Positions 1 to 64,000 of a stretch of DNA of 64,000 bases are shown piece by piece (positions within the stretch are counted from its first letter, which is position 1; each line of letters opens with the position of its first letter). The position numbers were made by a program, and so were the translations under genes. Under the pieces are notes generated by a model, which worked only from the letters and a program-made list of their open reading frames with translations, was not told the origin of the DNA and did not search any database. Source of the stretch: Zygnema cylindricum (Eukaryota; Streptophyta; Zygnematophyceae; Zygnematales; Zygnemataceae); assembly GCA_037447655.1 (NCBI GenBank), contig JBBHKE010000667.1, positions 124,001 to 188,000 on the forward strand. Reading direction: 5' to 3'.

Positions 1-106
1 AGTAGCCGTTAGCTCTAGCCGTTATGTCTAGAACAGATATTACGATATATAGGGTTTGACAAATATATAAATCGTTAAATGTAGATTAATCCGTTTAACG
101 GCTAAA
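1..106. repeat. Partial Copia-type LTR-like sequence cut by the window edge and a gap
   Basis: This stretch resembles part of the Copia LTR at about 31525-31640. Both have a gtagcc...gccgtta block followed by an atatagggttt block and an A/T-rich tail. The match is by eye and imperfect, and both ends are missing, one at the window start and one at the N gap. It is probably a fragment of an LTR of the same superfamily. Orientation and length cannot be fixed. Confidence 0.35.
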
Positions 107-116
107 NNNNNNNNNN
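107..116. other. Assembly gap (10 N)
   Basis: Ten N bases. Sequence on the two sides need not be truly adjacent. The 117-400 stretch after it holds no recognisable gene. Confidence 0.99.
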
Positions 117-403
117 AAAGTTTTATAGTAGAGGAGGAAAGTTTTATGAGCAAGTTAGTACTGACATCCTATAAAAACATGCGAGGCACGGAGCGTACAA
201 AAATATCCTACAGTCATGATTGAACGAGTATTTTGAAAGGAGGAGATGATATTTTGAAAGCAGAGAATTTATGTAAATTCAAAATTTAAAAAGTACAAGA
301 CAAATCCGCGTGTACAATTTATTAGTCTCATATGTAGCGTTATTACCGTAGTCGATTTTCGTATGGTTGAAAGTGAAACTCTGTACTTCTCAATGTTGAT
401 TAA

Positions 404-1112
404 GGGCGTGTCCCCATGTAACCGATATTTTGAAACGTTATTTTGGAATTTAGCGCTGATTTTACGGTGTACTTTTCAAAGTATGCCTATGTCAATCATT
501 TCTTGCGCGTTCATTATTTTAAATATATATGGCAGTTGTACACGTCGCCAATACTTGCGACACCTGTAGACGCCAACAAACTGCTTATATTTGTAGACGC
601 CAACAATCTCGGAACAAACTGCGGACATTTGTACGCCGCAAATAGCTCCTGACATACTGGGACAATTATGAATGCCAATTGTCATTTGTTGATGCCCACA
701 CGTGAACGACATAAGCAATCGCCTACGTCTACAAAATGACATTTGTAGACGCCCACAAGTGGACAACATAAGCAAACGGACAAACAAATATTTCTCGTGT
801 ATTCTCCCAACTACAAAAAAACAAATGAAAAATTTTGACGCGTGCAATCCAGGCTTTCTATTCGTCAATAAGGTAGTATTTTGATTAAAAGTAGGTCGCG
901 ATTTGATTTCAGTGCAAGTGTGAAGATGAGCTGGAAGTGGGTCGCGATGATAATACTGCCAAATCGCCGTACCTTTCAAGTTCCATGATGACGCAAAATG
1001 TATTTGAGTTTTTGCCGATTTTTCGTACGGCGTAATATTTTCAAGTAGGAAGTCCCATTTTTTGTGTAAACAGCGGGAAAAAACCCTTACTTGAACACAT
1101 GGGGATACACCC
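404..1112. mobile_element. Harbinger/Tourist-like non-autonomous element, copy 1
   Basis: The left end reads GGGCGTGTCCCCATGT and the right end ACATGGGGATACACCC, which form terminal inverted repeats with a few mismatches. The element is flanked by taa on both sides (401-403 and 1113-1115). GG-starting termini and a 3-bp TAA/TTA duplication are the hallmark of PIF/Harbinger elements. The interior holds tandem copies of a roughly 40-bp motif containing tgtagacgccaac and aactgcggacattt. No transposase is visible, so it would depend on an autonomous relative. It is homologous over most of its length to the element at 1177-1999. Confidence 0.65.
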
Positions 1113-1176
1113 TAACTCTCCTCGCGGATGTATGTATTTGGTTATATTGAATTCCGTACTCTCTAATGTGGATTAA

Positions 1177-1999
1177 GGGCGTGTTCCCATGTAACCAAAA
1201 CTTTGAAACGTTACTTTGGATTTTAGCGCAGATTTTACGGTGTACTTTTCAAACTGTGCCTATGTCAATCGTTACATGCGCCAGCATTACTTCGAATATG
1301 TGACAGTTATAGACGTAGCCAATATCTTGCGAGACCTGTAGACGCCAACAAACTGCGGACATTTGTAGACGCTAACGAGCTCTGGACAAACTGCGGACAT
1401 TTGTACACTATAACGAGCTCCGGACATACTGCGGACATTTGTCGACGCCAACGAGCTCTTAACATTTGTAGACGCCCACACATGGACAATATAAGCAATC
1501 ACATACGTCTACAAAAGGGTGTACATTTTTGTAGTGAGTGTCATTGAATGTTCAGCGTGACATTGTAGACGTCGGGCTTTCTTTCATTGCCATGTGCGTA
1601 GTTCTGGCGGATCCTTTCCGGCAGCTTGTCGGTACAACCAAACAAACAGACGGATTGTTTGCAAACTGACAAAAAACTTTATTTTCGTGTACTCACCCAA
1701 CTGCAAAAAAAAATTGAAAACGTTTGACGCGTGTAAACCTGGTTTTCTATTCGTTTATAAGGTAGTATTTGATTAAAATCAGATCGCGATTTGATTCGAG
1801 TGCAAGTGTGAAGATGAGCTAGAAAGGGTCGCGATGAAAATCACGCCGAATTGTCCTACCTTCCAAGTTCTAACATGAAGCAAAATGTACTTGTGTTTTT
1901 GCCCATTTTTCGTACGGCGTAATATTTTCTCGTTGGAAGTCCCATTTTTTGTGAAAACAACGAAAAAAAACCCTTACTTGAACACATGGGAACACGCCC
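1177..1999. mobile_element. Harbinger/Tourist-like non-autonomous element, copy 2
   Basis: The ends are GGGCGTGTTCCCATGT and ACATGGGAACACGCCC, a perfect 16-bp inverted pair. The left flank is taa (1174-1176) and the right flank gaa, so the target duplication is mutated or slightly different. The body parallels copy 1 (same order: tacggtgtacttttcaa block, tandem tgtagacgcc units, cgtacggcgtaatattttc block). This copy is about 110 bp longer because it has more internal repeat units. Short open frames here only reflect the repeats. Confidence 0.65.
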
Positions 2000-2225
2000 G
2001 AACTCTTCGCAAGAAATTGTGTACGCTCGTGATCTAGATTAACTCTCCCCCAAAATGTTCATCCATTTTAAAATATTTATGTTTTTAAACGTACGAAAAT
2101 ATGGCGTCGTCTAACACTTCAATTGATATTTTGTACGTTTGACCGTACATGAGCATTAATACACGTAAGCTTGGACGCAAATTATTTTAATAGAGTATAT
2201 AAAATACATGTTTTATTTTCAAACT

Positions 2226-2374
2226 TACACCGTGAATCGCTATTAGTGTTCAAAAATAATTCGTGTGAAGGAACAATTAGTGTTATTAACCCTATTTAAT
2301 GTTTAAGGGCCCAATGCCAACAAAACAATAACGCTAATTTATACACCTAACACTAATTTCGATACATGTTCCTA
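2226..2374. repeat. Degenerate terminal sequence related to the MITE at 58637
   Basis: The sequence ccgtgaatcgctattagtgtt near 2229 closely matches the terminus of the 217-bp MITE at 58637-58853. A weaker inverted counterpart, aacactaatttcgatacatg, lies near 2350. This is probably an old, diverged copy of the same family, next to the left end of the hAT element. Boundaries are approximate. Confidence 0.35.
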
Positions 2375-2386
2375 TAATGTAGCCGC

Positions 2387-2525
2387 TAGTGTTGGGTATC
2401 GGGTAGTTTCATATCGCGATAATCTCAAGATTCGATATATCGAATATCGATCGAGGAAAGTCTTTGATATATCGTACCGCGACCAACATAAATTCGCAAT
2501 ATATATCGCGATATATTAAATTATA
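2387..2525. repeat. hAT left terminus with CGATATATCG-type palindromes
   Basis: Within about 130 bp of the terminus there are repeated tatcgcgata, cgatatatcg and atatcgcgatatat motifs, ending in a (ta)n tract near 2523-2540. hAT transposases bind short subterminal repeats, so this cluster is the likely binding region. That role is inferred from the family; only the motif density is seen. Confidence 0.7.
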
Positions 2526-2927
2526 TATATATATATATATTTTTTTTAATATGTTGTTTTAGCGATAACGACAATTTTTTTGAAACACGACGTATGACGT
2601 GATTTTCGTTTCATTACTTAAAAGGTAATGCCACAAAATGTAACGGACGCAAAAGTACTAATACTGAAATACTAATACATATAGTTACTTATTTAGTGCG
2701 AACTTCGGTACAGAACTTCACATATGAAAACTTGAAACCTACAATAATTTAGTCAAAGTATGATATGAAAAAAAAATCTGCCGACTGTTCGTTTCAGGCA
2801 GGAAGGCAGTAATACCTACCAATTTGCAATCTGCAATCTGCAGGCAAATTAGTAGCAATAAATACATTAGTACTTATCCATTTCCAGCGATTAATATTGT
2901 GCAAAGGTTACAATTTTTGTTTTCTCC

Positions 2928-5104
2928 ATGGATTCCCAAAAGATAGGAGGCAGCATGGGAGGTGAAGAGAATAATGACACTGAACTGCTTCCAGATATGG
3001 AAACAGTAGAGTTAAAAAATTTATCGGAAATTGCAGATCAGTTTAGGGAAGCAAAAAAGGTTGTTCCGAAAGGAGTAAATTCAAAAGTTTGGCATCATTT
3101 CAAAATCCCAAAACTTTTTGTAATCATTGTTCCATGCCTGTTGCGAGGGGGAAGTCAATGAGTCCTACCAATTTACTATCTCATTTAAAGGTTCATCCTA
3201 AAAAGTTATTTGTAGGTGATAGGTTGAAAGAAATTGAAGAAAAACGAGGGGCTTTGGAGGATTTCGTACAGCGAGGATCAGCAACATCCTTCAAAGATAG
3301 GCTCATTCGGTGGATAGTGTTAGACTACCAGCCACTAAGTGTGGTGGAGAGCCCTGAATTTTGAGAGATGATCAAGGGCTTGGCGCCAAAGGTGGCGATA
3401 CCAGATCGACGTGGAATAATATCGAGAATGGAGGAGATCGAAATAAAGGTTCGTCTAAGTTTAGGGAAACTCTTGGAAGGTGAAACTTTGAGCGTTACCA
3501 TGGACACATGGACTTCTTTATCAAATGAATCCTATTGTTCTATGACGGCTCACTTTATCAACTCAGAATGGGAACTTCAAAATGTTTGCTTAGGTTGCTC
3601 TCCATTTCTTGGTAGCCATACAGCAGAAGCAATCGGTGATAAATTTAAGGAAATGTTAGGAGGATATAGTATTTCCAAGAAATCGGTGGCTGTTTGAGTT
3701 ACGGATACAGCGGCTGTTTTTTTAAAAGCAGGGAAATCCATGTCTTGTGATTGGCATGGTTGTATGGATCATTTGTTGGAGCTAGTTACGGGAAAGTTTT
3801 TTAATGGTCTAAGTGTTACACAACATTTGAAAAGTGCATACAATCTTGTGGGATTTTTTCGAAGCTCATCGAGAGCAACTAATATCCTTAAAAATGTTGC
3901 AAGTGAAATAAAGTGGAAGGTTTTAACACCGGATGTAGCCACTAGGTGGTGGTCCACATACTCCATGCTCACTTCGATTTTGCATTTGAAAATTCCGTTA
4001 AAGGCACTTATGACAACAATTGTACCACTAAATGCGAGGTTTAGTGAAGAGTCTTGGATGGTCATCGAGAGAGGTGTTGTTATTTTAAAACCTTTTATGG
4101 TTGCACAACGTGTGTTAGAAGGGGAAAAGTATGTGACTTTGAGTTGGGTGCCGGTAATTGTCCACTCACTACTGAAGGGACTCAAAAAAGTAGTGGAAGA
4201 CACATCAAGTGGTTCATGTGATGATTTGGCGATTAACGCAATTGCGGAGACGATGCTAACCGTTTTTGAGACACGATTCGGCACCTTTGAGTTAAAAACT
4301 CTACCGATGAAAATGTTCATTGCTTGTGCACTTGATCCAAGGACGAAAACCCTAGGATTTTTATCACCTCTAGAGGTAGATAGGGTATAGCAAGAGATTG
4401 TGAACATGATGTTGGGTAAATTTGACATTAATGCCGAATTGATTGAAAATTGTGAGGGTGGTAGTGAAGGGTTGTTGATGGAAATCGGAAACAACTCAAA
4501 TGAAAAAGGTGTGGATGAACTTGATGACGATGATGAGGATGACATCTTCAAAGCATTACAAAAAGATCATCCCATTTCCATGTCTTCGGTAAAAGATTCC
4601 GTTCTAAACCCTTCGAACACGGAAGTAACTCGAGATGAGGTTAAGGTTCATATGCTTCACGAAGTTCAACTTTACAAAGGAAGAAGTGTTTTGGAACATT
4701 CGGAACACAATCGGGGAAACCCATTAAAGTGGTGGGACGAAAAGAAAAATTTGTTTTCCACATTGAGCTCTTTGGCTCGTATAATTCTAGCTATACTGGC
4801 CACTTCGGCTCCTTCCGAGCGAATATTTTCCATTGGCGGTCAAGTCAACACGGTCAAGCGAAACAGGTTGTCTCCGGAATTGGTTGAAAGACTTATTTTC
4901 CTCAAAGGTTCTTCGAAAGCAACGGAATCGCTCATCAATATTCGCGATGATAAAGAAAATAATATTGAAATGGAGGAAAACATTAACGACAACGAGAACA
5001 ATAAAGTTGTTGCTAAGAAACATCGGAAAGGAACGGTAAAGGAAATTGGAGATTGGTGGAATAATATATCCAACAAAATGATTTTACAAAATTATGTTTT
5101 TTAG
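2928..5104 (+). pseudogene. hAT-family transposase, BED finger to C-terminal dimerisation domain, broken
   Basis: The first coding segment (2928-3161) runs to about 3105 and then needs a one-base shift into the frame used from 3089 to 5104. The protein shows a BED-type zinc finger (FCNHC, then SHLKVH), the hAT core with VTMDTWTS and WHGCMDHLLEL, and the C-terminal dimerisation block with NPLKWWDE and ATSAPSERIFS. The last is a highly conserved hAT signature. In the second frame there are three in-frame stops: TGA at 3362, TGA at 3695 and TAG at 4388. All could have arisen by C-to-T change from CGA or CAG. An acidic low-complexity stretch (DELDDDDEDD) lies near 4515. The gene is therefore dead but still well recognisable. 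It is flanked by the inverted termini of its own element. Confidence 0.9.
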
Positions 5105-5379
5105 GGAAGATTTGTAGGGTGCACGGTTATGATTGTTTGATTGTCAGTTTATTAGTTTGAGAAACATTAGATAATTTTGATTTGGATTTCGAATATTGGG
5201 AAATTGGAAAATTAGAAAATTTTGATTTTGGGATTATGGGATAATTACGTGTTTGAATGTTGGAAATGTTGGATTATTCGCAAAACATGGACATGCCGGA
5301 GTTTCAAACCTCAAGGAATTTGATTTTTAATTTGAATAATTGCATTTTTATTTTTATAATTTTTATTTCTTTTTTTATT

Positions 5380-5935
5380 AAATACTATTTGAAGTGTATA
5401 AAATGTGAATTTTAATTCTTGTTTTTAGGGGTGTTTTTTTGAAGTGTTTGAAATGTGATTTTTGAATTTTATTTTTATGAATTATTTTATGAAGTGTACA
5501 AAATTAGAATTTTTATTATTATTTTTATGAATTATTTTATGAAGTGTACAAAATGATAATTTTTATTATTATTTTTATGAATTATTTTATGAAATATACA
5601 TAATGAGAATTTTTATTGATATTTTTATTTATTAATTTTTGAAGTGTATAAAATGTGATATTTTATTATTATTTTTACTCAATAATTTATGAAGTGTACA
5701 AAATGAGAATTATTATTATTATTTTTATTCATTATTTTATGAAGTGTATAAAATGTGAGTTTTTATTCTTATTTTTATTAATCATTAAATGAAGTGTACA
5801 AAATGTGAGTTTGTAACATTATTTTAATTTTTTTAACGTGTATAAAAGGTGAAAAATTATTCTTATTATTATTAATTATTTTTTGAAGTGTACAAGTTGT
5901 AAAATCTTATTCTTATTTTTATTTTTATTAATTGG
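5380..5935. repeat. AT-rich tandem repeat, about 60-bp unit, inside the hAT element
   Basis: About nine degenerate units share gaagtgtacaaaatg followed by an attatttttat-rich spacer. The unit length varies from roughly 50 to 63 bp. The array begins shortly after the transposase stop codon. No coding potential is visible. Confidence 0.8.
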
Positions 5936-5944
5936 AGTAACTAG

Positions 5945-6510
5945 TGTCCTCAGCTAGTACAATTGGCAGCAGCAGTAGCACTGCCAGCAGTTAGTACTAC
6001 TGCCAGCAGCTAGTACTACTGGCAGCACTAATACTACTGGCAGCACTAGTACTACTGCCAGCAGCTAGTACTACTGGCAGCACTAATACTACTGGCAGCT
6101 GCAGTACTACTGCCAGCAGCTAGTACTACTGGCAGCACTAATACTACTGGCAGCACTAGTACTACTGCCAGCAGCTAGTACTACTGGCAGCACTAATACT
6201 ACTGGCAGCTGCAATACTACTGGCAGCTGCAGTACTACTGCCAGCAGCTAGTACTACTGGCAGCACTAGTACTACTGCCAGCAGCTAGTACTACTGGAAG
6301 CACTAATACTACTGGCAGCTGCAGTAGTACTGCCAGCAGGTAGTACTACTGGCAGCACTAGTACTACTGGCAGCAGCTAGTACTACTGGCAGCACTAATA
6401 CTACTGGCAGCTGCAGTAGTACTGCCAGCAGCTAGTACTACTGGCAGCAGCAATAGCAATGCCAGCAGCTAGTCTCACTGGCAGCAGCAAAAGCACAAAT
6501 GGCAGCAGCA
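5945..6510. repeat. Minisatellite of tactactggcagc units inside the hAT element
   Basis: Short units of about 18 bp (agtactactggcagcact and variants with tgccagcagc or ctgcagtact) alternate in higher-order groups of about 55 bp for more than 550 bp. The repeat is rich in CAG/CTG trinucleotides and contains local inverted motifs (ctggcag/ctgccag). It lies between the transposase gene and the right terminus, so it is carried by the transposon. Confidence 0.9.
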
Positions 6511-6778
6511 ATAGCACAAATGCTTACGGTACAGCTATGGACATGAAAAAAAATCCTCTCAATTTTCAGTTTCCAATCATTTTTTTGTTTCCAAAACCAC
6601 TTTGTTTTCGTTTCTCAGTTTTTGGTTCTCAGTTAATCAATTAACAATTTCCGATTCGCAGTTTTCGGTTCACAGTCTAGGTGAAAAGAAAAAAAAAAAC
6701 ATCCTCCCCCACTTTCACACCTGTCCTTCTCTTCTTTAAAAAATTGACTAGCAATTTTTTTTTTTTTTTAAAGAAGCC

Positions 6779-6909
6779 TCGATATATCGGCGATACGATA
6801 TATCGCGATAATTTCAAATTCGATATATCGAAGCGATATATCGAATATTGGGTACCTGAAATTCGATATATATCGAATATCGGCAATGGGTCCTCGATAC
6901 CCAACACTT
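6779..6909. repeat. hAT right terminus with CGATATATCG-type palindromes
   Basis: This is the mirror of the left end: cgatatatcg occurs several times (near 6780, 6792, 6821, 6834), with atatatcgaatatcgg close to the terminus and CGATACCCAACACTT at the very end. It supports the element boundaries and a subterminal transposase-binding region. Confidence 0.7.
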
Positions 6910-6917
6910 GTAGCCGC

Positions 6918-9007
6918 TATAGGTTGTGTTCACATAGTCGGCGTTTGAACATGTGAGAACAAGTTGGCATTATGTATTCCTGTCATTATATTGTTACTAA
7001 CTTTGAGGGTGCTCTCTTGTGACAACGCCACTCATTTTCTCGTCTCAACATCGTTATTTAACACTTTTTCTGTAGGTTTGAACTTAAAAACAAAAAAAAA
7101 AGCATAGGTTGGCACAATTTAAACACTACACTATTTCAAAATTGCCCAAATTATAGTCATTGGCATTAATAACACCGTATATATATTAGCATCAAGAAAA
7201 AAATATAATCATTAATTATATTTTGGGTTCGTGTGTGAAGTTTTGAGAGCACCAAACTAATGTTAATGACAGTAATAGTAATTAACGATGTAATTTTGTA
7301 GCCAAACGAACAATTTCAATCTTTTCTTTATCTGTTTTCATTATTTGTTATTTGTCTTTTATCGTTTTGTATTTTTCATTGATCTCATGTTAATTTTTTG
7401 TTATTTTTCCTTTTTGTCTTTTAGTTCCAAACTTATGTTGCATCGTTTTTATTATTAACTTATTATTTGCCCATGTATTTTCTATATATATATATATATA
7501 TTTTTATATTTTTATCAAGACATTAACATCTTTTTTTGTTTTATTTTTGTTAAACGAAATTCTGTTTGTACACGTATGTTTTGTTACAAATTATGGAATG
7601 CGTTTTGTTTATTTGTTGTGGCGTACATGGATGAAATTTTGTTTGTCAATATATAATTAAAAGTTTAACAAGCTAATCTAATTGCGTAACTCGTTTGTAA
7701 AATGGAATATAACACCTTTACTGTTTGTTAAAAATTAAGTTTTTTTTAATTCTCTTTATAAATTATTTATTCTAATTATCATTCAGCATTTGTTTTTGTT
7801 TAATGTTTTCTTATGATTACCTTTGATTTTGTATGCACGCACTAATTGTAGATGTAAATGGTTTGCGTTTTGTTTGTTTAATCATGGCATTTTGTTTATT
7901 TTTAAATGAATAATTAAATATGTATTACGTTTACACAACAATTTAAATTACTAGAGTGTAATTGTCTAATATATTTTATACAATGTAAAACAAAAAAAGA
8001 CTAAAAAACGATTGATGTCCATTGCTTGAAGTTAAATTTTCAATCATTCGTTTTGCGGTTATCAAAAGAAAGAAAAGCAAAGTATAACTATTTTTAGATT
8101 TTGCATGTTTTTTTTCAAATGCGTTTCTACATTATCAATGTTGCTTTAAATTATTACAAAATTACGGACGTAATGAATGTATATGTATATACATATATAT
8201 GCATGTGTTGTCCATAGCCTATTTCAACCATGGATTACTCACGGAAGCACCCACAAACTACCTCAAAAATAGTTCTGTTTCAAACAGCACATATTACTCC
8301 ACAATGAAACAGAATCTCCTCAAACAGCACCAATATGCAGTATACCATTTACAGCGTAAACTCCCAAAGTTACAGCCAAATCCACCAAGGAATCTATAAG
8401 ATATAAGCTCTAGAGTTTCCCAAAAATAGCTGACAGCTTCACAAACTTACCACTTAGACTGCTCACATAATTTTACAAAGATAATGGAATACAATGAAAC
8501 ATCTCACACATATAGATTCTATATCATAAAAAAACTCCACAAAGTTTCACATGAATGTAACAAACAAAGTGATCACACCAACAGGTCAAAGATGCAGAAA
8601 ATAGTTTGCCATTGCTTTGATTAACTTGACTGTGATACATAAAATAATCTAAGTCCTGCAAGTTATACTCAGACTACTAAATGTACGGAGGCATACCAGC
8701 CGTACTGTATCTACTCAAATAAACTAATTAGTCAAAAGGACAAACCTCTGTTTTACAGAAATATTTACACCGCACTCTTCGTATGTCAAAAACCAAGCTA
8801 CTGCTAAGCAACTACTAAGCTACCTCTACCGTACAATCATCATTACTCGAATTCTATCCTATTCATATTATCTCCAGCTACGCTAGCTGCGCTATCCGTA
8901 CGGATCATAAAAATAGCTGCAGCTGCGTTGACTTAACTGCGTCGCAGCTCCGCCGTACCGGCGACGCCTATTTCAGTATTTTGTTTTGACATTTGACATA
9001 TAGGATC
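6918..9007. other. AT-rich intergenic DNA without a recognisable gene
   Basis: About 2.1 kb of low-GC sequence with poly(T) and (ta)n runs (for example 7481-7500 and 8178-8200). The short open frames do not resemble known proteins and have low-complexity composition. I see no RNA gene and no transposon terminus. Confidence 0.6.
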
Positions 9008-10230
9008 TGTCATGCCCCAAGACGTCGGCGGGTATTATTGCTGATTCTTATTCTAATTGGGGTATAAGGGAATAATACAGGTCGGTGGCGGAGTGTTCAG
9101 TTGAAGTACTGACGGAACTAAGGTCGTATCTTTTAACCGTCATGGAAATAGATTTTGGTACGACATCGGGTTTCGCAAATACGGACAGCTCGAAACCTGA
9201 CATCTTATGTTCTCCAACGGTTACATAACTGACACATGTCTAAGTCGTGAACCCTTGGAGGTTCATGCATTATTTTTGTAGCGTAGGGAGGGTTTTTATC
9301 CTCGAGGTGTAGATGTAAGGCTTTCTGAGGCGGCCACGTAGCAGCCACCTCTAGAAACTGGCAGTGTTTGTACATAGAAAGCTGCTTGCTCAAAGACATG
9401 CAGGAATTAGTGTAGCTGTAGGATAGGCAACAACATAGGATAAAGGCCATGTGGCCGCATTAGATTAGTCACAAATTACAACATGGGAATCCAACATTAG
9501 AGAGTTGTCGTTTTCCGGCAAACTACATTATCGGGATTTGTCGAACCTTTTCTTGCTTCCTTTTCAGTTAGCCTTGCTCGGCGACATATTTAGGATTAGT
9601 TGGTTGTTGAGTGAGGGTTTCTCTTTTCTAGATCCTTAGTCTCTTCCCTAGCCTTGTCTTTGAGCTTTTCAGAGATCTCTTTCTGTACTAGTCCTTACCT
9701 AATCTACCGGCGCAAGCCAGCCTGCAAGGTTTCCCTCCAGACTGTGTTTCACTTGTCGTGCTCTGCAAATCGTGGAGTGTGAATCTTGCGTGTATTATTG
9801 TTGTTGCACGATTTTTGTTGTCTGTCTTATTTTTCCGCTGGCTTTGGAAGTTCCAGTTTTCTCGGAGGTCTCCGCCGGTTAAGGAGAGTTTGCTATTTGG
9901 CAGTTGGACTCTTGTAGGGAATATTGAAGACTTCAGGGCCTAGTGGCTGTCGCAAATATTCCTCTGTTGTAATTTGTTTTTAATTTCTAATTTTCTTTAT
10001 CCTGGGTGTGGATTAGTTTCTTTATTTCTAGTTTATTTTAAATTGTTCATTTATACTTTTCGTCATTTCTTGTGTCAATTGTTTTCTTGCTATTTAGTTA
10101 TTGTGATTGGTTTTTTTTTCGAGCCTAGTGGTTTTCGTTGGATTGCTTTAATCTGTTTTTATCTTCAACCTTTACGGTTTCGTTGCTAGTGGGCTGTGAG
10201 TTGGATATTTAAATCCGGTATAGTGTCATC
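9008..10230 (+). repeat. Gypsy 5' LTR and leader (start firm, end uncertain)
   Basis: From 9008 to about 9965 this matches 23495-24121 plus 29965-30286, which together are the interrupted 3' LTR. Shared landmarks are gggtattattgctgattctt, gaatccaacatt and tagtccttacctaatctacc. Beyond 9965 the 3' copy is truncated, so the true LTR end (expected CA) cannot be read. The text from about 10230 to 10679 is probably leader. Antisense open frames here are repeated only because the LTR is repeated. Confidence 0.75.
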
Positions 10231-10674
10231 TTTCTATCCATTTACCGGATTAACTCACTCAGAAAACCTAAAATACCTAAAAACTTATAATTAAAAAATA
10301 ATCATATCAAAAACCAAGAAAAAAAAATTATATATATTAAATTATATAAATTAGCTTGCATGAATTATCACATAAAATTATAACTGCTTTAATAGTTGGG
10401 AAGAACCTGGCTTAAAGCTGATACGCGTACCCTAACAGGCTACTAACTAATTTGGCATTTAGTTATGGTGTGATTCCGATAACTTGGAATAGGAGCACCG
10501 TGGGGAAATATTCAAGGTATCCTATTGGGTGCTATCGCTTCAAGTGAGCAACCAATCCTTGTGGGTGCAGGCGCGTTATAGGTTATCAAGCGCCCCTGGT
10601 TAGGGGGTAAGATATCTTGTAAAAGGCCACATTTTCTTTCCGTATAGGACATTATCGTTGCATGGTCCTAGTTT
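10231..10674 (+). other. Gypsy leader sequence upstream of the Copia insertion
   Basis: No gene is seen. The last bases before the Copia insertion (catggtcctagtttcttgt) resemble the ~42-bp leader repeat that resumes at 17123 (ttggccctgaatagtttctt). This indicates the Copia element landed inside that tandem array. I could not identify a gypsy primer-binding site with confidence. Confidence 0.5.
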
Positions 10675-10679
10675 CTTGT

Positions 10680-11726
10680 TGCAATTCTGTGTCCTCCATT
10701 GGACCACAGAATACAGGAAGCCTCTAGATAGTATTTAACTAACCCACTTTAAGCCACAACCACTGCTGCCCAAGAAGGCAAACTGACAATTTGACTGCAC
10801 CCCTGTGTAGCCTAGACTCCCCTGAGTCCGTAGAAAAAAGAATCACTGAAAACGGCCAACCAGGCGATAAGTTATAGGATGGCAAAGATGCCAATTTATA
10901 CAAACTCTCTGAGAGAGAGGACTATCTACCTAAATTTTCCTAAGTCCTAGTTTTTCCTAATTCCCTCTCACAGCTCCTATCTACTGCCTGTACGAACCAA
11001 TCACAAAACTGTATAGTACTAAAAAGTACTACTGCCGATGTACTTTCTGTACGGCCTCTGTACGACAAGGCCATAAGTGGACGCGTGTATACTTTCCACT
11101 CATCCGTACGTTCCTCGGAATTCCCGCGACCGAATGATGTCTCCCCACGTGGCGCCAGGTGATGCCACGTCACTAAATGCCAAAGTGACCACTCCGGGAT
11201 TTCGGCGATGATGTGCGCCGTTGGATTATATGCGAAACGTAATCTTGGCCGGAATAAATACTTGCGCGATATTTGTTCCGATGTAGAAATAAAATGCGTG
11301 GTATCCGTTTTGAATTAGCGTCGTACGACGTACTTTATAAAACTGTATATATGTACGCCGTAAACAGTTTTAGTTAAATGAACTTTATCCTTTCGAACTA
11401 AATATATATCTATCACATACCATAGCACTTAGCATTGGTCCTAGTCTATTAGGATAAAGCTGACCGCTACCGGACGATTTGACGAACCGCAGGTACCGGG
11501 ATCAAATCTCTGGTCCGTCAAGTATATTTTTAGTAACCTACTAAAAATAGTTGTCTGTTGAACTAAGGCAGCCATGGATCAACCTCTCTCTCATTCCTTC
11601 AGTGACTACAGCAAGTATGGGGGCTAGAGAGCGAAGGTGGAGGCAGGCTGTCCGTCCTTTTCTTTTTCCTTTTATAAAACCATATTTAAATCTAGAAAAT
11701 ACTCTAGAAATCTATAAATTTCAACA
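10680..11726 (-). repeat. 3' LTR of Copia element A
   Basis: It begins next to the polypurine tract at 11727 with TGTTGAAAT (minus strand) and ends at 10680 with ...GAATTGCA. Its last 20 bases contain the same ATG that starts Gag in the 5' LTR. It is about 99 percent identical to 16070-17117. Confidence 0.95.
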
Positions 11727-11741
11727 CTCCCCTTATTTTCT
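11727..11741 (-). other. Polypurine tract of Copia element A
   Basis: The minus-strand sequence AGAAAATAAGGGGAG lies directly against the TG of the 3' LTR and overlaps the pol stop codon region. It would prime plus-strand DNA synthesis. The same motif precedes the LTR of element D at 31261. Confidence 0.85.
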
Positions 11742-14700
11742 AGTCTAATTTTAATTTTTCTTTCAACCCGCATTTTTCCCGACAATATTTTAGTTTAGGA
11801 GAGGGCACAGGTTTGGTCATCATGTCAGCCACCATTTCTTCATCAGGTCTATACACAAGATTTAGAATTTTATTTTCAACTTTTTCTCTTACGAAGCTTA
11901 ATCTTATGTCCATATGTTTTGCTTTGAAATGGTGTTTTGGATTGGCTGCAATTGCAATTGCAGCTTGGTTATCGCAAAAGATTTCATGCACTCCCTCCTT
12001 CATAAATCCCAGTTCTTGTAACAATGATTTCACCCACATTAGTTCTTTTACAGCAGAACACGACGCCATATACTCAGCCTCCATAGTAGACTGAGCAACC
12101 ACCTTTTGTTGCTTACTGCTCCAACAGCAAGCACCTTCCCCCACATACAAAACATATCCAGAAGTGCATCTTCTCATAGGTGCATCCCCATAACTGGCGT
12201 CACTCCAAGTGGTGATATCAGTATGCTCCCCTCCCAAATGCAACCATAACTCTCTAGTTCCCACCAGATATCTCATGACTCTCTTGGCTGCCTCCCAATC
12301 TCTCTTCCTAGGATCATTAAGACTCCTACTGAGTACTCCAACTGCTGCCGCTATGTCCGGCCTGGTACAGTTCATAAAATAGATTAAGCTTCCTACGACC
12401 TGTCTATAAGGAATAGACTTCATGAACTCTCTCTCCTCTAGACTCATCTGATCGTCTAAGATCATCACTCCTCCTTCTACACTCCCATCACTTACTTTTT
12501 TCAAGTCCATGGGAGTGGTACAACTGTTAGCATTTTCCATGTGGAATTTCTCAAGCATATTACCTATTGCTTCTTTCTGAGTAAGTCTGATAATCTTCTT
12601 CCCTCTATCTCTCTCCATTTCGATCCCCAAAATATATTTTGCCACCCCTAAATCCTTCATATCAAATCTGCCCCTAAGATCTTTCTTTAGCCTATTGATA
12701 TTATCTAAAGACTTACTTAACACAAGCAGATCATCCACATAAATTGCAATAAAAATGACACCATTCTCATCTTCAAACATATAGATAGAATGGTCAGAGC
12801 TGATCCGGATGTATCCCAGATCGGTGAGAAACTCATCTTGTTTCTTGTTCCACTGTCGGGGAGCCTGTTTCAGTCCATATAAAGACTTTATGAGCCTGCA
12901 CACTTTGCTCTCTTCTCCTTCTTCCACAAACCCCTCGGGTTGCCTCATAAAAATTTCTTCCTCTAACTCACCATTAAGAAAAGCAGTCTTAATATCCATC
13001 TGGTGAATTTCCATGTCTTCCGCTGCGGCCAGACTGAGGGGAATCCTTACCGATGGGAACCAAACAACTGGAGCAAAGGTCTCCTCATAGTCAATCCCCT
13101 CTTTTTGGGTGAACCCCTTTGCTACCAATCGAGCCTTATACCTCTCAATTGTATTATCTGGGTTCAGTTTTAGTTTAAATACCCATTTACATCCAATAGG
13201 TTTTCTGTCTGGAGGGCAATCTGCTAGTTCCCAAGTATTTGCTTCCATGATAGAAGCCATCTCATCATTTATGGCTCTAATCCATCTTTCTTTCTCTGGA
13301 CTATTCACTGCCTCTAAGTAAGACTGAGGCTCATCTGGGTGAGATAGCTTAGTTACCTTATGGGCAGCTTGTTTTTCCTGTATCCTTTTGCTGCTCCTCC
13401 TTCCTCCCTCAAACTCCGAAGCTGGAATGGATGGAAGTCTTGGATTTCTTCTCACTGTGTCATCGGCTCCCCTGTCCATAAAAACCGTATCTTGTCCCGC
13501 TTCTTCCATCTCCTCGAAGTCCATAGGAGTATGTGAGGTTCCCGGTGAGTCTCCTGTATCTTCGATCTCCCCTGAATCTGTAATCACAGTTTCACTCATG
13601 TCTTTTTCGGGAACGACTCAGTTCTCCTCACTTTCGGACTCAAATCTGATCCTTATCTTCTTTGTATATTTGAAGGGGTCAAATGACTTCCCTTCATCCA
13701 TGACAACTAAGTGTTTGACCAGAATGATATCTTTCTTTGCTAAGTCATAGACTCTATATCCCTTAACATCCTCATCATATCCCACAAAGTATCCAGGTTT
13801 TCCCTTAGCATTTAGTTTCCAGTTTTTCCTATCCGTGTCAAGACTGTAAACTTGGCTACCAAATACTTTAAGGTGTGAGATATCTGGTTTCCTTCCAACC
13901 CATCTCTCATAAGGTGTCACTCCCTTTACAGCTGAGGTAAGGACTCTATTTTTAATATAGTTGGCACAGTTCATTGCCTCTGCCCAAAATCTCTTTCCTA
14001 TTTTCTTGTCTGCCAACATACTACATGCACTATCTCCTAGTGTTCGATTCAACCTCTCAGCTACCCCATTTTGTTCCGGGTTATATGGTACAGTTTTCTG
14101 GTGTTGCACTCCCTCATCTCTCAGATATTCCTCAAACTGGTTAGAGGTATATTCCCCCCCATTATCACTCCTTATCCTCTTAATAGGGGTTTCATGCAAC
14201 TTCTCACTCCAAGCTTTATATTCTTTCAAGTAAGTGGATGCTTCAGACTTATTTTTCAGAAAGTAGACTCTAGAGTATCTAGACCAGTCATCAGTTATTG
14301 TCATCATAAACCTCTTTCCTCCAACCGAAGGTACTTTTGCTGGTCCCCAAATATCTGTGTGGACCAAATCTAACACTTTCTCACCTCTATATGTGGCGGC
14401 TTTGGGAAAGGGAAGTCTGTGAGCCTTACCTTGAGCACAACCACTACAATCATCCATTATTTCATTATCCCAAAACTGAATGCCATCTACTACCCCAAGC
14501 TTTTTCATTTCCCTTAACCTATCAAAATGCACATGCCCCAAACGCTTATGCCAAATCATCACCTTAGGAACACCAACATAGTAAGCATTCTTCTTTTCAT
14601 TACTCAAGTTAAGCCTAAACATTCCTTGGCTACCCTTATCTGCTGTGAAGTAAACTTCATTCCCATACTTAGCTGTAAAGACTCCCTTCCTGGTGAAGGT

Positions 14701-16089
14701 ATCAAACTCTTTGTCATCTAACACAGACGTAGAGACAAGATTTTTACTCAACTGAGGAATGTAAAGTACATCTGAGAATGTAAGTATAGAGGTCTTACCC
14801 TCCACTAAGACTTTCAGATCTACTGATCCCACTAGATCTGTAGTAACCACTCTCCCATCCCCATACTCTATCTCTACAGTAGGAATCTTTCGTAGCTTAG
14901 TGAAGAGTTCTTTATCACGGCACATATGCATGGATGCACCTGAGTCGATGATCCATCCTTCCTGTGGAGCTTCCCGAATTGCTCCAAGGGCACACTTCTG
15001 CCTCCGAGGGATCTCCTTCTCCTCCAGACTCTCGTCAAGAAGAAGCTCCCCATCCTCCTCAGATGACTCATCCTCGATTTCTCCTGACACTTTTGTAACC
15101 ACAAGTGCCTTTTTCTTCCCTCCGGAAGAACCCCCTCCACGGTTTTCTTGGAGCCTCAGCTCTGACAACTTGACACAATCTGCAATAAAGTGTCCCGGCT
15201 TTTTGCAATAATGACAAAGACCCTTTGGGGGCCTCTGTCCCCCAGAATTATCTCTTTCCCCTCTATAAGGTTTCTTCGGATCCTTCCCCCATCAGTCCCC
15301 TCCTGCTGCTAGAGCTTGAATGCTCTTTCCTCCTCTCCTAATCTCCATTGTGTTTTCCTGCACAAGTATCATCCTGACTACTGTGTTCCATTTCCATAAA
15401 CTATCAGGCATTCCCTGTACTCGGTACACTAAGTTTTCAAACTCATTTGGTAATTTCATGATAAGGGTGTTAACTTTCATTTTCATTGTACCTATCCACC
15501 CGGCACTTTCCATTTCCGTATACAAACAAGAAAGATCATTACAGTAATCTAACATCTTTCCTCCTTTGTAAGTGTAACTCAATAGCTTTTGCTCAGCCAA
15601 CTGGAGCTCCTGAATAGTTCCAGCTCTATAAATTTCCACCAAACTCACCCACAACTCCTCGGCCTTGTAAATGTGAAGATGAGGAGTGGCCAAACCTTGA
15701 GTGAGGTGCCTCAAAATGAAGTTCTTGGCAGCCATGTTTACATCCTCCCACATTTGAGTATCGTTCTCCACGGTCTTCACAATTGCCGCTCCTGATACTG
15801 TGGCAATAGGAGTTAGGGGTGTCTCCTTCCCTTTCCCCTTTTCGGACACACTGCTGTCCCCATCATCTGCCTCCTCCGCCGAGGCAGCCGTTGTTGCAGG
15901 AAACCTTACTCCCCCAAATCCTGGTGGAGTTCCTGAAGGTGGACGTTTCACTTGTCCACTGACGATACCCCAGTATCGTTTTTCACACAAAGCTCCCATC
16001 ATCATGGCTTCCCAATAGATGAACCCAGATCCATTGAAGGTGGGCACCCTAGAGGGTGGGCCCATAACCTGCAATTCTGTGTCCTCCAT
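11740..16089 (-). pseudogene. Copia gag-pol polyprotein of element A, one frame with two TGA stops
   Basis: A single 1450-codon frame runs from the ATG at 16089 to the stop at 11740, broken only by TGA at 15292-15294 and TGA at 13618-13620. In order it encodes Gag and a CCHC zinc knuckle (CHYCKKPGHFIADC, near 15175-15216). Next comes the aspartic protease (WIIDSGASMHM), followed by the GAG-pre-integrase HHCC zone (WHKRLGHVHFDR...CSGC). Integrase follows with HTDIWGP, RSDNGGEYT and QNGVAERLNR, then reverse transcriptase with YVDDLLVL and RNase H with WSDASYGD, STMEAEYMA and CDNQAAIAIA. The order protease-integrase-RT-RNase H is the Copia arrangement. The start codon lies inside the LTR. Both stops could come from CGA codons by C-to-T change. 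Readthrough cannot be excluded but is not supported by any visible signal. Confidence 0.9.
16058..16069 (-). other. Primer-binding site of element A, copia-type half-tRNA-iMet
   Basis: On the minus strand the LTR end CA is followed at once by GGTTATGGGCCC. This matches the primer-binding site known from Drosophila copia, which pairs with the anticodon arm of a cleaved initiator tRNA-Met rather than with a tRNA 3' end. It contains no TGG complementary to the tRNA CCA end at the border. Here it is also translated, as part of Gln-Val-Met-Gly. Confidence 0.8.
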
Positions 16090-17117
16090 TGGACCACAGA
16101 ATACAGGAAGCCTCTAGATAGTATTTAACTAACCCACTTTAAGCCACAACCACTGCTGCCCAAGAAGGCAAACTGACAATTTGACTGCACCCCTGTAGTA
16201 GCCTAGACTCCCCTGAGTCCGTAGAAAAAAGAATCACTGAAAACGGCCAACCAGGCGATAAGTTATAGGATGGCAAAGATGCCAATTTATACAAACTCTC
16301 TGAGAGAGAGGACTATCTACCTAAATTTTCCTGAGTCCTAGTGTTTCCTAATTCCCTCTCACAGCTCCTATCTACTGCCTGTACGAACCAATCACAAAAC
16401 TGTATAGTACTAGAAAGTACTACTGCCGATGTACTTTCTGTACGGCCTCTGTACGACAAGGCCATAAGTGGACGCGTGTATACTTTCCACTCATCCGTAC
16501 GTTCCTCGGAATTCCCGCGACCGAATGATGTCTCCCCACGTGGCGCCAGGTGATGCCACGTCACTAAATGCCAAAGTGACCACTCTGGGATTTCGGCGAT
16601 GATGTGCGCCGTTGGATTATATGCGAAACGTAATCTTGGCCGGAATAAATACTTGCGCGATATTTGTTCCGATGTAGAAATAAAATGCGTGGTATCCGTT
16701 TTGAATTAGCGTCGTACGACGTACTTTATAAAACTGTATATATGTACGCCGTAAACAGTTTTAGTTAAATGAACTTTATCCTTTCGAACTAAATATATAT
16801 CTATCACATACCATAGCACTTAGCATTGGTCCTAGTCTATTAGGATAAAGCTGACCGCTACCGGACGATTTGACGAACCGCAGGTACCGGGATCAAATCT
16901 CTGGTCCGTCAAGTATATTTTTAGTAACCTACTAAAAATAGTTGTCTGTTGAACTAAGGCAGCCATGGATCAACCTCTCTCTCTTTCCTTCAGTGACTAC
17001 AGCAAGTATGGGGGCTAGAGAGCGGAGGTGGAGGCAGGCTGTCCGTCCTTTTCTTTTTCCTTTTATAAAACCATATTTAAACCTAGAAAATACTCTAGAA
17101 ATCTATAAATTTCAACA
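16070..17117 (-). repeat. 5' LTR of Copia element A (contains the Gag start codon)
   Basis: The 1048-bp LTR ends at 16070, where the primer-binding site begins. ATG at 16089-16087 is followed by codons for MEDTEL inside the LTR, and the next codon (CA/G) straddles the border. The LTR probably carries the promoter, but I cannot place a TATA box with certainty. Confidence 0.93.
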
Positions 17118-17122
17118 CTTGT

Positions 17123-17353
17123 TTTATTACATCTAACCGTTTTGGCTCTGAATAGTTTCTTTTCTTATAACATCTGGCCGTTTTGGCCCTGAATAGTTTC
17201 TTGATTTTTATTACATCTGGCCGTCTTGGCCCTGAATAGTTTCTTGTTTTTTTACATCTGGCCGTGTTGGCCCTGAATAGTTTTCTGCTTTATTACATCT
17301 GGCCATGTTGGCCCTGATTAGTTTCCTTCTTATTATATCTGGCCCCAAGTGGC
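17123..17353 (+). repeat. Tandem repeat, about 42-bp unit, in the gypsy leader
   Basis: Five to six units of the form ttattacatctggccg / ttttggccctgaatag / tttctt are arranged head to tail. The Copia A insertion split this array, since a partial unit remains left of 10675. The array precedes Gag and is probably part of the transcribed leader. Confidence 0.85.
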
Positions 17354-17545
17354 CTTGCATAGGTGGCACGAGGTTGCTTGGCATGGCGTGACGTTAGTGG
17401 GATTGGACAAGACAGTTTACAAGTAGACTGACTGCAGTGATACAAGAAAGGCCCAACGGCGTGGTGTGTCAGTCTTGCGGTTATTTGCATACTTTTGCGT
17501 GTAATTTTATTTAGCTGCATCCGGATAGGACCGTCTTCTGTATAC
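17354..17545 (+). other. Gypsy leader between tandem array and Gag
   Basis: No open frame of note. It contains ggcacgaggttgcttggcat and similar short GC-rich segments. I see no clear function. Confidence 0.4.
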
Positions 17546-19969
17546 ATGCCAACGGATTGGAATAATTTACAATTTCCGGCTGGTACCACTAGAAGCTTAG
17601 GTGCTTACCAAGGGCCCTCCAAAGAGTTTATTACAGCCGGTCCTCCTCCAATATCTTTTCCCAACTCAGCAGTTCAGTCACCATTTTTAGGATCACCTTT
17701 TTAGGATCACCCAGTTAGTCGAGATCTGGTCTCTTTTCGCTCAATAGGTCTACGTCGTTGGTTTCTTCATCTTTCACCCACAGTTCGGGGGAAGAATCGG
17801 ACACCGACTCGCTTGACATACAGGGTCTAGGTTTACCACCGTCAATTTTCTCAGTGGGCCGTACCATACACACTAATCACACCTCTTTTAGTGTGGACAT
17901 GGCCTCGTCCATGGACACCGGAGGTAGTAAACATCATTTCTGTTTTTCTGGTCTCAAGGACACCATGTCCTTGTCTCACTTTCGCATGCTTTTCAATACC
18001 GAAATGCGAGATTTGGTATTTCGGTACCAAGACCGCTACGACCTACGGGTCACTTTTTCTTTACTAAGGAGATACCTCACAGGATCTGCCCTATCCCTTT
18101 ATACCCGTAAATATTAGGAAATTTGTGCTATGACTGAAATAGCACCCGCCTATTCCGGGGCTCCTGCCATAATCGACAGCCCTGAAATTCCTTTCCAACC
18201 CGCTGTCCCGGCAGTTTATGACTCCACAGGCAAAGAAGTTTCACTCGCAATACCTGAGGTCCCTCATCGATTTGCAGTGGCAGCTAGGGCTGCAATTCCG
18301 GCTAGACCAAAAATGTTAGTCCCTCTAAGAGATCGAGTCTCATTAATTTTCGATTTATTACAGGACGAGTATCGGATGCAGAATCCTGACCAAGTCAAAT
18401 AATTAATGAATTTCGAGCGCAGACCGGGTGAAACAACCCCGGCATTGCGGTCACGTATGGAAACTTTGCGTGAGGCCTTACCGGATCTCATGTCAGAGGC
18501 TGAGGCGGTACAAAAATTTGTGGGTCAGTTTCCCACACAATCTCGACGGTTTATTCAGAACCGTCTGACCGAAGCATATGGCCTTAAATTCACTTTCGAG
18601 CAGACTGCAGAGTTTGCTGTGAAGTACGAAATGCAGACCAGCTGGTGGGACGCTCACGAGCGGCCGAAACCTTCACCTAGAGATTACCCTAATCCAAATC
18701 CTAACCATAATCCTAATCCGCGCAACCCATGGCCCAACCCAAGACCTCCAAGGGCCCCCGCCATGTGATCATTACCCACAACGCTAGGAGCGCGTATATG
18801 TTTCCGGTGTGGTCACAGTGGTCACGACGCATGCAGCTGTCCAGACCAAGCAACCACGTGTACTCACAGCAATCAAACAGGTCATTACATACAGCGATGT
18901 CATATTAAAAATCCAAATTTCAGTTATCAAAAACAAATTAAAAACGGCGGTATACCTACTCGTTCGGCTAAATTTGTCACTTTACCGAAAGGGGAAGAGA
19001 AGGACACGTCCCCCAAAATCAGCAGGAGGGACCGAGATAGATAAGAGATGTAGGCAACCATGGCGGCCATGATGAAGGAGCAGTTTGCCGCGCTTACGGC
19101 GCAGGTCAAACCGCAATTAACTGGAATGGCCCGGACCCTAGTCCATATGCCCTCTTTTGCCGGGCGATCTCTCAGAGAGTCAATCGTTCAACAGCGGGCA
19201 ACCCTTTTCAAAGGGACCCCCGATCATAATCGTGAGTCTAAATCCATTAACACTCGCATACTTTTATCTTTCGCTAAAGAACCTAAAACCCTTATCCCGC
19301 AAACAGCCGCTAGCATCACTGCGAAGGCCTTAACCATTCTGGAAGGGAGTATAGAAGATGCCTATAAGGTCAAAGAACGGTTAGCAATACTGTCAACTAT
19401 GCTCCCCGAACTAAATAGTGAGGCAAAATCCTCAAATCTAACGAAAGCTGCTCATGCATTACAAGCGGTTCAAAACCATCGTAGTACCCTAACTCTTCAA
19501 GCGATTACTCTAGAAAAGCGTTACAGTCTTACTCCACACATCAGTTTTCTGGATAACAAGTTAGGCGTTTTCACAGTTAATGGGGTAGCTCCAGCTTTAC
19601 CTCTCATGGACACAGGGGCGAAACCCATTATCCTCGGATCGGCTTTCGCCAAGAAACTAGGTCTGACTGCAGATACGCTACAACCCACTACCACTCGTTT
19701 GTTGACCTCCGCAGGAACCACAGAACCTGTCTTAGGTATGACAAAAGAACCACTCTGTTTTCAATTTCAGTGTCAATCAGATTCCAATTTCGCAGAAATA
19801 TACGCTCACGCCTTGGTCACGAAGTGTAGCAATTATGAGTGCTTGGTCGGCCAAGACGTCATTTTCCGAGTGGGGGGGGGGTTGACATGCATGATCAAAC
19901 ATTTTCGTACAGACCAAACAATTTTCCAAACCACAAAGTTTGTTTATCTCTTATCTCGTCCCGGCAACC
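17546..19969 (+). pseudogene. Gypsy Gag with two zinc knuckles and aspartic protease, decayed
   Basis: The likely start is ATG at 17546 (MPTDWNNLQFPAG). A 14-bp tandem duplication near 17682-17709 (tttttaggatcacc twice) shifts the frame. From there to about 19870 one frame persists, with stops including TAG at 18115, TAA at 18400 and TGA at 18766. The Gag core (17758-18768) ends in a Pro/Asn-rich tail. A CCHC knuckle CFRCGHSGHDACSC follows at 18799-18840. A second one at 18859-18900 has Ser in place of its second Cys. The protease has LPLMDTGAKPIILG at about 19602-19643. A run of nine G near 19871 shifts the frame once more, and the reading then continues into the solo LTR at 19970. Coding resumes after the LTR in the expected phase. 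Confidence 0.85.
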
Positions 19970-20971
19970 TGCAATTATGTGTCCTCCATTGGACTACAGA
20001 ATAGAGGAAGCCTCTAGATAGTATTTAACTAACCCACTTTAAGCCACGACTACTGCTGCCCAAGAAGGCAAACTGACAATTTGACTGCACCCCTATGGAG
20101 CGTAGACTCCCCTGAGTCCGTAGCAAAAAGAATCACTGAAAACGGCCAACCAACCGATAAGTTATGAGTCGGCAAAAATGCCAAGTTTATACAAACTCTC
20201 AAAGAGAGAGAGGTTCCTATCTACCAAAATTCTCTAAGTCCTAAATCCCTCTCACAAACCTTATCTATTGAAGTACGAACCAATCGGATCACTGTAGAGT
20301 ACAAAAAGTATTATGGCCGATGTACTTTCTGTACGGCCCATGTACGGCAATGCTATTAAGTGGACGCGTGTCCACTTTTCATTTGTCCTTATGTTCGCCG
20401 GAATTCTTGCGACCAAATGTCATCCCTCCGCGTGGCGCCACGTCACGCCATGTCCATAAACGTCAAAAGTGACCATTCCGTGATCTCGGCATTGATGTAC
20501 GTCGTCGGATCAGATTCGATATTAAATGTCTGCCGTCGAAAACAAATGTCCGATTCATTTGTTTGCGTGCGAGATAATGTTCGCACTATATAATAATTGG
20601 TTCCAAGTTCTTTCGTTCGTAATTCCGTTAATCGAATTCATAGACGTAACATTGTTTAAGTAAATATCAAACCTAATATATGCTAACGGACTTCTACGAC
20701 AGACTGGTTTGAGCTAACGGCTAAGCCGCGCTCTACCGGTCGGAGGTTCGAGTCCTGCCGGACTCAACCTTTTGTTTAGAGTGACATAAGTCACTCTTTA
20801 GCCCTGCCTGCTTAAGCTAGGACATCCATGGCTCAGCCACCCTCTCTATCCCCGAGTGACTACGGCAAGTATGGTGGGAAGAGAGGGGAGGCGGAGGCAG
20901 GCTGTCCACCTTTTTTATTTTGTACTAAGTTCAGACCTAGAAAATACCATATAAAAATAACAATTTCAACA
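19970..20971 (-). mobile_element. Solo LTR of a Copia element related to A
   Basis: This 1002-bp sequence has the same ends as the LTRs of element A (minus strand TGTTGAAATTG...AATTGCA) and similar order of internal blocks, at clearly lower identity. It is flanked by a perfect duplication caacc (19965-19969 and 20972-20976). No internal region remains, so LTR-LTR recombination removed the rest. It sits in gypsy coding sequence between protease and methyltransferase. Subtracting 1007 bp (LTR plus one TSD) rejoins the reading frame. Confidence 0.93.
20707..20770 (+). other. tRNA-like module inside the solo LTR
   Basis: On the strand opposite to the Copia transcript, GGTTTGAG (20707) can pair with CTCAACC (20764-20770). 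Between them lie a box-A-like agctaacggctaag and a perfect pol III B box GGTTCGAGTCC, and TTTT follows directly. The span of 64 nt is too short for a normal tRNA and I cannot draw a convincing anticodon arm. The equivalent positions of LTRs A and D keep a related motif (gatcaaatc) inside a stem with different bases. It may be a tRNA-derived element or a pol III promoter. Not called a tRNA gene. Confidence 0.35.
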
Positions 20972-21261
20972 CAACCCATGCCTACCACGGCTCAGTCGGC
21001 GTTTTTCCTGCCAGCCTATGCCGCAGTTAGCATAGGTTCTGATATTCTTGAATCGTTAACGGCGGAAGAAATCTTACCAGACCCCTCGGGAATGCCAGAC
21101 CCCCCGAGAATGCCATAATTATTTGGCACCCCAGGTTTTATTATTGACTCGGCAGATTTTGACAGATTGTATAAGTTCACAGTACCGATTCCTTTGAACA
21201 ATATTCCAGATCCACCCGTTATTGCCATGGATCCTCCGGGTTTTCCCCCATTAAATGGAAA
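20972..21261 (+). pseudogene. Gypsy linker region between protease and methyltransferase
   Basis: Coding continues after the solo LTR as QPMPTTAQSAFFLPAYAAV and IGSDILESLTAEEILPDP. A TAA follows at 21116-21118, then GTPGFIIDSADFDRLYKF in the same frame. I do not recognise a domain. The segment connects to the methyltransferase motif after a frame change near 21255. Confidence 0.6.
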
Positions 21262-21405
21262 CCAGTAAACTTACAACCTAACCCGAACGGTCTGGTTATC
21301 TTAGACCTTTTTGCACGTGTAGGTACCACACTTCTCTCTTGCCTTAGGAACGGTATTCTAATCAAGCAATATTATTCTGTAGATATTGACCTTTTGGCTA
21401 GACAG
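21262..21405 (+). pseudogene. C5 cytosine methyltransferase N-terminal remnant (motif I and acidic motif II)
   Basis: The frame from 21262 reads GLVILDLFARVGTTLLS, then a short helix (LRNGI) and YYSVDIDLLAR, before a TAG at 21406. This matches the S-adenosylmethionine-binding motif I of C5 methyltransferases (DLFxGxG) followed by the strand ending in an acidic pair. Here the conserved glycine of DLFAG is Arg (CGT), probably a point mutation. The catalytic PCQ and later motifs are absent because a deletion near 21400 joins this piece to RNase H. Retrotransposon-encoded C5 methyltransferases have been reported in charophytes and dinoflagellates, which fits. The position between protease and RT/RNase H is visible here. 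Alternative: another Rossmann methyltransferase. The V-D-x-D ending and spacing favour C5. Confidence 0.7.
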
Positions 21406-21983
21406 TAGTTATGAGGGGGAGTGCTTGGCCGCAGTTTGGGAAATTGTGCATTTTCGCCATTATCTTTATTGCAAATCTTTTAATCTTCTTACTAACCATC
21501 AACCATTGTATTGTCTTATGACCAATGACAAACTATCCGACAAGTTAGCCCGCTGGGCCCTCATTTTGCAGGAATACGATATGAAGATCATCCATCAACC
21601 GGGGCTACTTAGTTTGAATGCCGACGGTCTTTCCCGAAATCCCTTACCCAATTCTGCCGATAATGGAATACGACATGATTTTGATGACGAACCTATTGCA
21701 TCGCTGTCTGCTGGAGCCCACATGGTTTACAGTTTTTCGGGGCCAACCGCGCACAAAACTGAACACGATCCATGGAGGGACAGCGCTCTGGTCTTATTTT
21801 TATCAACCCAGTCCTTCCGAACACGCACTACACCAGGAGAGGAGGAGCGTGTTGGCAAAAGAGCACAAAATTACTGATAGATGGGAGGTTCCCTTATCCG
21901 TCTCCTCGCAGATGGAAGTCATCGGCATGTTCCTCGGCCAACAGAACCCGTATCACTTATGGATCAAATTCATACTGATCTGA
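21406..21983 (+). pseudogene. Gypsy RNase H and connector, frameless at its 5' side
   Basis: After the deletion junction the sequence encodes SSYEGECLAAVWEIVHFRHY, then TNHQPLYCLM, DKLARWALILQEYDM and a HQPG motif. These are the typical Ty3/gypsy RNase H blocks, but the first DAS-type aspartate region is lost. TGA and TAG occur together at 21875-21880. The same frame continues as LIRLLADGSHRHVPRPTE and ends in IHTDL before a 17-bp tandem duplication. Reverse transcriptase (YxDD) is nowhere in the element. Confidence 0.85.
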
Positions 21984-21999
21984 AATTCATACTGATCTG
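21966..21999 (+). repeat. 17-bp tandem duplication that shifts the pol frame
   Basis: aaattcatactgatctg occurs twice in a row. Seventeen is not a multiple of three, and the shift exactly explains why RNase H and integrase now lie in different frames. Confidence 0.85.
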
Positions 22000-23259
22000 G
22001 GACATTATGGTACTAAACGGACTTTGAGTTTGGTACAAGCACGTTATTGGTGGTCAGGCATGCAGGCGGACGTTGCGGCCGTGTTAAAAGGATGTAGCAC
22101 CTGTGACCGGTTGCGAACCTCCTTCTCTAACCGTCAGACTACACTTCAACCTTTTCCTATCCGAGGTCTTTTCTACAGGTGGTCATGTGATCTGGCCGGT
22201 CCTTTTCCCGTCTCGCGAAGGGGCAAGCAAAACCTTATGATCATGATCAAAAATTTCAGCAAATGGGTGGAAGTTGTGGCCTTTCATCACAAAACTGCCA
22301 AACTCAACACTGCTGCTTTCAAGGAATATGTGCTCCTCCGATGTGGAGCTCAAGCAGAAGTCCTTACGGACCAGGGGACCGAGTTCCGTGGCGAATTTCA
22401 GGAAATGCTGGACGAGGCGTTGATCGATCACCGCCGAACGAGTCGAGATCATCCCTAGGCAGACGGTTTGGCCGAGAGGGCGGTGCAAACATTTAAGCGA
22501 GCTCTGCGTGAACATTGCTTGAAGAAACAGATTACTGTGTGGGATCAATCTTTGGGTTATATTGTCATGGGTTATCGCATGTCTGTACAGGCCAACTTAG
22601 CAAATTTCAGTCCCTATTATGTGTTATTTGGTCGACAACCATTGCTCGGTAGGAATATACAGAAAGCTGTTAGTTTTCCTTTGCCGTTTATGTCGGATTC
22701 CCTTTTTTTGGAAGAACTAACCAACCGGGCTTTGCTTTTTGCTAGGGAAATTCCAATGGCCTTTGAAAACTTGCAGATTGCTCAACATCGCGACTCCTTA
22801 CAGTTTGCAACAACTCGCAGCAGCAGTTACCGGCCCAAACAAAAACCCTATCGGGTGGGGGACTATGTATATTTGCGTCCGCAAACATTTGACACACTTG
22901 ACACGGATGTCTCGTTTAACATATTGAGGATCACCAAAATCGACTCCAATGGATTATTAAACCTACAAAGGGCCGACACGCGGACTTTGCGAGAACATTC
23001 GAAAAATTGTGCTCCCTGCTACCTACATGATCTCTCTCACAGCATGGATCTGTGGCGGATGCCGATTACCGAGGCCACCGAGTGTCAGTTGTGTCGGCGG
23101 TCTGACAGAGAAACGACGATGCTTCTCTGCGACTATTGCAATCTAGGATTTCACATGGAGTGCTTGGTCCCTCCTTTGCACGCTATTCCAGCTAGAGAGT
23201 GGTTTTGCCATGGATGTCGCGACCTACCGGCTCTCCTTCCCAGCTCCCTTGCAAGCTAA
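21984..23259 (+). pseudogene. Gypsy integrase with C-terminal PHD finger
   Basis: The HHCC zinc-binding region is HTDLGHYG...CSTCDR (about 21985-22110). The DDE catalytic residues are all present: Asp in SCDLAGPF (about 22188), Asp in LTDQGTEF (about 22368) and Glu in GLAERAVQTF (22474). A TAG at 22456-22458 replaces the expected Gln in HPQADG and interrupts the core. After this the frame is open to 23259. A C-terminal portion with VLFGRQPLLG and YRVGDYVYLR (integrase C-terminal barrel) leads into a PHD finger. The last residues are PALLPSSLAS. The protein is plus strand, like Gag and protease. Confidence 0.9.
23080..23220 (+). other. PHD finger (C4HC3) at the end of the gypsy polyprotein
   Basis: All eight zinc ligands are present: C in ECQLC (two), MLLCDYC (two), H and C in GFHMEC, and two C in WFCHGC. 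The spacing and the aromatic residue before the last pair are typical of PHD fingers, which bind histone H3 tails. It is in frame with integrase with no stop between. In the element it would give chromatin-directed integration or binding, an inference from domain function. Confidence 0.85.
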
Positions 23260-23264
23260 GGAGC

Positions 23265-23283
23265 GGGGGGGGGGGGGGGGGGG
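23265..23283 (+). repeat. Run of 19 G after the gypsy stop codon
   Basis: An uninterrupted G19 tract lies six bases after the polyprotein stop. It may be an expanded purine tract and could form G-quadruplex structures. Length is prone to assembly error. Confidence 0.8.
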
Positions 23284-23493
23284 ATTCCATCCTTTTTTCA
23301 CTCTCTACCTACCAAACTTGTCGTTGTACTTTTTGTTTGTTCATTGTCTTGAGCTAAATCATTAACATTTCTTATGTTATATATATTATTTGTCCTCTGG
23401 TTTTGTCATACATATGTGCGGTCTATACATTCTTGGCAACGCTAATTGGGTGTGATGCATGTCATTTCACGGTTGTATGCTCATGCACGACAG
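23284..23493 (+). repeat. Gypsy 3' untranslated segment, copy 1 (210 bp)
   Basis: The segment starts attccatccttttttc and ends catgcacgacag, just before the 3' LTR at 23495. It is repeated with the same length at 30288-30497. It has no coding potential. Confidence 0.8.
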
Positions 23494-23494
23494 C

Positions 23495-24121
23495 TATCAT
23501 GCCGCAAGACGTCAGCGGGTATTATTGCTGATTCTTATTCTAATTGGGTATAAGGGAATAATACAGGTCGGTGGCGGAGTGCTTAGTTGAAGTACGGACG
23601 AAACTAAGGTCGTACTTTTTTACCATCATGGAAACAGATTTCGGTACGGCATCAGGTTTCGCACATACGAACGGCTCCAAACCTGACATCTTATGTACCC
23701 CAACGGTTACATACCTGACACATGTCCAAGTCGCGAACCCTCAGATGTTCTGTAGCGTAGGGAGGGTTTTCATCCTCGAGGTGTAGATGTAAGGCTTTCC
23801 GAGGCGGCCACGTAGCGGCCACCTTTAGAAACTGGCAGCGTTTGTACATAGAAAGTTGCTTGCTCAAAGACATGCATAAATTAGTGTAGCTATACGATAG
23901 GCGACAGCATAAGATAAAGGCCATGTGGCCACATTAGATTAGTCGCAAATTACAACACGGGAATCCAACATTGGAGAGTTGTCATTTTTCGGCAAACTAC
24001 ATTCTCGGGATTTGTCGAACCTTTTCTTGCTTCCCTTTCAGTTAGCGTTGCTCGGCTGATATTTAGGATCAGTTGGTTGTTGAGTTAGGGTTTCTCTTTT
24101 CTGGATCCTTAGTCTCTTTCC
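23495..24121 (+). repeat. Gypsy 3' LTR, first part
   Basis: Homologous to 9008-9640 of the 5' LTR. The first bases read TATCATGCC where the 5' LTR has TGTCATGCC. It is interrupted by Copia element C at 24122 and continues at 29965 (the duplicated tttcc marks the site). Confidence 0.85.
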
Positions 24122-24935
24122 TGTTGTCTTTTTGGAAAGCTTTCAGTCTCAGAGCAGCGCAGCAACGCAGCAACTATACAGACAGCAAAACAGCTGCTAT
24201 ACGGAAGAGCAGCGCAGCTGTTATACAGCAGAGCTGCGCAGCAGCGAAGCTGCGACAAAGACAGGACAAACGCAGCTACGGTTACTTTGGATAAGATCCG
24301 TACGGACAACGTAGCTGCTACTATCTTGGATATGATTCGGTGCAGGACACCGCAGCCGCGGGTGATGTATTATGATCCGGTACGGGACAACGCAGCTGCG
24401 ATTGATATGAATCTAGTCAACGGACGAGATTCATAAGAGTATCACAAGTGACTTAGCCGACAAGTATTTGTACAAACACTTAATCTAGATTCTGAGTAAT
24501 ATTAACTGTACAATGATAGATTGGGTTGGCATGATCAAGGACACGTAGATCTCAGTAGGTGGGTTGATTTTGGACGTACCTCTCAGGTACACTGTTATCG
24601 GCGGTAGAACACCGAAAGTATAAGACTTAGGAATTAGAGCATTTTTATGTATCCAGACTTCCAAGTAGTAAAACTGCAGACAGTTTTTGGGAAACTTCTG
24701 AGTATTATATCTTGAGTGTTGTTGGGTCAATTGTGCTGAAACTTTGGGGGTTGTCAGTGTTTATGCTTCTCTATATTCGGATAGAGTTTTGTGTGGTTTG
24801 GATGCTTGTATAAGAATTGGTGAGCACTTAAGAACAGCTGGTTGGTAGGATTCTTGATAGCTTCTGAGAGTGTATCATGTCTACTTCTACTACTACTTCT
24901 GCTCCTCCACCTGCACCGGCGGTTGTAGAACAACA
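24122..24935 (+). repeat. 5' LTR of Copia element C (contains the Gag start codon)
   Basis: It is 814 bp long. Near its start it has repeated gcagcgcagc and cagctgttatacagcag motifs. It is longer than the 3' LTR by about 38 bp because it has an extra piece in that repeat. The Gag ATG is at 24877, so the first 19 codons and part of the next are LTR-encoded. Confidence 0.93.
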
Positions 24936-27900
24936 GGTTATGGGCCTGTCATCAATAATTCCTATCTTTTCTGGGGATAAGTATGTTTACTGGGCAGATA
25001 TGGTGGAGACACATTTTGAAAATGTCAATCTTTTGGATATATTGGATGGTTCTTTGGATGAATCTGATCCGTCATGGTCTAAGAAAAATACGCAGGCTCG
25101 TTCTATTTTGAAATTTTGTATATCTGAGGACTTAGCTATGTCTCGGATAAAAATGAAAAAAGCAATTGATATCTGGAAATCCATTAAAAGTGATTATGAA
25201 AAGGCTAATGTTCAGGAAGAACTTCTATTGGCTGGAAAAATTTGGGACTATAAGTACACTGGCGGTACAATGGCTGAATATTCTAACAAATTTCGTATTC
25301 TTGTAGATGCACATGCTTGTGCCGGTGGGGTGTTTCCTCAGTTTCAACAAGCAGCATTGCTCATGCGGGGTCTCCCTCGTAGTATGAAAGGAGCATCTGA
25401 CATGCTCAAACAGAAAGATAAAGCTAGCTGGACTTTACAGTTAGCGATCAATATTTTATTAGAGGAGGAAGCTACATCTAACATCCTCAATGTTGAGCAA
25501 GTAGAGGCTTTTAATTCAGAATTTGGAAAGAAAGGTCAATTTAATCAGCAAAGTAATCAGTTTACCCAATTCAGACAGTTTAATCTGGGGGGCAGTAGAA
25601 AATCAAACAATGCATGTTTTTATTGTAGTGAGAGAGGTCATGGATACAAATTCTGTCCTAAACTTAACCAAGCTAACGATTCCGGTTTATACAGGCCAGG
25701 ATGGCAACAAAGTCAGTTTTACAAAAGCTTCACGAGGCCTACACCTCGTGGAAATGAACTGTTTTCAGCTTCTTCATCACTCCAAGACGAAACTCTGACA
25801 TTTTCTGAGGAGGACGACACGGATCTATTCGCTATGGCGGCAGCAATGGAAGGCGCAAAGGACCCTGGATGGATTATGGATACAGGAGCGTCAGCGCATA
25901 TGTGTTGGAACAAGGCCATCTTCAAAAATCTGAAAGCAACGCCCAAGAAAAATATTTATTATGCTTGTGGAATGAGTGTCCAAACTCGTGCAATGGGGAT
26001 GTGTCCTTGCTAGTTGATGTGGATGGAAAAGCAATTGAAAGGACTCTTCACAATGTCTTTTTTGTGCCTGACTTTAAGAAAAATTTGTTTTCTACGTCGT
26101 TGGTTGAGAGTAAAGGCTTTGAAGTTAGTTTGAAAAATGGTCGGCAGGTTGTTAGCAAAAACGGCAAGGTTGCAGTTACAGGTACTAGAGATAGTAGCAA
26201 GATGTATCGCATGGATATGGCTAATACAAAAGAAAATGATGTTTTGTACTCCGGTGTTTTGCACTTAGATGAGTTGTGGCATAAAAGATTAGGCCATGTC
26301 AACTATGATAGTTTGAAGAAAATGGTTGTTGCTGGAAAGATAGAGGGTGTATCAATCACAGATGGGCCGGTCAAAACTTGCGATGGTTGCGCTTTAGGCA
26401 AAATCCACAGATTGCCATTTCCTAAGGAGTCTGAGCATCGGTCGACGAAACTTTTACAACAAATTCATTCGGATGTCTTTGGTCCAGCGAAGGTTCCTTC
26501 TGCCGGAGGGATGAAATGTATGGTCACCTTCACAGATGATTTCTCCAGGTTTACAAAAGTTTACTTCATGAAGGAGAAGAGTGAAGTGTTTGGTCACTTC
26601 AAACACTATAAAGCATGGGCTAAAAAACTTCATAATTCATCTATTTTGCAGCTCAGATCGGACAATGGTGGTGAATATACATCAAAAGAGTTTGAAACCT
26701 TTTTACTCGAGGAAGGCATTAATCATCTATTGACTGTTCCATATTCACCGGAACAAAATGGGGTGTCGGAAAGACTGAATAGAACTCTCACGGAAAGCTC
26801 TAGATCTATGCTCGCATATAAAAATGTGGATCCGAAATTCTGGGCTGGGGCTCTAAATTGTGCAGTTTATATTAAAAATAGGATAGGATCAAGATCGGTA
26901 GAAACAACTCCTTACAAAAACTGGACAGGTAGCAAACCAGATGTTAGCCATTTCAAGGTCTTTGGTAGTCAATGCTTTATATTGGATACGTCTACAGATA
27001 GATGGAAAATGAAACCGAAGGGATTACCGGGTATTCTGTTAGGATATGATGATCACTCGAAAGGTTATAAAGTCTTTGTGTTTGAAAGACAGAAAATAGT
27101 TGTAGCTAGAAACATCATTGTTAAGGATGAACTAGACTCCATAGATTTATTTCACATGACAGAGCAGCAAAAGCAACAAAAAGTACAGGAGTATGTCATC
27201 TTAGATTGCATGCAGGAAATTGTCCCGCTGTTTCCACAAACTCTGGTAATGACTCCGGAAACAGACTCTCTCCAACTTCCTCACCAACTTCGGGTCCAGA
27301 CGGACCCTGATCAGTCAATACACACGGATCGCAACCAGCGCAATCACGAACACACGGATCGCAACCAGCGCAATCAGCAAGACACGGATCGCAACCAGCA
27401 CAATCAGCGCAATCAGAGCAATGCGCGGGATCCGACGATCTCAGCCTCAGAATTTCCGGGGGGAAGAACATCAAGCACTCGTCTGCAAGCAAGCTCTCAC
27501 TTTGCCTACTCGGCAGTCTCAGGGGAGCCCTTGACCATCCAAGAGGCCTTCTCAACACCAGAGCGGAATCACTGGATTGAGGCGGCAAACGACGAAATGA
27601 AGTCGATCATGGAGGCTCAAACATGGGAGCTCGTGGACCTTCCTCCAGACCGAAAAGCAATCGGGAGCAAATGGGTATTCAAGGTGAAGTTAAATCCCGA
27701 TAACACCATTGAACGCTATAAGGCCAGACTTGTGGCGAAGGGGTACAATCAAAAAGAAGGAATCGATTTTGAAGAAACATTTTCTCCGGTTGTAAGATTT
27801 CCAACAGTTAGGATTTTGCTGTCCCTAGCTGCTATAGAAGATATGGAAATTCATCAGATGGATGTAAAAACGGCCTTTTTGCATAGAGAACTAGAAGAGA

Positions 27901-29102
27901 CCATTTACATGCAGCAGCCTGAAAAGTATGTGGAACCAGGAAAAGAACACTTAGTATGCAAGTTGCTAAAATCTTTGTACGGCCTAAAACAGGCCCCGAG
28001 ACAGTGGAATATAAAGCTTGATGAATTCCTGACTAGTCTAAGATTTCAAAGGATAAGTTCTGATCACTCTGTCTACGTTCTAAAGGGTGAAAATGGGATA
28101 GTATATATAGCGGTATATGTAGATGATTTGCTATTAATTAGCAAATCAATGGCTGAAATTAACAAAATCAAAACTGCTCTAAACTCACGGTTCGAGATGA
28201 AAGACCTCGGTGAGGCAAAATATATTTTGGGTATCCAGGTAGAGAGGGACAGAAATAAGAAAATAATAAAATTGACTCAAAAAGAGGCTATTGGAAACAT
28301 GTTAGATGAGTACGGAATGCAGGGGGCAAAAGGATGTTTAACTCCAATGGAGTTTCGGCAGAAGTTAGAGGGAGAAGAGACAAAACCAGGTGTCATTGTT
28401 AGCGAGTATTTAGAATCAGGGGAGAATGATCCTATGGCAATAATACCTTATAGACAGATAGTGGGAAGCTTAATATACTTCATGAACTGTACCCGCCCTG
28501 ACATTGCTGCAGCAGTCGGGGTACTGAGTAGGAGTCTAGAAAATCCGAGAAAATCTGATCTGGATGCAGCAAAGAGAGTCTTAAGATATTTGGCAGGAAC
28601 TAAAGATCTCAAACTCACTCTAGGCGGAGGAGAAGTCAAGCTGCAGACATGGAGTGATGCAAGCTATGGTGACATGCCAAGCCGGAAATCTATTACGGGA
28701 TTCGTTCTACAAGTTGGGAACGGTACTTGCTGCTGGAGCAGCAAACTTCAAAAGGTGACAGCACAGTCGACAATGGAGTCGGAATATATGGCAGCAAGCT
28801 CGGCCCTCAAAGAACTCTTATGGGCAAAATCCATGTTCCAAGAACTAGGATACATGCAAGTCGGTCCGCAGGTGATCTGGTGTGATAACCAGGCTGCCAT
28901 TGCCATTGCTTCTAACCCGAGTCATCACTTCAAAAGCAAACACATGGATGTACGATTACACTTTGTAAGAGAAAAAGTGTTCTCTAGAGTGATTAAATTA
29001 TGTTACTTACCAGATGCAAAAATGATTGCTGATATGCTCACTAAAGCTCTTCCTGCTCCTAAGCTGAAGTATTGTAGGGAAGCAGTGGGGTTAAGTGAAT
29101 AG
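24877..29102 (+). pseudogene. Copia gag-pol polyprotein of element C with one frameshift
   Basis: The first frame (24877-26013) encodes Gag, a CCHC knuckle (CFYCSERGHGYKFC) and the protease start (WIMDTGASAHMC). At the GGGG of 25995-25998 one G appears to be missing. Coding then continues in the next frame to 29102: rest of protease (DVSLLVDVDGKAI), WHKRLGHVNYDS and CDGC, integrase with IHSDVFGPAK, RSDNGGEYT and EQNGVSERLNR. Reverse transcriptase (YVDDLLLISK) and RNase H (WSDASYGDMP, STMESEYMAA, WCDNQAAIAIA) follow. A linker with repeated TDRNQ units lies near 27320-27420. Frame analysis places the break inside protease rather than at a Gag-Pol border, so a mutation is more likely than programmed frameshifting. 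A sequencing error in the G run is possible. Confidence 0.9.
24936..24947 (+). other. Primer-binding site of element C, copia-type half-tRNA-iMet
   Basis: GGTTATGGGCCT follows the LTR end CA directly, nearly identical to element A and to Drosophila copia. It is translated as part of Gln-Val-Met-Gly in the same phase as in element A. Confidence 0.8.
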
Positions 29103-29173
29103 TTAATTGCTATACTGCTATGCTGCGATACTGCGCTAGTTTATCACCGCAGCTGCGCTGGTATACTGATTCT

Positions 29174-29188
29174 AAAGCTTTAGGGGAG
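29174..29188 (+). other. Polypurine tract of element C
   Basis: AAAGCTTTAGGGGAG abuts the 3' LTR start at 29189. The GGGGAG core is shared with elements A and D. Confidence 0.75.
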
Positions 29189-29964
29189 TGTTGTCTTTTT
29201 GGAAAGCTTTCAATCTCAGAGCAGCGCAGCAGCGCAGCTGTTATACAGCAGAGCAGCGCAGCAGCGCAGCAGCGAAGCTGCGACAAAGACAGGACAAACG
29301 CAGCTACGGTTACTTTGGATAATATCCGTACGGACAACGCAGCTGCTACTATCTTGGATATGATTCGGTGCAGGACACCGCAGCCGCGGGTGATGTAAAT
29401 ACGATCCGGTACGGGACAACGCAGCTGCGATTGATATGAATCTAGTCAACAGACGAGATTCATAAGAGTATCACAAGTGACTTAGCCGACAAGTATTTGT
29501 ACAAACACTTAATCTAGATTCTGAGTAATATTGACTGTACAATGATAGATTGGGTTGGCATGATCAAGGACACGTAGATCTCAGTAGGTGGGTTGATTTT
29601 GGACGTACCTCTCAGGTACACTGTTATCGGCGGTAGAACACCGAAAGTATAAGACTTAGGAATTAGAGCATTTTTATGTATCCAGACTTCCAAGTAGTAA
29701 AACTGCAGACAGTTTTTGGGAAACTTCTGAGTATTATATCTTGAGTGTTGCTGGGTCAATTGTGCTGAAACTTTGGGAGTTGTCAGTGTTTACGCTACTC
29801 TATATTCTGATAGAGTTTTGTGTGGTTTGGATGCTTGTATAAGAATTGGTGAGCACTTAAGAACAGCTGGTTGGTAGGATTCTTGATAGCTTCTGAGAGT
29901 GTATCATGTCTACTTCTACTACTACTGCTGCTCCTCCACCTCTACCGGCGGTTGTATAACAACA
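29189..29964 (+). repeat. 3' LTR of Copia element C
   Basis: It is 776 bp long and about 98 percent identical to the 5' LTR outside one indel. It retains the ATG of Gag (29906), but the copied frame ends at a TAA just before ACAACA. Confidence 0.93.
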
Positions 29965-30286
29965 TTTCCTAGCCTGGTCTTTGAGCTTTTCGGAACTCTC
30001 TTTCTGTACTAGTCCTTACCTAATCTACCGGCGTAAGCCAGCCTGCTAGGTTTCCCTCCAGACTGTGTTTCACTTGCCGTGCTCTATGAATCCTGGAGTG
30101 TGAATCTTGCGTGTATTGTGGTTGTTGCACGATTTCCATTGTCTGTCTCCTTTTTCCTCTAGATTTAGAAGTTTCGGTTTTCTCGGAGGTCTTCGCCGGT
30201 TAAGGAGAGTTTGCTATTTTGGCAGTTGGACTCTTGTAGGGAATATTGAAGACTTTAGGGCCTAGTGGCTACAATCGCAAATATTG
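29965..30286 (+). repeat. Gypsy 3' LTR, second part, truncated
   Basis: It resumes with tttcctagcctgg and follows the 5' LTR to cgcaaatatt (about 9965 in the 5' copy). Beyond this the expected cctctgttgtaatttg is absent and the 210-bp untranslated segment follows instead. Confidence 0.8.
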
Positions 30287-30287
30287 A

Positions 30288-30497
30288 ATTCCATCCTTTT
30301 TTCCCTCTCTACCTACCAAACTTGTCGTTGTACTTTTTGTTTGTTCATTGTCTTGAGCTAAATCATTAACATTTCTTATGTTATATATATTCTTTGTCCT
30401 CCGGTTTTGTCATACATATGTGCGGTCTATTCATTCTTAGCAACACTAATTCGGTGTGATGCATGTCATTTTACGGTTGTATGCTCATGCACGACAG
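30288..30497 (+). repeat. Gypsy 3' untranslated segment, copy 2 (210 bp)
   Basis: Same start (attccatcc) and same last bases (cacgacag) as 23284-23493, with roughly ten differences. In copy 1 the next bases are the LTR. Here the next bases are Copia pol, so the junction lies at the gypsy internal-LTR border. Confidence 0.8.
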
Positions 30498-31247
30498 AGT
30501 TGAGGGGAGTGAGGAAGAAGGAGTCATAGTCTTAGACGAGAAATTATCTCCTGAAGAACAGAAGTTCATGCAGACTATTCCTTACAGGCAAGTAGTGGGA
30601 AGTCTAATCTATTTTATGAATTGTACCCGGCCGGATTTAGCTGCAGCTGTAGGAGTGCTGAGTAGAAGTCTAAATGCTCCCAGTGAGAGGGATTGGGAGG
30701 CAGCTAAGAGAGTCCTTAGATATTTGATAGGAACTAAGGATCTATGGTTGCATTTGCGTGGGGAGAATACTGACATCACTACTTGGAGTGATGCCAGTTA
30801 TGGTGATGCTCCGATGAGGAGATGCACTTCTGGATATGTATTATATATGGGTGATGGGGCTTGCTGTTGGAGTAGCAAACAACAAAAATTTATTGCTCAG
30901 TCCACCATGGAGGCAGAGTATATGGCCTCTTGCTCTGCTGTATAAGAGAATTGATGTGGGTCAAGTCTTTGCTTGGTGAGCTTGGTCACCTTAAGAGTGT
31001 TGTGCAAAATTTTTTTTGTGATAATCAGGCAGCAGTCGCTATTTCTACCAATCCTAAACATTATTTTAAAGCTAAACACATGGACATCAGACTCAGCTTT
31101 GTTAGAGAGAAAGTAGAAAACAAAATAATCAGTTTAGAGTACCGACCAGATAGTGAGATGGTAGCAGATATGATGACCAAACCTGTGCCTTCCCTTAAGC
31201 TAATTTTCTGCAGGGAGAAGTGTGGTCTGAAATTAAAGATTGACTAG
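30498..31247 (+). pseudogene. Copia pol 3' fragment (end of RT and RNase H) of element D
   Basis: The fragment starts abruptly in RT (VEGSEEEGVIVLDE) and runs through IPYRQVVGSLIYFMNCTRPD, WSDASYGDAP and STMEAEYMASCSAV. A TA insertion at about 30942 creates a stop. The next frame carries ELMWVKSLLGELG, FFCDNQAAVAIS and the end CGLKLKID (31247). It is closest in sequence to element A. Gag, protease, integrase and the 5' LTR are missing. Confidence 0.9.
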
Positions 31248-31260
31248 AAAATAAGGGGAG

Positions 31261-32316
31261 TGTAGAAATTAATGGTCCATTTAAAGTATTTTATAGGTCT
31301 AAATAGAAATATAGAAAGAAGCCGAGGCTGTTGGCCTCTAACTTCTCTCTCCAATTCTCAAACTTGTCGCAGTCATTGAGAAATTGGAAAGGGAGCTAGA
31401 GCCATGGCTACCTAGGCTATTCAGAAGTTTACGAGAAATATATGTTAGTTAGGGGTTTATTTACTAAATGATAAGTGTCGGTCACAAGATTTGATCGTGG
31501 TACCTACCGACCGGCAGACAGCCGGTAGCCGGTAGCCTTGGCCGTTAAGTCTTTAACTAGTGTTACGTAATATAGGGTTTAATATTTAATTAAACATTAT
31601 CAAGTAGGATAATTCATTTAAACTGTAACTGTTTACGGGAGACATAGATCCATTAATGTAAAAGTACAGATTGCGGTACGGATAAGAAACCAATACCGCG
31701 CATTTATTTCTTTAATGAAAAGAATGCCGCACATGTATTTATTATGGCTACGATTAAATATGAATTTAATCGTATGGCACGAATTAACGTCGAGATCGCG
31801 GAAGAGGATTTCGGCGGTTTGTGGTCATCGCCACATCGGATGACACGTGGCGGAACTACATTGGATCGCGGCATCTGAGAGGATTACGGGAGCGAATGCG
31901 GACATACCACGTGTCGACATTTAGGCCATGTCGTACAGTGTCCGAACAGAAAGTACACCGATAGCTGTACTTTTGTGTACGAAATTGTAAGCTGATTGGC
32001 TCCGTACATGAGTAGATAGAGTCTGTGAGAGAGATAGGACTTAGAAAAATTAGGAGATAGGACCCTCTCTCCCAGAGAGCTTCTGTACAAAAGGTCAACT
32101 TTGACCCTCCATAACTTACTGCTCAGGGGAGGAAATTCAGAGATTATTTTTGCTATCGACTCAAGGGAGTCTTGCCTTTACAGGGGTGAAGTTGCTCAGA
32201 GTTATTGTCTGTCAGGGTGGCAGTTGTTTTTGTTGAAACACAAAGGGGTCATGGTTATCCCAAAGGCTTCTTGGAAGCTGTCCACTCTGAGGACTTATGG
32301 AGGTCTCAGAGTTTCA
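31261..32316 (+). repeat. 3' LTR of Copia element D
   Basis: It starts TGTAGAAATT directly after the purine tract AAAATAAGGGGAG and parallels LTR A block by block (ccatggct, gatcgtggtacc, acacgtggcg, gtacagtgtccgaacagaaagt, aggggag). It ends ATGGAGGTCTCAGAGTTTCA, exactly 20 bases from the ATG as in element A. The length is 1056 bp. No target duplication can be checked because the left end is lost. Confidence 0.85.
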
Positions 32317-34680
32317 CAAAGCCAATCGACGACGTGCTCATCAATAAACTCGCAACAAAATGCAATGGGGTTTGCTTAAGATCGAGGGGTGTTGTAATTC
32401 GAGATGCGAGCGAAGCCTATAAGAAAATTGAGTAAATAATTAGCACAGTGACGCAAAAACTTGAGTTATAACGAGCCAAGCCCCGAACCTTAACTTTCAA
32501 CAAAAGTGAAGTCGAGCTCAAGCTTTAACCGTAAGAAGGACCTCGAGGAGGATCACAGGTCGGCGGCGGTTACCTTCTTAACAATAATTTTGTCGTACCC
32601 GTGAGTGATTATTGGTGATGAAGAAAAACAACAAATGAACTACATATTGGGTTATTAAAGATAAAGGTAATGAAGAGACAATAACAATTGTTGAAATAGT
32701 GACGAGCGTTCGTTAATGGTAAATACTGCATGGGCAAAGAAAGGAGAATCCTCCACCACAAACATAAAACCAACGATTAATGTTGACAAATCCTAACTAC
32801 CGAAGTAAGTGGTTAACGATTTGGTGGTTGTACGATGTAAACTTAAAACCTGAAAGCGACAATTAAAGTAGATTGTTAACGAACGAGGAGCCTTTACCAT
32901 GGTGGACAATCTGATAAAAAAACGTTAATAGGCGATTTTCAAAATTTGAAAGTGAGGAATGATTGAGAAAATACACACCAAATACAAGGTTGAGGAGGAA
33001 AATAACTAGTTATTATGGTGAACACCACTTAAGATTCATGAAGTTTTGGAAGGTCCACATAATGCGAAAGGTCTTTCAATAGGGCATCATTAACAAAATG
33101 GTGAACAAAAGCAAGGGCTCCAATTTGCGAACCTATAACCTTTATGCCCTCGTGATTTGTAAAAACACAAAATCATGCATGGAGATGGAAATGCGGTTGC
33201 AAGCTAACATGGCATCACGCTACACATTTAAAGACTTTGGAGTAAATACTTGTTTTTTAAAGTTGCTCACAAAAATGGTGAAATGCAACAACAATTTGAT
33301 TTGAATAACTAAACGATACATCTGTCATAAGCAACCAAAAATAAGAAACAACTTGGGTGAGCGGTAATGAACGCTCGTAAGTCTCTCAAGTGGGTTAGAG
33401 CAAATTAAAGGGCTCCCAAAGGGTCAATTTAACGAGTATAAGTAACTTGAGTCTAAAGTGGCAACATCTCATAATGGGCCGCCGAGTGAAAAGGGGAGAG
33501 AGTTGCACGTGGAGTAAAAAGCGTTAACAAGAGAAAAAAAATGATTGATAAAAGGGGGGGAGGGATGTATTCGAGATCGTGAAAGAGGACATTATGATAA
33601 ATGGTGTCGAAATCATTAGCAACGTTTACTTAGAGAATCACCCAATATGGGTGCAAGTGAAAAAGTCGCCCGTAAGCCGTTAACGGGTGCCTCAAAACCC
33701 CCCGTGATGCACCAAACTGATGTGGGGAAAAATAATCGTTGAAAAATCCATAGTTGTTACAAATAAATCGAGGGAGCCACAAGATAATATAGGAGTTCCC
33801 TCACGGCGATAGGACGAACACCACAGGCAAGCTTTGGGAAGACACCTAAACTTGACGTTGCCAAAAGTGCGAATATAGTGGGTGGCTCATTTCCCCGGCC
33901 AAATTAAGAAACCACCTTAAAAAACAAACAAAAATCCGTCAATTTACTTTCTAGAGGACAAATATCACACACAAGCTAATAAACGTACCAAAAGGTCCCA
34001 TTGTCGAGAGACGAGGAGCCCGTGCCAAAGGTTTAGCATAGGTATCTTGATCAAGCTAGGAGGGGTCGTATACTTCAAGAAAGGGCAATTGTACTGACGA
34101 TGAAGACCAATCGCACACCTAAGTTCCGGAAAATCCGTTTATGAAGATTCGTATTTCAAACCTGAATTCAAGCGAAGTACAAGAACTTGAAAATTGCCCC
34201 TACGAAAACTGCGCCTACGAATCAGCCTGTCCTTTCTAATTTAAATTGTGAAATTTCGTCCAGTTTTCCTAATTCTGAAGATTCGCTTTGCTGTACCAGT
34301 GACATAGATTCAAAGTGACGCATTCGCGCAGTTCCACATCTTTAAAGCTTCCAGGAAAATCACGTAAATGACGTATTGTTCGTCACTGCGGCGAGACTGT
34401 TGAAAAATACTGTAGATCTCGCTGCTGAGTCCACCTGCAGGTCAGATGTAATAAACGCTTCACATGGAACTGCGCCGATAGCTCAATTTAACGCCGGCTT
34501 CACGTCTTCACCTGGTAGGACCAGTGGACAAACGTTTAAATTTAAAAGTCAAAAGCCGTTTGACAGTTGCCGGTTTGTTCAAAAAGTCTAGAACTTGAAA
34601 TAAGCGTATCGCTACATACCTGAAAAAAATGTGGACGCCAAGGAAGAAGATAATTATGTAGTGGCAGATTATGTTGAAAT
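32317..34680. other. Intergenic DNA, no recognisable gene
   Basis: About 2.4 kb of A-rich sequence with short open frames only. A 32205-32435 frame overlaps the LTR end and its flank and looks coincidental. It may include old transposon debris, but I see no motifs or termini. Confidence 0.5.
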
Positions 34681-34689
34681 TTGTCCTTT

Positions 34690-35260
34690 GCTTGAAAATT
34701 TTCCACGTGGCCCGCTGTACAGAGATGTCATGTTATGGTACTAGCATTTGCCAGGCAAGCCAATTCGAGTCAGCTTTTATGTAACACGTGGCGCACAACG
34801 GTCAACATGCTTTCCAGCTCTTGTTCTCGCAGCAAGTTTAGATTTTTTCTTCGCAATGTGCTGGCAACTATTTCCTTAACCAGGTCAGCCAAATCAAAAG
34901 AAAAAAAAGTCGGATTTCAATCAAATATAACATTTTCAACAAGACGGACCAATGGTGCGAGCTTCCTGAATCCTCCAGTGGCTTATTAATCTTAACCAAA
35001 AAAAGAAAATAAAGAAAATATAAAAAAGGACTGCGAAAATGTTTTCAAGAAGCTGACCGCAGCATGTGACGTGACTGAAGAAATCGCATATTACATCGTT
35101 CACGAAGCCTATTCTCCTCTCTCGTTGTCTCATTCTCTACATTTACACAGTGACTGAGAGACTTAGCCAAATTTTTACAGAAGCGTTCTAAGACGTGCGT
35201 ATTAAATAGTTACATGTAAAAAAAAACTTTGTATTTTGAGGTATCTGTAAAATATTACCA
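34690..35260 (+). repeat. Direct repeat upstream of the PEBP gene
   Basis: Homologous to 38826-39545. Shared blocks include gatttcaatcaaat, gacggaccaatggtgcgag, gcagcatgtgacgtgactg and cgcatattacatcgttcacg. The two copies flank the PEBP gene in the same orientation, each upstream of a gene. It is either a duplicated promoter region or a dispersed repeat. Confidence 0.8.
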
Positions 35261-35318
35261 GACCGTCGCATTAGTTTTTCAGCAAAACAAAACAACCAAA
35301 TAAATAGACAAAGGTTCA

Positions 35319-37487
<2,169 letters not shown>

Positions 37488-38825
37488 AATCGGGTTTTGA
37501 CTAGATTACCACAATCATTGTACTTCTACCTTGACTTGAGAGCAATAGGGAAACTGTATCTGCCGCATCTGCCAGTTCCTCTTGTCGTCCTTTTTTGAAT
37601 ATGGCTCGCAATGCTTCGTGAGGCCTTCACTTTCTTTTTCGAACTGTTTTTGTAAATATAGACTGTAATTCACTTAAAACTGCTTTAGGAATATGCCAGA
37701 AGTTGAGCACAAGGCCAGCTTCGGTGTAAAGAAGCAATTACTGTTCGCTTGACGTCAATGAGAAACATTGATTTTTTGTCTTTATTTCTTTTCCCTTTTT
37801 AAATCATGTTACCTTTTTGTTTGAAAGTGTTCTTTTTGTCTTTTTATTATCAAACTTCCAATCGTATGTCATTTTATGTGGTTTTTTCCGGTGGCAATGT
37901 ACTTCAATTAATCCCTCTTTATTTGATAATTTCACTTTTGCAATTGATGTGTTTAGAGACAAATGTAAGAATCTTTTGGTTTCTAAATACTGTCAGTAAC
38001 CGAGTCTATTCCACCTGGGACTCGCACAGAGATTGTATTTGTTCCTAGTCGAAACATAGCTGATTTACTTTTCATGGTTTATTAATGAAGTCGTATTTCT
38101 GTTGTTGTAATCGAAACATATTTTGATCATTTACAATTGGCGTTGGAAAATGAAGTACTTGCTTCGTAAATGATTGTGGAAAAAATGCGCAGAAATTTCT
38201 TGCCAATTTGAGATCTAGTAATGTATTCATAATTTCATACATACTTTCGAATAATGATGACAATGTGCTGGTCTGTGTCATATGTGCTGTAAACAGGATT
38301 GTTTAACTAAGGCAAGGATATTTATCGGAGGCGGTGTACATATCTAAACTGTTAACATTGCATTTTGTGTATACTCTGATCCATAATCAGTGCAAGAGAT
38401 TCTGCGCTCACTTTCGTTCTTTCCTAAATCAAAATGAGCTGTGAAAATGTGAAGCATAGAATCTCTCAGAATTGCTTATGAGCTATGCAAATTACAAGTT
38501 TCCTGTCGGTATGTTTATGCTGATCTGGTATCCTACATGGTTGTTCTATAACATGTATGCCCTTGTAAATGTTGGCTCTTGCTTACTCTCAGTATAATAT
38601 TTTTCTTGCTGTGATGGTAGTATTAGCGACAAAGACACATTTTTCATTATTATCAAAGCCGTTGTCATCATTATCGAAATGTTATAGGCAACACAACTTT
38701 GATAAACCAACAATTGCCTTGTCACTAATACAGCCTCAAAATCTTCTAACAGACAAGACAGAGTAAGCTGGAAGAGCTCAAATTCTTTTGGCCACTTTCG
38801 AACTTGTATTCTCAATTCGACCTGG
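37488..38825. other. PEBP 3' region and intergenic DNA
   Basis: No further gene is recognisable. The short frames here have no domain features. The 3' untranslated region probably lies in the first few hundred bases; I cannot place a poly(A) site. Confidence 0.5.
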
Positions 38826-39545
38826 CAGTCACGTGGCCCACTGTAAAGAGATGTCATGGCATGGTACTACTGTAGTTTATGTCATGGCATGGTACTAGTT
38901 TATGTCATGGCATGGTACTAGTTTATGTCATGGCATGGTACTAGTTTATGTCATGGCATGGTACTAGTTTTTGCCACGCAATCCAATTCGAGTCAGCTTT
39001 CTGTGGCACGTGGCGCACAACAGGCGACCTGCTTTCCAGCTTTTGTTCTCGCAGAAAATTTTAGATTTTTTCTTCCCAATGTGCTGGCGACTATTTTTTT
39101 AGCCAAGGCAGCCAAATCAAAAGAAAAAGAGTCGGATTTCAATCAAATGTAACATTTTCAACAAGACGGACCAATGGTGCGAGCTTCCTGAATCCTCCAG
39201 TGGCTCATTAAACTCAACAAAAAAAGGAAAAAAAAAAAAACAAAAAATATGACTCAGCGAAAATGTTTTCTAGTAGCTGACCGCAGCATGTGACGTGACT
39301 GAAGAAATCGCATATTACATCGTTCACGAAGCCTTATCTTCTCTCTTGTTGTTTCATTCTCTACACTTACACACTGACTGGGACTTAGAAAAGGAATAGC
39401 CATCCACAAATTCTAGCAGTCAACTGATCAACCGTTCAACAGCCAAATTTCCACAGAAGCTTTCTAAGACGTGTAGATTAAACAGTTATAAGCAAGAAAA
39501 AGGAAAAAACATTGAATATCGAGGTATTTGTAAAATAGTACTCCC
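38826..39545 (+). repeat. Direct repeat upstream of the F-box/LRR cluster
   Basis: Second copy of the 34690-35260 sequence, longer because of a 23-bp tandem array at its left and about 60 bp extra near 39395-39450. It leads directly into a pyrimidine tract and the first LRR gene. Confidence 0.8.
38852..38973 (+). repeat. 23-bp tandem repeat gtcatggcatggtactagtttat
   Basis: About five copies lie head to tail; the first is diverged (tactactgtagtttat). In the other copy of the direct repeat only a single version (gtcatgttatggtactag) is present near 34727, so the expansion happened here. Confidence 0.9.
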
Positions 39546-39720
39546 TCTCCTCTCCCTCTCCCTCTCCTTTCCTCTTGTTCTCGCCCTCGCTCTCCCTCTC
39601 TCCCCCTCTCTCCCTCTCTCTCCCCCTCTCTCTCCCCCTCCCCCTCTCCCCTCCCTCTCTCCTCTCCCTCCCCTCTCTCTCTCCTCATCCTCTCCTCCCT
39701 CCCTCCCTCCCTCCTCATTT
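39541..39720 (+). repeat. Polypyrimidine tract of ctccctctc units
   Basis: About 180 bases of almost pure C and T upstream of the first LRR gene. A polypurine counterpart lies at 43546-43744 behind the cluster. Confidence 0.9.
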
Positions 39721-39770
39721 TTTTGCGTCCTTACTTTCTCTGTCCTTTTCCTTTATTCTTTTTTGTATGC

Positions 39771-41133
39771 ATGGATTCCATGGAACTTGTAGTCCATGAT
39801 CCCTCTCTCCTCTCTTGTATCATTTCCTTCCTTGATGACCATTTTGACTTAGTTTTTCACTAGCTTCCAAATTCCACCGACAAACTGTACTTGACTCCGT
39901 TGAGCGAATCACCGTTCGACACGACGACAAGCTCATGGAAATTCCTCAAGTTTTTCCCAGTTTAACAAAACTTGATGTATCGGTAAAAAGCAAAAAATCC
40001 GCTTTTCCAATCCTCCTTTCGAGACTATCCAATTTAGAAAATTTGCGAATTCGACTCCCTCGTCATCTTACTTTTGGAACATTTGTTAGTAGTCTTAATA
40101 CTTTGTCTCAATTGAAAGTGTTAAATCTTCATAATTGGTTTCTTAATGACGAAATTGCAGAGCAGATAGGAAAAGGTTGCAAACTCTTGCAAGATATTAC
40201 TCTAACAAGTCCATCGGGTCCACTCACTAATACTGGTCTCAAGGATCTCCTTTTGAGTTCTTCTTCTGGACTGCGTCGATTATCTCTTGGCGGTAATTGC
40301 CACTTTGAAGATGATGCAATGTTAGTGATCATCAAATGTTCAACTCTGACTTCCTTGGTCATCACTACTAGAAATGTTATCAGTTCTTCAATTCAAGATT
40401 TGAGCTTTCAAAACTTAAAACTGAATTGTATTCGTGAGTTGCGAGTTAGCGGTCTGTATCTTCGTTTTGTTGATTTCGGTAGTTTTGTTGATGCTATTAT
40501 TAGGGCAGGTTCCCCTTTGGAAATTTTAGAACTCAAGTCAGTATCAAAAAATACTCTTTGGACATTTTCTAATTGCACTACTCTTCAATCTCTACATGTC
40601 TTGCGCGATATGGACGAAGACGAAGACCTTTTTGGACAATTTGTTTCCAGAAATCATGGACTTGTATCTCTCCAATTGCACTCTGACCGTCCATTAGTAC
40701 ACAAAGCCATGGTAGAGAGAATCTTGTCTGTTGAGGGAACTAAGGATGGAAGGGACCACAATATTGATAATGAAAATGCAGTTTTGGATTTTTTCTCAAG
40801 GAACACGATTCGCGATTTTAGTTACCTTTTCGGGTTCTATCAAAAGGTCTCGACTAGAGTACAGTTCTTACGGGAAATAAAATTGAATGTTGGATTTTCA
40901 GTCGAGGAGACATATGAAGGTTTGTACAAGTTGCTCTCGATTTGTACACTCCTTCGAAAATTTAAACTGGACAGAAATTTCGACAAGGTACAAGAAAGTC
41001 CAATGTTGTGTAGAGCTTTGGAAGCTCTAAGTGGATGTGCTAATTTGGAAAATCTTCGTGCACCCGTGGGAGACGAAAGTCTCCGACAAATTTTGAGTGG
41101 AGTGAAGGGTTTACGAAAATTGAAAGTGTTCGG
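39771..41133 (+). pseudogene. F-box/LRR-like gene, first tandem copy, N-terminal frameshift
   Basis: The ATG at 39771 begins the same N-terminus as the second copy (MDSxELVVHDPSLL). A 4-base deletion near 39858 (gtttttcac against gttaatctttcac) throws it out of frame before the F-box-like helix is finished. Downstream, 39935-41133 is open and encodes LRR-like units (LPRHLTFGTF, LKVLNLHNWFLNDEIAEQ, LTNTGLKDLLLSS, LRRLSLGGN). The exon ends at TTCGG followed by a clear donor gtgagt (41134). Spliced to the acceptor at 42961-42963 it would continue in frame as GPAEDFTDG. A truncated product from the ATG at 39935 is possible. The family resembles plant F-box/RNI-like proteins; substrate unknown. 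Confidence 0.7.
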
Positions 41134-41329
41134 GTGAGTGCCACGACATTCTTTAATTCTGTTGTCGTGTATTAATTCTTTAATGATATTTTTTAAAGAG
41201 TTGAAACACGTCAAGTTAAATGTAATTCAAAATTATCATTGGAATAATTCAACATTATGTGAAACGTTTGGTAATGTCAATATGTGTCCTTTCTTTCTCT
41301 GTCCTCTTCCGTTATTCGTTTTTGTAGGC

Positions 41330-42778
41330 ATGGATTCCATTGAACTTGTAGTCCATGATCCCTCTCTCCTCTCTCGCATCATTTCCTTCCTTGGTGACCA
41401 TTTTGACCTCGTTAATCTTTCACTAGCTTCCAAATTTCACCGACAAACCGTACTTGACTCCGTTGAGCGAATCACCTTTCGACACTTCCACGAGCTCATG
41501 GAAATTCCTCAAGTGGTGCCCAGTTTAGCAAAACTTGATCTACAGGATTATTTTAGTTGTTCCGATTCTCTAACCCTCCTTTCTAAACTATCTAATCTAC
41601 AAAATTTGAAAATTCAACTCGATCGTGAATCTTGTGAAACAGAAGCGGAAGTATTGGTTGGTTGTCTTAAAACTTTGTCTCAATTGGAAGTATTAAATCT
41701 TTGTTACTGTTTTCTTAATGATCAAATTGCAGAGCAGATAGGAAAAGGTTGCAAGCTCTTGCAAGATATTACTGTAACAAATCCAAGGGGTTCACTCACT
41801 AATATTGGTCTTAATGATCTCCTTCTGAGTTCTTCTTCTGGACTGCGTCGACTTTCTCTTCACTGGAATGATAGTTTCAAGGATGATCCAATGTTAGTGA
41901 TCATGAAATGTTCAACTCTGACATCTTTGGTCCTTACTATTGATGGATCGTTTAATCCAATTCAAGATTATAGCTTTCCGGACTTAAAACTGAATTGTAT
42001 TCGTGAGTTGCGATTTTGTAGACGTCAGATTCCTCCTTGTAATCTGTATTTGGGTAGTTTTCTTGATGCTATCATTAGGGCAGGTTCCCCGTTAGAAATT
42101 TTACAATTCTGTGATTTTCCAGAAAACATTTTTAGGACACTTTCGAATTGCACTTCGCTCCAGTCTTTAAATGTCTTCTGTCAGTTACCAAATGCCGAAG
42201 AACACCTTTTTGGAGAATTTATTTCCAGAAATCAAGGAATTATTTCTCTCAAAATCCGCTGTGCCCATCCATTAGTGCGCAAAGCCATGATAGAGAGAAT
42301 CCTGTCTGTTGAGGGAACTAGGGATGGAAGGGACCAGAATATTGATAACGAAAATGCAGTCTTGGATTTTTTCTTAATGAACCAGATTGCCAGATTTTGG
42401 TACCTTTTCGGTTTCAATCAAAAGTTATCAACTAGAGTACAGTTCTTACGGGAAATAGAATTGGGTGTTCACTTTGCAGTCGAAGAAACCTGTCAAGGTT
42501 TGTACAAGTTGCTCTCAATTTGTTCACTCCTTCGAAAATTTCAGCTGGTAGCGTACAGCCGGGTACATGCCGGTCCAATGTTGTGCATAGCTTTGGAAGC
42601 TCTGAGTGGATGTAAGAATTTGGAAGATCTTTGTGCACCCGTGGGAGACGAAAGTCTCCGGCGAATTTTGAGCGGAGTGAAGGGTTTACAAAAATTGGAA
42701 GTGGATGAGCGTGTGCCACGACATTCTTTAATTCTGTTGTCGTGTATTAATTCTTTAATGATGTATTTTAAGAGTTGA
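41330..42778 (+). CDS. F-box/LRR-like protein, second tandem copy
   Basis: ATG at 41330 opens 482 codons. Residues 10-45 (DPSLLSRIISFLGDH, then LSLASKFHRQTV) resemble an F-box-type helix bundle. The rest is made of leucine-rich repeats of the RNI type (LEVLNLCYCFLNDQIAEQ, LTNIGLNDLLLSSSSGL, LRRLSLHWN, GVKGLQKLEV). F-box proteins connect substrates to SCF ubiquitin ligases; that is family knowledge and unproven here. It aligns with the first copy over its whole length. The donor gtgagt used by copy 1 is changed here to gcgtgtgcc, so the frame runs to a stop at 42776 through former intron sequence. The tail PRHSLILLSCINSL is therefore intron-derived. The tgtag just before the ATG resembles a 3' splice site. 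Confidence 0.75.
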   Translation: MDSIELVVHDPSLLSRIISFLGDHFDLVNLSLASKFHRQTVLDSVERITFRHFHELMEIPQVVPSLAKLDLQDYFSCSDSLTLLSKLSNLQNLKIQLDRESCETEAEVLVGCLKTLSQLEVLNLCYCFLNDQIAEQIGKGCKLLQDITVTNPRGSLTNIGLNDLLLSSSSGLRRLSLHWNDSFKDDPMLVIMKCSTLTSLVLTIDGSFNPIQDYSFPDLKLNCIRELRFCRRQIPPCNLYLGSFLDAIIRAGSPLEILQFCDFPENIFRTLSNCTSLQSLNVFCQLPNAEEHLFGEFISRNQGIISLKIRCAHPLVRKAMIERILSVEGTRDGRDQNIDNENAVLDFFLMNQIARFWYLFGFNQKLSTRVQFLREIELGVHFAVEETCQGLYKLLSICSLLRKFQLVAYSRVHAGPMLCIALEALSGCKNLEDLCAPVGDESLRRILSGVKGLQKLEVDERVPRHSLILLSCINSLMMYFKS

Positions 42779-42963
42779 AACACGTCCACTTTTTGTATCT
42801 CGAAACATAATTCAACTTTATGTTCAACGTTTGGTAATGTCAATATTTTTTCTTTGTTTTTCCATGACACTGTTCTTTGTTATATGAGCTAGTTAAATAC
42901 ATGCAGTTCTCTTATCTTTCTTTTCTTTTTCTTATATTTACATTGTTGTTTGTTTTGTCGCAG

Positions 42964-43405
42964 GCCAGCAGAAGATTTCACTGATGGAGCTCTCCTTCTC
43001 TTGAAAGAAAACTCTCCATTTCTTAGATGTTTCCATTTGCAATATGGGCGTTCAAATGGTGGTCGTATAACAGACAGAGGACTCGAATTCCTCTCCTTCT
43101 GCTCACAACTGCAAACATAAGAAATTAAACGAAGTAACATTGAAGGATCTGGTCTATGTCACTTGGAAAAACGGTGTGTCTGGTTGAATCGTCTGGAGAT
43201 TACGACCGACGATGAAAACAAGGGAGAAAAAATATTGAGAGAAATTCAGGATTTGGACTTCGAAGTTGAGGGTTGCTATGTGAGGCTACAGATAAATGGA
43301 TGGGAGAAGATATGGGAAAGGATAAAGGACCCGACGGGAATGGAACCTCGTGATTGGTCACTAGGAAATGTTGCTCGAAATGTACTGGTTTTTGAAATGT
43401 TCTGA
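42964..43405 (+). pseudogene. Terminal LRR exon of the cluster, with an in-frame TAA
   Basis: The acceptor ttgtcgcag at 42955-42963 precedes coding sequence PAEDFTDGALLLLKENSPFL and ITDRGLEFLSFCSQLQT. Then comes TAA at 43118 and further LRR-like sequence in the same frame (IKRSNIEGSGLCHLEKRCVW...) to 43405. The natural end is probably near 43405 and the TAA is a nonsense change of a Leu codon. The phase fits the donor of copy 1 but no usable donor is seen in copy 2. A product ending at 43118 is possible. Confidence 0.6.
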
Positions 43406-43545
43406 AGTGCATTTCAAAGTTTCATATGACCTTTTTTTCAAAAACTTTCTAAGTTTCAAAGTTTATCCAATTTTGGTGAGTTGGGGAGCTTACGTAATTT
43501 TTTAACCTCGTTCGGCAAATTACTGCAAAGGTAACTAGTCACAAT

Positions 43546-43744
43546 GGGGGAGAGGGAAAGGAAGGAGGGAGGGAGGGAGGGAGGGTCGTGAGCGGTGAAG
43601 AGAAGTAGAGAGGGAGAGAGAAAGGACGGAGGGAGAGAGAAAGAGAGGGGGGGAAGGAGGGAGAGATTGAAGGAGTTAGCGAGGGGGGAAAAGAGTGAGG
43701 CAGAGGGAGAGGGAGAGGGAGAGAGACACGGAGAGGGAGGGAGT
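43546..43744 (+). repeat. Polypurine tract of gagggag units
   Basis: About 200 bases of almost pure G and A, complementary in character to the tract at 39541-39720. The two flank the LRR cluster in inverted sense. Confidence 0.9.
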
Positions 43745-46009
43745 AACTGCTGTTCAGTTTTTTGAATACCGTGGGACTACTTTTGTAAAGTGTGAATACG
43801 TTTAAAAACTGGAATCAATCAACGATTTTTTGTTTGAAGTTGAATGCTCACTACTGCTTTGGTGTTTTTGAAACCCTAAAAAACCCTTAAAAACAGAAAA
43901 AAACCCAATTTTACTTGGAATGTGATGTTGCAGCTACTTGGCCTTTTTATTTTTCTGCCGTACTTTACAACTGATTTTTCTTTTTTACGTTATATGTTCG
44001 ATGTTATTTTTTTCTTTTTCTGGTTCCTTCACAATTTTGAAAATGTCAAAACTCGATACCGTAATACAATTTTAATCTTCGGGGTGGACAAAAGTGTTAG
44101 ACTTTTTCACTTTTTGAACTGAGCTTATCATTCGCAGCCAGTTCCTGGCAATTTTCCTGGTTTTTTTTTTTGAGGGACAATGTTGGGAAGGTTTGATATG
44201 CCTTCAGTTACGGAAAGCTGACCTAAAAATTTGGTTATGTAACTGGCATAGAACTTCAGTTTTGTAATTGTCTAGAAATGGTTTTGGGGAACAATGTTGG
44301 ATTTGAATCCCATGTGGTTATTAAAGTTAGGTTTATGAAAGACCGTGAATGTCACCGTTTTCACTATACAACATTTACTCACGTCAAATATTCTGTTTTC
44401 TGAGATGGCCCGGAAGGTACACGTGTATCGCTATTAGTGTTGATCCGTTGTTAGCCACTTAGAAAGCTTTTTCTCCGTTCACACTTTGTCAGATTGTGTT
44501 TATTGCAATTATATATTTATAATTGAAAAAAAATTAGGGAAGCCTGAAGCCTCTGGTTTGCTCATATTTTTTATTTTTTTTAAACATTCCATTGGTCTAC
44601 CCTCCACTGGGCGTTACGGCTGTCACGCTCCACCTCCAGGTGGTTATTCAGGTGAAAACAACAGGAAATGGCAATAACAAGTACAACAAATGACACGGAT
44701 ATATGCAAAAAAGAAAAAGAAAACGGAAAAACTGCAGTAAAAACTGTAAAATGATGAAAAATGGGCTTTAAATCGCTGGAAAAACAAAAAAAACATAGGT
44801 TTTAGCCTCTACCTGACCCAAAATTTTACTAAAAAACCATACAGATAAAAATTAATTGTTAGAAAGTAGAAAAATGTTTTAACTACATGCTTTAGAAACA
44901 CTAACAGGTGTTTAGAATTGCCAAAACATGCAATTGTAACTACAAAATTCTCCCTGTCCTATAGCGAATGTTTCTTGATGAGATGGTATTTCAAACTAAT
45001 TGACACTTATTCCAGTGTCTCGTCTCCCTCCAAATTCCACACTGATTTGGATGCCCCTCTCTCTCTCTTATCCAATATCAACACCAATTACGCTACCACT
45101 ATCTCCCTTCATACTTCAGTAACCACACCGTTATCTGTTACTCTCCCTCCCCCTCCCTCCCTAATCCAACATTCACATTTAATCCAGTGCCAAGGAAGAA
45201 GCATAAAAACCTTCGCCTACTCGTGGTTCACAGGTTTGTTTGAACTTCACAAATACAAAAAAAAAATCAAAATCTCTGCAAATTTGAACCTTTTTGTATC
45301 ATCAGGAGGAGCGGGAAATTTCTACTCTCAACGGAATGAACTTCATTTGATCCAGGACTGAGCAGTCAGTTTCCAAACAATTGATTGTGTCAAGTAAAGT
45401 AAAGAAAAGTGAAGCAAGACACAGTACACAGCGTTGTCTTACTGACAACACCTCTACACAACACCTCTACACATGACTACCCCACCAATGGTCCAATGTA
45501 TCCCGTCTACAGGCGAAGTACAGTATCAGGGTGGAGCGAAGACAAACCACAAGCAAACGCAGAAATATAAAACCATAACAGCAAACTCCAGTGACCGTTT
45601 CAAAGAAAAAATGATAATAAAAGGCTCGGTCAACCATTCAAAGGGAGTTGGAGCACAGTCATTAAAACTTGACTCAATCAACACTTCTACCAATTCAGTT
45701 CTTCAGATTATTCTATCAGCTGCGAAATTGTATAAGAACCAACAAAATTTCAGCAGCACAACTCACTTTTTCAGAACATTATTTAACATTTCAAACAACA
45801 TTCATCACACCATATTTCATAACGGTCATAACAACTGCCCTCCACAGAGAAACACAACCGAATTAAGACAGTATAAAGTATTTTCGAGAATACAATGCTC
45901 ACCTGCAAAACTTCACTAAACATGCCAAATAAAAAACCCACGTGAAGCTGCCCACAGTCGGACCTCTACAGACATGACATGTACGTTTTTATACCATCTT
46001 AAAGAAAAT
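43745..46009. other. Intergenic DNA without a recognisable gene
   Basis: Short open frames (for example 44918-45361 and 45473-45919) lack domains and codon character. Near 44424 the sequence gtatcgctattagtgttgat resembles the MITE terminus of 58637. Otherwise nothing is identified. Confidence 0.5.
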
Positions 46010-46216
46010 TCACAAATCCATCACCGATTTTCTCAATCCATCAATGACGACAAACTTACAGCCACCAGGAATGCACTGTGCACTCCAGTCCTTTGCATAC
46101 CTGATTACCTTTTCTTCCATTAAGCGACAAACCTCTTTGCCCTTGCAAGTGCCATCTACAAGAAAATCTGCTTTAATGCAAAAGCTAAGGTTATCGCAGT
46201 AGCATAGACACTTTTC
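46010..46216 (-). other. Possible short coding segment, unidentified
   Basis: A stop-to-stop minus-strand frame encodes CYCDNLSFCIKADFLVDGTC, KGKEVCRLMEEKV, then CIPGGCKFVVIDG and ends at TGA (46010). The composition looks protein-like with six to seven cysteines, and a possible gt donor lies inside (gtaatcag). There is no ATG at its start and no recognised family. It could be a terminal exon or chance. Confidence 0.2.
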
Positions 46217-46576
46217 TTAGGGTTCTATATCTAACAGCTGGCCCCTCCTGGTTTAAAAAAAACATAGCATAGAAGGCTAAAATGCAAAATCCTTGCAAAA
46301 CTGTCCAGCGTAACTCTACACCCTCCAGTGATTTTCCTGTTTTCTCCAAATACTGTAACACTTTCTGTTCAAGAAAGTTATGTCTGCTTTCAAATGCCTA
46401 GAAGCTTCCAAAGATGACGACTCCTGGAAAACGATGTGAAGCTTTTCGCGTCCATCAAAAAGACAGCATTCAGCCAACAAAAAAAATACAGTAGTTGAAT
46501 GAAGGATAAACCTCCAAGCAACCAGCTTGAAGATAAAAGGAAGCCCAATTGTCTCCATTGTCTAATCCTCACTAGT

Positions 46577-47425
46577 CTAGGAGGGCACTGCACAACACAA
46601 GAAAAGAGGAAATTAGTACTCTGCTAAAAAATGGTGGAAACGAGGTTTCAGTCTCATGGATTTAAATGACAGAAATTTGTTGCATACACTGTTCACAAGA
46701 GCGCTAGCATAAGCAAAGCCAGTGATGAAATACTTACTGTATGTCTTAGTATCAATCTGCTCAGGCAGAGTTTTGATGTCGACTTCAAAACGCTCTTGAA
46801 CCTGTTACATTGAAATACACAATTGAGGAATAAAATGAGGAATAAAATCAGTGACTTGTGCTAATAAACCCAGCATATGCTCAAGCTATGAATTGATGAA
46901 CTGATGTGAAAACAGAAACGCGTGAGCGAGAGCATCACCTGTTCAAGCTTTTCTGAGTCCTCTTTGGATGACACAAAAGTGATGGCAAGCCCTTTAGTTC
47001 CAAAGCGACCAGCACGACCTACCTGCGAAAACAATAAACGTGGGCAAATACACAAGAAACCATTAATCACGAAGTAATGCTAGCATCATACAAATGTTCA
47101 AATTTGACCGACAAACACTAAAAACCACAATATTGCTTGATTCCTCAAGTCCAGTTATAGTAGGAGCAAACATAACCTCACAATGCAAAAGTAGAAAAAG
47201 TGACATTAGAAAACCACATATACACGACGCAAGCAAGATCTTGTGACACAACAGGAAAAAAAAGGTGAAGCCTCCGGTTACCCACTCTGTGGAGGTATGT
47301 ATCTGCACTCTCCGGCATGTCATAGTTTATGAAAATATTGACACGTTCAATTCCACGACCAACAAGATCGGTGGCCACCATGATACGCTTATGGCCCTCC
47401 TTTAAATTGTTTATATCGTGTGAGT
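46577..47425 (-). pseudogene. UAP56/SUB2-type DEAD-box RNA helicase, 3' four exons, broken
   Basis: Minus-strand exons are about 47282-47425, 46939-47022, 46738-46801 and 46577-46587. They encode [74 protein letters not shown] and the last codons MPS before TAG, which matches the plant UAP56 C-terminus. The ARGxD/HRxGRxGR helicase motifs V and VI are present. One extra G between QFK and HKRI breaks the frame, and two codons (Asp-Ile) are missing after GRGI. The N-terminal two thirds, including the DECD box, are absent from the window. Introns are retained, so this is not a processed copy. UAP56 acts in splicing and mRNA export; this piece cannot make it. Two alternative splice pairs at the first junction give the same protein. 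Confidence 0.85.
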
Positions 47426-47653
47426 CTGCAACAATGGATAGTCACAAAATAATTGGAAGGAAAATTATCAGAATGGACAGTCACAAATTAGACATGAATA
47501 AGCTTTACAAAAGACCATATTGGACGGTATCAACAAATTGTAAATAAGCCTTCAAACAATCTCCTGGCATAATTAAACATGAACACAACACTCTAACATT
47601 AAAAAAAAACTCAGACTATTCAGTTCTCATAAATAAACCCATATCCTACTTAC

Positions 47654-48990
47654 AGCAGCTTCGTCCTGGCTTTGTCGATCCACTCAACGTTCGGCAACGT
47701 TTTCACACGTCACTCCCATGGGGAGCAGATAGTCCTGAGCACGCTTGTTGCTCTCCACCTGCCAATTTGTCAAGATCAAAAGAGGAGCACCATACATCAT
47801 TTCCCTGAGTCTTTCACAGGAGCAGCTCATTATTTCACTGAAATAATGTCAAAAATATCACCCATACAGTAAATCGACGTAGTAACCTAATGCTGTTCAT
47901 CAACACTCACCTTAGGATTGACACTGCCTTCCCATGCCATTGGATTTGCAGTCATGGATTCCAAACCAGCTCCAATTCCTATATACAAAGACAGCAAATT
48001 GGAAGATTAGGAACGTTACTATCCAGATGAACACTGACTTGGATAAAGGGGAAAAAAAGACCACCGTGAGTATATGCAAAAAAGTATATGCAACCACCGT
48101 GAGTATACTCACCTATATCATAAAACCCGGCTCTGATAGAAGCGACTACATCTGCAACAGCTTGGAGGACAGAGGAACAGTCTGTTGACAGTTCTCACCG
48201 GAACAGTTTCTGCATCAAAGCGACACAAGAAGAGGCATTAATTTGGTAAGTCTTGTTTCTCACAATTTCACTGGCAGCCTGATCAGTTTATAGAGTCAGA
48301 CTCTTGAGTCAATATTTGTTGATACACATCCCTGACATTACGGCAGAACTAATAGCAGCAACAAGAAACTCAAGCATGCCACTTTAATAGCCGTTTCACA
48401 TTGACTCTAACGGCCTCCTTCCAGATTTCTAAAGGAGTAATTCCCTAAATATTGTGAACTATACGATTAGAATGAAAGTGTTTCCCGCCTAGGTCGTCCA
48501 CCAATGGCATTCATACAAGAGGAAAACTTTGAAAAATGGCACTTAAACAAACCTAGCTCGAGTGTCACTACGAGCAATCCAGTATGATTAAAGACATGAA
48601 GATGACGCCAAATTTATGATAGACCTTTTCAGGACATCATCCGTTGTGCTCACATTTGACATAATTGCTGTTAGGTTACCATTAGAAGCCGAAGGAAAAG
48701 AAGAAGATCGCAAGAACCAAAGACAGCCGAATAGCACAGACGTCAAAGCCAGAACCGAAGAAAAGAGAAAAAACACCATAACAAAAAAATACTCAGAGAT
48801 ACTTCTGATAGACCACGTGCCAACCCTTTTTTACAATTTTTCGCTGTGATAACGAGTTTTACTTATTTCTAGATTCAGTACCTGGGAATCCTGCAAAGAA
48901 AGATGCCATTCTGCACTCGTTTGCACGTTGAGCGCCAGGTGCTAAAACGCTTCCGACGATAATATCCCCAACGTGGCGGATAAGCGCAAG
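47654..48990 (-). pseudogene. 3-ketoacyl-CoA thiolase (peroxisomal KAT type), 5' to middle exons, broken
   Basis: Minus-strand exons are about 48882-48990, 48113-48209, 47911-47978 and 47654-47758, with correct gt/ag borders. They encode VGDIIVGSVLAPG, QRANECRMASFFAGFP, ETVPVRTVNR, the region around the catalytic cysteine (CSS), LQAVADVVASIRAGFYDIG, LESMTANPMAWEGSVNP and NKRAQDYLLPMGVT. This is unmistakably the plant peroxisomal thiolase of fatty-acid beta-oxidation. A two-base deletion just before the catalytic Cys codon shifts the frame. A three-base deletion after VAER creates TGA (the expected FG is lost). The 5' end and the C-terminal half are missing. The UAP56 fragment follows on the same strand 230 bp downstream. 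Confidence 0.85.
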
Positions 48991-50262
48991 AAGGGCACGT
49001 CTGCGTCACGGACGGCGTGGCTTGCCATGTGCGATGCTAGCTGGTGGGCCCAAGGGAACCTATCTATCGTCGCGCGACTCAGGAGTAGAGAGCCACGCAG
49101 ACTTAAGAGTCCATGGACACGGAAAGGGCAGCAAGACCAATACTGAAAAACTACATGCGAAAAGACGCAAAAAAATTGGAAAAGCAAAGTCATCGTAACC
49201 ATCCAAAGGCTTCACGACATCATGTCTTTTTGATTAAAAAGAACAGGTTTGTGAGTGTACAACGTTCAATGTCACTTTACTGCTATATAATACAAAAATG
49301 CGTTGCTAACACACGATACATGACTTGCATACTTGTGTAGTCACTACTGCGACATTCTAGAATATATCCGACAGTGCAATTTTTCTGCAACATGGCACAT
49401 TGTTGACTGCAGCCAATTGAACTTGTGAACTACTACTGCATGGATCACACAATTTTTTTCTCTCCATCGGGAAGCTACGATAGGCTCGCTGAACATGAAC
49501 AGTATGGATACAGGATGGAGCAGAACAGAACGTATAGAACGAAACAGTATGGATGGGATGGAATGGAACGGAATCGATAGAACGGATCGGACGGTTTACA
49601 ATGGACAGATATAGATATCCAAGAGCAATCAAGTCAACCCCTTTACAATGTTATTAACTTCACAATTATCTGATCGTATCTATTCGCGGTTATCCAAGAG
49701 CATCATAAAATGCGCTTGAATTTCCACAATATATGCGAACAATACCCAGTACAAATAGAACAAAAAAGAACATTTTTTGTAAGTACTCAGAGATACTTCT
49801 ATTGAATATCTGCCATCATCTTTCTCTATGCTGACGAGTTTCAATCAACTCAACACATCCTGACTATCTACAAAAAACAATTGCATTGTTTTTAGGAGGG
49901 AAAAAATGTGATTGTTGCCTGAAATACTATCTACACCCTGAATAAACCATATCCCTCCTCTACCACTAAATGGCACACATCAAAACATCTTGAGTCCACA
50001 GACAACTTGGTAAATCTAGCGTGACACAGAAAAATCTTAAGAACTGATCATATGTCATACTCTAAATCCACGAACATAACTAAAGGATAAATACATTATT
50101 AGCCACAATATTCAACAACTGCCTAAGCAGCAAAAAGTGATCAATTACTTGTCGACGACAACTAGCAAGTCCACAAAGACAACCATAAAAAAGACCCTCG
50201 AGAATATCACAAACAATGCTCTCCAATTTTCAGTTTCTACCGAGCCGAATCCAAACTAAGTC
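48991..50262. other. Intergenic DNA without a recognisable gene
   Basis: The first 110 bases are unusually GC-rich against the rest. Around 49500-49590 there are gatggaatggaacgg-like short tandem motifs. I see no exon upstream of the thiolase remnant. Confidence 0.5.
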
Positions 50263-53200
50263 TCAACCACGGACCACAAAAACGCCCAAAGCGATGATGA
50301 GAAGAGTGGACGGCATTCCATATCGGAGGTGCCTCCAAAACGTGAGACGATATGGAGGAGATGCAAAGCGAGCTTCTTCACAAACAATTAGTGTGGCTGC
50401 CGATCCCACCAGGGTAAGATTACCGGCTACTGTGCTGATCCACGCCAAAAGAAGCCACGCTCTCGTCACAGAAACGCCGGGAGTCGAAGCAGCCGAGGCA
50501 GCAATTCGGGGTCCCAAAAGTAAAACTGCAATACAAATAAGGAAAAAAATAGGAGTGGTGAGTGAACCAAAGAAAGGAAAGAACAGAGATTCAGTGAGCA
50601 AGGGGTCAGAAACGACAGGAATAGGGGCAGCCGAGCAATCCGAAATCCCAAAAGTAGCACTGTAAAAAGGTTAAGGAAAAAATGGATGTAGTAAGGAAAC
50701 CAAATAAAAGGAAGAAGAGAGAAGCAGTGAGCGAGGGGTCCCAAAAATAGCAGTGCAAAAATGAAGGAGAAAATGGGAATTTTGTAGATCGTTACAACCA
50801 TATACATAACTTGCGTATATAAATGTTAAGTGAAAAGAGGGAAGCAGGGAGTACACCAAACTAAGGGAAAAAGGGGAACAGTCAGCAGACGATTTGAAGG
50901 AAAAAGAGAAGCAGTTAGCAAAGAGAGAAACAGTAAGCAACCCGAATCAAAAGAGTCACATGAGCAATCTGAAGTATGGAAAAAGAGAAAAGAATGGAGT
51001 GAGTGATTAAATGAGGTGTATTCAAAAGAGTGTGACGTCCCAGACATGAAGCAAAGTTATATCTTTAAATAGTTGGTGGTAGATAGAAAATGGTCATGGA
51101 AGTTGCTTATGTGATTTGGCTGAACTCTTCGAGAATTAAAAGCAGATTGGTGGAAAGGTACGAGTATACAAAGTTCGAAAGTTATGTTACATGTTCATCT
51201 CCTTTTATCGGTCTTATTTAACATGGAAAATTTATGCTCAACTTTATCGTAGGTAAACCAAAAGATACCAAAAGATTTAAACCCGTAATATCATACAACT
51301 TTGTAAGCAGTTCGGGAAAAAATCAGACATCCGCTGTGACTTAAAGAATTTACGAGTGGGAAATAGAATGCAAGTAAGGTACAGAAGAAATAGAGAACGG
51401 AATTTAGTTCAGAATGAGAGGGAAGACGGAGTGAGTGTGAGGGAAGACAGAGTGAGTGTGAGGGAAGACAGAGTGAGCCAGGGAGGACTCAATGAGTGGA
51501 TGAGTAAACACGGTGAGAGGAAAGGAGTAGAATGAAAGAATTAGCCAACAAAAAATGGTTGGAGGGGGTCGCAGGCTCAAGGCGTTGAAGCTTACGCTTC
51601 ATTAAAAAACAAATCCCGACAGATTTGCAGGAGGCACTTAAAGAGCTTATTGAAGCGTACCTGTGGGAACATTGGAAGCCACATTGGAAAGCAGTGTGAC
51701 CACAGAACTTAGCACAGCCAGTCCCCCTGGTTTGTCCACTCTTGAATGTGGCTCCACTGCATTCCAAAGACGCCCAGGAAGACCAGTGGCATTAAAGCCC
51801 TCCACCGCAATGAACATCCCCGAGAAAAAAACCAGAAGAGAATAAGAAACCTGCAAACTAACCGTTGGTGTCAACAGAAGAAGCAAACCGGGATGTGACT
51901 TGTACATACATGTAAATACATGGAACTATAAAGCTGGCGAAACTGCCCATAAAAGTCTGGACTGTGAATTTGAGGTGTGATAAAAAGAGAGTATGGAAAC
52001 AAAAAAACTGATACGTAGAAACAAAGAAACGAATAAGAGATGACTTGTCAAAATTAGATTATATTAGATTAGATGAGCTGGGGATGAGATGAAGATGATA
52101 TTGCTATCCCTCTTCTATACTCCAAATTTCCCCCTTCGTGCTGGCCTTTTCTTCTTTGACCATTAGTCTCCTTTTCTCTGTTGAAAGTGGGCTAGTCCCG
52201 CTTTCCTCTGCAATATAAGACGGAAACTGAGCGAAATCCATTTAAGTGAAGCGACGTTAATCACCTTGGCCAGCATTGGTCCAGCATCCACGCGATCGGC
52301 AACTATGAGAATAACTGCTGCTCCTGTAGCCACCCATGCTAAGTCGAGCCCGGCCAGAAAACAACCTAGCATACCTACAGTAACAGTGTAGACAGTGATT
52401 GTAAACAGAGATTTTCGAGAAATGCGAAGCTTCCTGAGACTCCTTAGCAAAGTTGTTCTTTCCCGATTTGCTTGAGTCATGGCATCAGTCTCTGTAGATT
52501 GTTGATCTCTTCTCGAGGACACGGATTCTTCCTCTGGATGCATGGAAGTCGAGGAGGCTGCAGTCAAAGAAGAACAGTGGAGAGAGGAGTTTTGGTTACT
52601 TGGCTTCATAGAGGAAAAGATATTAAGAACTAACAGTACGTTTTTCTGATGTGTCAAAAATGTACTCGGTTTCTGCTGAACGAGGTCACTTTCATGACAT
52701 CTACACTAGAGTTAGCAAACGATGAACTGTGTGATGTGTTCTGTTCCCCGGGAATAAATCAGGTTTTTTTTACAGTAACTTAACTGAACTACTGTACAAA
52801 ATAATAAATTGTGTGAAATGCATTCATCCTAGAAGAATTGCATCAAAATTAGCGCCGATTAGAATCACATCAAAACTGCTGACTCACACTACCACTGGTA
52901 ATTGGTCTACTGTTGAAGAACAAATATGCTCACTTTGCATTTGTGACCGTGATACGTCCAACATGCCACTGGTACCACTCGAGAGTGTCCTTTGTGCATG
53001 TAGGTCTTTTTTATCACCTTTCTCCCAACTGCATTCTCCAATTAATTCAACAACATTTATCTCACAATCTGCTCCACGCTCTCCTGAGCACATTTCTGAA
53101 GCTCCTCCCTGCTCCATCAATATCCAATCCATGGCGTCCATTGGCTTAAGAGATGCATTCTGACCTGCTTTACTTTCCTCCTTCTCCAATTTTTCAACCA

Positions 53201-54150
53201 TCTCTCCACCCTTTCGCCGTTGTTCCATAATCACAGCTGACTGCGACAGCTGAGGTAAGAGTTCTCTTACAACCATCTGATTTCCATCCATTTCCTGTGA
53301 CATCACTGATGAATTTGCCGCCTCCAATTCCTGCGAATCAATTATTTCACCTGCTTCCTTGACAGCAATTTCAAATTCATTGCTCCTTTGCCGTGCAAGA
53401 TTTTTCTTTGCCAACTGCTTCCAGTACAGAGCCAGCAAACCTAAAGTGTTTGCCAGTAACCCTAGCGCGGTGGCTGGTAACACTCCCAGGAAAAAAGTTC
53501 CAAATCCAACGTTTCCTTGCAATGCAATAACAATGTTCTGAGGATTTCCAATTGGTGTTGCAGCGGAACCAATATTAGCGCTTGTTGCAAGAGCCAAAAG
53601 GAAAGGTTCAGGAGGAAGGTCATGGCGTCTGCAAAGGTCAAGCAAAAAGGCGGTGAAGGTAATACAAGCAGTGTCATTTGTGAGAAGTGCTGAGCTGGCA
53701 CCTGCAAGAAGACAAACACGGCACAGCAAATCGCGTCCACCATAACTGCGCCAGCTCAGCAGCGCACGCAGATACTGCCATGCAACCATCCAACCCAGCA
53801 GGCTTCCACGTCATCCCTGTTGGTTGGAGGATCAGCTGATTTCTGAAAAGATGGCACGTGGCACAAGACACTTGCCGCATGACACGTGGCAGCTGCACCT
53901 GGAATAAGTTTGCACGCTGAAGATAGGCGGCCAGCAGCATGGTGGAAAAAAGGAGCGTCAAGATGCGAAGATCAACGGCCTGGAATGCGTCTGCGGGAGA
54001 AAGTACAGTCGTGACGACCATGAGAGATGCGCACAGCAAAGCGCCTCCGGTGCGCCCTATAGGAAGGCATCGGAGAGTTGGAAATGTGGCCAAGAGCCAG
54101 AAAACAGTGAAAGAGAGCGTGCCAAGGACGACCGTACGAGCGTCCGTCAT
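50263..54150 (-). CDS. Lsi2/ArsB-NhaD-type transporter, copy 1, five exons
   Basis: Minus-strand exons are 54150-53899, 53774 to about 52890, about 52676-52265, 51850-51661 and 50525-50263. Motifs in order are [92 protein letters not shown], a long hydrophilic loop of roughly 200 residues, [52 protein letters not shown] and [16 protein letters not shown]. These match plant Lsi2-like silicon/arsenite efflux proteins of the ion-transporter superfamily; about ten to twelve membrane spans are expected. The exon 2/3 border in the loop is uncertain (donors near 52885-52890, acceptors near 52560 or 52676). The start at 54150 is chosen because the family begins just before VVLG. Substrate (silicate, arsenite or another anion) is not decided by sequence. 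The last intron is 1.1 kb and carries exon-derived repeats. Confidence 0.85.
50500..50780 (-). repeat. Tandem units derived from the exon 5 acceptor region of the transporter
   Basis: The stretch around the last 3' splice site (ggtcccaaaagtaaaactgc) recurs with changes near 50650 (atcccaaaagtagcactg) and 50738 (ggtcccaaaaatagcagtgc). The units are about 115 bp apart and separated by similar gaagcagtgagcgagggg-type text. Each unit thus contains a pseudo-splice acceptor and the first codons of exon 5 (VLLLG). Confidence 0.6.
51417..51480. repeat. Three units of gagggaagacagagtgagtgt
   Basis: Three nearly perfect 21-bp units at the edge of the segmental duplication, present again at 55723-55786. 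Proximity to the duplication breakpoint may be relevant. Confidence 0.85.
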
Positions 54151-54539
54151 GGCCGTATGGATCAGAATGTGGCAGCCATGGCTCGAGAGGTGCAGAGTCT
54201 GCAAAATAAAAACAGGTTGAAGCGAGACGATTGTCACGAGTTTCATTAAAATGAACATGAAGCGTACAGGAATGACTGCACACTACTGTAGACAAAACAT
54301 GCTGTACTGTACTGTACTGTAATGTCCTGTTCAGAATTTACAGTACTGTACCGTAATTCACTGTACCTTCCACACTGTACTTTGGCATTTGTCTTTGTTG
54401 ACCGTATCAGTATCTGTGATTGTGAAAGGTGGCTACGCCAACACTGGATGACGATAGTCGCACGTAGTTAGTGTTGAAATAAAATCTAAAGTGAAGGGAA
54501 TCTTTCAAGCGAGTCATTTATATCTGAAAGCCTGAATAA

Positions 54540-55080
54540 ATGCGTGCCACGTATACATTTAAAACGACAAGTGGCCAACTCAAAAGGATCCCGACGCTGC
54601 TCTACAATAGTCTATGAGGTTATATTATTAATTGCTGAAAAACAATGGCCGTAAACGAACTTGTGTCCAACGCTATCGACTATATTCTGGGTGTTTTGCC
54701 AACGCGTCAAACCCTCATGGGCATTACATACGTGATTCCGGGGAATAAAGTTTTTTTTAAATTGCCCGAAAAATTGTGGCCGCAATCGTGAAAGGAGGTC
54801 CTCCCGCAATCGACGTTTTTCTTTGCGTTTTCTGCCGCGTGTCGAAATTAAATGCGACTACACCTGTTTGTTTCAGCCTTTCCGGGGCAGGCGGTACATA
54901 CGATATGGGTGGCAACGTCGTTTGTACTATACTCGAAGAAACATATTCACGTGCCATTAACTCCCTCCGTCGCGACAACATCTCATAATGCTCTACAGTA
55001 CAGTACAGTAGTTCCAAAATTCCAATCATCCAATGAACTGGCACCGTCAGCTATTTTGCTTATGCATAACTGGCTAAGTT
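54540..55080. other. Conserved unassigned block upstream of transporter copy 1
   Basis: Both duplication units keep open frames here (plus strand KGGPPAIDVFLC, LSGAGGTYDMGGNVVC; minus strand RLRPQFFGQFKKNF), but I recognise no family. There are no splice or start features I trust. Copy in unit 2: about 59040-59580. It probably includes promoter or older repeat sequence. Confidence 0.3.
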
Positions 55081-55966
55081 CTAAAACTACATCTGAACCG
55101 TCCGTATATCTATTTCCATGTGTCACAAATGGTGTAGCTGTGTTCAGTATTCTGTTTCGTGCCAAGTTCGTCGCATAGGCTGATTAGCTCCTCTGCGTCT
55201 GTGGGCGACAATTTTGTATTCATAGCATTTTCACATCATCAGTGCGGTATGTTAAATGTATACATACCCTACAGCCCTACAGGAGTGTTCTAATACCAAC
55301 ATTCTGCAAGCTTTTCTTTTCTTTGAATCTGTTGTTGCTTGGTAAAGTAAGCAATTATTGTTAACCCTAGTCTTGGCTAGTTTCAAAGAGCTCCTGTAAA
55401 GGAAGCTTTTATATTCGTAAGCAGACTACTGCATAAAGGAGGTCTTCCCTAAGACGACAAGATTGTTGAAAGGTGCAGGTGAGTACAGGCTGTTTCTATT
55501 CCATATTGTAGGTTTTCTGAGCTTCGCCTTTTTTTGTTTTTAAACAAGAGATGTTAAAATATAGAGCTCAAGTAACATTGTGATGTCTTCTTGTGTGCAC
55601 ATCGTAGCCGTGAGAAAAAGTTATTGAAAGTTGTGGAATACTTCAACTTCTTAGGGTTGAGATCAGACTGCTATGGGTTATCGTTGACAGAAGAAATAGA
55701 GAACGGAATTTAGTTCAGAATGAGAGGGAAGACGGAGTGAGTGTGAGGGAAGACAGAGTGAGTGTGAGGGAAGACAGAGTGAGCCAGGGAGGACTCAATG
55801 AGTGGATGAGTAAACACGGTGAGAGGAAAGGAGTAGAATGAAAGAATTAGCCAACAAAAAATGGTTGGAGGGGGTCGCAGGCTCAAGGCGTTGAAGCTTA
55901 CGCTTCATTAAAAAACAAATCCCGACGGATTTGCAGGAGGCACTTAAAGAGCTTATTGAAGCGTAC

Positions 55967-58456
55967 CTGTGGGAACATTGGAAGCCACATTGGAAAGCAG
56001 TGTGACCACAAAACTTAGCACAGCCAGTCCCCCTGGTTTGTCCACTCTTGAATGTGGCTCCACTGCATTCCAAAGACGCCCAGGAAGACCAGTGGCATTA
56101 AAGCCCTCCACCGCAATGAACATCCCCGAGAAAAAAACCAGAAGAGAATAAGAAACCTGCAAACTAACCGTTGGTGTCAACAGAAGAAGCAAACCGGGAT
56201 GTGACTTGTACATACATGTAAATACATGGAACTATAAAGCTGGCGAAACTGCCCATAAAAGTCTGGACTGTGAATTTGAGGTGTGATAAAAAGAGAGTAT
56301 GGAAACAAAAAAACTGATACGTAGAAACAAAGAAACGAATAAGAGATGACTTGTCAAAATTAGATTATATTAGATTAGATGAGCTGGGGATGAGATGAAG
56401 ATGATATTGCTATCCCTCTTCTATACTCCAAATTTCCCCCTTCGTGCTGGCCTTTTCTTCTTTGACCATTAGTCTCCTTTTCTCTGTTGAAAGTGGGCTA
56501 GTCCCGCTTTCCTCTGCAATATAAGACGGAAACTGAGCGAAATCCATTTAAGTGAAGCGACGTTAATCACCTTGGCCAGCATTGGTCCAGCATCCACGCG
56601 ATCGGCAACTATGAGAATAACTGCTGCTCCTGTAGCCACCCATGCTAAGTCGAGCCCGGCCAGAAAACAACCTAGCATACCTACAGTAACAGTGTAGACA
56701 GTGATTGTAAACAGAGATTTTCGAGAAATGCGAAGCTTCCTGAGACTCCTTAGCAAAGTTGTTCTTTCCCGATTTGCTTGAGTCATGGCATCAGTCTCTG
56801 TAGATTGTTGATCTCTTCTCGAGGACACGGATTCTTCCTCTGGATGCATGGAAGTCGAGGAGGCTGCAGTCAAAGAAGAACAGTGGAGAGAGGAGTTTTG
56901 GTTACTTGGCTTCATAGAGGAAAAGATATTAAGAACTAACAGTACGTTTTTCTGATGTGTCAAAAATGTACTCGGTTTCTGCTGAACGAGGTCACTTTCA
57001 TGACATCTACACTAGAGTTAGCAAACGATGAACTGTGTGATGTGTTCTGTTCCCCGGGAATAAATCAGGTTTTTTTTACAGTAACTTAACTGAACTACTG
57101 TACAAAATAATAAATTGTGTGAAATGCATTCATCCTAGAAGAATTGCATCAAAATTAGCGCCGATTAGAATCACATCAAAACTGCTGACTCACACTACCA
57201 CTGGTAATTGGTCTACTGTTGAAGAACAAATATGCTCACTTTGCATTTGTGACCGTGATACGTCCAACATGCCACTGGTACCACTCGAGAGTGTCCTTTG
57301 TGCATGTAGGTCTTTTTTATCACCTTTCTCCCAACTGCATTCTCCAATTAATTCAACAACATTTATCTCACAATCTGCTCCACGCTCTCCTGAGCACATT
57401 TCTGAAGCTCCTCCCTGCTCCATCAATATCCAATCCATGGCGTCCATTGGCTTAAGAGATGCATTCTGACCTGCTTTACTTTCCTCCTTCTCCAATTTTT
57501 CAACCATCTCTCCACCCTTTCGCCGTTGTTCCATAATCACAGCTGACTGCGACAGCTGAGGTAAGAGTTCTCTTACAACCATCTGATTTCCATCCATTTC
57601 CTGTGACATCACTGATGAATTTGCCGCCTCCAATTCCTGCGAATCAATTATTTCACCTGCTTCCTTGACAGCAATTTCAAATTCATTGCTCCTTTGCCGT
57701 GCAAGATTTTTCTTTGCCAACTGCTTCCAGTACAGAGCCAGCAAACCTAAAGTGTTTGCCAGTAACCCTAGCGCGGTGGCTGGTAACACTCCCAGAAAAA
57801 AAGTTCCAAATCCAACGTTTCCTTGCAATGCAATAACAATGTTCTGAGGATTTCCAATTGGTGTTGCAGCGGAACCAATATTAGCGCTTGTTGCAAGAGC
57901 CAAAAGGAAAGGTTCAGGAGGAAGGTCATGGCGTCTGCAAAGGTCAAGCAAAAAGGCGGTGAAGGTAATACAAGCAGTGTCATTTGTGAGAAGTGCTGAG
58001 CTGGCACCTGCAAGAAGACAAACACGGCACAGCAAATCGCGTCCACCATAACTGCGCCAGCTCAGCAACGCACGCAGATACTGCCATGCAACCATCCAAC
58101 CCAGCAGGCTTCCACGTCATCCCTGTTGGTTGGAGGATCAGCTGATTTCTGAAAAGATGGCACGTGGCACAAGACACTTGCCGCATGACACGTGGCAGCT
58201 GCACCTGGAATAAGTTTGCACGCTGAAGATAGGCGGCCAGCAGCATGGTGGAAAAAAGGAGCGTCAAGATGCGAAGATCAACGGCCTGGAATGCGTCTGC
58301 GGGAGAAAGTACAGTCGTGACGACCATGAGAGATGCGCACAGCAAAGCGCCTCCGGTGCGCCCTATAGGAAGGCATCTGAGAGTTGGAAATGTGGCCAAT
58401 AGCCAGAAAACAGTGAAAGAGAGCGTGCCGAGCACGACCGTACGAGCGTCCGTCAT
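55967..58456 (-). pseudogene. Lsi2-type transporter, copy 2, exons 1-4 only
   Basis: Exons correspond to copy 1 shifted by 4306: 58456-58205, from 58080, ending 56571, and 56156-55967. All splice sites are kept. The final exon, which encodes VLLLGPRI to the C-terminus including the last membrane helices ([16 protein letters not shown]), lies outside the duplicated unit. It is therefore missing. The transcript would run into the upstream region of copy 1. Only exon 5 of copy 1 has the matching phase, so a tandem-chimeric splice over about 5.4 kb would be needed for a full protein. Otherwise the product lacks about 88 residues. The motifs of exons 1-4 are otherwise intact. Confidence 0.8.
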
Positions 58457-58636
58457 GGCCGTACGGATCAGAATGTGGCAGCCATGGCTCGAGAGGTGCA
58501 GAGTCTGCAAAGTCAAAACAGGGTGAAGCGAGACGGTTGTCACGAGTTTCTTTAAAATGAACATAAAGGGTACAGGAATGACTGCACACGAAACATGTTG
58601 TACTGTACTGTAATGTCCTATTCAGAATTTACAGTA

Positions 58637-58853
58637 CACCGCCAATCGCTATTAGCGTTGTGTACGCTAATCCCGTCCCGCTTTTTTTTGTTTTTATTCT
58701 CAAATAGAATTATCCACACTATTTAAAAAAAGCCCTAATTCCTAATTCGAGTAATCGATTTCTTCCAAAATTTCCAAATTCCCAATTAGCGTACACCACG
58801 CTAAATAATAGTATACGCTAATCAAACCTACACGCTAATAGCGATTGGCGGTG
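58637..58853. mobile_element. 217-bp MITE with TA target duplication
   Basis: Terminal repeats CACCGCCAATCGCTATTAGC and GCTAATAGCGATTGGCGGTG are perfect inverts. Flanks are TA on each side (58635-58636, 58854-58855), and the empty site cagtactg is seen at the paralogous position near 54342. Because gtac is palindromic, a 4-bp gtac duplication fits as well. A second inner inverted pair (attagcgttgtgtacgctaa against attagcgtaca-ccacgctaa) extends the stem. No coding. Tc1/mariner-type TA specificity is suggested but not proven. Confidence 0.85.
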
Positions 58854-60190
58854 TACTGTACCGAATTCACTGTACCTTCCACACTGTAATTTGCCATTTG
58901 TCTTTGTTGACCGTATCAGTATCTGTGATTGTGAAAGGTGGTTACGCCAACACTGGATGACGATAGGCGCACGTATTTAGTGTTGAAATAAAATCTAAAG
59001 TGAAGGGAATCTTTCAAGCGAGTCATTTATGTCTGAAAGCCTGAATAAATGCGTGCCACGTATACATTTAAAACGACAAGTGGCCAACTCAAAAGGATCC
59101 CGACGCTGCTCTACAATAGTCTATGAGGTTATATTATTAATTGCTGAAAAACATTGGCCGTACGCGAACTTGTGTCCAACGCTATCGACTATATTCTGGG
59201 TGTTTTGCCAACGCGTCAAACCCTCATGGGCATGAACATATGTGATTCCGGGGAATAAAGTTTTTTTTAAATTGCCCAAAAAATTGTGGCCGCAATCGCG
59301 AAAGGAGGTCCTCCCGCAATCGACGTTTTTCTTTGCGATTTCTGCCGCGTGTCGAAATTAAATGCGACCACACCTGTTTGTTTCTGCCTTTCCGGGGCAG
59401 GCGAAACATACGATATGGGTGGCAACGTCGTTTGTATTTTTATACTCGAAGAAACATATTCACGCGTCATTAACTCCCTCCGTCGCGACAACATATCATA
59501 ATGCTCTACAGTAGTTCCACAATTCCAATCATCCAATGAACTGGCACCGTCAGCTATTTTGCTTATACATTACCGGATTAGTTCTAAAACTACATCTGAA
59601 CCGTCCGTATATCTATTTCCATGTGTCACAAATGGTGTAGCTGTGTTCAGTATTCTGTTTCGTGCCAAGTTCGTCGCATAGGCTGATTAGCTCCTGTTGC
59701 GTCTGTGTGCGACAATTTTGTATTCATAGCATTTTCACATCATCAGTGCGGTATGTTAAATGAATACATACCCTACAGCCTGCAGGAGTGTTCTAATACC
59801 AACATTCTGCAAATATTTCGTTTCTTTGAAGCTGTTGTTGCTTGGTAAAGCAAGCAATTATTGTTAACCCTAGTCTTGGCTAGTTTCAAATAGCTCCTGT
59901 AAAGGAAGCTTTCATATTCGTAAGCAGACTACTTCATAAAGGAGGTCTTCAGTAAGACGACAAGATTGTTGAAAGGTGCAGGTGAGTAAAGGCTGTTTCT
60001 ATTCCATATTGTAGGTTTTCTGAGCTTCGCCTTTTTTTTTTTTTAAATAAGAGATGTTAAAATATAGAGCTCAAGTAACATTGTGATGTCTTCTTGTGTG
60101 CACACCGTAGCCGTGAGAAAAAGTTATTGAAAGTTGTGGAATACTTCAACTTCTTAGGGTTGAGATCAGACTTCTATGGGTTATCGTTGA

Positions 60191-60880
60191 GACTATAGGG
60201 TTTCTTATGGTTTTTTAGGGTTTTCTACGCTTTTTTTATTGAGTGTCACATGCTCGCTCATGAATGTGACACATAATTTCTATCTTTGCAGAATATTCTG
60301 CTTACTAAGAAAATTATTACCATACTATGGGAGAGAGAGGGAGAGATAGAGGGAGAGGAGAGGAAGGGGGGGGGAGGCGGTGAGGGTGAGAGGGGGGAGG
60401 GGGGAGAGGGGGAGGGGTCGAAGGGTAGGGAGTGAGAGGGAGTGAGAGGGAGAGAGAGATGGAGAGAGTCACCCACCTAAGCCCCCTAAGCCGATTGCCT
60501 TGAGATGTCAGCCGGACTCTTTGGGCTGGTCTTCTCAAATTCTGGCTCCCCAACCAGGATTTCATTTGTCATAAATAGTGTGAGATAACATTGTAACATC
60601 TGGAGGTAGGCATATTTAGGTTAACAAAAATCCACTGTGTTGGTTATTTTTCATTTTCTTTCTCTCTTTAGGTGCATTTCCTAGACTGGAAGGTGTGAAA
60701 TTGCTATTTGCAGTATAGCTCTTGCTCAGGTTTTTTTTTGCAGATTGGTTTTTTTCTTTCTTTTATCCTTCTTTTCTTTTTTCTGTTTTACCTTTTTGCA
60801 AAGTGACTACACCTTGTCACGATGGGCTATCGGTGTGAGTTGCATACAGTGGTTTACAATAGTTTGCATTGCACTTTGTT
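60191..60880. other. Intergenic DNA with a G/A-rich tract (60326-60466)
   Basis: About 140 bases of gggagagaggg-type purines, with a g9 run near 60367. The remainder holds poly(T) stretches. No gene is seen. Confidence 0.6.
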
Positions 60881-60884
60881 TGGA

Positions 60885-61330
60885 ATATATGTATTAGCTC
60901 ACCATTTTTATAGGAATACATATCGATTAGCTCAACTATACATATTAGCTCATCAATTTTTTCTGGGAATATACATTTTACCTTGCCATTTTTATTGGAA
61001 TATGTGCACCTTCTTTTGGTAGCGAGTGTGTACATCACCCTGCTGTTGTCTGGACTTGTACTGGTGTTTCTCATCAGTAATTAGCAATGGGACTTGCTTT
61101 AACTGAATGTTCCATCCTTGTATTTGTGTGTTTCATCAATAATTGTCAAGGATACTTGGTTTTACTGAATTTTCTGTGCCTGTATTTGTGTTTTTCATCA
61201 GTAATTATTAATAATATTTATTTTACTGACTCTTCCTGATTGACATTGGTGTTTTACATCAATAATTAGCAACCATACAAGATATAACTGACTGTTTTGA
61301 TATTTGGTTTAACTGAATATTCTGTTGTTT
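60885..61330 (+). repeat. Degenerate tandem repeats upstream of NUP50
   Basis: Two families occur. One is about three units with tattagctcaccattttta and ggaatatacat. The other is about four units with gtgtttcatcagtaattag and ttactgaat(g/t)ttc, spaced 65 to 75 bp (61060-61330). They lie directly before the first NUP50 exon and may form its promoter or 5' untranslated region. Confidence 0.6.
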
Positions 61331-61421
61331 TTTGGAATTGGAACAGTACCGAACAATTAACAGCAATATTGTGCGTGGAGAGAGTTTGCAGTGAGTTGTT
61401 GATAAGGGCAAAGATATCAAT

Positions 61422-63437
61422 ATGGCGTCTCAGGTGCGTTCTCCATCTGCTATCTTTTCTGCCTTGGTTTCCCCTACTTTCACTTGTTCTCCTAAGGTTA
61501 CTGTGCAATATGTTGTTAATTAGAGCGAGAGAGTGGGAGGGGGAGGAGGGGGAGGGGAAAGAGAATTTTGTCAAATTTTCATGTTTTTCTTAGTCCAGTG
61601 TGGACAAATATCATTTTAGGAGAGCGTGTGTGTGAGTTCATAGTGTCTTCCTTGGATTGTACAACTGCTCATATGACAAAAGGAATAAATCGTCACATGT
61701 CTATTGCAAGCTAATCCGTTTGCATTACTAAAAATAGCTATTTTGAAATAGCCAGCATCTTCTTGTCCTCAATCTTCTGGTTTTGCACTTCGGGGTTTGT
61801 GTGAAGATCGTTACACACGACTGCTGAGCAATTCTGGTTTAGTGTTAGGAAGGATTAGGGAAATAATTAGTAAGGAGTAGGGAAATAATTAGTGCATCTT
61901 TTCACTAATACTAGACATGCACAAGAGTGGTGTTTCAGAATTACGAGAAATAAACATTCCAAGAGGGAGGAAGCATATCTACATTCGTATGAATGCTAGC
62001 TATTCATTGTTATCATGATTTCCTTTCCATTGTTTGTGATTCACAATTTTGAGTTAGAATTTCCTCTTGGAATTTTCTCTCTCCTTAGTTTTCTAAGTTT
62101 TCTCATACAAGGAGTATGGTTGTCATTTCTCGTTTTGAACGTCATATTTGACTTACTTCTTGGCATGATCCTTCTCCTGGCGACAGAAACGAGCAGCAGA
62201 GTCTCAATTACGTAAAGAGGATGTCGAGGACGACGACAGGGAGGAGCAAGGGGAAACCGTGACAGAGGGTTTCAAAGTGGCTAAACAAGAAGTTCTCACC
62301 AGTCGACGGATTGTTAAGGCCCGACGACCGACAACAGTTGGCGGTTCTGGTGGAGAAGGTGCTGTTCCTACTGTCAACCCTTTTGAAGGAATATCATTTG
62401 CCCCTCCTGAACAAGCTCCTGTGGTTCCAAAGGGAGTTATTGTCAAGGCAAAACCTGCCGAGGCTAATGTAGTGGAAGCGGCAGAGTCCACCGGAGAAGA
62501 AGTCACTTCAGCTCCTGTTGTTCAAGCAGGAGATGAGTCTGGGCAAGTCAACCAGAAATTAGGAGAAGAGATAAATGTGGAGCCTGGAAAGGAAGTGGAG
62601 AATGGAAAGGAAGCGGAGGAGAAGGATGCAGTAAAGGTAGGGGAGAGTGCGAAGGGTCTCGGAAATGAGAGCAAAGTGGTTACAGTGATTCCGGTTAATG
62701 CTTTGGAGGACAAACCATCAGCTCTTGAAGAAGGACCTCTTGAGGGGACAGGAGAGAAAACGGTATCTAGCAGTGAAGCCGCATCGAGCAAATTGCTTGC
62801 AGAAGGAGAAGTGGTAGGAGAGACAAGTACTGCTGATGGAGAAAATGGAGAAACTGCCGTTGATTTGACGGGGAGTAAGTTAGGTCGAGGACCATCTGGT
62901 GGTTTCGCTCAGCATTGTGCGACTACAAATGCTTTTAAAACCGGATTTGGAGCGGTAGAGGGAGGTTTTGGCAATAACAGTGGAGAAACTTCTGAAGCAC
63001 CGACTCAGGCTCAGTCGTCGCTCTCGAGTTTGTTGCCATCATCAGGAATAGCGCTCCAAGGAGTGCCTATCGAAACTGGCGAGGAAAAAGAGAAGGCTGT
63101 ATTTACCGCAGATGCTTCACTGTATGAGTTCGTAGACGAGGGGAAGTGGAAGGAGCGTGGAAAGGGTGAAGTGCGAGTGAATCTTTCAGAGGAGGAAAAT
63201 CGACCCGCCAGAATAGTGATGAGGGCAAAGGGCCATTTGCGACTTTTGTTGAATGCGAGGCTGTATGACTCTATGATGTTGAAAAAGATGGATGGGAGGG
63301 GTGTGACGTTTGCCTGCATCAATAGTATTGGAGACGCAAAACTTACGACTTTTGCCCTAAAGTTTAGGGATGAGAGTGCCGCAGCTGATTTTCTGACCAC
63401 TGCTGAAGCGCATAAGGGCAGAGCATCATCTGAGTAA
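61422..63437 (+). CDS. NUP50: NUP50-like nucleoporin with C-terminal Ran-binding domain
   Basis: Exon 1 (61422-61433) encodes MASQ and ends at cag/gtgcgt. Exon 2 runs from 62187 (after ggcgacag) to TAA at 63437, in total about 420 residues. The N-terminus KRAAESQLRKEDVEDDD... followed by VLTSRRIVKARR matches the NUP50 N-terminal motif that binds importin-alpha. NPFEGISFAPP is the next conserved block. A long acidic, low-complexity middle (residues about 85-300) lacks a clear FG-repeat array, though a few FG/GFG sites occur (TGFGAVEGGFGNN). Residues from about 300 (VFTADASLYEFVDEGKWKER, GEVRVNLSE, RIVMRAKGHLRLLLNARLY) form a complete RanBD1 domain. It would act at the nuclear pore in cargo release and recycling. 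The stop codon lies inside a perfect donor (GA/gtaagt), so an alternative spliced end is possible. Confidence 0.88.
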
Positions 63438-64000
63438 GTGAAATTTTTCCTTTTTTCTTCACATAATCGTGAGGAAGTGATCTTTTTCATTTTCTTTTCA
63501 CATAATCTTGGTCTTTCTTGGACGGACTTCCTTGCATTAGGCTTGTATGAGGCTTATCATGGCTGTAAGATGCTCTCGTTGTTCAGTTTGACGTTCATGT
63601 AGCAAAACCTTTCGGACACCTTTGTGAAACCTTTGGGGACATCTTTGGGATACCTTTGGTTGATTAGAGGGCTTTATTTTGAAACCCTTGGGAGAGTTTG
63701 GTCGATAGGCAGGCTTTAATTTGACCTGTTTGACTATTTTTACTTTTTTCGAGTTGGCGTTGGACCAGCGTTTTTGTTTCCCGGAGAGTCGTTGTTTTAG
63801 TGTAGTGATACCAATAAGAGGACAGTTGGTTAAGCAAGATCCTTGAAAAGGGCACTTTAAACTTTTTTTTCCTTATGTTTGGTTTTTGTTTCGTCTTTTT
63901 GTTGGGTCTATTGTCGTCCTTGTAAGCATTAGTGTTGATATTTTTGCAAATTTAGGTGATGGTGATATGCGGTTAAAAGACAATATATGGTTTTGATTCA
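63438..64000 (+). other. NUP50 3' region
   Basis: Non-coding by inspection. It contains a short repeat of acctttggggacatcttt-like text (63605-63660). Near 63927 the motif cattagtgttgatatttt faintly resembles the MITE terminus. Either 3' untranslated region, an intron after the gtaagt site, or intergenic. Confidence 0.45.

What the first reader, a model, noticed from the sequence alone, without database searches (positions are those of the whole stretch)
17546..23259. Gypsy retrotransposon that carried a DNA cytosine methyltransferase and a PHD finger
Seen: on one strand and between matching LTRs the order is Gag zinc knuckles, protease (LMDTGAK), methyltransferase motif I (VILDLFARVG) with YYSVDID, RNase H, integrase (complete DDE residues) and an eight-ligand PHD finger. 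Known: C5 methyltransferases have been found in charophyte and dinoflagellate retrotransposons. Inference: the intact parent element encoded a writer of DNA methylation and a reader of histone marks in one polyprotein, so it could mark its own DNA and choose chromatin for integration. The pairing of both modules would be unusual.
Basis: partly seen in the sequence, partly recalled or inferred. Interest (0 to 1): 0.88.

Follow-up and report, generated by a model that had tools for sequence, protein, structure and literature searches.

The report
Green-lineage retrotransposon with methyltransferase and PHD
This is a broken copy of a jumping gene family whose intact relatives encode, in one protein, both an enzyme of the DNMT3 DNA-methylation class and a finger of a kind that reads histones, a pairing that recurs in many such elements from algae and environmental samples.

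The parts
9008..9960 (+). 5' LTR of the Gypsy element (starts TGTCATGCC; end approximate)
   Evidence: 88.9/90.0% identical to the two halves of the 3' LTR; same LTR upstream of related copies L010, L015, L023, L025, L028
9961..10674 (+). Gypsy 5' leader, first part
   Evidence: aligns to L010, L014, L015, L023, L025, L026, L028
10680..17117 (-). Copia element with both LTRs inserted in the leader; LTRs 99.2% identical; target duplication CTTGT
   Evidence: RVT_2 8.8e-82
17118..17545 (+). Gypsy leader, second part, with about 41-bp tandem repeats
17546..18768 (+). gag remnants, in several broken reading pieces
   Evidence: tblastn to related copies, 57-91%
18799..18900 (+). CCHC zinc-knuckle region (first knuckle complete, second lacks one Cys)
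   Evidence: both knuckles complete in L024 and L025; zf-CCHC in L028 only 17.4 bits, under the cut-off of 20.8
19054..19964 (+). protease region (LMDTGAK at 19603-19623), frame shifted at a G run compared with related copies
   Evidence: Asp_protease_2 7.6e-6
19970..20971 (.). Copia solo LTR inserted between protease and the pre-MTase linker; target duplication CAACC
   Evidence: protease and linker are contiguous in related copies
20977..21261 (+). linker between protease and MTase
   Evidence: blastn to 13 of 20 fetched copies
21286..21405 (+). remnant of the DNMT3-like methyltransferase (motif I and II region)
21404..21877 (+). RNase H C-terminal part; joined directly to the MTase remnant by an internal deletion of about 2.4 kb relative to related copies
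   Evidence: RT_RNaseH 1.3e-14; spacing in relatives
21979..23045 (+). integrase: H2C2 finger, DDE core (one in-frame stop), C-terminal part
   Evidence: Integrase_H2C2 3.4e-14, rve 2.3e-10
23083..23217 (+). PHD finger, eight zinc ligands
   Evidence: PHD 6.6e-11
23264..23283 (+). G run, candidate polypurine tract
   Evidence: sequence; same place in L024, L025, L027
23284..23494 (+). 3' untranslated stretch of the family, between G run and LTR
23495..24121 (+). 3' LTR, first part
24122..29964 (+). Copia element inserted in the 3' LTR; target duplication TTTCC
   Evidence: RVT_2 5.7e-79
29970..30287 (+). 3' LTR, second part
30288..30497 (+). second copy of the 3' untranslated stretch, after the LTR (unexplained duplication, 96%)

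Best explanation
SHOWN: the locus is an old, nested, inactivated copy of a Ty3/Gypsy-type LTR retrotransposon family whose uninterrupted copies in the same genome encode one polyprotein Gag-PR-MTase-RT-RNaseH-INT-PHD. The MTase is of the DNMT3 class with the catalytic Cys, Glu and Arg kept; the PHD is a complete C4HC3 finger on the integrase C-terminus. The pairing recurs in a wide set of related elements. INFERRED: the protease frees the parts inside the particle. INT-PHD carries the cDNA to nucleosomes through the histone H3 tail, probably H3 unmodified at K4, as chromodomains do for chromoviruses. The MTase acts on the new cDNA or the target, marking it before or at integration, so that new copies are tolerated by, or hidden from, the host. 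In the Glu lineages the MTase may act weakly, or as a DNMT3L-like partner.
Against: No activity was measured. Motif IV is Glu-Cys, not Pro-Cys, in 13 of 13 own copies that cover it. CpG o/e of five family copies is 0.84-0.89, above the window's 0.74 and the two Copias' 0.54 and 0.68, so heavy CG self-methylation left no depletion. The C-to-T excess could be host-made and is weak in the window copy. For the window's domain order only 2 of 5 database proteins that reach the integrase carry a PHD hit (P0050, P0081 yes; P0051, P0053, P0061 no). de Mendoza et al. could not detect activity of KnitGypsy-Dnmt3 in yeast and call that inconclusive (passages of PMC5890265). The PHD's histone preference is inferred from resemblance only. 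The dN/dS pairs are not independent, include decayed copies, have wide spreads (MTase quartiles 0.16-0.44, RT 0.10-0.53) and lack a neutral control.
Confidence: 0.78

Rival explanations
1. The MTase domain of the window family is kept but catalytically weak or dead (Pro to Glu beside the nucleophile) and serves as a SAM/DNA-binding or DNMT3L-like partner for host or sister-family DNMT3 enzymes.
For: Glu in 13 of 13 own copies that cover the site while a sister family in the same genome has Pro (L029-L031); dN/dS shows constraint; no CpG depletion.
Against: Cys, the motif VI Glu and the RxR are invariant in 14 aligned domains, which a non-catalytic partner would not need; Glu is widespread (20 of 32 scored rows, though eight of the 20 are close Closterium-type rows).
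Confidence: 0.25
2. The PHD finger has nothing to do with chromatin choice; it is a structural zinc module of the integrase tail (or binds DNA or a partner protein).
For: No histone-binding data; 9 of 139 INT+PHD proteins lack a full ligand set, some because the protein is cut short; 5 of 62 proteins with MTase and INT have no PHD hit.
Against: Sequence is closest to PHDs of chromatin proteins, and the position equals that of chromodomains in chromoviruses (PMC3605345, abstract in listing).
Confidence: 0.2
3. Chance juxtaposition: MTase fragment and PHD belong to different elements brought together by nested insertions.
For: The locus is in fact nested, with three Copia insertions and one deletion.
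Against: Both modules lie in one ORF in other copies and on one protein in 57 of 177 relatives.
Confidence: 0.01
4. The MTase was captured twice, independently, at two positions of PHD-bearing Gypsy elements, rather than once and then moved.
For: Two positions (before RT; between RNaseH and INT) split MTase and RT trees cleanly, and the seven window-order rows fall in one integrase clade of 37 that holds none of the 56 other-order rows.
Against: Equally compatible with one capture and one move; no cellular DNMT3 outgroup was in the trees.
Confidence: 0.45

Closest known systems
KnitGypsy-Dnmt3 of Klebsormidium nitens (de Mendoza et al. 2018, PMC5890265)
   Same: Gypsy pol polyprotein with a DNMT3-related MTase under purifying selection; the Klebsormidium proteins P0035 and P0052 (and near-identical P0032, unnamed) fall on the same side of the MTase tree as the window family
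   Different: no PHD is mentioned in its text ('phd' 0 occurrences; figures not seen); Klebsormidium motif IV is FPCQ, the window family WECQ; whether KnitGypsy carries a PHD could not be tested (its held proteins do not reach the integrase)
SymbioDIRS-Dnmt3 and SymbioLINE-Dnmt of Symbiodinium (PMC5890265)
   Same: retroelement-borne cytosine MTases; SymbioDIRS also exists with two different domain orders
   Different: DIRS tyrosine-recombinase or LINE elements, not Gypsy; no PHD in the parts read
Chromoviruses (Ty3/Gypsy with a chromodomain on the integrase C-terminus)
   Same: histone-reader-type module at the integrase end of a Gypsy element
   Different: PHD instead of chromodomain, and an MTase in the polyprotein
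Ginger1-9_HM DNA transposon (Bao et al. 2010, PMC2836005, passages)
   Same: PHD finger C-terminal to a Gypsy-type integrase domain
   Different: DNA transposon whose listed C-terminal domains are Ulp1 and PHD, with no MTase
Arthropod retrotransposons with a captured methyl-CpG-binding domain (de Mendoza 2019, title seen in a reference list)
   Same: retrotransposon that captured a DNA-methylation module
   Different: by its title, a reader of methyl-CpG, not a writer

Membership tests
Ty3/Gypsy LTR retrotransposon | LTR pair flanking gag and pol | tested here: met
   LTRs 9008-9960 and 23495-24121+29970-30287
Ty3/Gypsy LTR retrotransposon | order PR-RT-RNaseH-INT with INT last of the enzymes | tested here: met
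   in related copies and, without RT, in the window
Ty3/Gypsy LTR retrotransposon | RT groups with Ty3/Gypsy in an RT tree with outgroups | not tested
   RT_RNaseH (PF17917) and RVT_1 hits fit Gypsy; no outgroup tree was built
DNMT3-class C5 methyltransferase | sequence closest to DNMT3 among solved C5 MTases | tested here: met
DNMT3-class C5 methyltransferase | DNMT3 catalytic-domain fold | tested here: met
DNMT3-class C5 methyltransferase | motif IV Pro-Cys | tested here: not met
   Glu-Cys in the window family; Pro-Cys in the sister family L029-L031
DNMT3-class C5 methyltransferase | methylates DNA | not testable with these tools
   no assay
PHD finger | C4HC3, eight zinc ligands in PHD spacing | tested here: met
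   window 23083-23217; 12 of 20 own copies by best match (two of the 12 with a stop inside), 130 of 139 relatives; Pfam 6.6e-11
PHD finger | binds a histone H3 tail | not testable with these tools
   inferred from resemblance
Chromovirus | chromodomain at the integrase end | tested here: not met
   Pfam lists PHD and no Chromo for the window ORF at E <= 1
KnitGypsy-Dnmt3 | Gypsy pol with DNMT3 MTase ahead of RT | tested here: met
   same MTase position in the window family; K. nitens P0052 has MT then a weak RT match
KnitGypsy-Dnmt3 | PHD finger present or absent | tested here: inconclusive
   held K. nitens proteins stop before the integrase; no protein named K. nitens among the 120 of 310 hits listed

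The most novel reading that the evidence does not exclude
An ancient Gypsy superclade of the green lineage carries a split copy of the logic of host DNMT3 (an H3-tail reader plus a de novo DNA methylase) in its polyprotein, uses it to integrate into chromatin of one H3 state and to pre-mark its own cDNA, and has repeatedly toggled the MTase between two chemical states by exchanging Pro and Glu beside the catalytic Cys, with both states coexisting in one host genome.
Probability: 0.22. Interest if true: 0.88.

Novelty: new variant of a known kind. Interest (0 to 1): 0.66.

Why it matters
DNMT-bearing retrotransposons were described as independent captures in dinoflagellates and one charophyte. 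Here the MTase is an old, widespread part of PHD-bearing Gypsy elements (hits named Haematococcus, Closterium, Klebsormidium, a Mesvir1 label taken as Mesostigma, the liverwort Calypogeia for INT-PHD, and many unnamed records), so writer and reader modules have travelled together long enough to be compared by evolution. It makes a standing question directly testable: whether such elements mark their own DNA and choose chromatin. The natural Pro and Glu forms offer a built-in comparison of the methyltransferase.

Tried and rejected
Tried: (1) Pfam on the 77-aa MTase piece: no family; replaced by a profile test with control ORFs. (2) LTR pairing of 16070-17119 with 19970-20971 as Gypsy LTRs: rejected, they are Copia LTRs. 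(3) CpG depletion as a sign of self-methylation: not found; o/e 0.84-0.89 in five copies, 0.86-0.87 in the two window coding pieces, 0.79 and 1.00 in LTR parts, against 0.54 and 0.68 in the Copias, 1.06 in the solo LTR, 1.04 and 0.70 in window 1-9000 and 33000-64000, 0.74 overall. (4) C-to-T context test against one young copy as proxy ancestor. Twelve decayed copies (L009-L015, L017, L019, L020, L022, L023): CG 0.15-0.19, CHG 0.15-0.23, CHH 0.12-0.14; reverse 0.09-0.14, 0.07-0.12, 0.11-0.12. Three young copies (L026-L028): CG 0.05-0.06, CHG 0.05-0.08, CHH 0.03-0.04; L024 none. Two window pieces: CG 0.12-0.13, CHG 0.14, CHH 0.12-0.13; reverse CG 0.08-0.10. It cannot separate host from element methylation. 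(5) A rooted DNMT3 tree: no cellular outgroup obtained. (6) Host name: not identified; 88 matches to chlorophyll a/b-binding proteins show a photosynthetic eukaryote. (7) PHD in KnitGypsy: not resolvable. (8) Foldseek against PDB: machine busy; VIA-align used. BFVD gave phage and giant-virus C5 MTases, best TM 0.60 on the query. (9) No tRNA by ARAGORN and no Rfam family at gathering score in the window. (10) A genome search with the MTase piece did not complete. (11) The last lines failed; they were run again.

Literature: ten full-text searches. In their listings (two of them capped: 20 of 158 and 12 of 25 papers shown) and in the passages I opened I saw no paper that names a PHD finger in an LTR-retrotransposon integrase together with a DNA methyltransferase. 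Subscription journals, figures and supplements were not seen. PMC6338049 (passages) already states that DAM- and DCM-encoding Ty3/Gypsy and DIRS elements occur in green algae and charophytes.
Full report
What is in the window. Self-comparison and the boundaries show a nest. A minus-strand Copia with both LTRs (10680-17117, LTRs 99.2% identical, target duplication CTTGT) sits in the leader of a plus-strand Gypsy element. A Copia solo LTR (19970-20971, target duplication CAACC) sits just behind the protease. A plus-strand Copia (24122-29964, target duplication TTTCC) sits in the Gypsy 3' LTR. The Gypsy LTRs are 9008-9960 and 23495-24121 + 29970-30287 (89-90% identical). Related copies confirm the empty sites: protease and linker, the two leader parts, and the two LTR parts are adjacent there, for example in L010 and L015. 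Between these insertions lie gag, CCHC, protease, an MTase remnant, RNase H, integrase and PHD.

Is the MTase real. Pfam does not hit the 77-aa piece. The window's genome (352.8 Mb, 2689 contigs) has 39 scored relatives of the integrase-PHD stretch besides the window's own, 82-93% identical, out of 475 candidates of which 40 were scored. Among 20 copies fetched, the MTase piece is matched in 13 by the short query (in L018 in an upstream partial copy). The full-domain query matches 14, with L018's upstream part left out of that count. One of the 20 (L016) is cut by a contig end. Uninterrupted frames show Gag-PR-MTase-RT-RNaseH-INT-PHD in one ORF. One ORF of L028 gives DNA_methylase 5.3e-11 and RVT_1 1.8e-29. 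A family profile without the own-genome row scores the window piece E 6.2e-8, against 1.8 for the best unrelated one of 791 window ORFs.

The odd residue. All 13 own copies that cover motif IV read Glu-Cys, codon GAA, where DNMT3A has Pro-Cys. Of 36 MTase rows from many elements the site was scored in 32: Glu 20, Pro 12. Of the four unscored, P0030 shows Pro in the alignment column and three have a gap there. The tree, built with that site and its neighbours left out, needs five changes; its well-supported branches alone force fewer (2 for the Glu label). A second family in the same genome reads Pro (L029-L031); its stretch on C544 also ends in a PHD finger (24.5 bits, just over the Pfam cut-off of 24).

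Constraint. Median pairwise dN/dS among copies: PR 0.17 (44 pairs), MTase 0.23 (89), RT 0.32 (150), RNase H 0.22 (152), INT 0.38 (187), INT C-part 0.34 (187). The MTase is thus as constrained as the polymerase parts, though pairs are not independent, spreads are wide, decayed copies blur the ratio and there is no neutral control. One copy has identical LTRs over the 434 bp shared in the stretch held, so the family moved recently; the window copy is old.

How wide. Three protein searches gave 178 proteins, of which 177 were used (P0026, a lamprey PHD/RING protein, dropped). The last search had 310 hits, of which only the best 120 were listed and used. Domain scans with family profiles: 139 have INT and PHD, 62 MTase and INT, and 57 of those 62 PHD too. 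The MTase sits before RT in 12 and after RNase H in 32 of the 44 proteins that have it together with RT or RNase H; PHD is on 2 of those 12 (most end before the integrase; of the 5 that reach it, 2) and on 28 of those 32. MTase tree: the two positions separate at 98/99 (33 rows, 4 of unknown position); RT tree: 100/98 (16 rows). In an integrase tree of 137 rows the seven window-order rows lie in one starred clade of 37 that holds none of the 56 other-order rows; this holds without the joined window row (quick method, many weak forks). Two long PHD proteins (P0123, P0129), with over 500 residues ahead of RT, show no MTase hit, so the MTase can be absent. The Closterium proteins P0051 and P0053 and the unnamed P0029, P0030 and P0061 have MTase and integrase but no PHD hit. 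Named sources include Klebsormidium nitens, Closterium, Haematococcus lacustris, labels Mesvir1 (taken as Mesostigma) and Chrzof1 (taken as Chromochloris) and, for INT-PHD, the liverwort Calypogeia fissa.

The PHD. All eight ligands are present in the window and in 130 of 139 relatives. Nearest solved relatives: PHF12, KMT2D, Lid/KDM5, WSTF, BAZ2A/B, UHRF1, PHF21A, AIRE. From recall, most of these read an H3 tail unmodified at K4 or R2. The place on the integrase tail is that of chromodomains in chromoviruses (abstract of PMC3605345 in listing), and PHD or chromodomain fusions to a tethering factor shift HIV-1 integration (PMC8149907, passage).

Against and for self-marking. CpG o/e in five family copies is 0.84-0.89, window 0.74, the two Copias 0.54 and 0.68. 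The context test shows a modest CG and CHG excess in young and decayed copies, weak in the window copy, possibly host-made. KnitGypsy-Dnmt3 showed no activity in yeast, reported as inconclusive (PMC5890265 passages).

Verdict. The architecture is shown. The mechanism (chromatin-targeted integration plus marking of the element's own DNA) is inferred, at about even odds. KnitGypsy-Dnmt3 (PMC5890265: two of seven parts of the running text, one section and passages read) is the nearest known kind; the DNMT3-PHD pairing, the two MTase positions in Gypsy and the Pro/Glu exchange are what I saw no print for in the ten searches listed.

Noticed in passing
window 23284-23493 and 30288-30497: A 210-bp piece of the Gypsy 3' untranslated stretch is repeated at 96% just behind the 3' LTR, where it does not belong.
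   Followed up: partly
L029-L032 (G000 C544, C1374, C412): A second MTase-bearing Gypsy family in the same genome, with canonical WPCQ motif IV and, on C544, a borderline PHD finger.
   Followed up: partly
window 51381-54346/55687-58637 and 54343-55687/58853-60190: Recent tandem duplication (98.9% and 95.2%) holding a gene with citrate-transporter (CitMHS) similarity.
   Followed up: no
window 62169-63434: ORF with NUP50 and RanBP1 domains, a likely host nucleoporin gene.
   Followed up: no
window 4391-5101: hAT transposase dimerisation region.
   Followed up: no
window 39724-42862: 1.6-kb tandem repeat (81%) with two long open frames (429 and 546 codons) that match no Pfam family at E 0.001.
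   Followed up: no
P0150 (protein search): A relative annotated with a chromodomain as well as a PHD finger.
   Followed up: no
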